A stretch of 35,526 nucleotides of DNA from the NCBI GenBank assembly GCA_027052175.1, contig JALUFE010000075.1, positions 1-35,526 of the forward strand, written 5' to 3'. This DNA comes from Helicobacteraceae bacterium (lineage in GTDB: Bacteria > Campylobacterota > Campylobacteria > Campylobacterales > Sulfurimonadaceae). Made by a program: the position numbers and the translations under genes. Numbering within the stretch: position 1 is the stretch's first letter; the number at the start of each line of letters is the position of its first letter. The notes below the pieces were generated by a model. It had not been told where the DNA came from, did not search any database, and saw only the letters and a list, made by a program, of their open reading frames with translations. Below, piece after piece: positions 1-35,526 of the stretch.

Positions 1-386
1 GGAAGATCAAAAAAATTTTTGAAGAGGAGGGTGAGAGATATTTTCGCAAGCTTGAAAAGAGAGTGGCTAGGTGGCTGGAAAGAAGTGTAAAAGATACGCT
101 TGTCTCAACCGGAGGCGGTTTTTACACAGTTGATAATTTAAACAAAATAGGTACAATAGTGCTTCTCGATTCGCCGTTTGAGAAGATTCTGCAGCGAATC
201 AAAGAGCATCCCAACGCCAAGAGGAAACTGGCAAAACGCCCGTTGCTTCAAGACCTCAAAAAGGCAAAAGAGCTCTATAAAATACGTAGACCAGAGTATC
301 TTGAAGTGGCGGATATCGTCATCGAGGTAACGGACAAATCGCTGCCGAAAATAGCGAAAGAAATTTTAAAAAAGGTAAATAAATGA
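1..386 (+). CDS. aroK: Shikimate kinase, C-terminal part (5' end outside window)
   Basis: Shikimate kinase phosphorylates shikimate with ATP in the chorismate pathway in the cytoplasm. The reading frame is open from base 3 through the left edge, so the GTG at 63 in the ORF track is internal; about 128 residues of a normally ~170-residue protein are present. Visible landmarks are the substrate-binding STGGG motif, the lid-region arginine stretch KRPLL, and the C-terminal RRPEYLEVADIVIEV segment typical of AroK. The P-loop lies outside the window. The stop overlaps the next start as ATGA at 383-386, indicating translational coupling with the thioredoxin-fold gene. Assignment is from family motifs and is firm. 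Confidence 0.93.
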   Translation, partial: KIKKIFEEEGERYFRKLEKRVARWLERSVKDTLVSTGGGFYTVDNLNKIGTIVLLDSPFEKILQRIKEHPNAKRKLAKRPLLQDLKKAKELYKIRRPEYLEVADIVIEVTDKSLPKIAKEILKKVNK

Positions 387-829
387 AAAAAATCCTTCTT
401 GTGATTGCGCTTTTAGCGAGTGTCAATGTTTTTGGGGCACAGATTCATTGGGCAGCTTCTTACAAAGAAGCGCTTGCACTTTCTAAAAAAGAGAAAAAAC
501 CGGTCATGTTTGTTATGACAAAAAGTGATTGTAAATATTGTAAGCTGCTTAAAAGTACGACGTTCAAAGATCCGAAAATTATCGCCAAACTCAACAAAGA
601 TTTTGTCAACTATATGGTCACAACGGATGAGGAGGGCGCAACGGTGCCCTATATGCTCGCCGTCTATACAAAAGGCTTTCCTACAATCTGGTTTCTCGAC
701 GAACATGGGCAAGCTCTTTTTCAACCTATAGGTGGTTACATGCAAGCAAAAAACTTTGCTGATGCGTTGGATGTTGTAACGAAAACATATAAAGAGTATT
801 TCTCAACCCATGGGAAAAAGGGTAAATAG
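383..829 (+). CDS. Exported thioredoxin-fold protein with CKYC active site
   Basis: This is a 148-residue protein with a cleavable signal peptide (MKKILLVIALLASVNVFGA) followed by a thioredoxin-like domain of the DUF255/Thioredoxin_7 type. The redox motif is CKYC at about residues 50-53, followed by a helix, and the cis-proline region is FPTIWF near residue 97. It probably acts on thiols of periplasmic proteins, as reductant or disulfide handler; the partner cannot be told from sequence. It is embedded between aroK (4-nt overlap) and hisD (2-nt gap), so it appears to be co-transcribed with amino-acid biosynthesis genes, a neighbourhood that says little about its function. Confidence 0.85.
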   Translation: MKKILLVIALLASVNVFGAQIHWAASYKEALALSKKEKKPVMFVMTKSDCKYCKLLKSTTFKDPKIIAKLNKDFVNYMVTTDEEGATVPYMLAVYTKGFPTIWFLDEHGQALFQPIGGYMQAKNFADALDVVTKTYKEYFSTHGKKGK

Positions 830-831
830 AT

Positions 832-2121
832 ATGATTTTTATCAAAACTAGCGATGCTGATTTTGCAAAAAGCTTCGATGAACTGCTGCAAAGAGGAAAA
901 ATGGATATCGCCAATGTCGCTTCCATTGTCAGCGGTATAATCGAGGAGATACGCAGTGAAGGTGATGATGCACTTTGCAGGCATATAGCCAAGTTCGACG
1001 GCTGGCAGCCGGAAGATGGCAGAGCACTTGCGATCGATCCTTCAGATATGCAAGAGGCGTATGCGAAGCTCGATGCCGACTTGAAAGATGCACTTCATTT
1101 GGCATATGAGCGTATCAAGTCCTATCATGAAAAGCAAAAACCTCAAAGCTGGATAACGACGGAAGAGAGCGGCACGATTCTCGGGCAAAAAGTTACACCG
1201 GTTGACAAAGCGGGGCTCTATATACCCGGAGGGAAAGCGGCGTATCCAAGCTCTTTGCTTATGAATGTCATCCCTGCGCAGGTTGCGGGAGTGGAAGAGA
1301 TCATTGTCTGTACTCCTACTCCTGAAAATGAGCCAAACGAACTGCTGCTTGCGGCATGCCATCTTTGCGGTGTAGAGAAAGTTTTCAAAGTCGGTGGTGC
1401 AAGCGCGATCGCCGCAATGGCATATGGAACCAAGAGTATCCCTAAAGTTGATGTCATAACAGGACCGGGTAATATCTTTGTCGCCACGGCAAAAAAACTT
1501 GTCTTTGGCGAAGTCAATATAGATATGATAGCAGGTCCAAGTGAGATAGGTGTGCTGGCGGACGCCAGTGCAAATCCAAATCATATCGCGATCGATCTGC
1601 TCTCTCAGGCAGAACACGACGAGATGGCAAGCTCTATCCTTATAACTCCTGATGCAGCTTTCGCCGCCAAGGTAAAAGAGGAGATAGAAGTATGGCTTGC
1701 AAAACTTCCACGCCAAGAGATAGCGAGAAAATCGATCGAGGAGCGTGGAGCTATCATTATCACCAAAGATATGGATGAAGCGGTGAGTTTGATGAATGAG
1801 ATCGCGCCGGAACATCTTGAAGTAGCGACTTCCAGTCCGTTTGAACTGTTGCCATATATAAAGCATGCAGGGGCTGTCTTCCTGGGACACAATACCCCTG
1901 AAGCCATAGGGGACTATATAGCCGGACCGAACCATACACTTCCGACAGGAGGAACGGCAAAGTTCTACTCCCCTCTTGGTGTAGAGCACTTTATGAAAAA
2001 GAGCTCCATCATCTCCTTTAGCAAACAAGCGATCGAAGAGATTGGTGAAGAGTGTGCTATTATCGCCAATACGGAAGGACTTACCGCACATGAACAGTCT
2101 GTCAGAGTCCGCTTAAAATAG
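832..2121 (+). CDS. hisD: Histidinol dehydrogenase
   Basis: HisD oxidises L-histidinol to L-histidine in two NAD-dependent steps, the last reactions of histidine biosynthesis, using a Zn ion. The 429-residue length is normal. Seen in order: the GLYIPGGKAAYPSS substrate/NAD region, the nucleotide-binding GPGNIFVATAKK, the zinc-ligand stretch LLSQAEHD near residue 261, APEHLEV, and the C-terminal GPNHTLPTGGTAKF and GVEHFMK motifs carrying further ligand and substrate residues. The start ATG follows the upstream stop by 2 nt with an AAAGGG-type ribosome site. The gene is followed immediately by a terminator hairpin. Confidence 0.97.
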   Translation: MIFIKTSDADFAKSFDELLQRGKMDIANVASIVSGIIEEIRSEGDDALCRHIAKFDGWQPEDGRALAIDPSDMQEAYAKLDADLKDALHLAYERIKSYHEKQKPQSWITTEESGTILGQKVTPVDKAGLYIPGGKAAYPSSLLMNVIPAQVAGVEEIIVCTPTPENEPNELLLAACHLCGVEKVFKVGGASAIAAMAYGTKSIPKVDVITGPGNIFVATAKKLVFGEVNIDMIAGPSEIGVLADASANPNHIAIDLLSQAEHDEMASSILITPDAAFAAKVKEEIEVWLAKLPRQEIARKSIEERGAIIITKDMDEAVSLMNEIAPEHLEVATSSPFELLPYIKHAGAVFLGHNTPEAIGDYIAGPNHTLPTGGTAKFYSPLGVEHFMKKSSIISFSKQAIEEIGEECAIIANTEGLTAHEQSVRVRLK

Positions 2122-2143
2122 GAGTTTTTCACTCCTGTTTTTA
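2120..2143 (+). terminator. Rho-independent terminator after hisD
   Basis: A 6-bp perfect stem (AGGAGT/ACTCCT) with a TTTTC loop overlaps the hisD stop codon and is followed by GTTTTT. It ends the aroK-trx-hisD transcript. Confidence 0.7.
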
Positions 2144-2281
2144 CGAATCATAATTTAATATTTTTAATATTATAAAGTCTACAAATATAACCTCTTCTGA
2201 TATTTACTTATCTTCCCATTTGAGAGAAATTCCTTAAAAAAATATCACTTTTTTATCCTTTTTTTAAGATAAGAAAGGTAC

Positions 2282-2287
2282 TATCAT
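2282..2287 (+). promoter_or_regulatory. Possible -10 element upstream of the molybdoenzyme operon
   Basis: TATCAT lies downstream of an AT-rich, T-tract-rich region (2150-2280) of the kind seen upstream of Campylobacterota sigma-70 promoters. A start about 7 nt downstream would place the next hairpin at the very 5' end of the RNA. Apart from this promoter, the hairpin and the ribosome site, the 2144-2445 interval holds no gene I can support. Confidence 0.3.
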
Positions 2288-2297
2288 AGCAGTAAAG

Positions 2298-2344
2298 AAA
2301 GTCTTTATCCGCTTTGGTAGTGAGGTATAAGGACTTTTTTTAGT
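2298..2344 (+). terminator. Leader hairpin with T-run (attenuator or short-RNA terminator) before the molybdoenzyme operon
   Basis: AAAGTCTTTAT and ATAAGGACTTT form an 11-bp stem with one G-U pair and an 18-nt loop, followed by a run of T. No gene lies between the hisD terminator and this hairpin, so it would terminate only a short leader transcript begun at the nearby putative promoter. It reads as an attenuator for the operon at 2446, or as the end of a small RNA. No known riboswitch consensus was recognised in the leader. Confidence 0.5.
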
Positions 2345-2445
2345 AATCATTAGTATCAGTTATCAATGTTGCTCTTGCTGCCCTCCTGTGAGTGTAGAAG
2401 AGAAACTTGAACTTAAATCTTGCCTTTATGGCTGAAGGAGAATAT

Positions 2446-3084
2446 ATGCAATTAGGTTTCCTAGTTGATTTGCATCTTTGTATGGGATGTAAAGGGTGTG
2501 AAATCGCATGTAAAGTGGAAAACGAGGTTCCACTCAGTACATGGAGACTTCGCGTTAAGTATGTAGATGTCGGGACTTTCCCTGAAACGAAAAGAACATT
2601 TACACCACTACGATGTAACCATTGTGAAAACGCACCGTGTGAGCGTATCTGCCCGGTCAGTGCATTGCACTATATCGAAAACGGTATTGTCAATATCGAC
2701 AGAGAGAGATGTATCGGTTGTGCGGGATGTGTTATGGCATGTCCTTACGGTGCTATCTATATAGACCCTGAAACACAAACAGCTGACAAGTGTACATACT
2801 GTGCACACCGTATCGCTTCTTCTATGATGCCTGCGTGTGTTGTTGCGTGTCCGGTTCAAGCAAACATCTTCGGTGACCTTGACGATCCTGCTTCAAGTAT
2901 TTCAAAGTATATCATGGAGCATCAAGGGAACGTTCAGGTTCGTAAGCCGGAAAAAGGAACGAAACCGCATCACTTCTATGTCGGTGGTGGAGAGGTTAAC
3001 CTCAATCCACTCGCTTCCAAGAGAGAGGAAGGCTACAACCTCTTTAACAAAATCACAAAACTTCCACTAGGAGGGCATCACTAA
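2446..3084 (+). CDS. Four-[4Fe-4S] ferredoxin subunit of a CISM molybdoenzyme (DmsB/PsrB/TtrB-like)
   Basis: This 212-residue subunit would carry electrons between the membrane anchor and the molybdopterin subunit. Four cysteine clusters are visible: CMGCKGCEIAC near the N-terminus, CNHCENAPCERIC, CIGCAGCVMAC, and CTYCAHRIASSMMPAC with CVVAC, the standard DmsB/NrfC/PsrB pattern. The ORF-track start at 2407 is a TTG without a ribosome site; ATG 2446 follows GAAGGAGAAT and yields the usual MQLGFLVD start. It has no signal peptide, so export would be by co-translocation with the Tat-bearing catalytic subunit. The next gene begins at the base after its stop. Complex type is firm; substrate is not determined. 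Confidence 0.92.
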   Translation: MQLGFLVDLHLCMGCKGCEIACKVENEVPLSTWRLRVKYVDVGTFPETKRTFTPLRCNHCENAPCERICPVSALHYIENGIVNIDRERCIGCAGCVMACPYGAIYIDPETQTADKCTYCAHRIASSMMPACVVACPVQANIFGDLDDPASSISKYIMEHQGNVQVRKPEKGTKPHHFYVGGGEVNLNPLASKREEGYNLFNKITKLPLGGHH

Positions 3085-3989
3085 TGGTACATGAATCTTT
3101 AGCGGCGACACATGCCGTAGTAACTTTGGATGTAGCGCTTCCGGATGTATTCTGGGGCTGGTTCGTTACGATGAATATGTGGGCGAAGAGCATCGGTACA
3201 GGTTTGATATTTATGCTCTTCTTGCTTCTTAGAAAAGCTCCGAGTGAAGTGGATAGTAGTCTAAGAACGAAGACGGTGATCGTCTCTTTCGTTTTTATGA
3301 ACATTTTCCTTCTCTTTACATGGCTTGACCTGCACCAAATGTGGAGAATGTGGCATATTTTCTTTTATCCACACTGGACATCAGCCATCACTGTAGGGGC
3401 ATGGATGGCGACACTGTTTGTCGGTCTTGAGTTCCTGATGATCGTGATTATGGTAAAAAACAAAGGAACTGCAGCGTTTGACAAGCTGCTCTTTTGGGTA
3501 ACGCTTCTTGCCATCCCTGTTACGCTTTATACTGCAGGTATTATGGCTGAAGCAACTGCGAGAGAACTATGGCAGATGCCGACTGAGTCTGCGCAGATGA
3601 TCCTTGCTGCGACACTTTCCGGTTCAGCTGCGATGATCCTTATAGGGGGCAGTAAACTCAGTGATGAGACAAAATCGTTCCTTGGAAGTATCTTGGGTCT
3701 GAGTGCGCTTATGGCGTTTATCATCTATATGTCAGAGTATGTCTTTGGTGCTATGAAGTCTGAAGATGCCGCTGCTATCCTTGCTTATGTCAAAGGAAAC
3801 GGTGAATACTCTACAATGTTCTGGATAGGACAGTGGGTTGCATATATCTTGCCTATGCTTCTTGTTGCACTGTATCGTGTCAGCAGAAGTTCTGCGCTTC
3901 TCAGCCTCGCTTCGATCCTTGCGATCGTCGGTCTATGGGTTGTTAAGCATGTATGGCTTGTTATTCCACAATTATTACCACTTAGTTAG
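3084..3989 (+). CDS. NrfD/DmsC-type integral membrane anchor subunit
   Basis: This 301-residue protein has about eight hydrophobic helices (first near residues 22-48, last near 268-292) and belongs to the NrfD/PsrC/TtrC style of quinone-interacting anchors. The loop WLDLHQMWRMWHIFFYPHW with its His and Trp residues lies where quinone- or cluster-proximal residues are found in this family. It overlaps the stop of the ferredoxin subunit by one base and precedes the catalytic subunit by 12 nt. It would link the complex to the quinone pool; whether it oxidises quinol (reductase) or reduces quinone (dehydrogenase) cannot be read from the sequence. Confidence 0.88.
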   Translation: MVHESLAATHAVVTLDVALPDVFWGWFVTMNMWAKSIGTGLIFMLFLLLRKAPSEVDSSLRTKTVIVSFVFMNIFLLFTWLDLHQMWRMWHIFFYPHWTSAITVGAWMATLFVGLEFLMIVIMVKNKGTAAFDKLLFWVTLLAIPVTLYTAGIMAEATARELWQMPTESAQMILAATLSGSAAMILIGGSKLSDETKSFLGSILGLSALMAFIIYMSEYVFGAMKSEDAAAILAYVKGNGEYSTMFWIGQWVAYILPMLLVALYRVSRSSALLSLASILAIVGLWVVKHVWLVIPQLLPLS

Positions 3990-4001
3990 GAGAGGATATA
4001 A

Positions 4002-7000
4002 ATGTATTTAGAAAGTAGAAGAACATTTTTAAAAGGTGCCGCATTTACGGTTGCAGGTGCCGCGATAGCAAAAGGTGTATTTGCTACAGACGCTGCAGCG
4101 GAGTCAGTAGCGGACAGTAAATTTACAAACACGCCAAGCTCTCTTTCGTTCTATCCTGACCAATCTGAGTGGGATAGCTTCAAAGAGCTTGACGGAGATG
4201 ATTGGAAAAGAGGTGGTATCGAGCGCCACGGTGTTCGAAGCCCTTCCAATCCTGACGGTATCCAGGTCAACGACTATGTCATCGTTCCAACAGTTTGTTC
4301 TAACTGTGAGGCGGGATGTGGTCTAACTGCATGGGTTAACAAGAACGACTACGACAAAGGTATCCTGACAGTACGCAAGTACATGGGGAACCCGCTTCAC
4401 ACAGGAAGCCGTGGTAGAAACTGTGCAAAGGGTTATGCTGTAACATCTCAGATGTACGATCCGGATCGTATTCCGTTCCCAATCAAAAGAGCTCCAGGTT
4501 CTAAAAGAGGTGAAGGGAAGTGGGTAAGAACTACTTGGGATGAGGCGATGGCGACTATCGGTAAGAAGATGCACGATACGCTTAAAAAGGGCGATGAGAT
4601 CTCCAAAAAGCAGATCATGTATCATGTCGGTCGTCCAAATGAGAACGGTTTTGGACCTCGTGTTCCTCAGTCTCTTGGAATCGATGGTTACAACTCACAC
4701 ACAAACATCTGTTCCGCAGGTGCGCGTGAAGGTACGATCCAGTGGGCGAATGACGACAGAAACTCTCCAGACTGGGCAAACGCGAAGCTGATCTTCTTGC
4801 AGTCTTCTCACGCAGCGGATGCAGGTCACTACTTCCAGCAGTCTGCAGGCTATATCGCCGATGCAAGAAGAAAAGGTGCGAAGATGGTCGTTCTCGATCC
4901 TCGTATGTCCAACTCTGCAGGGATGGCGGATCTTTGGATCCCGACTTGGCCAGGTACGGAAGCAGCGCTTTATCTTTATCTTGTCAACAGAATTCTCAAC
5001 GAGAAAGATAAAGATGGAAGCGATCTCATCAACCATGACTTTGTTAAAAACTGGGTTAACTGGGACAGATTGATGAAAAACCGCAACTACCTCAAAAAGA
5101 TGGTAGAGTACGGTTACATCAAACAAGTACCAAAAGGTGACTCATATGAAGACTTTATCGAACTTTTAAAAGAACTCTACGCTCCATATACAAAAGAGTT
5201 CGTTGTCAAAGAGTGCCGTCTTGAAGGTATGGAGTACAAACTCGATCAGCTTTGGGAGATGTTCATCCCTGCAGGTGATCAGATCGCTACATATCTCTGG
5301 AGAGCCGGACCGATCGGTCACAGAGGCGGTTGGATGAACACTCGTGCCGGATTCCTTCCACTTGCACTTCGCGGTGCGCTTCGTGGTGATATCGGTGGTA
5401 CATCTTTCCACCACTGGCATGAGATCTCCGTTGCCGGTAAAGGTGACAAAGCGACAGTAGCCGGTGAACACCCGAAAAAAACGGATGTCTGGAACGAGCT
5501 TGCATGGCCGCCTGAGTATCCGATCTCTACATATGAGATGGGATTTATGCTGCCACAGCTCATCATGGATGAGGAGTGGATAGCAAAATGGGAGAGAAGA
5601 GGTCTGAAGATCCCTCACTCTATCGCTGTTTATGTTCCAAGAATGCACAACCCACTCTGGATCAACCCGGATGGTTTCAGATGGATGGAGGCTCTTAAGC
5701 GTGAAGACAAGTTCGAGCTTACTATGAACCTTTCTCCAACATGGTCTGAGACAAACTGGTACTGTGACTATGTTCTTCCGGTTGGTCTTGCAGGTGAGAG
5801 AAACGACCAGCAGTCAACTCCGTCCAAGCCTGAGCAGCGTATCGAGTTTAGACAGGCTGTTTTAAGAGTCGCTGCTGAGAAGCAGGGATGGAAACCAAAA
5901 GATCCAACTCGTGCGACACTTGAAGCGCATATGAAGTTCGGTCTTGGTGAGATCTGGGAAGAGAGTGAATTCTGGCCAAACATCATGGTGCACTATGTCG
6001 ATCCAGACGGTAGCCTTGGTGTGAGAAAATACTGGGCGAGTAAAAAAGATCCAAGCCGCGCGGTTACGATCCCTGAGTACTTCGATACGGCGCTCAGCTT
6101 GCTTCCAAAACTCAAAGCGGCAGCTACGAAGCTCTATCCAAACGAAGAGTATCCGGTATATGCATACATCAGAGACCACGGTGCATGGACAGAGAAGACT
6201 GATGTTTACAAGCCTCAGGAAGAGCCGCTTGAGATCAAAGACGGATATGTCTATGCTCACGGTCACAAGTACCACCATACAGAGGTCGAGCAGGATGAGT
6301 TCGGTGCTCTATGGGTCAAAGACGGCGAGTTGAAAAAGTCTATCGGTGTCGAGATCGACGGCAAATTCTACGAAGGTTTCCATACACTCAGTAAGAAACT
6401 CGAGTACTTCTCTGAGTGGCTGACAGAGTGGAAGTGGCCTGAGTATGCGATCCCTGTTTACCCTAGAAACGAGCAGGAACGCAAAAAGATGATCCATCTC
6501 GTTACTCAGGTACACCATGATCATATGAAAGCCGAGAACGAGTTCGCGCTCAATACGATCTACAGATTGCCATACAACATCCATACACGTTCTGTCAACT
6601 CCAAGCACCTTATGGAGATCTCTCAGAACCACAACCCTGTATGGATCTACACTGAAGATGCGAAACGTCTTGGTATCAAGCGTGGCGATGCGATCAAAGT
6701 CAAGATCGTCGATACACTTTCAGGTATCGAGAGTGGACACTTCATCGCGATGGCTGTTCCGACGGAAGCGACTCGTCCGGGTGTTCTTGCATGTTCTCAC
6801 CACGCCGGTAGATGGAGACTCAAAGAGGCTGTATCTATCCCAGGTTTCGAGCATCAGCTTGGCGTTATGGGGCTTGGTGCACCACTGTATGAGATGACAA
6901 ATGATGGGAAAGTCGGTACGATGAAACCGAAAAAAGGTATTCATCCATACCATCATGTATGGCAGTTCAAAGAGTATAACAAAGACCTTGACAACATCTG

Positions 7001-7292
7001 GTGGGATGGACTTAGTGGTGCGTGGCAAAATGCCGTCGCTCCTTGTCACCCAGACCCGATTGCCGGTAACCATGGATGGCATCAAAAAGTCATCATCGAG
7101 AAAGCCGGACCGGATGAGAAGATCGGTGACATCTATGTCAATTATGAAAATAACTATAAAGTCTACCAGGAGTGGAGAGACAAACTTACTCGTCCTCTCG
7201 CACCTGGTGACAAGTGGAGAAGACCGTACCACATCAAGAGACCGGTCAAACCAAGTCAAAAAGCTTACAAAGTCGAGATTAAAGACGTATAA
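4002..7292 (+). CDS. Tat-exported molybdopterin oxidoreductase catalytic subunit (CISM family, substrate unknown)
   Basis: This 1096-residue subunit starts with a twin-arginine signal (SRRTFLKGAAFTVAGAAIA). It then has a cysteine set for a [4Fe-4S] cluster, CSNCEAGC with a distant GRNCAKGY, and molybdopterin-binding segments such as VVLDPRMSNSAGMADLW. The likely Mo ligand is the cysteine in NICSAGAREG. A C-terminal molydopterin-dinucleotide-binding domain covers roughly residues 850-1050. At about 1100 residues it is longer than PsrA/PhsA (~760) and close to TtrA (~1020). The B-C-A gene order resembles ttrBCA, but SoeA- or polysulfide-reductase-like roles are equally possible. The ribosome site is AGGAGAGG. 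No frameshift was seen. Confidence 0.9.
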   Translation: MYLESRRTFLKGAAFTVAGAAIAKGVFATDAAAESVADSKFTNTPSSLSFYPDQSEWDSFKELDGDDWKRGGIERHGVRSPSNPDGIQVNDYVIVPTVCSNCEAGCGLTAWVNKNDYDKGILTVRKYMGNPLHTGSRGRNCAKGYAVTSQMYDPDRIPFPIKRAPGSKRGEGKWVRTTWDEAMATIGKKMHDTLKKGDEISKKQIMYHVGRPNENGFGPRVPQSLGIDGYNSHTNICSAGAREGTIQWANDDRNSPDWANAKLIFLQSSHAADAGHYFQQSAGYIADARRKGAKMVVLDPRMSNSAGMADLWIPTWPGTEAALYLYLVNRILNEKDKDGSDLINHDFVKNWVNWDRLMKNRNYLKKMVEYGYIKQVPKGDSYEDFIELLKELYAPYTKEFVVKECRLEGMEYKLDQLWEMFIPAGDQIATYLWRAGPIGHRGGWMNTRAGFLPLALRGALRGDIGGTSFHHWHEISVAGKGDKATVAGEHPKKTDVWNELAWPPEYPISTYEMGFMLPQLIMDEEWIAKWERRGLKIPHSIAVYVPRMHNPLWINPDGFRWMEALKREDKFELTMNLSPTWSETNWYCDYVLPVGLAGERNDQQSTPSKPEQRIEFRQAVLRVAAEKQGWKPKDPTRATLEAHMKFGLGEIWEESEFWPNIMVHYVDPDGSLGVRKYWASKKDPSRAVTIPEYFDTALSLLPKLKAAATKLYPNEEYPVYAYIRDHGAWTEKTDVYKPQEEPLEIKDGYVYAHGHKYHHTEVEQDEFGALWVKDGELKKSIGVEIDGKFYEGFHTLSKKLEYFSEWLTEWKWPEYAIPVYPRNEQERKKMIHLVTQVHHDHMKAENEFALNTIYRLPYNIHTRSVNSKHLMEISQNHNPVWIYTEDAKRLGIKRGDAIKVKIVDTLSGIESGHFIAMAVPTEATRPGVLACSHHAGRWRLKEAVSIPGFEHQLGVMGLGAPLYEMTNDGKVGTMKPKKGIHPYHHVWQFKEYNKDLDNIWWDGLSGAWQNAVAPCHPDPIAGNHGWHQKVIIEKAGPDEKIGDIYVNYENNYKVYQEWRDKLTRPLAPGDKWRRPYHIKRPVKPSQKAYKVEIKDV

Positions 7293-7299
7293 TCTCGCT

Positions 7300-7329
7300 A
7301 TTAAAGCCCACTTCAAGTGTGGCTTTAAT
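7300..7329 (+). other. Intercistronic stem-loop between catalytic subunit and torD-like gene
   Basis: ATTAAAGCC pairs with GGCTTTAAT (9 bp), with an inner CACT/AGTG stem and one bulged T. There is no T-run afterwards, so it is unlikely to be a strong terminator; a transcript-stabilising or processing hairpin that lets structural genes outnumber the chaperone is more plausible. A second weaker hairpin (AGTAAAA/TTTTACT) follows near 7340-7361. Confidence 0.5.
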
Positions 7330-7388
7330 ATACTTCCAAAGTAAAAACTCTACTTTTACTATCAATCCTATTAAAGGCATAATCAAAT

Positions 7389-8042
7389 ATGAATAAAGAT
7401 CTACTCCAAAACCAGACAGCACGCATCAACCTGTATGCTTTGATCTCGAGACTCACAATGAGCGAAGTCGATGAAGGGTTACTAAAGACAATAGAAGAGG
7501 ATCAAAACATCATGGACTTCTTTCCCAACTATGAGAAGTGGGAGAAGAGAAAGAAGTTCTCACGAAAAGATCTGATAGAGCGCTATCTCAACGTTGACTT
7601 TACTAACCTTTTCTTGCTGCATCTCATTCCTTATGAGTCTTTTTATATGCGAGAAGATCAGATGATGGAAACAGGCGGGGATAACCCTGTGCAGCAGCTT
7701 TACAATGAGTATGACTTTAGAGTCGAACTTGATAAGGCGAGGGTGCTCAGCGGTGATCACATCGGTGTGGAGCTTGAGTTTATGTATAAGCTAACCGAAG
7801 CAGAGTATAAAGCACTTGAAAACGAGGACTATAAGGCGGCTGGTGAAATCGCGAAGATTGAGTACGAATTTATGAAAGATCATATTATGCAGTGGGCACC
7901 AATGTATCTTATCAATGTCAAAAGTGAAGCTGGGACGGCTTTTTATTTCGACTTGGCGGATCTTGCACTAGAGTTTATTATGAGCGATTTTGAGTATCTG
8001 AACAAACTTGTCAAAGAAAAAGAGTGTAACTACCTCGCATGA
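7389..8042 (+). CDS. TorD/DmsD-family molybdoenzyme maturation chaperone
   Basis: This 217-residue, mostly helical cytoplasmic protein carries the family features: an LFLLHLIPYESFYM segment, DHIGVELEFM near residue 120 and the helix around FMKDHIMQWAPMY. TorD-type chaperones bind the Tat signal of their partner and support cofactor insertion before export; the obvious partner here is the catalytic subunit 96 bp upstream. The ribosome site is weak (AAAGG about 12 nt before ATG), and hairpins precede the gene, consistent with lower expression than the enzyme. It overlaps the next gene by ATGA. Confidence 0.85.
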   Translation: MNKDLLQNQTARINLYALISRLTMSEVDEGLLKTIEEDQNIMDFFPNYEKWEKRKKFSRKDLIERYLNVDFTNLFLLHLIPYESFYMREDQMMETGGDNPVQQLYNEYDFRVELDKARVLSGDHIGVELEFMYKLTEAEYKALENEDYKAAGEIAKIEYEFMKDHIMQWAPMYLINVKSEAGTAFYFDLADLALEFIMSDFEYLNKLVKEKECNYLA

Positions 8043-9151
8043 GCCTTTTAACATTAGATCCTTCCAAATGTGTCAGAACCACGAACAAGTTCTCGCAGTG
8101 TCACGCCTGTGCGGAAGCCTGCCCGGTAGAGACGATACGCATCGACGAGCAGATCCCGACTTTCGTACCCAACGACTGTGTAGGCTGTGGGGGTTGTATG
8201 GCGGCATGCCCTGATGCGGCGTACAAGCTCGATGATTTCAGCACGATCAACTATATATTCTCCATTTTGGAGCAAAAACGCGACGTGCTTTCCTGCAAAG
8301 AGAGCATCCCGTGTCTGGCGGCTTTGAGTGTCGAGGAGTTGATCTCGCTGGCTCTCTTGCATCCGGAAGATTTGACGCTCGATCGCGCCTACTGTGCGGA
8401 GTGCGATATAGCTAAAACGAACGAACCGTTTATAGCCGAGCGCGTCGAGGAAGTAAACTTCATCCTCGAAGCGATAGAGAGCAAGAAGCGCCTGAAGTTC
8501 GAGGATGTTCAGCTCACACCTGAGCAAAAAGAGCATGACAGACGTGCGTTTCTTTCCAAACTCAATGTCAAAGAGGCGATCAAAGCCAAGCAGAAGTTCG
8601 AGAACGAAGTTGAGGCTGTGAGTGAAGAGGAAACGAGTGGGGAAATAACTGTTGAGGATATCCAAAAGATACGAAACAACAAAGATGTGCCCGATCGTCG
8701 TAAACTCCTGCTGATGGCGCTGAAAAAGACAAACAGACCAAACATCTTCCATAAACTCGATATCAACGATGTGAGCTTTATTTCGCAAAAAATCCTCGAT
8801 GAGGAGACCTGTACAAATTGTCAGATGTGTTATCGCATCTGTCCGACGGGGGCGCTTAGTTCGGACAAGTTCAATGCAAGTATCTTTTTCGATGCGATCT
8901 CGTGCATCAAATGTGCGAGTTGTCATGATGTCTGTGAGCCGGATGCACTGACACTGCGCAGTGTTTTTGATCTCAAAGAGCTCTTTGAGCCAAAGCGTGA
9001 AACGTTAGCTAAATTCACCGTCAAACGATGTGATGAGTGTGGACTGCCGTTTGTTTATCGAGGCGGTGAGGTGATGTGTCAGCGATGCCGCATCGAAGAG
9101 GAAGAGGCGATGACCCTATGGGGCATCGACCCGGAAAAAAGGAGCTTTTGA
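8039..9151 (+). CDS. Polyferredoxin with four [4Fe-4S] motifs and a C-terminal zinc-ribbon-like tail
   Basis: This 370-residue protein has no signal peptide, so it is expected in the cytoplasm. N-terminal clusters: CHACAEAC with an upstream Cys, and CVGCGGCMAAC. A middle region has scattered cysteines including YCAEC near residue 119, then a charged Glu/Lys-rich stretch. C-terminal clusters are CTNCQMCYRIC and CIKCASCHDVC, and the end is a CDEC-CQRC zinc-ribbon-like motif. It may pass electrons to or from the molybdoenzyme system on the cytoplasmic side or act in maturation, somewhat like NapF/NapG-type accessory ferredoxins; this is inference from context. Both ends overlap neighbours (ATGA and TGATG). 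Confidence 0.85.
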   Translation: MSLLTLDPSKCVRTTNKFSQCHACAEACPVETIRIDEQIPTFVPNDCVGCGGCMAACPDAAYKLDDFSTINYIFSILEQKRDVLSCKESIPCLAALSVEELISLALLHPEDLTLDRAYCAECDIAKTNEPFIAERVEEVNFILEAIESKKRLKFEDVQLTPEQKEHDRRAFLSKLNVKEAIKAKQKFENEVEAVSEEETSGEITVEDIQKIRNNKDVPDRRKLLLMALKKTNRPNIFHKLDINDVSFISQKILDEETCTNCQMCYRICPTGALSSDKFNASIFFDAISCIKCASCHDVCEPDALTLRSVFDLKELFEPKRETLAKFTVKRCDECGLPFVYRGGEVMCQRCRIEEEEAMTLWGIDPEKRSF

Positions 9152-9576
9152 TGGCAGTAGGACTGGCTGCACCAGAGAGTATGAATGCCGACAACAGCAT
9201 CACCAAAGAGACGAAGCTCTTTGGACTGATCGCCGAAGAGGCGATGAAAAACAGACTCTTTGCCGTGCTGAACAAGATGATAAAACCAGAAGCGATGATG
9301 ATACCGATGAACATCCGAGAAGATGACTTTTACTTCACGGTTGCCAATATGAAAAAATCGCACGTAAACGGCGCATATATAGCAAAAGAGTACCAAGAGG
9401 CCGTGCTTGACCTGCTTGATGAGAAAGATGAGATGGTCGAAGCGTATGGAAAGTGCGATTTTGTCATCCGTGAGGGTGAGAAACTTGTTGGATATCTGGC
9501 AGAGAAAAATAATGTCGATTCTGTGGATGCACTGGCGAAAATAATCTATGAAGAATTTATAAAGGATATGAAATGA
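9151..9576 (+). CDS. Unrecognised protein in molybdoenzyme operon
   Basis: A 141-residue soluble protein I do not recognise. The ORF track extends to 9076, but ATG 9151 is preferred: it follows AAAAAAGGAGC and overlaps the polyferredoxin stop as TGATG, while the upstream extension lies inside that gene. No signal peptide, membrane helix or metal motif is obvious; only one cysteine (KCDF) is present. Predicted mixed alpha/beta with an acidic C-terminus. Its coupled position suggests an accessory role in assembling or regulating the enzyme, but nothing in the sequence proves this. Confidence 0.75.
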   Translation: MAVGLAAPESMNADNSITKETKLFGLIAEEAMKNRLFAVLNKMIKPEAMMIPMNIREDDFYFTVANMKKSHVNGAYIAKEYQEAVLDLLDEKDEMVEAYGKCDFVIREGEKLVGYLAEKNNVDSVDALAKIIYEEFIKDMK

Positions 9577-10034
9577 CACCGGAAGATATAAATGAATTTA
9601 GAAACGAATTCGAAGTTTTCAAACAGCAAAGTATGATGGAGTGTGCCGATGGCAGCTGCGATCTTGAGGAGGAGTATGAGGATTATCCCGATTATCTCAA
9701 AGCGATATATCATGAGATCATGCCGCCGGTAAAGAGTGGTATCTACTTCTCAAGATGGGATCTCAAAAATATGGCGCTTGGGCTTGACGAGTCTTTTGCT
9801 CTTGATGTTAGAGAGCGTATGTTTCGAAAGTTTATGCAGTGGATTGCAACTCCTGAGGATATGCTGAAAGTCATTGGTCAGTTTGAAGGTCTGATGGATA
9901 TGAAGTGCGATCTCTACCGCGAATACTCCGAGCGCTATCCTGCAACGAAGTCGATATTTGACGAGAAGATAGCTAAAGCAGAGAAGGCAAAGCGCTATCT
10001 TCACAAAGTTTATGAGGACTTCTTTACCGAATAG
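9573..10034 (+). CDS. Unrecognised acidic helical protein, last gene of molybdoenzyme operon
   Basis: A 153-residue protein with no recognised family. It is acidic at the N-terminus (CADGSCDLEEEYEDYPDY, containing a C-x4-C pair that could bind metal) and otherwise looks helical, with repeated Arg/Lys-Glu helices toward the C-terminus. The start overlaps the previous stop (ATGA). It ends 9 bp before the convergent batD. The all-helical look and operon position would fit a second maturation factor; this is a guess from context. Confidence 0.75.
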   Translation: MTPEDINEFRNEFEVFKQQSMMECADGSCDLEEEYEDYPDYLKAIYHEIMPPVKSGIYFSRWDLKNMALGLDESFALDVRERMFRKFMQWIATPEDMLKVIGQFEGLMDMKCDLYREYSERYPATKSIFDEKIAKAEKAKRYLHKVYEDFFTE

Positions 10035-10043
10035 AAATCCTTT

Positions 10044-11192
10044 TTAGAGGCTTTCAAGCCTCTTTATCACCTCTTTTTTCACCCTCTCAAAATCTTTTGT
10101 ATTTTTCCCGCGCATCATTGTTTCAAGTTTGTCTATATATTCGGATATGGCAGGGTCATGACCGTAGTCACGGATCAGCAGCAGCATCAGCTCTTTTGGC
10201 GTTTTGCTTTTGTCGAATTTCTCGAAGACTTTTTTCTTCTTCCCAAACTCTATCTTGCTGTTGGCTAATGTAGCGCTGAGATAACCAAAGGCGAAGATGA
10301 CAAGATAGATAAACCACTCTTTTAGGGTTTTGTAAGAGACAAGCGGTTTTTCGTTCGGGCTCTCCTCTTTGTCAAGCAGTGTGGTTGGATCGATCGTCTT
10401 GACGGTCACGTTATAGGCAGGTGCAGCAAGAGTGTAGTACTCTTTACGCGTAGGAGAGAAGGCTTGGATGGCAACTGCGGGGATAGTGAAGCTCTTTTTT
10501 GCCGTCAGCGCGTAGATGAACTCCTTGGCTATCAGGTAGCCTTTGTCCGTGAGTCTGTCGGCAAGTGTTTCGATGTCGAAGAAGGTATTGACACCGTTTA
10601 GTTTTGGAAGGATTTTCGTTACTTCCGAGTAGCCTGTTCCTCGAAGCACATAGTGAACATTGACACTGCCGTACTGGTCGATCTTGGTTTTGTCGATGCG
10701 GCTTTGGAGTGTGAAATCCCCCACAAGATCGACGGGTTTTTCCAGTGCCTTCACTTGCAGTTTCAGCGGCTTGATGGGGATTTGTGTCGTTTTGAGATCG
10801 ATCCCGACACTGTCGTCGTGATCCTCCACATACGCTTTTGCCACCGCTTTGTCGGTTGCGGTCTTGACGACGAAGTCAAAATCGACCGTTACAGGACCGC
10901 TTTTGAGTGGAAAAAGGACGAACTTGAACAGAGCGTTTGAGTTGTGATAGCTGTGATCATCCACCTCTTTTGTCAAGAACTCTATCTTGTAGTCACTGCT
11001 TTTTTTTGGATGCAAAAAGAAGAACATCACATGGGAGTGGTCCTTCTGTTGCGCTTCAAAGGTAATCTCAACAGCCTCTTTTTGATAGACTTCGGATTTT
11101 GCCGCTTTGAGCGAATAGGTCGCAAGCGGCGATGCCTGCAGCGTCAGTGTGAAAAACAGGAGAACGAGGAGATTACCAAGGCTCTTTTTCAT
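10044..11192 (-). CDS. batD: BatD-like membrane protein of the Bat (aerotolerance) operon
   Basis: This 382-residue protein has a signal peptide (MKKSLGNLLVLLFFTLTLQA), a periplasmic beta-rich region of repeated Ig-like segments (residues ~22-285), one membrane helix near 294-312 (WFIYLVIFAFGYLSATLA) and a short charged cytoplasmic tail. This is the BatD/oxygen-tolerance layout, though shorter than Bacteroides BatD. Bat proteins are linked to stress resistance and envelope function in several bacteria; the mechanism is not settled. The start overlaps the end of the BatB-BatC gene by 20 nt. The weakly conserved family makes this call depend partly on its neighbours. Confidence 0.8.
   Translation of the reverse strand: MKKSLGNLLVLLFFTLTLQASPLATYSLKAAKSEVYQKEAVEITFEAQQKDHSHVMFFFLHPKKSSDYKIEFLTKEVDDHSYHNSNALFKFVLFPLKSGPVTVDFDFVVKTATDKAVAKAYVEDHDDSVGIDLKTTQIPIKPLKLQVKALEKPVDLVGDFTLQSRIDKTKIDQYGSVNVHYVLRGTGYSEVTKILPKLNGVNTFFDIETLADRLTDKGYLIAKEFIYALTAKKSFTIPAVAIQAFSPTRKEYYTLAAPAYNVTVKTIDPTTLLDKEESPNEKPLVSYKTLKEWFIYLVIFAFGYLSATLANSKIEFGKKKKVFEKFDKSKTPKELMLLLIRDYGHDPAISEYIDKLETMMRGKNTKDFERVKKEVIKRLESL
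10046..10063. terminator. Palindromic hairpin between convergent operons
   Basis: AGAGGCTT-TC-AAGCCTCT is a perfect 8-bp stem with a 2-nt gap, overlapping the last batD codons. On the plus strand a T-rich stretch follows at a distance; on the minus strand A-rich sequence follows, so it acts best for the plus-strand operon. It could serve both transcripts. Confidence 0.5.
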
Positions 11193-12726
11193 CTGCGTAT
11201 CCTTTGTTGATGATCTCGTAGGCTCTATAGCCCATTTTGTAGTTGTTTGGTTTCTTTTTGGCTTTTATAACGGATCCTTCTTGTACTTTTTTCTTTTTCA
11301 TACCGCCGCCACCCTGGCTACTTTGTGAAGAGCTGTTTTGAGAGGAGCCTCCCTGCTTTTGTTTTTTGTTCTCATCATTTGCCTCTTTTTGCGACTTTTG
11401 CTTTTGTTTTTTCTTTTTGCTGCTTTGTGCGGCTCTTTGGGGCATATCGCTCTTTTTGTCATGGAGCGCGCGAATGGCGAGGAGATTCTCGAGTGCATCT
11501 TTGTCGTTTGGATCCAGAGCGAGTGCATAGCGGTAGTAGCGCTTTGCCTGATCGTACATCTTCAGTTTTGTGGCTGCGTTGCCCATATTGTAGTAGATGG
11601 CGGCTTTGAGGTTTGTATGGTGCGTTTTGATGCGGGAGTAGAGCTTGAGCGCTTTTTTGTACATTCCGGCTTTGTAGTAGGCGGTGGCGGCATTGTAGGT
11701 GCTTTGGGGCGTGGCTCTTAGATGCTCGAAACATCGCGCTGCCTCTTTGTAGTGCTTGGATGCGTAGGACTGCTTGGCTTGATCGAGGTAGTAGAAGTCC
11801 AGGATGTTGGCCTCAGCCTTGTAGGGCAGGAGGGTCAGCAAAAGAAGCGGGAGTAGTTGATGAAACTTGGTGATACTGACAAAAAAGAGTGCGATGCCCA
11901 CAAGCAGCGGGATGGTAAAAAGCTCTTTGTAGCTTTGCACCTGTAGCTGGCTTCTCTTTGTCTTGGTTGTATCGCTGATGTCGCGTGAAAGCTCCTCTAT
12001 GACGCCTTTGGATGTAAGCTCGTAGTATTTGCCCCCACTCAAGCTTGCGATATCCTGCAAGGCGGGGTTGATCTTGGAGATGACAAGCTCGTTGTGGATG
12101 TTTTTGAGATACTTTCCATCCTTTTTCAGTGGGGCGCCCTTTTTGGTTGCCGTGGCGACGAAATAGGGGGTAATATGGTTGCGCTTGAGTGTGCTTACAA
12201 GCTTGGCGACATCGGTATCGTCTCCGCCATCACTGAATATGATCAGCTTCTTCTTTTTGAACGAGACTTTGCCCACGGTTTCGAAGAGATTTTCGAGGTT
12301 GGTGCTCTTTGTCAGGATGTACTTGGGATTGAGCGTCTCCAGCGCATCGAGTGCTATAGCCGTATCGGTCGTTGGCGGGGAGATCAGCAGAGCGTTGGAG
12401 GTAAAGGCAAAGAGGGTGAAGCGATCTTTTGGATGGAGACGAAGCAGTTTGGCTATGGCTTTCTTTGCCGCTTCAAAGCGGTTTGGCTTGATATCTTCGG
12501 CCATCATAGAGTAGGAGGCGTCGATGGCGATGATGAAGTCCTGCGAGTTGAAGCTCTGTTTGGTAGGTGCGTTTTTGAGTGCGGGCTCACTAAGCGCTAT
12601 GATCATAAAGAGTAGTGAAAGATAGAGCAGCTTGATCTGACGAGTGTCTGTCTGCTTGATATGGCGTCTATAGAGCAGCCACAGCGGCAAAAGGGCAAAA
12701 AGCGCCCAGGCGTTTAGGAGGACCAT
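11173..12726 (-). CDS. batB: BatB-BatC fusion: VWA domain plus TPR repeats
   Basis: The 517-residue protein opens with two membrane helices (~5-20 and 32-50). A von Willebrand A domain follows with the MIDAS motif DASYS near residue 90 and FSDGGDD near 175, then two helices (~275-305). A periplasmic or cytoplasmic TPR region lies at ~315-425 (YNAATAYYKAGMYKKALKLY, then YNMGNAATKLKMYDQAKRYY), and a Lys/Gln/Ser/Gly-rich low-complexity tail covers ~435-490. In many genomes the VWA (BatB) and TPR (BatC) parts are separate genes; here they are one frame. It overlaps batA by 13 nt and batD by 20 nt, so translation is coupled. Confidence 0.88.
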   Translation of the reverse strand: MVLLNAWALFALLPLWLLYRRHIKQTDTRQIKLLYLSLLFMIIALSEPALKNAPTKQSFNSQDFIIAIDASYSMMAEDIKPNRFEAAKKAIAKLLRLHPKDRFTLFAFTSNALLISPPTTDTAIALDALETLNPKYILTKSTNLENLFETVGKVSFKKKKLIIFSDGGDDTDVAKLVSTLKRNHITPYFVATATKKGAPLKKDGKYLKNIHNELVISKINPALQDIASLSGGKYYELTSKGVIEELSRDISDTTKTKRSQLQVQSYKELFTIPLLVGIALFFVSITKFHQLLPLLLLTLLPYKAEANILDFYYLDQAKQSYASKHYKEAARCFEHLRATPQSTYNAATAYYKAGMYKKALKLYSRIKTHHTNLKAAIYYNMGNAATKLKMYDQAKRYYRYALALDPNDKDALENLLAIRALHDKKSDMPQRAAQSSKKKKQKQKSQKEANDENKKQKQGGSSQNSSSQSSQGGGGMKKKKVQEGSVIKAKKKPNNYKMGYRAYEIINKGYADEKEPW

Positions 12727-13628
12727 GCGGCACCTCGCTTGTAGAGCAGATAGAGTAGCAGTAAAACAGCCAGCACGAGCGGATAGGCAAAGAGCATATG
12801 CTTGTTGAGGTAGTTTTGGGAGCGGATGGGACTCGGCTCGAGTCTGTCGAGCTCGGCATAGACCGCTGCAAGCTCCTTGGCATCTTTTGCACCGAACATC
12901 TTTCCGCCCGTCTCTTTGGCGATTCGCTTGAGCAAGGCGGCATCATACTCTCCTGGTTTGCCCACACCTATTGTGTAGATCTTTACATGCTCTTTTTTTG
13001 CGCGCTCCACCGCCGCCTTGACCGACACACTGCCGCTGTTTTGATAGCCGTCTGTCACCAAGATGATGACCTTTTCTTTTGCATGTCCTTTTTGGAGTGT
13101 ATCGAGTGCGGTGTTGATCCCATCGCCTATGGCAGTATTTTCTCCGGCGATGCCGACATCGAGAAAATCAAGCAGGAAACTGACCGCTTTCATATCATAC
13201 GTCAGCGGCACACTGCAAAAGGCGAAACTCCCAAAGACGACGACCGCGACATTGTCGTCGTATCGGTGGGTGATGAAAGAGGCGATGAGGGACTTGAGGA
13301 TATCGAATTTGCTTTTGTCGCTATCTTCCTCGCTGTAGCCACTCTCTCCCATCGAGCCGCTGGTATCGAGTACAAAAGCGAGATCACGCCCGTTTCTCTC
13401 TTGCGAGAGCTTGGCATCATAGCTGATGGGGGAGGCAAGGGTGGTGACAAGAAATGTGAAGATGATAGAGTAGAGTAGCTTTTCACGGTTGAAAAAGGAG
13501 GTGAACTTGCCGAAAAAATGGGTATGGGGAAAGATGATCTTCTTGATGACGGCAGGACACTTGTAGATGCAAAATATTAACACTAACAGTAAAAATGCGT
13601 AAGGATATTCAAACTCGAAGTGGGTCAA
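12714..13628 (-). CDS. batA: BatA-like VWA-domain membrane protein
   Basis: The 304-residue protein has N-terminal hydrophobic segments (~10-25, ~52-68), a VWA domain with MIDAS DTSGSMGES near residue 88 and ILVTDGY near 190, and a C-terminal membrane helix (~277-296). This is the BatA layout. The start is a TTG, the only possible in-frame start below an upstream TAA, with a weak AGAG ribosome site. It is first in the bat operon; the moxR and DUF58 genes often found upstream are absent, because a divergent cytochrome gene lies there. Confidence 0.86.
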   Translation of the reverse strand: MTHFEFEYPYAFLLLVLIFCIYKCPAVIKKIIFPHTHFFGKFTSFFNREKLLYSIIFTFLVTTLASPISYDAKLSQERNGRDLAFVLDTSGSMGESGYSEEDSDKSKFDILKSLIASFITHRYDDNVAVVVFGSFAFCSVPLTYDMKAVSFLLDFLDVGIAGENTAIGDGINTALDTLQKGHAKEKVIILVTDGYQNSGSVSVKAAVERAKKEHVKIYTIGVGKPGEYDAALLKRIAKETGGKMFGAKDAKELAAVYAELDRLEPSPIRSQNYLNKHMLFAYPLVLAVLLLLYLLYKRGAAWSS

Positions 13629-13644
13629 TTTGTCATCTCTTTTG

Positions 13645-13699
13645 AACTGACCTTACGCACCATCTCACTCAGTTTATGATATGGTATGTAAGGTCAGTT
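13645..13699. repeat. Long inverted repeat between batA and cytochrome c
   Basis: Two perfect 12-nt arms (AACTGACCTTAC / GTAAGGTCAGTT) enclose a further perfect 5-nt pair (ACCAT/ATGGT). Together they make a 17-bp stem broken by a 2x2 internal loop, with a 17-nt loop. It sits in the batA leader on the minus strand and directly upstream of the cytochrome -10 on the plus strand. It could be a double operator, an mRNA leader structure or a remnant of a tiny inverted-repeat element. Confidence 0.7.
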
Positions 13700-13701
13700 T
13701 T

Positions 13702-13710
13702 TGATATAAT
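13702..13710 (+). promoter_or_regulatory. Extended -10 promoter of the cytochrome c gene
   Basis: TGATATAAT is a perfect extended -10 (TGn-TATAAT), 32 nt before the ATG at 13742. The right arm of the inverted repeat at 13688-13699 covers the spacer/-35 side. Confidence 0.6.
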
Positions 13711-13741
13711 TATATCCAATAAGTGCTTAATGAGGATTGTG

Positions 13742-14107
13742 ATGAAACTGTTATTTATTTTGAGTTTGGTAGTGATGCCGATTTTGGCAGGGCAACTGGA
13801 TGAAGCTTCTTATAATCGAGGTGAAATGCTCTTTCTCTCCAAAGGATGTTCAAGCTGCCACGGTGCGGAAGCGGAGGGAAGTACGATGTATCCGCGCCTT
13901 GCCAACAAACCGGCAAAGTATCTCAAAGGGCGTATAGAGAAGTTCAAAGCGGGCAAGACCGACACCCCTTCAGAGCAGATGATGGCGCAGTTTGTCGAGA
14001 AGCTCTTGCAAAAGCAGATAGCCGATCTCGTTTACTTCCTCTCCCACCACAAAAAAGCCAAAGAAACGGAGCTCGATGACGATCTGCTTGGAGGGTTTGG
14101 TTCCTGA
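13742..14107 (+). CDS. Small periplasmic class I cytochrome c
   Basis: This 121-residue protein has signal peptide MKLLFILSLVVMPILAG and a single haem-binding motif CSSCH near residue 37, with a methionine in EQMMAQF as probable distal ligand, the pattern of cytochrome c553/c5-like electron carriers. The ORF track starts at 13676, upstream of the promoter; ATG 13742 follows GAGGATTGTG and starts directly at the signal peptide. It probably shuttles electrons in the periplasm; the partner is unknown. It is divergent from the bat operon. Confidence 0.85.
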   Translation: MKLLFILSLVVMPILAGQLDEASYNRGEMLFLSKGCSSCHGAEAEGSTMYPRLANKPAKYLKGRIEKFKAGKTDTPSEQMMAQFVEKLLQKQIADLVYFLSHHKKAKETELDDDLLGGFGS

Positions 14108-14112
14108 TAGGG

Positions 14113-14118
14113 TATAAT
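14113..14118 (+). promoter_or_regulatory. -10 element 6 nt before the MNT gene (leaderless candidate)
   Basis: TATAAT is separated from ATG 14125 by only GAGCTT, so transcription would begin at or next to the start codon. No separate Shine-Dalgarno fits. Confidence 0.5.
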
Positions 14119-14124
14119 GAGCTT

Positions 14125-14493
14125 ATGGATACGATACAAAAAGCTAAAACAGTGCTTGAAAAGTTGGAGAATGTACAGTTTGCCTACCTCTTTGGTTCCT
14201 ATGCAAAAGGAGCACAAACGGAAAGTAGTGATGTGGATGTTGCACTTTTTCTCAAAAACGATAGCTTCGATGAAAAATTGAGTATCCACCATACGCTGCA
14301 GAGAGCTTTGCAAAAAGAGGTCGATCTCGTAGTGCTCAATCGCGTGCGTAACTATGATCTTCTAAGTGATATACTGGAAGAAGGTGTTTTGTTAAAAGAG
14401 TGTGAGGATGATTCGCGGGTGATGTTCGAGCTGCAAAAGGAGCATGAGATCAAGGATTATGCCGTTTTTAAGAAGATGAATTATGTTGCATAG
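14125..14493 (+). CDS. MNT-type nucleotidyltransferase, antitoxin partner of HepT
   Basis: This 122-residue protein has the minimal nucleotidyltransferase signature GSYAKGAQTESSDVDVAL near residues 29-46, with the metal-binding SDVD and a later acid in EVDLVVL near residue 70. In MNT/HepT modules this protein AMPylates and silences the HEPN-domain toxin HepT. The frame appears intact. Its stop codon (14491-14493) lies inside the first codons of the ancestral hepT (ATG 14483), the usual coupled arrangement. The hepT gene is destroyed, so this is an orphan antitoxin. Confidence 0.85.
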   Translation: MDTIQKAKTVLEKLENVQFAYLFGSYAKGAQTESSDVDVALFLKNDSFDEKLSIHHTLQRALQKEVDLVVLNRVRNYDLLSDILEEGVLLKECEDDSRVMFELQKEHEIKDYAVFKKMNYVA

Positions 14494-14497
14494 AATA

Positions 14498-14763
14498 GAC
14501 TTCTTGCAAAACTCCTAAACAGTCTCAGAGGAGAGAAAGCCAAGAGATTTTGTAAAACAAATTTTCAAGCCTAGCCGTAGCTAAGTTTGGAAATTTTTTT
14601 GCGAAATGTCGCAGGCTTTCACTCCTCCCGTAGGGCGTTATAAAGAGAGCTTTACTCTGCGTTAGATAACCTTCACCGTAGCGCTCGCTACGCTAAAGAA
14701 CATCTGCCTTGATTAAAACTCTCTTGATAACGCTGAGACTACTTAGGAGTTTTGCAAGAAGTC
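14498..14763. mobile_element. MITE 1 (266 bp) inserted in hepT, TA target duplication
   Basis: The ends are inverted copies over 31 bp with 2 mismatches, starting GACTTCTTGCAAAACTCC, and are flanked by TA on both sides (14496-14497 and 14764-14765). No transposase is encoded. Inside are two nested inverted-repeat arms: GGAGAGAAAGCC with GGCTTTCACTCC (around 14531-14630) and CGTTATAAAGAGAG with CTCTCTTGATAACG (around 14637-14735), giving a cloverleaf. The TA duplication and end sequence suggest mobilisation by an IS5-group (IS427/IS1031-like) or IS630-like transposase elsewhere; this is inference. Confidence 0.88.
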
Positions 14764-15067
14764 TAATAGAGAACAAGATCAAATCCATCGAAGAGACGCT
14801 CGCTCTTTTGGAAAGCTTGAAGAGTGATTGTAAGCAAAAATTTCTCGATGATATGATCTATCAAGGGGCACTGCTTCACTATCTCTATCTTGTTGCCGAT
14901 CGTTCCATCGCTCTGGCTGAAATGGTGCTCAAATACAAAAACTGCAAAAGATCGAACAGCTACTATGAAAGCATCAATATGCTTGGAGAGTGTGGTATTG
15001 TTCCTGCGGAGTTCGCGTATGATTTTGCTCGTATAGCATCGTTCTGTAACTTTCTCGCCCATGATTA

Positions 15068-15338
15068 AGTAATGAGGCAAAAATAATTTCATAACCCAAC
15101 AGCAAGAAAAAGGTATAGATGCAAGGCAGATTTTTGAAAGCTTAGCCGTAGCTAAGGTGAGAAAATCTAACGCCGTCAACTATGCTTTTTTCTTGCTGCC
15201 CCTGCGGGGTGAGATGATTTTCGCTCATCTTTGCACGAAAATCGCTTTGAAGTAGAATAACTACGACTATAGCAATTTTCATACAAATCTGAACGAAACT
15301 CATCTCATTGGGTATGAAATTATTTTTGCCTCATTACT
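15068..15338. mobile_element. MITE 2 (271 bp) inserted in hepT, TA target duplication
   Basis: The ends are perfect inverted copies for 26 bp, starting AGTAATGAGGCAAAAATA, then continue with a 1-nt indel, and are flanked by TA (15066-15067, 15339-15340). No transposase ORF. Two internal arms are again present: AGCAAGAAAAAGGTATAG with CTATGCTTTTTTCTTGCT, and TGAGATGATTTTCGCTCA with TGAACGAAACTCATCTCA. The first arm carries the hairpin CTTAGC-CGTA-GCTAAG, nearly the same as in MITE 1, although the terminal sequences differ. Confidence 0.88.
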
Positions 15339-15443
15339 TATGAGCGTATAGACTATTTGGAGATATGTGAGGGAGTGCTCTCAAAACTTGATGATATCAA
15401 AAAATACTTGGTTTATATAAAAGAGACACTCGATATCGAGTGA

Positions 15444-16004
15444 CTATCTTTTTTTCGTAAAGTGGGTAAGATACCACCAGAGTCCGCCTCCAAGTATCAA
15501 AAGGATGACGGGGGCGAGCCACTTGTTGTGGGCGATAAAGAGTGCGAAAGCTTTGAGCGGCGCCCCGAAATAGTAACTCGCCAGTCCAAAGAAAAGTGCC
15601 CACACGGCTGCAGCGAAGATGTTGAGGATGGCAAATTTCTTGAAGTCGTACTTTGTCAGCGCTATGGCGATAGGGACGATGGTTTTGAGCCCATAGATGA
15701 ATTTTTGAATGAAGATAACCCAATCCCCATGCTTTTTCATAAGGATGTGTGAAAGAGCGAGTTTGCGTCTGTGTTTTTTGAGTGTTTCCATCATCATCGG
15801 CTTTTGATAACGTGTCAACCAAAAAAGCAGGATGTCTCCCAGCGCGTTACCCGCAAAGGCTACGGCGATGCTTGTCCAAAGGTCCATCTTTCCCATGTAG
15901 CTGAGCACTCCGGCAGCCACGATTCCGATAAATCCGCCGCCAAGCGAATAGAGAAAAAGTGCGATATAACCGTATGTAGTGAGGTTGCTGTAAATATCTT
16001 CCAC
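15444..16004 (-). CDS. DedA-family membrane protein
   Basis: This 186-residue protein has an N-terminal re-entrant-type hydrophobic stretch with a GGGFIGIVAAGVLSYMG segment, then the DedA signature region AGNALGDILLFWLTRYQK and FIQKFIYGLKTIVPIAIALTKYDFKKFAILN with its conserved basic residue, followed by C-terminal helices. DedA proteins are polyprenyl-phosphate or lipid transporters/scramblases of the inner membrane. Shorter than E. coli DedA but normal for Campylobacterota. It ends directly against the hepT stop (15443/15444). Confidence 0.85.
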   Translation of the reverse strand: MEDIYSNLTTYGYIALFLYSLGGGFIGIVAAGVLSYMGKMDLWTSIAVAFAGNALGDILLFWLTRYQKPMMMETLKKHRRKLALSHILMKKHGDWVIFIQKFIYGLKTIVPIAIALTKYDFKKFAILNIFAAAVWALFFGLASYYFGAPLKAFALFIAHNKWLAPVILLILGGGLWWYLTHFTKKR

Positions 16005-16023
16005 GAGAACCTTTTTTTAGTGA

Positions 16024-16029
16024 ATTATA
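16024..16029 (-). promoter_or_regulatory. -10 element for the dedA-like gene
   Basis: TATAAT on the minus strand, 19 nt before the ATG, within the short gap between the large operon's end and dedA. Confidence 0.5.
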
Positions 16030-16076
16030 ACATAATACCAAAGACGACTCATCAAAGGTGCCACGATTGCATCGAA

Positions 16077-17609
16077 TTACGAAAAAAGCCCGGCGAGAAA
16101 CGCGCTTTTGTAGTCGCCGCTTTGGGTTTGGAAGTTTGCGAGATTTGGAAACGCACTCTTCATTGTGCGCTCATCCACTCCAAACCAGTCAAGAACGGGT
16201 GCAAACATCTGCTCTATGGATGTAGTCGGGATAAGACGGCCTTTGATGTTGCGGCTTGGGTAGAAGTTGGTGTTGGTGTCTTCAAGCTTATAGTTATCGA
16301 CTGATTTTCCCACTATCTCGCCTCCATTGAAGTTGGAGTCACCACACATAACGAACTGATGTCCGCCCCATCCGTGATCGGTGCCATCCCCGTTGCTTAG
16401 CAGCGTTCTACCAAAGTCGCTTGTCGTAGCCAAGAGCACTTTCTCTTGCAAGCCCATCTCCTCAAGCGCTTTGTAGAAGTCACTCACCGCAAGGCTTATA
16501 CTTCGAAGTCGCTGGGTATGATCGACCATCTGCCCGGAGTGGAAGTCAAATCCTCCCATAACCATATAAAAAACCTGTCGCTTGTAACCGAAATGCTCTT
16601 TGCCGATCTTGATAAAACGAGCGATGGATTCGAGATATTTGAAGAGTCTGGAGTCAAGCCCATGCACATCTAAACCTATGTCGGAGGTTTTTGGTACGCT
16701 AAAGAGAGCATCCCCATAGGAGTTTTTGGCACTAAAGGTGCTAAAATCGACTGCATCGTTCCACACGCTTTTGAATGTATCGGAGAACTCTTTTGCGTCG
16801 AGATTGAGGCGTTTGTAGTAGGATTCGAAGATATTGCTGTCTTTGGTCTTTGCGAACGCTTCGATGATGGGAGGTATGTCTTTGTTTTTGAACAGGTCGG
16901 GCTTTTCGCCAAAGACAAGCGGGGAAGTGTCTTTGCCTGTCACCATCATATCGAGCCCATGGTAGGAGACATTGAGCCCGATCTTGCCGTTGATGGGACT
17001 CCAGGCATCGGCAACCCTGCCAAGCCAGCCGGAGTTGATCCTTGACTGCGCGTAAGCGGTGGCGATGGCGCGCCGTTGATGATCGTGCGCAAAGAGAAAG
17101 AGCGGTAGATCGGCAGTTTTGTTCGCTATATCATCGTAAGTTGTAGGTTTTACAAGTGTTCCGACATTACTGACAACTGAAAGCACCCTTTTTTCATAGA
17201 GTGCTGCAAGTTCTGGCATCAAGCCGTGAAATCCAAGCTCACCGCCCACCTTATACATCCCCTTGCGATAGACCGACTCCAGATCGTTTCCGGCATAGGG
17301 GTTTTTGGATTTGTCACTACTTGTGTAGTAGCCGTTGGCATCTTTATTGTAGTAGGTATCTTTCGTGAGATCGGTATCGAAGACGGAGATCTTCTGTCTG
17401 ACTGCAGCATAGTCGCTGTGATGGGTGCTGTCAGTCGGTATAAAGGTGTTAAACGAGTCATTTCCCCCATAAAACTGCAAGATGACGATCGCCTTGTAGT
17501 CGCTGAAGTTGGTCGAAGAGGCAAAAAGCCCCTCTGCCGCTGCGGCACTAAGCAGCGGAGCCGAAGCCATACCTTTAAGTGTGTTTTTTAAAAAATCTCT
17601 TCGCTGCAT
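16077..17609 (-). CDS. DUF1501 protein, Tat-exported (second DUF1501 of the operon)
   Basis: This 510-residue protein begins with a Tat signal (RRDFLKNTLKGMASAPLLSAAAA) and belongs to the DUF1501 family, distant relatives of the alkaline phosphatase/sulfatase fold. Conserved pieces: VILQFYGGNDSFNTFIP near residue 43, LFAHDHQRRAIATAYAQ, GWLGRVADAW, GGFDFHSGQ, and SDFGRTLLSNGDGTDHGWGG near 395, with Asp/His residues likely to bind metal. The biochemical role of the family is not established as far as I know. Last gene of the c-di-GMP-riboswitch operon, 9 nt after the DUF1800 partner. Confidence 0.88.
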   Translation of the reverse strand: MQRRDFLKNTLKGMASAPLLSAAAAEGLFASSTNFSDYKAIVILQFYGGNDSFNTFIPTDSTHHSDYAAVRQKISVFDTDLTKDTYYNKDANGYYTSSDKSKNPYAGNDLESVYRKGMYKVGGELGFHGLMPELAALYEKRVLSVVSNVGTLVKPTTYDDIANKTADLPLFLFAHDHQRRAIATAYAQSRINSGWLGRVADAWSPINGKIGLNVSYHGLDMMVTGKDTSPLVFGEKPDLFKNKDIPPIIEAFAKTKDSNIFESYYKRLNLDAKEFSDTFKSVWNDAVDFSTFSAKNSYGDALFSVPKTSDIGLDVHGLDSRLFKYLESIARFIKIGKEHFGYKRQVFYMVMGGFDFHSGQMVDHTQRLRSISLAVSDFYKALEEMGLQEKVLLATTSDFGRTLLSNGDGTDHGWGGHQFVMCGDSNFNGGEIVGKSVDNYKLEDTNTNFYPSRNIKGRLIPTTSIEQMFAPVLDWFGVDERTMKSAFPNLANFQTQSGDYKSAFLAGLFS

Positions 17610-17618
17610 CCTCTCTCC

Positions 17619-19589
17619 TTATCTGATAACCATATAGTACGGCGAAGTCGCGATCGCCACGATCGCCGCAACAACGATCCGTTTTGCTCTGTGTGGCAGC
17701 TTGTTGTCATAGCCTCCGACATTTGCCAAATATTTCACTAAAGCATCCCTGTAATCCTTTGGCAAACGATCCCCCAGCATCTTGTGATCGAGATATGCCA
17801 CAAGCACTTGGGCACCCTTTTGCTGTTTCGCACTCTCTTTTAAGCCGGCAAAGTCGCCGTTCGTATCGCCATCGACCGCCTTTTCGAAAGTCGCATAGAC
17901 ATCGCTAAGATCGACACACATCAGCTGCGGTGCCGCCTGACCTTTTTTACTTAGTCCTTGCGTCATGAACTCTTCAAGTGTCGCGAACTTTTTGTCTATA
18001 TGGAGTATCGCGTATTTGTCAAATGATCCCAGTATCATCGTGATAAAGTTGTTGTAGCGGATCAGATTGGATGGTGTTTGGATCTGGAGTTCTGGCGCTA
18101 TAAGATGGTTGGCTGTAAAGTTCGCATCTTTTGGAGCGTAGTCGGCATCATAGAAATTAAAGACATCCGGCGCACTCATCGCCGCCTGGGCGAAGATGCC
18201 CTTGGTAGCCGCCCAATACAGCGGCATATCGCTTGAAACCTTGTCCCCGTAAAATATCCACGAATGCGTCGGCATCACACCAAATGTCGAGTAGAGATGC
18301 GCCAAAGAGGTGAGCAGCTCATCGACACGCCCTCTGTTTTCGTTCAGACCGTTGCGAACCTCTTTGTCAAGCAGGATCGCTCGCACAACCGCTCCAAGAT
18401 CACCCTTCTTGCCATGACCGTTGTCGTTGAAGACGCTTGCGACTCTTTTGACATACTCCGGTGAAGGGTTGGAGGTGGTTAAGCGCTGGATGAGCTTCTT
18501 GGCGATGAAAGGAGCGATGTTTTTGTTCCGTGTGAGGATATCGAGCTCCGACTCGATATCCTGCTCTCCTGTTTGTCCAGATGGGATATCCTGACCCAAA
18601 AGACGCTTCGCACCCGTGTCGTGATACTGAGAGTAGAATTCTATAGGCAGCAGATAGCACCCGCCCCCTTTGGCGATGCGATCAAACCGACCATTACCCG
18701 CAACACTCCATCCGCTAAAGATCCGCGCTCCCTCCATCACATCATCTTGCGTATAGGTAGGGATATCTCTGCCGTTTTTCGTCTCTATCGTTCCATCCAG
18801 ACGCAGCTCGCTTGGACCGATGGAGAACATCTGCATGATCTCTCTGGCATAGTTTTCATCGGGACTCTCCCCTTTGCTTGGGTCGTACTTCGCACTTCCT
18901 ATGTAGGTCATATAGTATGCCATAGCAGGGGAGTAGGTGATGTCTCTTAGCAGCTTCTTGTAGGTACTAAAGGCATCGCGCTGGAGGATATCGTAGTAGT
19001 AAGCAAGCCCCTCACCCCGCCACTCAAGCAGGTTGCCCGCAGGTGAAACCGCAGAGACGACGATGATCTGACTCAGCGCATACGCAACCTTCTGGCGCAG
19101 CTGATCCGTTCCCCTGAAGGCTCTTTGCCACCAAAGAGAGTTTGATACAAGTCTGTACTTCTTGGGTGTGGCGATCTTGTCGCAGCTACTTCCATCTGTA
19201 GGATGCGCCATCTGTGCGGTGTAGTTCCCATCGAGTTTGCTCAAAGTCTCATAGAGCAGATCGACCATCGACTTCTTTTCATCAAAAGGCATACCAAGCT
19301 GCTTATCGATCCATGCCGCATAGCCATGCTGCATCACATACGTTATATCGCTCTCCTTTTGTGCGATGGCGGCTTGCTTCAAGAAGGTGATCGCCTGTGC
19401 TCTTGTTGCACTTTTGTTGGTGTTGAGCCAGCTATTTTCAGGAGTGGTGGTCTCTCCATCACCTCCACTATTTTTTTGGTTGTTTCCACCGCCGCTGCTT
19501 GAGGAGCCACCCCCTCCTCCACAGTTTCCAAGCAGCATAGACAAAAGCAGTGCTGTAGCGATCTTGAATGATATAGAGACTATTTTCAT
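17619..19589 (-). CDS. DUF1800 lipoprotein (second DUF1800 of the operon)
   Basis: This 656-residue protein has a lipoprotein signal (MLLGNC as lipobox region, Cys about residue 23) followed by a Gly/Ser linker, then the helical DUF1800 domain. Landmarks: ATRAQAITFLKQAAI at the domain start, WWQRAFRGTDQLRQKVAYALSQIIVVS, SPAMAYYMTYIG, PDENYAREIMQMFSIG near 255, DDVMEGARIFSGW, and FIAKKLIQRLTTSNP. DUF1800 and DUF1501 genes are commonly adjacent in bacteria, which supports joint function, but the activity is undescribed to my knowledge. It lies 13 nt after the first DUF1501 gene and 9 nt before the second. Confidence 0.88.
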   Translation of the reverse strand: MKIVSISFKIATALLLSMLLGNCGGGGGSSSSGGGNNQKNSGGDGETTTPENSWLNTNKSATRAQAITFLKQAAIAQKESDITYVMQHGYAAWIDKQLGMPFDEKKSMVDLLYETLSKLDGNYTAQMAHPTDGSSCDKIATPKKYRLVSNSLWWQRAFRGTDQLRQKVAYALSQIIVVSAVSPAGNLLEWRGEGLAYYYDILQRDAFSTYKKLLRDITYSPAMAYYMTYIGSAKYDPSKGESPDENYAREIMQMFSIGPSELRLDGTIETKNGRDIPTYTQDDVMEGARIFSGWSVAGNGRFDRIAKGGGCYLLPIEFYSQYHDTGAKRLLGQDIPSGQTGEQDIESELDILTRNKNIAPFIAKKLIQRLTTSNPSPEYVKRVASVFNDNGHGKKGDLGAVVRAILLDKEVRNGLNENRGRVDELLTSLAHLYSTFGVMPTHSWIFYGDKVSSDMPLYWAATKGIFAQAAMSAPDVFNFYDADYAPKDANFTANHLIAPELQIQTPSNLIRYNNFITMILGSFDKYAILHIDKKFATLEEFMTQGLSKKGQAAPQLMCVDLSDVYATFEKAVDGDTNGDFAGLKESAKQQKGAQVLVAYLDHKMLGDRLPKDYRDALVKYLANVGGYDNKLPHRAKRIVVAAIVAIATSPYYMVIR

Positions 19590-19602
19590 GCTATACCTTT
19601 TA

Positions 19603-21147
19603 TCATGCCATAAAGTTCAGATCGGTTCTTGTAGCATCAAAGTTTTGTCGCTCAGGCAATGCGGTGTCGATCTCGCTATCACTGGCACCGAACCACTCCA
19701 AAATCTTGCCGTAATACTCTGAGTAAGAAGTTGTAGGGATCAATCTTCCTCGATGAGAGATATCATCATCTCCAGCTACTGTAAGATCTGGGAAGACTCC
19801 ATAGTTGCCTGGCTTGACCGCACCAAGCACGAACTGCGCACCACCCCATGCGTGGTCGCTTCCATCACCGTTGCTGGCAGTGGAGCGTGAGAAGTCGGAG
19901 AGTGAGACAACCGCGACCTCATCGAGCCACCCTTTAGTTTGCATAGCACGCATAAAGGCATCGATGCCAAGACTGAGCCCCCGCAAGCGTACACTATGGT
20001 CTCGCTTGAGATGGCTGTGCTGATCAAATCCGGGCACGGTAATGCTCAGCACAATGCGTTTGAAGCCTTTATCCTTCGCGATAGTGATCAGCTTCGCCAC
20101 TGTTTTGAACGACTCAATCACTCGGTTGTTGACCGGCGTATCCATCGCCATTTGCGCTTTGGTGACTTCATGGTGCTGACTTGTAGGATCATAAATTGTA
20201 TTGCCATAGGCATCGGTGATACCTTGAAGATCTGTATCACTGTTAACGCTGTTCCAGTCGATGAGTGTTTGAACTGTCTCGGCGTAACTGCTGCTTCTTA
20301 ATGATCTTATAAGATTTCTAAAAGGATCCTGGTTCCCTGCCGTGCGTGTTTCGTTGACCCACTGCTCATAGGCACTATCGAGATCACTGCCCAATTGTGT
20401 CGGTCCCATATAGCTGTAGTTCATCGGAGAGGTGGTAGCACCGAACATCGCATGTTCGATACCGTATCCCGAGAGGTTGATGTTCATTTTATAGATCGGA
20501 TCACTGTTGACATTGCCCCACTGATCCGCCAATCTTCCCATCCATCCTGTGGGAACCGTCATACTCGAGGAGACGCCCAGATGTGCCAGGAGATTTTGGA
20601 TATTGTGAGCGAAGAGACTTGGTGGTCGCTTGGTTTTGTCACCCAACAGTTGAGATTTGGTATAGGGTCCTCCGATATTTCCCACATTTTGGATCACAGC
20701 GCCCCTGCCTTGATCCAGCCAGTAGGCAAGTTCGGGCATCATGGCGTTGATGGCTATTTTGCTGTTGAAGTTTTGTTTATCTAAAAGATAAAACCCTTTC
20801 ATGTAATGCTTTGCTCCATTCGTTCCGCCGGCATTATAGGGGTTGTCCGATGCGGAACCGATCTGCAACTCTCCACCGTTTACAAGATTGCGAAGAGCAC
20901 CCATCAAATCCGTATCAGGTATCGCGACACCACTTCCTCTTTCTATTCTATAGTTGTTATACCCTGTTTTACTATCGCTTCCTGTCGGTATAAAAGTGTT
21001 CAGCGCATCGTTTCCTCCCTGCGTATCGACAAGCACGATCGCTTTGAAACCGGTTAGAGTATTGCCGGGATCGGCCGATAAGATCTGAGGGAAAGCCCCA
21101 ACGCCCCCTAAGATAGCTGAATATTTCAAAAAGTCTCTTCGTTTCAT
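19603..21147 (-). CDS. DUF1501 protein, Tat-exported (first DUF1501 of the operon)
   Basis: The 514-residue protein has a Tat signal (RRDFLKYSAILGGVGAFPQILSA) and all DUF1501 landmarks: AIVLVDTQGGNDALNTFIP, SLFAHNIQNLLAHLG, GWMGRLADQWG, VPGFDQHSHLKRDH and SDFSRSTASNGDGSDHAWGG near 395-415. Compared with the other copy it has the same order but clearly diverged sequence, so the duplication is old. It pairs with the DUF1800 gene 10 nt upstream. The domain resembles metal-dependent phosphatase/sulfatase folds, so a hydrolase or ligand-binding role outside the cytoplasm is possible, without proof. Confidence 0.88.
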   Translation of the reverse strand: MKRRDFLKYSAILGGVGAFPQILSADPGNTLTGFKAIVLVDTQGGNDALNTFIPTGSDSKTGYNNYRIERGSGVAIPDTDLMGALRNLVNGGELQIGSASDNPYNAGGTNGAKHYMKGFYLLDKQNFNSKIAINAMMPELAYWLDQGRGAVIQNVGNIGGPYTKSQLLGDKTKRPPSLFAHNIQNLLAHLGVSSSMTVPTGWMGRLADQWGNVNSDPIYKMNINLSGYGIEHAMFGATTSPMNYSYMGPTQLGSDLDSAYEQWVNETRTAGNQDPFRNLIRSLRSSSYAETVQTLIDWNSVNSDTDLQGITDAYGNTIYDPTSQHHEVTKAQMAMDTPVNNRVIESFKTVAKLITIAKDKGFKRIVLSITVPGFDQHSHLKRDHSVRLRGLSLGIDAFMRAMQTKGWLDEVAVVSLSDFSRSTASNGDGSDHAWGGAQFVLGAVKPGNYGVFPDLTVAGDDDISHRGRLIPTTSYSEYYGKILEWFGASDSEIDTALPERQNFDATRTDLNFMA

Positions 21148-21157
21148 CGTCGTCTCC

Positions 21158-23200
21158 TTAGTTTGTCATATACTCTTCGCTCATGGTGATCTCGGTGATC
21201 AGTGGAGCGATGATTCTTGCAACGAGATACTTTTGTATCGTTTCGTTGTCCCAGCTGGGAGCATATCTATTTGTAAATACATCTCTATAAGCATCTACCA
21301 GCTTTTGAACCGTTTCACTATCGAGCTGCTTGCCCAAGAGACGCTGCGAGGCATCCTGTATAACATATCGCACCGCCGCTTCCCGTCCGGCTTGATCCTT
21401 TGGTCCATCTTTGAACTCTTTTCCAGTTTTTTTGAACTGCTTCAAATAGTCCGCAAAATCAAAGAGCATATAGGTGTGGAACTGTCCGCTTGAGCGTCCC
21501 AGGGTATAGCTGCCATTGGAGTCTTTGTTGCTGGCATAGAGATAGTGATACTCGTTGCGTTTGAATGTATCGAGCGTATTGTTCTCTATCCCCACCATAT
21601 ATTTTGTCGTATAGAGTGAGGCTTTGGGCGCTTTCCAACCTCGTAGTTTGAACTCTGCGTCATTAGGTTGATAACCGTCGCTAAAAAAGCCAAATACCGT
21701 TGGTTGGTAAGTTGGCCACTGATTGAGCGTAGCGTATTTTGAACGGACAAAATAGTGGTTGTCAATGGAATGTTTTGTTCCATCGTCATCGGTCACTTCG
21801 CGCTTAGGCCACGGCTTGACACCCATCGCGCGCAGCATCTGGGTGTACATAAGGTAAGGCTCTTTGATCTCCACAGCCTGGTCGTTTTTGATATTTTCCC
21901 AAATGTTTTCATCAAGCAGTATCGCTTTGACGGTTTTTCCTATGTCTCCGCCGCTGTTTTTAAATACCGTAGCGACCCTTTCGATATAGTCTGTTTTTGG
22001 ATTGGATTTTGTCAAACGGATGATCAGTTTTTTCGCTATAAACGGCGCTGCATTTGGATGGTTCATGAAGATATTGACCGTATCGTTGATATCTTGGTAG
22101 CAGTTTTGCCCTGCCGGTACCGTTTGACCTAGAAATGTTTTCGATCCAGTATCATGATAGCTGCTATAGCAGTCCATCGGATGCAGCGAGTCACTCTGCC
22201 ATAGTGTAGGGTTATGGTTGTTGGGCTGCGTATGGTGCGGATAGATAAGTCCGGTAAAGACTCGTGAGACCTCCATCACATCTTGTTGTCCATACGAAGC
22301 AATGCGTTTGCCGTTTTGACGCTTGGGTGATCCACCCATATCGAGATCGAAAAGTCCTATGGAGAAGAGCTGCATGATCTCTCGTCCATAGTTTTCATCG
22401 GGATAGATGGTTTGGTTTGTATCCTTATCTACATACTCTTTGCGATTGCTTGCATAGGTCAGGTAAGTTGCCATTGCCGGAGAGAGACTGACATCATAGA
22501 GGATATCACCATACTTTCCAAAGGCATTTTTCAGCAGGATATCATAGTAGTAAGAAAGTGCTTCGCCTTTGTTTCTAAAGAAGAAGTCGGTCGATTCACT
22601 CGCAACGATGATTTCAGAGAGTTCAAAAGCGACGCGCTGGCGCAGTTGTGCATCATCTTCGAGATGACCTTTGAGAACAGCACTTGAGTGATAGTCAAGT
22701 TCATCTGCGCCATGAATCAGCGTTCGGTTAAAAACCGTATCGTTATTTGCTAAGAACTGGTTAATCAAGTTGTCGATATCGGCTTCACTTTGGGGGAGAG
22801 GTAATCCAGCCTTATCGCAGTAGGCATAGGGGCGCATCTTGAGTGCATCGTGCATCATATTGTAAACGATACTCTCTTTTTTGAAGTTCCACGGTTTTGC
22901 AAGCTGCTCATCGACCCATGTGACGACCCCTTTTTGTTTAAGTTCTTGGACATCTTTTGGAGTAGCACCCATCGTCGCCATATCGAGGAACTTCACAGCC
23001 ATGCGATCGGTCAACTGGCTTCCTGTTGGGATATAACTGTAAGGGGTTCCGCCGCCACCAGAACCTCCAGAACCTCCAGAACCACCACTAGATCCGCCGC
23101 CTGTTCCACCATCGGAGCCGCCGCCCCCGCCTCCACAGGCACTTAACGCTATGAGTGTCATCACCATCATTATCAGTTTCAGTATGTTTCTTGTTTTCAT
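21158..23200 (-). CDS. DUF1800 lipoprotein with Gly/Ser-rich linker (first DUF1800 of the operon)
   Basis: This 680-residue protein has a clear lipoprotein signal (LIALSAC, Cys near residue 22), then an extreme low-complexity Gly/Ser linker of about 30 residues built of GGS-type repeats, likely a flexible tether from the outer membrane. The DUF1800 domain follows: MAVKFLDMATMGATPKDVQEL, QLRQRVAFELSEIIVAS, YPDENYGREIMQLFSIGLFDLD, QQDVMEVSRVFTGL and AAPFIAKKLIIRLTKSNP. The linker makes the DNA at 23040-23140 repetitive, a possible slippage site. It is 12 nt downstream of the DUF2202 gene. Confidence 0.88.
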   Translation of the reverse strand: MKTRNILKLIMMVMTLIALSACGGGGGGSDGGTGGGSSGGSGGSGGSGGGGTPYSYIPTGSQLTDRMAVKFLDMATMGATPKDVQELKQKGVVTWVDEQLAKPWNFKKESIVYNMMHDALKMRPYAYCDKAGLPLPQSEADIDNLINQFLANNDTVFNRTLIHGADELDYHSSAVLKGHLEDDAQLRQRVAFELSEIIVASESTDFFFRNKGEALSYYYDILLKNAFGKYGDILYDVSLSPAMATYLTYASNRKEYVDKDTNQTIYPDENYGREIMQLFSIGLFDLDMGGSPKRQNGKRIASYGQQDVMEVSRVFTGLIYPHHTQPNNHNPTLWQSDSLHPMDCYSSYHDTGSKTFLGQTVPAGQNCYQDINDTVNIFMNHPNAAPFIAKKLIIRLTKSNPKTDYIERVATVFKNSGGDIGKTVKAILLDENIWENIKNDQAVEIKEPYLMYTQMLRAMGVKPWPKREVTDDDGTKHSIDNHYFVRSKYATLNQWPTYQPTVFGFFSDGYQPNDAEFKLRGWKAPKASLYTTKYMVGIENNTLDTFKRNEYHYLYASNKDSNGSYTLGRSSGQFHTYMLFDFADYLKQFKKTGKEFKDGPKDQAGREAAVRYVIQDASQRLLGKQLDSETVQKLVDAYRDVFTNRYAPSWDNETIQKYLVARIIAPLITEITMSEEYMTN

Positions 23201-23212
23201 TACTCTCTCCTT

Positions 23213-23929
23213 TTATGCTAAACAGCGTGTTTTTTGATTCCACAAGGCTGCAAGCAGTCCATCTCCGCTTCCCGATGGAAACTCCTCCGGCGTCTTGCAA
23301 TAGTCCGCTCCAACACTACAGCATCCATTTGCTACGCCATTTTGGATCAACGCATAGTGATACGCCCAGTAGTGACTCTGACTACCGGCTACGAGATACT
23401 TGAATGTCTTTTCAAGATATTTGTTTCCATCTACTTGCCCTAAAAAGCCTGTTAAGTCTCGGATATCCTGTACTTCGACCATACAACCAATCTTTAGAGC
23501 TTGTATATCACCTTGCTTGGCATAAGGGATCAGTGTATCTTTATATCTGGTTTCAAAGTCGGATATGGCATAATCCCCCGCTCCCATCGCTCTTAGTTCT
23601 GTCGGTTTGTAATGGGCATCTTTGTTGGAGTAGTCGTTGACGTCGATATTGTAAAGAGCTACAAGCTCCTCCACCGCCGTCATATGCTGTACCTCCGACC
23701 AGTGCCCTATGTTGTAAAAGAGGCGAAGATGCGGATAGAGCCCATACACCGCTTCAAACGCATCATGCGCCATCTTCTCTTCGCTCCACATGTGTGCCAG
23801 TGCATGGCGCTGTGAATCGGTAAGTGTGAGATCTTTGTCTATATGATCGATGCCGTAAGCTATGGGGTACTCTGCAGGGGTCTTACAGTAGCCGTTTCCC
23901 GCTTTGCAACACCCTTCCGACCACACCAA
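23213..23929 (-). pseudogene. Second DUF2202 domain, frameshifted continuation of the tandem DUF2202 gene
   Basis: The 238-residue ORF has no real start: its GTG lies within the preceding gene and has no ribosome site. It opens with the tail of domain 1 (GCCKAGNGYCKTPAEYP) and then holds a complete ferritin-like DUF2202 domain with likely metal ligands: EEKMAHDAFE, GHWSEVQHMTAVEEL, MVEVQDIRDL and GSQSHYWAY, ending with GCCSVGADYCKTPEEFP. The matching GCC...YCKTP tails show that ORF 24503-23883 and this one were one two-domain protein. Deleting one base near 23918-23925 (GGAAGGG on the minus strand) restores a 429-residue product. Confidence 0.82.
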
Positions 23930-24503
23930 GATCGATCAGCTGTTGGTTAAGCGCCCAGTAGTGCCCCATACTGCCATCTATAAGATAGGTGATGTTTTCT
24001 TGCACCTTTTTACGGTTGGCAAACTCACCAAGATCTCTTTGCATCTCGTCGATACCATCTACACTCACTTTCGCAAGTGTCAAAAACGCGTCTTCCAACG
24101 AAGAGAGTCCCTCCTTTTTGAGCTGATCGAACTTGTTGGTCATAGCCGTAGATGGAAACTTGCCAAGCTCCAAGGCTTGAAGCTGTTTGGTCGTATAAAG
24201 CAGCTGCGCATCACTTGTGTAGCTGAGATCCACATTGTAGAGCTTGACCACTTCGTCAAGCACGGCTCTTCTGTTTGTGGCACTCCATTTGCCCATCGTA
24301 TTTAGCAGGTCGTTGCCAAACTGCTTGGCAAACGTCAGCGCCAAAGATGCCCGTAGCCTTTCATCGTGCCAGATGTCGGCTATGAGCTTTTGCTGTTTGG
24401 CGCTTAGGAGTTTGTACTCCTCACCAAAGAGCGACTCTCCGCCTATGAGCATACTCCCCGATGCCGCCGCGGCCAATTTCAAAAAATCTCTTCTCTCTTT
24501 CAT
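23883..24503 (-). CDS. Tat-exported DUF2202 ferritin-like protein, first domain (truncated by frameshift)
   Basis: This 206-residue ORF has a Tat signal (RRDFLKLAAAASGSMLIGG) followed by a DUF2202-like four-helix domain ending in GSMGHYWALNQQLIDLG. After this the frame leaves the family pattern and closes as VVGRVLQSGKRLL. Key ligand positions are poorly kept: the SEVQHM of domain 2 aligns with SATNRR, so domain 1 may not bind a di-metal site and may be structural. The gene is preceded by the nine-haem cytochrome (9 nt). Read with the next ORF, it encodes a tandem DUF2202 exported protein. Confidence 0.82.
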   Translation of the reverse strand: MKERRDFLKLAAAASGSMLIGGESLFGEEYKLLSAKQQKLIADIWHDERLRASLALTFAKQFGNDLLNTMGKWSATNRRAVLDEVVKLYNVDLSYTSDAQLLYTTKQLQALELGKFPSTAMTNKFDQLKKEGLSSLEDAFLTLAKVSVDGIDEMQRDLGEFANRKKVQENITYLIDGSMGHYWALNQQLIDLGVVGRVLQSGKRLL

Positions 24504-24512
24504 CGCTCGCTC

Positions 24513-26204
24513 CTACTTCATCTCTTTGTGGCATTTGTTACATCCGATGGTCTCACCCGCTTTGAGTTGGGCGTACCGATCCATCACGCCAAGCTTGAAT
24601 GTTCGGTTGGCTGATGCTTTGGAGAGGAAAGTCCCTTTTAGATCCTGACCGTGGCACGCCTTACAACTGCTTGAAGAGTGTTTCAGTACAATGGTGCCAT
24701 GTCTGTTGACCCACTCCTGATTGTGCGGATGCAGTCCGTGCGGTCCTTTGTCGAATGTTGTCGCGACCACCTCATCGGCATGACACGCACCACACTCTCG
24801 TATGGTTCCTTTATAGCCCTGATGCGCCATACTCTGTCTGTTTTCATCCTTGTTGGTTGAGGGGTATATGGCATGCTGCGAACCGTGACACGCGCTACAC
24901 GCCACGCCGCCATGAGAAAGGCTATGTTTGTAGAGCTTCGTTTTGCCGCCATACTTTTCAGTTCCAAAACGCATATCAAGAGCATTGCGAAGTGTGCCCC
25001 TCTTCATATCGGTAACGGCTGCCGTGTATCTTTTGCCATTTTGATGGCACGCCTGGCAGTTTGGCTCGTCTATCCAGCTTTTTCTGCCTTTTTTGGCAAC
25101 CGCTTCCATAGTGCCATGGCAGCTTTGGCACTGGATCTTGGCGTTGCCGTTGGCATCGACGGCATGCCCCATCGCACCTCTAAGACACTGCGTACTCTCA
25201 CCTGGATGGCAGGCGTAGCAGGAGTTTCGATTTGTACTCTCGCCAAGTGTCTGGGTCGCTCCCGGGATGCGTCTTGAAGCATGGGCGTGGTGCATCGCTT
25301 CGGTAAGTGGCTCTATGCCGCTGATCCCTGTTCCAGGCAGTGCGTTGGAGCTGTGGCACGCAGCGCAAAGGATCGGCGTACCCGCTTTAGCCGTCGCTGC
25401 AAGTCCCGCGTTGTCATAGTTGTAGCCTTTGGCTTTAAGTGAGGCGTTATTGTCTTTGACGGCATTTGGATGGAGCTTGTCATGTTTTATGAGCACATCC
25501 ATGCGTACATTGGAGCTGTCTGTGTTATGACACTTCGCACAGCTCATCTCACTGCTGACGGCAAGTGTCGTTACAGTTTGCGCCAGCACCTTTCCGTTTT
25601 TGTTCTTGGCAACCACTTTGACAAGCGGATACTCATCGGCATTGCCCCCATCATCTATAGGGATCGTCGGGATCCCTTCGGCTACATAGAGGTTGTAAGA
25701 GGAGTTGTAGTCCATTGGCTGCGGCACACTGCTTTGTGTTTTTTTACCCTTTAAGCCTACATCGTTTTGGAGTGTTACACCAGGAAAGAGTTTACCTGCA
25801 TACTGCCAAAAGTTACTTTTGTCGCTGCTGGAAGTATTGATGCTGCCATCACTCTTGTCAAGCGCCTCGTAAGTGATGCTCACCCCCTCGTTCACGATAC
25901 GCGGCGATCTGCCTTTTACTATAAGCTGGGCTTTGAGCGTGTTGTAAGGTGGAAGAAGCGAAAATACCCCGTAATCCTTATCCATACAGTGCATACCAAG
26001 CTCACCCCAGGCAAAAAGTGCGAACTTGGTTTTGTTAAAGTCGAAGCTGTAAGCATCTTTATAAGAGTTTATTGTTGATGGGGGCGGGATATTTTCATCC
26101 CCGCCGCTTTTCCCTCCTCCACATCCGGCACTCATAAGCGTCATCGCGAATGAGAGCGAAAAGGAAAGGAAAAATGGTATGAGCTTTTTATGATAAAGCG
26201 TCAT
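24513..26204 (-). CDS. Nine-haem cytochrome c lipoprotein
   Basis: This 563-residue protein has nine CxxCH motifs: CAKCH, CAACH, CYACH, CQSCH, CQACH, CSACH, CGACH, CKACH and a final CNKCH four residues from the end. An N-terminal lipoprotein signal ends at MSAGCGGG. A haem-free domain (residues ~45-215) contains FALFAWGELGMHCMDKDYGVFSLLPPY, a pattern I associate with N-termini of other multihaem cytochromes. The ORF-track start at 26294 lies inside the upstream gene; ATG 26204 follows AAAAAGGATGCTAT and starts the signal. A role in electron transfer across or outside the outer membrane is plausible. Substrate unknown. Confidence 0.9.
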   Translation of the reverse strand: MTLYHKKLIPFFLSFSLSFAMTLMSAGCGGGKSGGDENIPPPSTINSYKDAYSFDFNKTKFALFAWGELGMHCMDKDYGVFSLLPPYNTLKAQLIVKGRSPRIVNEGVSITYEALDKSDGSINTSSSDKSNFWQYAGKLFPGVTLQNDVGLKGKKTQSSVPQPMDYNSSYNLYVAEGIPTIPIDDGGNADEYPLVKVVAKNKNGKVLAQTVTTLAVSSEMSCAKCHNTDSSNVRMDVLIKHDKLHPNAVKDNNASLKAKGYNYDNAGLAATAKAGTPILCAACHSSNALPGTGISGIEPLTEAMHHAHASRRIPGATQTLGESTNRNSCYACHPGESTQCLRGAMGHAVDANGNAKIQCQSCHGTMEAVAKKGRKSWIDEPNCQACHQNGKRYTAAVTDMKRGTLRNALDMRFGTEKYGGKTKLYKHSLSHGGVACSACHGSQHAIYPSTNKDENRQSMAHQGYKGTIRECGACHADEVVATTFDKGPHGLHPHNQEWVNRHGTIVLKHSSSSCKACHGQDLKGTFLSKASANRTFKLGVMDRYAQLKAGETIGCNKCHKEMK

Positions 26205-26217
26205 ATAGCATCCTTTT

Positions 26218-27279
26218 TTATTGTCTTGGTTCGCCGAAATCTTGAGTCCAGTATTTGCCGTATTTGTCATCGGCCAGCATAAGGGACATCCCAAGCTCAG
26301 TGAAATGCGGATCCATCAGGTTTTTGCAGTGTCCGTCGCTATCGAGCCATCCTTGTATTACATCATCCAAAGTCCGATATCCTTTGGCGATGTTTTCACC
26401 TATGTAGTAGAAGTTATAGTTGAAATACTCTATCCGGTCACGCATATAACTCCCGCGGCCAAGATGCTGTGTTTTTGCAACGATGTCGCTGTCGGTGTTT
26501 GAGCCCACATGGTGCCACGCATTGCCGTGGACCATATCATAGTTGTAGGTGTATGCTGCTTTGTAGAGTTTGTCATTCCATGTAAGAGCAGGTACGGCAT
26601 CTTGCATACCATACTCTCCGCAATCTTGCTGGTGTGCTCTTGCATTGTTGACGGCATCGAGAAACGCTTTTTTCTGTTTTTCGGATATCGGAGGAATGAC
26701 AAATTTTTCATCTTTGTATCCAAGAGTGTCGTTGAGATTTTTTTGTGCAGTCTGTTTGTCCACCGTTACGGTGATATTCTCGTTGTTTTGCAGTTCGTTG
26801 ATAAAGTCGTTGGAAGGATCGTCAAGTGAAGTCGCATTGTCAAATCGGTGATCTTTGAGTTTTTCGACATCGATATAGGCGCTGCTTGCATGGTTGTCGC
26901 AGTTTTGAAGCAAAATGGCGATATTTGTCGCTTTTGTGCTTGGTGCTGCAGGCGAGCCTCCGCCAAGCGTATAAGGTGTTATAAGTTTTTTCGCTTGGAC
27001 ACGCCCGAGGTAGAGATCACCGAGATAGAAGGCTATATATTCATTTTTTTTATACTGGAACTGTCCCTTTTCATCGGTGTAGCCGTTTTGGGTTTTTGTT
27101 TTATATCTGAGCCCTTTGACGGGAGCGTCGACGAAAGTCCCTGTGAGGAGAGTTTCAGGTTCATACTTGATGAAGTTGGATCCATCATCGCTTCCGCTAT
27201 CGCCTCCACAGCCAACAAGCAAGAGTGTGATTGCAAATAAAAGAAAGAATCTCGGTGAGATCTTGAGAGAGTTTTTCAC
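26218..27279 (-). CDS. CAP/SCP-domain lipoprotein, first gene of the c-di-GMP riboswitch operon
   Basis: From the GTG at 27279 (ribosome site AAAGGAG, 7 nt) the protein has 353 residues: lipoprotein signal FFLLFAITLLLVGC; a small beta domain (TGTFVDAPVKGLRYKTKTQNG, G-F-D-x-F-like turn, ~residues 40-110); and a C-terminal CAP domain (~205-353). The CAP domain has the characteristic LTWNDKLYKAAYTYNYDM, HH with later GENIA, GWLDSDGHCKNLMDPHFTELG and W-T-Q-D-F end. The track's longer ORF reads backwards through the riboswitch and is not credible. CAP proteins are secreted, often lipid- or protein-binding; the target here is unknown. Confidence 0.9.
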   Translation of the reverse strand: MKNSLKISPRFFLLFAITLLLVGCGGDSGSDDGSNFIKYEPETLLTGTFVDAPVKGLRYKTKTQNGYTDEKGQFQYKKNEYIAFYLGDLYLGRVQAKKLITPYTLGGGSPAAPSTKATNIAILLQNCDNHASSAYIDVEKLKDHRFDNATSLDDPSNDFINELQNNENITVTVDKQTAQKNLNDTLGYKDEKFVIPPISEKQKKAFLDAVNNARAHQQDCGEYGMQDAVPALTWNDKLYKAAYTYNYDMVHGNAWHHVGSNTDSDIVAKTQHLGRGSYMRDRIEYFNYNFYYIGENIAKGYRTLDDVIQGWLDSDGHCKNLMDPHFTELGMSLMLADDKYGKYWTQDFGEPRQ

Positions 27280-27286
27280 TACGCTG

Positions 27287-27319
27287 CTCCTTTGCGTATA
27301 GATTTGTTCGGTCAAGGAG
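27287..27319 (-). promoter_or_regulatory. Possible expression platform: anti-Shine-Dalgarno stem
   Basis: CTCCTT (27319-27314) can pair with the CAP gene's AAGGAG (27292-27287), hiding the ribosome site. Just upstream, GTTGC-CTCTTTT-GCAAC could form a hairpin that would compete with the aptamer's closing stem. Translational control is thus plausible; no strong terminator was found between aptamer and GTG. Confidence 0.4.
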
Positions 27320-27340
27320 AAGCAAGAAGAAGGGAGTTGC

Positions 27341-27478
27341 AAAAGAGGCAACCGGCTATCTGTCCCTACTCGATTTGTACGTATGCTTTGTGATTTTTTT
27401 TTACACAGCATATCAAGTAGAGACAGACCCTTGGCTTTCCGTCCCCGCTTCGCAGCGGGTTTGGCTTTTTCTCCTTTT
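27341..27478 (-). ncRNA. Cyclic-di-GMP-I (GEMM-I) riboswitch
   Basis: On the minus strand the RNA contains the class signature in order: AAGCCAAACC; hairpin CCCGCT-GCGA-AGCGGG with a GNRA tetraloop; GGACGGAAAGCCAAGGGTC; a 13-bp stem GTCTCTACTTGAT/ATCGAGTAGGGAC extended by ATGCT/AGCAT; then ACAGATAGCCGGTTGCC. Relative to the Vibrio Vc2 aptamer the position usually called 20 is G, fitting c-di-GMP rather than cGAMP, and the 21-46 pair is switched from G-C to C-G. P1 can form from AAAAGGAG and CTCTTTT with one bulge. It sits 62 nt before the CAP gene start. Class identity is read from the consensus, not from a covariance search. Confidence 0.9.
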
Positions 27479-27528
27479 TTATCCTGCGGATTTTAAAGAT
27501 ATATTCTCTCGTTCATTCGGTTTCTAAA

Positions 27529-27534
27529 ATTATA
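27529..27534 (-). promoter_or_regulatory. -10 element of the riboswitch operon
   Basis: TATAAT on the minus strand within an AT-rich stretch, about 50 nt upstream of the aptamer and 29 nt past the uvrB stop. It would give the riboswitch operon its own transcript. Confidence 0.6.
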
Positions 27535-27562
27535 GAATAAAAAACTAAATTCGCCAAAAAAA

Positions 27563-29545
27563 TCAAAGTCTTTTCAGCTTTGCTATCTCATCACGAAGCC
27601 TGGCTGCTTCTTCGAAGTTGAGCTCTTTGGCGGCCTGCTTCATCTTCAGTGTCAGCTCCTTGATGATCGCTTTTTTTTCACTTTTTGGGATCTTCTCCAG
27701 CTTCTCTTTTTTGGAGTAGATGCCGCCGTGATCTTCGAGTTTGAGATTCTCATCAAGCGCTCTTTTGGTCGTTTGCGGGGTGATGCCGTGCTTTTTGTTG
27801 TAGGCTTCCTGCAAGGCTCGGCGTTCGTTGGTGATGTCGATTGCCTCTTTTATCGAATTTGTTATCTTATCGCCGTAGAGGATAACATGACCGTTTACAT
27901 TTCTCGCTGCTCGCCCGATGGTTTGGATGAGTGCGGTTTTACTGCGTAAAAAGCCCTCTTTGTCCGCATCGAGGATACCGACTAAGCTTACTTCAGGCAG
28001 GTCGAGCCCTTCACGCAGCAGGTTGATACCTATGAGTACATCGAACTCCCCTAGACGCAAAGATCGGATGATCTGGTTCCGTTCGATCGTGTCGATGTCG
28101 GAGTGCATATACTGTACCTTGATGCCAAGATCGGCGAGGTACTGTGTAAGCGCCTCCGCCATCTTCTTTGTCAGCACGGTTATAAGGACTTTTTCGCCTT
28201 TTTCTATCGTCTTTTTGATCTCGTCGTGGATATCTTCGACCTGATTTTTGATAGGGCGTACCTCGACGATCGGATCAAGTAGTCCGGTAGGGCGTATGAT
28301 CTGCTTGGCTACCGTAGCACTGAGGTTGAGTTCGTACTCGTTAGGAGTGGCCGAGACAAAGAGGTAGTGGGGTGCCTTGACGATATACTCTTCAAGCTTG
28401 AGCGGTCGGTTGTCAAGTGCGGATGGAAGGCGGAAACCATACTCAACCAGCACCTCTTTTCTGGCTCTGTCTCCCGCATACATCCCACGAAACTGCGGTA
28501 GACTCACATGGCTCTCATCGACGATGACAAGGTAGTCTTTGTGATGCAGCTCGAAGTAGTCAAGCAGGGTATAGGGTGCTTCACCGGGCTTTTTGCCCGT
28601 AAGATGACGTGAGTAGTTCTCGATCCCCTTACAGCTTCCCGTAGTCTCAAGCATCTCCAGATCAAACTCCACTCGCTGCTTGAGCCGCTGATACTCGACC
28701 AGTTTCCCCTCTTTTTGGAAGTAGTCGAGTCTTTCTGCCAGCTCCTTTTCTATGGAGTCGATGGCACGAGCAAGACGGCTTTTTGTGACGGTGAAGTTAC
28801 TCGTAGAGAAGATCGTGAACTTCTTGTGTTCCTCTATCTTTTTATTTTCCAGCACATCGAAGGTATAGATCGCTTCGATCTCGTCACCGAAAAACTCGAT
28901 GCGGATCGCTTCGCCTTCCATATAAACCGGATAAACATCGACTGTTTCCCCATTGACACGGATGTTTCCGCTGTCGAAAAAGGCATCGTTTCTGGTATAG
29001 CCCATATCGACCAAGCGAAGCAGCAGCTCTCTTTGACTTATCTCGTCACCGACCTCCAAAGCCTGTACCATGCTCTCGAACTCTTCGGGGTCTCCCAAGC
29101 CGTAATTGGCTGAAACCGAAGCGATCACGATCACATCGTCGTAACTGAGCAGGTTCGCCGTCGCGCTCAGCCGCAGCCGCTCCAGCTCGTCGTTGATAGA
29201 GCTGTCCTTTTCGATAAAGAGATCCTGCCGTGGGATGTAGGCTTCTGGCTGATAATAATCATAATACGATACAAAATACTCTACATGGTTGTTTGGAAAA
29301 AACTGCCGAAACTCACTGTAGAGCTGTGCGGCAAGCGTTTTGTTGTGGGTCATAATGATCGTCGGTCGCCCCACTTTCTCGATAACCCGCGCCATCGTAT
29401 GGGTTTTTCCACTGCCGGTTACCCCTTCGAGTGTCTGGTAACGGTTACCCTCCAAGATGCTTTTACTGAGTTTTTCTATCGCTTGTGGCTGATCGCCTGC
29501 CGGCTCATAAGGTGAAACTACTTGAAAATTCGCTTTTTTCTTCAT
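27563..29545 (-). CDS. uvrB: Excinuclease ABC subunit B
   Basis: UvrB is the damage-verifying helicase of nucleotide excision repair, working with UvrA and UvrC. From ATG 29545 it has 660 residues. Visible: Walker A GVTGSGKT near residue 40, the beta-hairpin [12 protein letters not shown] that clamps [12 protein letters not shown] (Walker B region), helicase motifs [13 protein letters not shown] and QTIGRAARN, and a C-terminal UVR domain [13 protein letters not shown] that contacts UvrC. The longer ORF start at 29614 is rejected: it lies upstream of a TATAAT 7 nt before ATG 29545. Complete and typical. Confidence 0.97.
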
Positions 29546-29552
29546 AGGTGGA

Positions 29553-29558
29553 ATTATA
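29553..29558 (-). promoter_or_regulatory. -10 element 7 nt before uvrB ATG (leaderless candidate)
   Basis: TATAAT followed by TCCACCT and the uvrB ATG; no purine-rich ribosome site is present. Confidence 0.5.
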
Positions 29559-29639
29559 GCCAAATGGGTGTTTTTTAGAGAAATGGTCGCGGGGATGTGC
29601 TTGAAAATCAGCATAATTTCATGGAGAGAAAAAGGAACG

Positions 29640-29726
29640 ATGAGTGATTTTATCGATAAATATTATCAGTTTGGGGCAATGATTCAAAACAACTTTGCTT
29701 CAACAGTATCACGTAAAACCCGATAA
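29640..29726 (+). CDS. Possible small ORF of 28 residues
   Basis: ATG at 29640 follows AAAAAGGAACG and opens a 28-codon frame ([20 protein letters not shown]...) ending in TAA, overlapping the convergent 3' end of the yheT-like gene by 18 nt. A CATAAT hexamer lies about 30 nt upstream. The ribosome-site spacing (3-4 nt) is short. No family recognised. It fills the otherwise empty gap between uvrB and the yheT-like gene. Confidence 0.3.
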
Positions 29727-30680
29727 AAAAGCTGGAACTCTCTTTTCGAGATAATATGTCGGTTCAAAGAGTGTTCCGTCAATAAACCCTACATGCCCGC
29801 CTCGTTCATGTAATTCATAAGTGACTGTGTCGGAGAGCTCTTTGGATGTTGGTAGAGCTTCTTGCGGGACAAAAGGGTCATCTTTTGCATGGATCAAAAG
29901 GGTAGGTGTGGTGATCTTGTGTAAAAAAGGTTTCGAGCTTGCTTTTTTATAGTATTCCTCTACTGAAGCGAAGCCATGTGCTGGTGCGGTGTATGCGGCA
30001 TCGAACTTATAAAAAGTGTTTAAAGTGTCTATATGTTCCTTTTTGAGTGGTGTGTAGGGAGTCATATCGAAGCGTTCAAATTTTTGATGCAGCATTTTCT
30101 TGAGATCTTTGAGAATATAGGCCTGATAAACCTTGGAAAATCCTCTGTTGAGTTGGAGCGCACACAATTCAAGATCAAAGGGCGAGGAGATGGCTGTCGC
30201 AGCGCTAAAAGGCGTATTTGTTCCTGTCTCGCCAAGGAGCTTGAGCAGCAGGTTCGCTCCCAAAGAGAAGCCTATGCCAAAGAGTCGTGTATCTGGATAG
30301 CTGAGCGACAAAGCTTCCAGCACTTCGAGTGCGTCATCCGTTTTGCCGCTGTGGTAGGAGAGTGGAGTGTCGTTCATCACACCGGAGGAGCTGCGATAGT
30401 GCATAACGACTGAGTTGATCCCCTCTTTTGATAGTGCATGCATCATCCCATAGATATAGGGAGAAGCATACGAACCACCAAGACCATGGAACAAAATGGC
30501 AAGCGGTGTGCCGTCTCGATGAGGTTCAAACCAGTAAAGCTCGAGAAAATCATTGTCAGAAAGCCTGAAGCGTTCTATAGTATAGTTATGTTTTGCTTTT
30601 TTTCTAAAAAATGTACTATAGACTGTCTGGATATGTCTGTTTTTCAAAATGCCTTTTGGTTCGAATGCTTCAGTATTCAT
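29709..30680 (-). CDS. YheT-family alpha/beta hydrolase
   Basis: This 323-residue cytoplasmic protein has the alpha/beta hydrolase pattern of the YheT/ABHD1-3 group: ILKNRHIQTVYSTFF at the N-terminus, oxyanion-region LFHGLGGSYASPYIYGM, nucleophile elbow GFSLGAN near residue 147, acid in HAKDDPFVPQEAL and catalytic His in ERGGHVGFIDG. The physiological substrate of YheT proteins is unclear; esterase-type activity is expected. It is divergent from the HAD-FAD gene and preceded by TATAAT with a 7-nt gap to ATG. Confidence 0.9.
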   Translation of the reverse strand: MNTEAFEPKGILKNRHIQTVYSTFFRKKAKHNYTIERFRLSDNDFLELYWFEPHRDGTPLAILFHGLGGSYASPYIYGMMHALSKEGINSVVMHYRSSSGVMNDTPLSYHSGKTDDALEVLEALSLSYPDTRLFGIGFSLGANLLLKLLGETGTNTPFSAATAISSPFDLELCALQLNRGFSKVYQAYILKDLKKMLHQKFERFDMTPYTPLKKEHIDTLNTFYKFDAAYTAPAHGFASVEEYYKKASSKPFLHKITTPTLLIHAKDDPFVPQEALPTSKELSDTVTYELHERGGHVGFIDGTLFEPTYYLEKRVPAFLSGFT

Positions 30681-30687
30681 GAAGACG

Positions 30688-30693
30688 ATTATA
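30688..30693 (-). promoter_or_regulatory. -10 element 7 nt before the yheT-like ATG (leaderless candidate)
   Basis: TATAAT-CGTCTTC-ATG on the minus strand; no Shine-Dalgarno in the short spacer. Confidence 0.5.
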
Positions 30694-30744
30694 GCGTTTC
30701 TGTGAGAGATTTTAAAATTTTATGAAACAAATTATGCCTTTTTG

Positions 30745-30750
30745 TATAAT
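30745..30750 (+). promoter_or_regulatory. -10 element for the HAD-FAD fusion gene
   Basis: TATAAT preceded by TTTTTG; a start near 30757 leaves a short leader with AGAGG before the TTG at 30779, and rules out the ORF-track ATG at 30722. Confidence 0.55.
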
Positions 30751-30778
30751 ATCGAAAATATTTCAGAGGTGTAGGGTC

Positions 30779-32599
30779 TTGTTCGTAGAGAAAAAACTCA
30801 TTATTTTTGACTTTGATGGCACGCTTATCGACAGTGTCCCGGATCTGGCAGCCGCTGTCAATTATATGCTCAAAACTCTCGGTTACAAAGAGCAAAAAGA
30901 GAGTGTAGTCCGTGAGTGGATAGGCAACGGTGCTAAGATGCTTGTGCGTCGTGCATTGATTCACACTGGATCAGATAAGAGCCTTAGTGATGAGCTCCTC
31001 CAAGAAGCGCTTGCACTCTTTCTTACCTACTATAAAGAGCATATGTGTGATGCGACCTACCTTTACCCAAATGCGAAAGAGACTTTGAACATCCTCAAAC
31101 GGCACGGAAAAAAAACAGCTATAGTCACCAACAAACCAAGCGCTTTTGTCGCACCGATTTTAGAGAAGCTGGGTATTGTACATCTTGTTGACTTCTATCT
31201 TGGTGCCGAGGATGCCAAGCAGAAAAAACCGCATCCGGCTCCACTTCTGAAGGCATGCAAACAAGCAGGAGTAGAAGTGGAAGAAGCGCTGATGGTAGGG
31301 GATTCGAAAAACGATATAGAGGCTGCCAAAGCGTGCGGTATGCAAAGCATCGCAGTGAGTTACGGCTACAACTACGGAGAGGGTGCCGCTTCTTTGGGAG
31401 CGGATAAAACGGTAGAGGATCTCAAAGAGATCGTACATCTGCTGGGGATACGACCTCGTGTTGCAGTTGTAGGAGGCGGAGTTGCAGGCAGCAGTGTGGC
31501 ACTGCATCTTGGAGAGCTGGGAGCGGATGTGGCGCTTTTTGAGCGAAAAAGCTCTCTTGTTGACGGGCCGCCTATGTGTCATCTTCATGCCGGGGGTAAT
31601 CTGTATCGGGAGATATCGGACGATCAGTGTTTACAGCTTTTGAGAGAATCGATAGAGCTTGTACGCTTCTATCCACAGGGGATCGATTATAGACCTACGA
31701 TTATCGCTATTCCTACCTATGATGATGTGAGCGTGGAAGATCTGTTACCACGTTTGCATTTGCTGCAGCGAGAATATGCACGCCTTGTAGAAACAGATGA
31801 ACGAAACAGGGTACTCGGAGAGCCCAAGGAGTACTTCGAGTTTTTTGACAAAGAGGAGATAGAGGCACTCGCAAGGCAAGAACCAACAAACGATCCAAAG
31901 AGCTCAAAAGAGTGGCTGATCCCCTTTGCCAAAGAGACAGATCTCTCAAAGATAAAATTCCCCGTTCTTTTCGTTCGGGAGTTCGGGCTCAATGTCTTTC
32001 GCATCGCCGCGTCAGCGACACTCCTTATAAAGCGACTGCCAAACGTTTCACTGCATTTGCAAAGTGAAGTGATCGATGTGAGTGAAAATGAGAGCGGCTT
32101 TTTGGTTCGTTATCTCCAAGACGGCAAAGAGAAAGAGGAGTCTTTTGACTACCTTGTCAATGCCGCAGGTTTTCAAAGTGGACATATCGATGATATGCTG
32201 GGGTATAAGCGGGAGCGTTTTGTCGAATTCAAGGCGGCTTACGTTACAAAATGGAGAGAAGATAACTACAAATGGCCGGAGGTGATCTTTCATGGCAGAC
32301 GCGGTACGCCGCAGGGGATGGCACAGTTCACACCGTATGTGGGAGGCCATTTTCAACTGCACGGTATGACAAAGGATATTACGCTTTTTGAAAAGGGACT
32401 GGTTAAAAGCTCTCCTCTCTCTGCACAACCCAAGCTTGATGCAAAATTTAAACAAAATCTACACCGGATGGAGCCAAGAGCCGCTTCACAAACGTACACA
32501 AAGAGCTATCACACACCTTGCACGCTTTATCCCCGCTTTCAAAGAGGCAAAAGTGGCCGCCCAGCCGCTTTATGGGGCACAGCAGATCCCGGGACGTGA
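30779..32599 (+). CDS. HAD phosphatase (phosphoglycolate phosphatase-like) fused to FAD-dependent oxidoreductase, frameshifted at the 3' end
   Basis: From TTG 30779 (leader AGAGG, promoter at 30745) the frame encodes a Gph-like HAD domain (residues ~1-218): nucleophile DFDGTLIDS, TNKPSAF, KPHP and acid pair GDSKNDIEAA. After KEIVHLLGIRP it runs directly into an FAD/DAO-type oxidoreductase with the dinucleotide motif VAVVGGGVAGSSVALHLGELGADVALFER and a later LVNAAGFQ. No Met or stop separates the two domains. Near 32450 the frame leaves the family sequence; the true C-terminus continues at +1 (see next entry). The tail from about KFKQN to the stop at 32599 is out of frame. Confidence 0.82.
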   Translation: MFVEKKLIIFDFDGTLIDSVPDLAAAVNYMLKTLGYKEQKESVVREWIGNGAKMLVRRALIHTGSDKSLSDELLQEALALFLTYYKEHMCDATYLYPNAKETLNILKRHGKKTAIVTNKPSAFVAPILEKLGIVHLVDFYLGAEDAKQKKPHPAPLLKACKQAGVEVEEALMVGDSKNDIEAAKACGMQSIAVSYGYNYGEGAASLGADKTVEDLKEIVHLLGIRPRVAVVGGGVAGSSVALHLGELGADVALFERKSSLVDGPPMCHLHAGGNLYREISDDQCLQLLRESIELVRFYPQGIDYRPTIIAIPTYDDVSVEDLLPRLHLLQREYARLVETDERNRVLGEPKEYFEFFDKEEIEALARQEPTNDPKSSKEWLIPFAKETDLSKIKFPVLFVREFGLNVFRIAASATLLIKRLPNVSLHLQSEVIDVSENESGFLVRYLQDGKEKEESFDYLVNAAGFQSGHIDDMLGYKRERFVEFKAAYVTKWREDNYKWPEVIFHGRRGTPQGMAQFTPYVGGHFQLHGMTKDITLFEKGLVKSSPLSAQPKLDAKFKQNLHRMEPRAASQTYTKSYHTPCTLYPRFQRGKSGRPAALWGTADPGT

Positions 32600-32861
32600 C
32601 GATACTTTGCGAGCGGCAGATTTTTCAGTTGAGGGCAGGCGTTATGCGCGTTGTGAGATCGTCAAGGCATCATCGGTGCTTTCAATGGCGGATGCCATAA
32701 CCAAACAGCTTGAAGATATTGGATTTTTCAAAGAGGAGCGTGTGGGTCAGCGCTTTGATCATGGTAAACTCGATCCACATGATGTGGAGAAGTTGGCCAA
32801 GTCGTTTGCTACCCAGCGAGGCTACCCGGAGGAGTTGGCCTTGCTGACAAGGCCGAGTTAG
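32388..32861 (+). pseudogene. C-terminal part of the FAD oxidoreductase in the +1 frame
   Basis: From about 32452 this frame carries the missing end of the oxidoreductase: IYTGWSQEPLHKRTQRAI, RFIPAFKEAKVAAQPLYGAQQIPG, DDTLRAADFSVEGRRYARCE and IVKASSVLSMADAI, a usual C-terminal FAD-contacting end. The part before 32452 is out of frame. One extra base in AAATTTAAACAAAATC (32446-32458) explains the break. No independent ribosome site was seen for ATG 32388. It ends 1 bp before the convergent nosL-like gene. Confidence 0.82.
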
Positions 32862-32862
32862 A

Positions 32863-33327
32863 CTATCTCGCAAAATCTTTTTGCGCTACTTTGAGTGCCT
32901 GCTTAAATGTCATGATTTTACCCCCCTTGAGATGTTGGAACTCTCTGGCATCGGAGATGTTGGCAAAGGCGTACTTACTTATGCGGCTCATCGTTCCTTT
33001 GACTTTGCTGCCGACGACGTAGTAGGCTTTGGTGGCATCGATCCATTTGAGGCTTTTGGCATCGACGACTTTGATGTCACTGATTTTCGCACCGCTGTTT
33101 ATCACCTCTGCAAGGCAGTGAAGCGAGCAGAACTCTTTTTGTTTACCATCGACTTTGGCTGCATGGTTGGTTCTGTAGAACATAACCAGATCCATCCCAC
33201 AGTTGCTGCAGTATCGAGCTTCTTTTCCGGTTTGGAGAATCTTCGCTTTGGAAGGCGGCACGCTTTGAAACATAAATGCACTGGCGAGTGTGGTGAAAAC
33301 AGCAAGAAGAAAGAGAACCTTCCTCAT
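32863..33327 (-). CDS. NosL-family exported protein
   Basis: This 154-residue protein has a signal peptide (MRKVLFLLAVFTTLASAF) and the NosL signature: ARYCSNCGMDL near residue 40, then KEFCSLHCL near 67, and the central segment KWIDATKAYYVVGS followed by the C-terminal GGKIMTFKQAL. NosL proteins bind Cu(I) and deliver copper to nitrous oxide reductase; family members away from nos genes may serve other copper enzymes. No lipobox was seen. Ribosome site AAAGGA, 6 nt before ATG. It is divergent from a TlpA-like gene, hinting at a copper or thiol handling pair. Confidence 0.85.
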   Translation of the reverse strand: MRKVLFLLAVFTTLASAFMFQSVPPSKAKILQTGKEARYCSNCGMDLVMFYRTNHAAKVDGKQKEFCSLHCLAEVINSGAKISDIKVVDAKSLKWIDATKAYYVVGSKVKGTMSRISKYAFANISDAREFQHLKGGKIMTFKQALKVAQKDFAR

Positions 33328-33374
33328 TTTCGATCCTTTTTTTGAATTGTTCGTAAATTTTATAGAGATTTCAT

Positions 33375-33380
33375 TACAAT
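33375..33380 (+). promoter_or_regulatory. -10 element 7 nt before the TlpA-like ATG (leaderless candidate)
   Basis: TACAAT-ATCGTTA-ATG with no Shine-Dalgarno. Confidence 0.4.
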
Positions 33381-33387
33381 ATCGTTA

Positions 33388-33840
33388 ATGAAAACGAAAA
33401 TAAAAAAATATCTTAAAGAGGCTTTTCTTTTTTTTGTGCTGTTTGGTGTAATGAGTATGCTTGTTTCTTTTTACAGGACAAGCAATATGCATATCTCGAA
33501 TGCAGTGTGTCACAAGGGCGGAGAAATAGTTTACTTCTGGGGTGCTTGGTGTCCCGTATGCAAGATGACTTCATCAAATGTTGAGCGTATATCCAAAAGA
33601 TTTGACGTACTTGGCATTGCGGTTCGTTCCGGGAATGATACCGAAGTGCGGAGATATATGCAGGAGCATCATCTTCATTTTAAAAATCTCAATGACGAAA
33701 AAGGAGTGATGGCCCGGCAATACGGTGTCAATGTATTTCCGACCCTTGTATTTTGCAAAGACGGAAAGATCAAGATGAGCGAAACGGGATATATGAGTAC
33801 GTTGGGACTATGGCTGCGTTCCTGGCTGATTGGATTGTAG
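33388..33840 (+). CDS. Membrane-anchored TlpA/ScsD-like thioredoxin
   Basis: This 150-residue protein has an N-terminal membrane anchor (FLFFVLFGVMSMLVSFY, ~13-29) and a periplasmic thioredoxin domain with active site WCPVC near residue 54-58 and cis-Pro in VFPTLVF near 115. An extra Cys lies in NAVCHKGG. The layout matches ScsD/TlpA-type disulfide reductases, some of which keep copper-chaperone cysteines reduced; the adjacent NosL-like gene fits this, but the link is inferred. Confidence 0.85.
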   Translation: MKTKIKKYLKEAFLFFVLFGVMSMLVSFYRTSNMHISNAVCHKGGEIVYFWGAWCPVCKMTSSNVERISKRFDVLGIAVRSGNDTEVRRYMQEHHLHFKNLNDEKGVMARQYGVNVFPTLVFCKDGKIKMSETGYMSTLGLWLRSWLIGL

Positions 33841-33859
33841 CAACAAAGGCAAAAGAGGT

Positions 33860-34957
33860 TTATAATATCTTTGTCAACCATGTACTCAGCCAGTTTTCTT
33901 TCTTTTTTTGTTGAGACCGTTTTTGGGACTGTATCTTTTTGAGAGTGGTGCCATAGAGGGCAAGAAACTCGTTTATATGTTTGAAAAGGATATCGATAAG
34001 ATGCGGATCGAAATGCTTGCCGCTTTGCTCTTTGAAAAACTCAAGCATTTCATTCATATCCCATTCCTCTTTGTAACTGCGTTTGGAGGAGAGAGCGTCA
34101 AAAACATCCGCAATGGCGACGATACGGGCATATATATGGATCTCTTCCCCTTTGAGACCCTGCGGATAACCGCTACCGTCCCATTTTTCGTGATGCTCTT
34201 TTGAGACAATCTTCGCCACTTCAAAAAGTGGCAGTTTCACACCTTCGAGCATGGCCGCTCCCAGAGTAGGATGTTTTTTGATCTCTTCGAATTCTTTTTT
34301 TGTAAGTTTCTCTTTTTTATGGAGGATGTAGTCTTTGATCCCTATTTTGCCGATATCGTGAAGATAGGATGCATATTTGAGTGTTTCGGCCTCTTTATCC
34401 TCCATACCGTAATGTTTGGCGAGCAGATAGGTGATCTCCGCCACTCTGCGTACATGTTGGTGTGTTTCGACGGAGTGTCCTTCCGCTATACCGCCAAGCA
34501 TTCGCATAAGATGGATTTGTGCTTCTAACATCTCCTGTGTTCGTTTTTTGACTTCATCTTCGAGCCCTTTTTCGTAATGGCGAATCTTCAAAGCTGCTTT
34601 GACGCGTGCCAGCAGCTCCTCTTTGAAATAGGGTTTACGAATATAGTCGATTCCTCCTACGTTGAAAGCTTTTGTCAAAATGTTTTCCTCACTGCTTGCA
34701 GTGAGGAAAATTACAGGGATATTGGATGTTTCAGGATCGATTTTAAGATAGCGACACACCTCGATTCCACTGATGTCCGGCATCATGATATCAAGCAGGA
34801 TCAGTCCGAAATCTTGTGTACGGACTATTTTAAGTGCTTCGTATCCATTTGTTGCACTTGTCACTTCATAGCCTTCCTGTTTGAGGATGTTCGTGAGTAT
34901 CTTGATGTTTTCTATGACATCATCGACGATCAGAATATGTGCTTTATTTGTCGACAA
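33860..34957 (-). CDS. Response regulator with HD-GYP c-di-GMP phosphodiesterase domain
   Basis: This 365-residue protein has a receiver domain (residues 1-125: acids IVDD, phospho-acceptor Asp in LLDIMMPD, Lys in RKPY), a short coiled coil (~128-150), then an HD-GYP domain with HSVETHQHVRRVAEIT, YLHDIGKIG near 205 and the full signature EHHEKWDGSGYPQGLKGE, and IADVFDALSSKRSYK. All catalytic motifs are present, so it should cleave c-di-GMP when signalled. The start is TTG with AAAGGA 6 nt upstream. No histidine kinase is adjacent. It is a candidate regulator of the riboswitch operon. Confidence 0.92.
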   Translation of the reverse strand: MSTNKAHILIVDDVIENIKILTNILKQEGYEVTSATNGYEALKIVRTQDFGLILLDIMMPDISGIEVCRYLKIDPETSNIPVIFLTASSEENILTKAFNVGGIDYIRKPYFKEELLARVKAALKIRHYEKGLEDEVKKRTQEMLEAQIHLMRMLGGIAEGHSVETHQHVRRVAEITYLLAKHYGMEDKEAETLKYASYLHDIGKIGIKDYILHKKEKLTKKEFEEIKKHPTLGAAMLEGVKLPLFEVAKIVSKEHHEKWDGSGYPQGLKGEEIHIYARIVAIADVFDALSSKRSYKEEWDMNEMLEFFKEQSGKHFDPHLIDILFKHINEFLALYGTTLKKIQSQKRSQQKKKENWLSTWLTKIL

Positions 34958-35124
34958 ATCGATCCTTTAATATTTTAATATTTGAGATGTTATTTTCCGA
35001 TGATATTATTATAATGTGATTTTTTAAAAAAAAGATTATAGTAGCGTTAAACTTATGCTACAGGCTGCAATTTGTTTCATTACTCAAGATGCAAGGAGAG
35101 ATTTTGCAAGAAGAGCAGGATTTA

Positions 35125-35133
35125 TGCTAAAAT
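35125..35133 (+). promoter_or_regulatory. Extended -10 of the coiled-coil protein gene
   Basis: TGCTAAAAT (TGn-TAAAAT) about 42 nt before ATG 35175. The gap 34979-35174 otherwise holds AT-rich sequence, a small GTAGC/GCTAC hairpin near 35041-35062, and a stretch resembling MITE ends. Confidence 0.4.
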
Positions 35134-35174
35134 ATATCCATTCAAATCCGAACGAAAACGGAGTATAGAGGAAA

Positions 35175-35393
35175 ATGAACGTGTTGGAAAAACTGGGCAG
35201 TAAAATCGATGAACTATTGAGCAGGATCGGTGCTTTGAAAGAAGAAAATGAGATGCTAAGACAGGAACTTGTCAATGCGAAAGCCCAGTGCGAAATAAAA
35301 ACAACGGAGATCCAAAAACTTCAGGAACTCAATGCTCGAAAAGAGCGTGAGATTGAGGAGATCGTTGCCAAAATCGAGTCAATGATAGGCTGA
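35175..35393 (+). CDS. Small coiled-coil protein, ZapB-like
   Basis: This 72-residue protein is almost wholly a heptad-rich coiled coil (VLEKLGSKIDELLSRIGALKEENEMLRQEL...), soluble, with no signal. Length and look match ZapB/YiiU-type cell division proteins, which form filaments at the FtsZ ring; short coiled coils are easily misassigned, so the name is not given. Ribosome site AGAGGAAA. The next ORF starts 1 nt after the stop. Confidence 0.75.
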   Translation: MNVLEKLGSKIDELLSRIGALKEENEMLRQELVNAKAQCEIKTTEIQKLQELNARKEREIEEIVAKIESMIG

Positions 35394-35394
35394 T

Positions 35395-35526
35395 ATGCAG
35401 TATATACTCTGTGTCAATAACCGTTACTTTAAAATCGATATCGTAGATGCCGATTTTTTAGAATTTCTCGAAGAAAACAGTCGTAAAGATTTCGAAAGTG
35501 AGTGTGTGAACGAAAAAGAGCTGCTT
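35395..35526 (+). CDS. Unrecognised ORF, cut by the window edge
   Basis: Forty-four codons from ATG 35395 (MQYILCVNNRYFKIDIVDAD...) remain open to the right edge. The start follows the ZapB-like stop by 1 nt, implying co-transcription. An acidic beginning with no signal peptide is all that can be seen; a ZapA-like or other division role would be only a guess from its neighbour. Confidence 0.6.
   Translation, partial: MQYILCVNNRYFKIDIVDADFLEFLEENSRKDFESECVNEKELL

Follow-up and report, generated by a model that had tools for sequence, protein, structure and literature searches.

The gene at positions 24513 to 26204 of the window (the whole stretch of 35,526 nucleotides that was analysed) encodes a lipoprotein with nine haem-binding motifs, which we consider rather likely to be an electron-transfer cytochrome with bis-His ligation at every haem, anchored by lipid in the outer membrane and made within a surface-associated programme set by a riboswitch. 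The original prediction had located a nine-haem lipoprotein at these coordinates, which are correct, but had left out the strand. The gene lies on the minus strand as a complete open reading frame (563 codons plus stop, with its ATG at 26204), and the plus strand is interrupted by stops. In the product, P0001, residues 1 to 28 (..SFAMTLMSAGC) are consistent with a lipoprotein signal peptide and are followed by a short linker. The lipobox LMSAGC and nine CxxCH motifs bear out the prediction of a multihaem lipoprotein, and the motifs do fall in the C-terminal two thirds, starting at residues 222, 280, 329, 359, 383, 436, 471, 514, and 555, with none before 222. The features of the protein were as follows.

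24513..26204, minus strand: nine-haem lipoprotein cytochrome P0001, 563 aa (open reading frame; PF22113, PF14522, and PF14537 over cut-off; 76-member alignment)
26121..26204, minus strand: predicted lipoprotein signal peptide and lipidated Cys28 (..LMSAGC-GG, +2 Gly; sequence)
25941..26000, minus strand: LGMHCMD...PPYN block, residues 69-88, with invariant Met71, His72, and Cys73 (alignment A2)
25563..26027, minus strand: predicted N-terminal beta-sandwich domain, residues 60-214, without CxxCH (AlphaFold2, DSSP strands)
25527..25541, minus strand: haem 1 CxxCH, residues 222-226 (this and the following haems, sequence and alignment)
25353..25367, minus strand: haem 2 CxxCH, residues 280-284
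25206..25220, minus strand: haem 3 CxxCH, residues 329-333, followed by the invariant non-haem Cys340
25116..25130, minus strand: haem 4 CxxCH, residues 359-363
25044..25058, minus strand: haem 5 CxxCH, residues 383-387
24885..24899, minus strand: haem 6 CxxCH, residues 436-440
24780..24794, minus strand: haem 7 CxxCH, residues 471-475
24651..24665, minus strand: haem 8 CxxCH, residues 514-518
24528..24542, minus strand: haem 9 CxxCH, residues 555-559

The haem part of P0001 matched PF22113 (MtrC/MtrF domains II/IV) with 47.6 bits against a curated cut-off of 30, and Cytochrome_C7 and Cytochrom_c3_2 were likewise over their Pfam cut-offs there; the PF22113 match recurred at E<=0.001 in 70 of 76 family members, and an NCBIfam scan of P0001 gave no model over cut-off. 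After trimming to a shared module of ~500 residues, 74 of 75 homologues had exactly nine CxxCH motifs and one had ten; all nine were invariant in the 76-sequence alignment A2, and the pattern is not due to chance. Exactly nine further histidines, outside the motifs, were invariant in the same alignment (72, 241, 305, 308, 431, 444, 489, 492, and 502). An invariant histidine to spare for each of the nine haems points to bis-His ligation at every one, as expected of an electron-transfer cytochrome; every distal site would then be filled and none of the haems would be open for catalysis. We also found a sister family of ~790 aa (L125:5258-7636, L126:2893-5244, and L127:3040-5406) that shares the GMHC..PPYN domain but has seven CxxCH and lacks an obvious lipobox. 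With its two fewer haem motifs, it conserves six of the distal candidates (72, 241, 305, 308, 431, and 444) and not 489, 492, and 502, the exact pairing of histidines and haems depending on the alignment.

The N-terminal domain had been described as haem-free, with a conserved-looking GMHC block. Conservation of the block (GMHCMDKDYGVFSLLPPY, residues 70-87 of P0001) was confirmed, with L69, G70, M71, H72, C73, D75, P85, P86, and N88 invariant in the 76-sequence alignment. The term haem-free holds in that the domain contains no CxxCH, but probably not in the sense of a domain unrelated to the haems, since His72 is the ninth of the invariant non-motif histidines. His72 was also kept in the seven-haem sister family, and likewise in the divergent nine-haem member L012, where SIHA stands in place of GMHC. 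Because His72 is invariant, completing nine non-motif histidines for nine haems, and is retained in these relatives, we read the domain as probably the donor of a distal ligand to one haem rather than as an unrelated module. The beta-sandwich, near the lipid anchor, would thus pack against the nine-haem chain and lend it at least one axial ligand. Two non-haem cysteines, Cys73 and Cys340, were invariant in the 76-member alignment and both were missing from L012; on the basis of this one co-loss, a disulfide joining the N-terminal domain to the haem chain is possible. When the genomes of the class were searched with L012 for further members lacking Cys73, no new L012-like proteins were found, and the cysteine after haem 3 in the sister family aligned ambiguously with Cys340.

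The HMM search and structure prediction proposed for this region were both carried out. No Pfam match was obtained for the N-terminal domain even when the stretch was scanned alone, no Pfam or NCBIfam model covering residues 60-214 was found, and a literature text search for "GMHC" with multiheme returned no papers. AlphaFold2 modelled residues 60-563 with a pLDDT of 83.9 and a pTM of 0.87; the N-terminal stretch was a confident beta-sandwich (pLDDT mostly >90; strands by DSSP), but the model contains no haems and is only moderately confident for the haem region, which reached a pLDDT of 76.9 when modelled alone. By Foldseek, the full model matched only generic Ig-like or p53-type beta-sandwiches of the PDB (p53, antibodies), at best with an E of 1.2e-3 and none at E<=0.001; these were read as sharing a fold class, and kinship was rejected. 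The moderately confident, haem-less model of the haem region alone had no structural match in the PDB by Foldseek. A sequence comparison of P0001 with solved structures yielded weak matches only, to haem-rich proteins (MtrC 9eov, E 0.0012; NrfB, 0.16). Reaction-centre cytochromes, which appeared in a profile search of the PDB at E>0.01, were rejected as reflecting CxxCH composition.

Among known systems, MtrC, OmcA, and MtrF of Shewanella are alike in having a lipid anchor and a beta-rich domain combined with a multihaem domain, in line with the PF22113 match of P0001. They differ in carrying ten haems in two pentahaem domains that alternate with two beta domains, where P0001 has nine haems in a single C-terminal region and one predicted N-terminal beta-sandwich. 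Nor were MtrA and MtrB found beside the window cytochrome or in its genus, and the cytochrome had no structure match in the PDB. P0001 is also unlike the DmsE/MtrA decahaem family (TIGR03508; 24.1 bits against a cut-off of 192.2). OcwA, the nonahaem surface terminal reductase of Thermincola (PMC6703420), resembles it by description in haem number, on which alone the comparison is based, and comes from a Gram-positive host; no OcwA chain was among the PDB matches of profile A2.

The lipid anchor is compatible with either face of a membrane. A PROSITE-type lipobox was present in 58 of 81 family open reading frames, with Gly at the +2 position in 52 of these and Asp in one. The spacing from the lipobox Cys to the conserved module ranged from 23 to 330 residues, and some members carry N-terminal extensions: that of L079 includes Big_2 (Ig-like) and pilus-N-type domains, and that of L038 has EF-hand-like repeats. 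Variable spacing between anchor and module, together with Ig-like or EF-hand-like extensions, is a pattern associated with surface display. The arrangement thus suggests that the module is displayed at some distance from a membrane, which would most simply be the outer membrane. The porin MtrB/PioB (PF11854) had no match in four genomes of the genus (G000-G003; the draft genome of the window is 86% complete and the sister genome G003 100%), and no DmsE/MtrA decahaem (TIGR03508) was over cut-off in 25 genomes; the known trans-outer-membrane conduit is therefore missing from these genomes.

We then considered the genes around the cytochrome and the control region upstream of them, which comprise the following features.

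27343..27474, minus strand: c-di-GMP-I-type (GEMM-I) riboswitch aptamer, its variable stem unusually long (RF03167; locally built model)
27335..27353, minus strand: possible expression platform, a hairpin GGUUGC..GCAAC using the aptamer 3' strand (predicted fold, window and L024)
26218..27279, minus strand: CAP-domain lipoprotein, 353 aa, first gene after the riboswitch (PF00188, 4.4e-16; sequence)
23213..24503, minus strand: TAT-exported DUF2202 protein in two overlapping open reading frames, 23883-24503 and 23213-23929 (Pfam match; comparison with L024)
21158..23200, minus strand: DUF1800 lipoprotein (Pfam)
19603..21147, minus strand: DUF1501 TAT protein (Pfam)
17619..19589, minus strand: DUF1800 lipoprotein, second copy (Pfam)
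16077..17609, minus strand: DUF1501-like protein, second copy (clusters with the DUF1501 protein)

The order in the window is aptamer, CAP-domain lipoprotein, cytochrome. The likely start of the CAP-domain lipoprotein is the GTG at 27279 behind AAAGGAGC, as the listed ATG at 27411 falls inside the aptamer. The aptamer (c-di-GMP-I-GGC) scored 58.5 bits with RF03167 (E 1.8e-11), 0.5 bit under the gathering score of 59, and 68.4 bits (E 7e-16) with a local model built from 15 aptamers; in the ortholog (L024/L003), it lies directly upstream of the cytochrome and is over gathering with 70.2 bits. The predicted c-di-GMP control is backed by these matches for this gene group but is not a feature of the family. 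Applied to the window together with 80 family loci, the local model placed an aptamer next to the cytochrome only in the window and its closest relative and beside none of the other 79; L056 and L061 do have aptamers, ~6 kb or more from the cytochrome. Riboswitch control as a family trait was rejected on these grounds. Two-component genes are the usual neighbours elsewhere (51 of 80 loci), and cyclic-dinucleotide control thus appears to be a feature of the window lineage.

The genes behind same-class aptamers in relatives encode CAP, F5/8-type C, collagen-like, DUF11, and subtilase proteins, a set consistent with a programme for surface life or attachment. Lipoproteins are encoded behind c-di-GMP-I-type aptamers in L110, where the product is a CAP protein, and in L115, where its N-terminus is similar to that of the window's CAP lipoprotein. 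In Geobacter, deletion of the cGAMP cyclase lowers transcription behind GEMM-Ib riboswitches, including that of the extracellular cytochromes PgcA, OmcST, and OmcAHG (PMC6456294). As in these cases, the window has an aptamer of the GEMM-I cyclic-dinucleotide class ahead of a multihaem cytochrome of the envelope, although the phylum is different; the likeness drawn here is one of riboswitch arrangement. Judged from the DNA, there is good support for placing a predicted electron-transfer lipoprotein behind a riboswitch of the cyclic-dinucleotide class, with c-di-GMP or cGAMP as the candidate ligand. We hypothesise that the hairpin sharing the aptamer 3' strand, predicted in both the window species and L024, could be the switch. 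The riboswitch would set transcription of the CAP-lipoprotein, cytochrome, DUF2202, and DUF1800-DUF1501 group, if these genes are cotranscribed, and the electron wire would thereby be produced within a surface-associated programme.

The protein next to the cytochrome had been called ferritin-like. A DUF2202 protein, which we take to be ferritin-like, is indeed encoded directly downstream, with its frame split: one extra base near 23917 relative to L024, where a single 429-aa open reading frame is found, may be an assembly error or a real frameshift. As a family feature this neighbour did not stand, being flagged near only two of 80 members, a count in which the split-cluster method may have missed the longer protein of L024. 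L101 also has a DUF1800/DUF1501 pair, and both DUF2202 and DUF1501/1800 neighbours were rejected as family traits from the neighbour clusters of the 80 loci. Together with the two-component genes, a porin-like gene and a substrate-binding-like gene accompany the cytochrome in 18 of 80 loci, and a recurrent cassette beside it (L026, L027, L046, L053, L060, L073, L088, L103, and others) consists of an OmpR-type regulator, a long histidine kinase, a 137-aa substrate-binding-like protein, and a 336-aa porin-like protein. Elsewhere in the window, positions 2407-7292 encode an Fe-S protein, a membrane subunit, and a 1096-aa TAT-type molybdopterin-oxidoreductase-like protein, and 30722-32599 a 625-aa apparent fusion of a HAD-type phosphatase with an FAD-dependent oxidoreductase-like part, both named from sequence.

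The family is large and uncurated. A pattern scan of one genome per species gave at least 549 stretches encoding relatives. The best 80 of these at least 549 were mostly from Campylobacterota (Sulfurimonas, Sulfurovum, Sulfuricurvum, Hydrogenimonas, Nitratiruptor, and others), the other hosts being Aquificota (Persephonella), Thiobacillus, Parasulfuritortus, Tepidiphilus, Rhodoferax, and one Desulfobulbaceae; the hosts are mainly sulfur- and hydrogen-oxidising bacteria. No relatives were found in the viral contigs searched. One member on a Thermaceae-binned contig (L074) was nested among Campylobacterota in the tree and is possibly misbinned, and at another locus (L124; G012:C1:2367000-2386000) three nine-haem cytochrome copies lie within ~10 kb, two of them flanking ribosomal-protein genes, with a response regulator adjoining.

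Within this family, the window protein is divergent. Its closest relative (L024/L003, probably the same genome) is 85-88% identical, and a conventional copy on contig C96 of the window's own genome is 49% identical. A tree built from 78 sequences paired the window protein with L024 at 100/100 support, and the branch that carries the pair (1.21 changes per site) greatly exceeds those around it in length. Of the columns with at least 95% conservation in the remaining sequences, the window protein deviates at 15 (median 1), and after haem 1 it has gaps at 18 columns where >90% of the others carry a residue; despite this divergence, it keeps all nine haems, nine histidines, and both cysteines. The window copy is thus a fast-evolving paralog beside a conventional one, and its changed control, changed neighbours, and fast divergence together suggest a specialised role.

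In the reading we favour, electrons would hop along the haems, with a partner in the periplasm or outer membrane at one end and, at the other, a donor or acceptor located at the cell surface or envelope; electron exchange at the surface during attachment is plausible. The points against an outer-membrane wire are the missing conduit, the haem domain without a structural match in the PDB, and the sister family, which could be periplasmic. The first and last of these, together with the molybdopterin-oxidoreductase-like genes in the same window, speak for an electron carrier or capacitor that faces the periplasm from the outer or inner membrane and links periplasmic enzymes, for instance that oxidoreductase, instead of bridging the outer membrane. 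We regard such a carrier as possible yet unlikely, given the long variable linkers and extra domains between anchor and module, the +2 Gly, and the surface proteins that this riboswitch class accompanies; no molybdoenzyme, moreover, was among the neighbour clusters that recur across the 80 family loci.

Far less room is left for a multihaem enzyme of the nitrite, hydroxylamine, or tetrathionate type; homologues of the nitrite or tetrathionate kind had been named in the original prediction itself as refuting it. Matches of a paralog (L002) to NrfH (25.1 bits, cut-off 134.2) and to the octahaem family of tetrathionate reductase type (11.9 bits, cut-off 375) were weak and below cut-off. NrfA, HAO, and octahaem tetrathionate reductase have one Lys-ligated or open catalytic haem, whereas all nine motifs of P0001 are CxxCH, with no CxxCK seen, and an invariant His is available for each distal site; no enzyme-family model was over cut-off for the window protein. 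The predicted bis-His pattern therefore disfavours this alternative, which we consider very improbable. That the cytochrome serves as electron donor or acceptor for the DUF2202 protein, in an envelope system of iron oxidation or iron release, would suit the TAT-exported protein encoded directly downstream in both the window and L024, but is improbable in view of the rarity of this neighbour across the family (again with the reservation about L024) and of the broken frame in the window, itself perhaps an assembly error.

Going further than the surface electron-transfer cytochrome favoured above, we tentatively propose, as a reading that may well prove wrong, that these proteins form a separate and widespread surface-cytochrome family of Campylobacterota and other, mainly sulfur- or hydrogen-oxidising, bacteria. 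The beta-sandwich would act as a lid that completes one haem through the GMHC His, held by a Cys73-Cys340 disulfide as a latch so that the redox state of the envelope could gate the wire. One paralog in the genus would have been rewired from two-component to cyclic-dinucleotide riboswitch control, a coupling of surface life to extracellular electron transfer like that in Geobacter.

Literature searches found no papers describing the family or its pre-haem domain, common as the family is in vent and sediment Campylobacterota and present also in Aquificota and sulfur-oxidising Betaproteobacteria. Sulfurimonas reportedly oxidises sulfide with Mn(IV) oxide particles, and its known conduits are incomplete (PMC11748539); a candidate surface cytochrome is therefore useful for Sulfurimonas-type bacteria. 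The riboswitch adds a prediction for the window lineage, namely that an electron wire of the envelope should be expressed to different degrees as cyclic-dinucleotide levels change, as in Geobacter.
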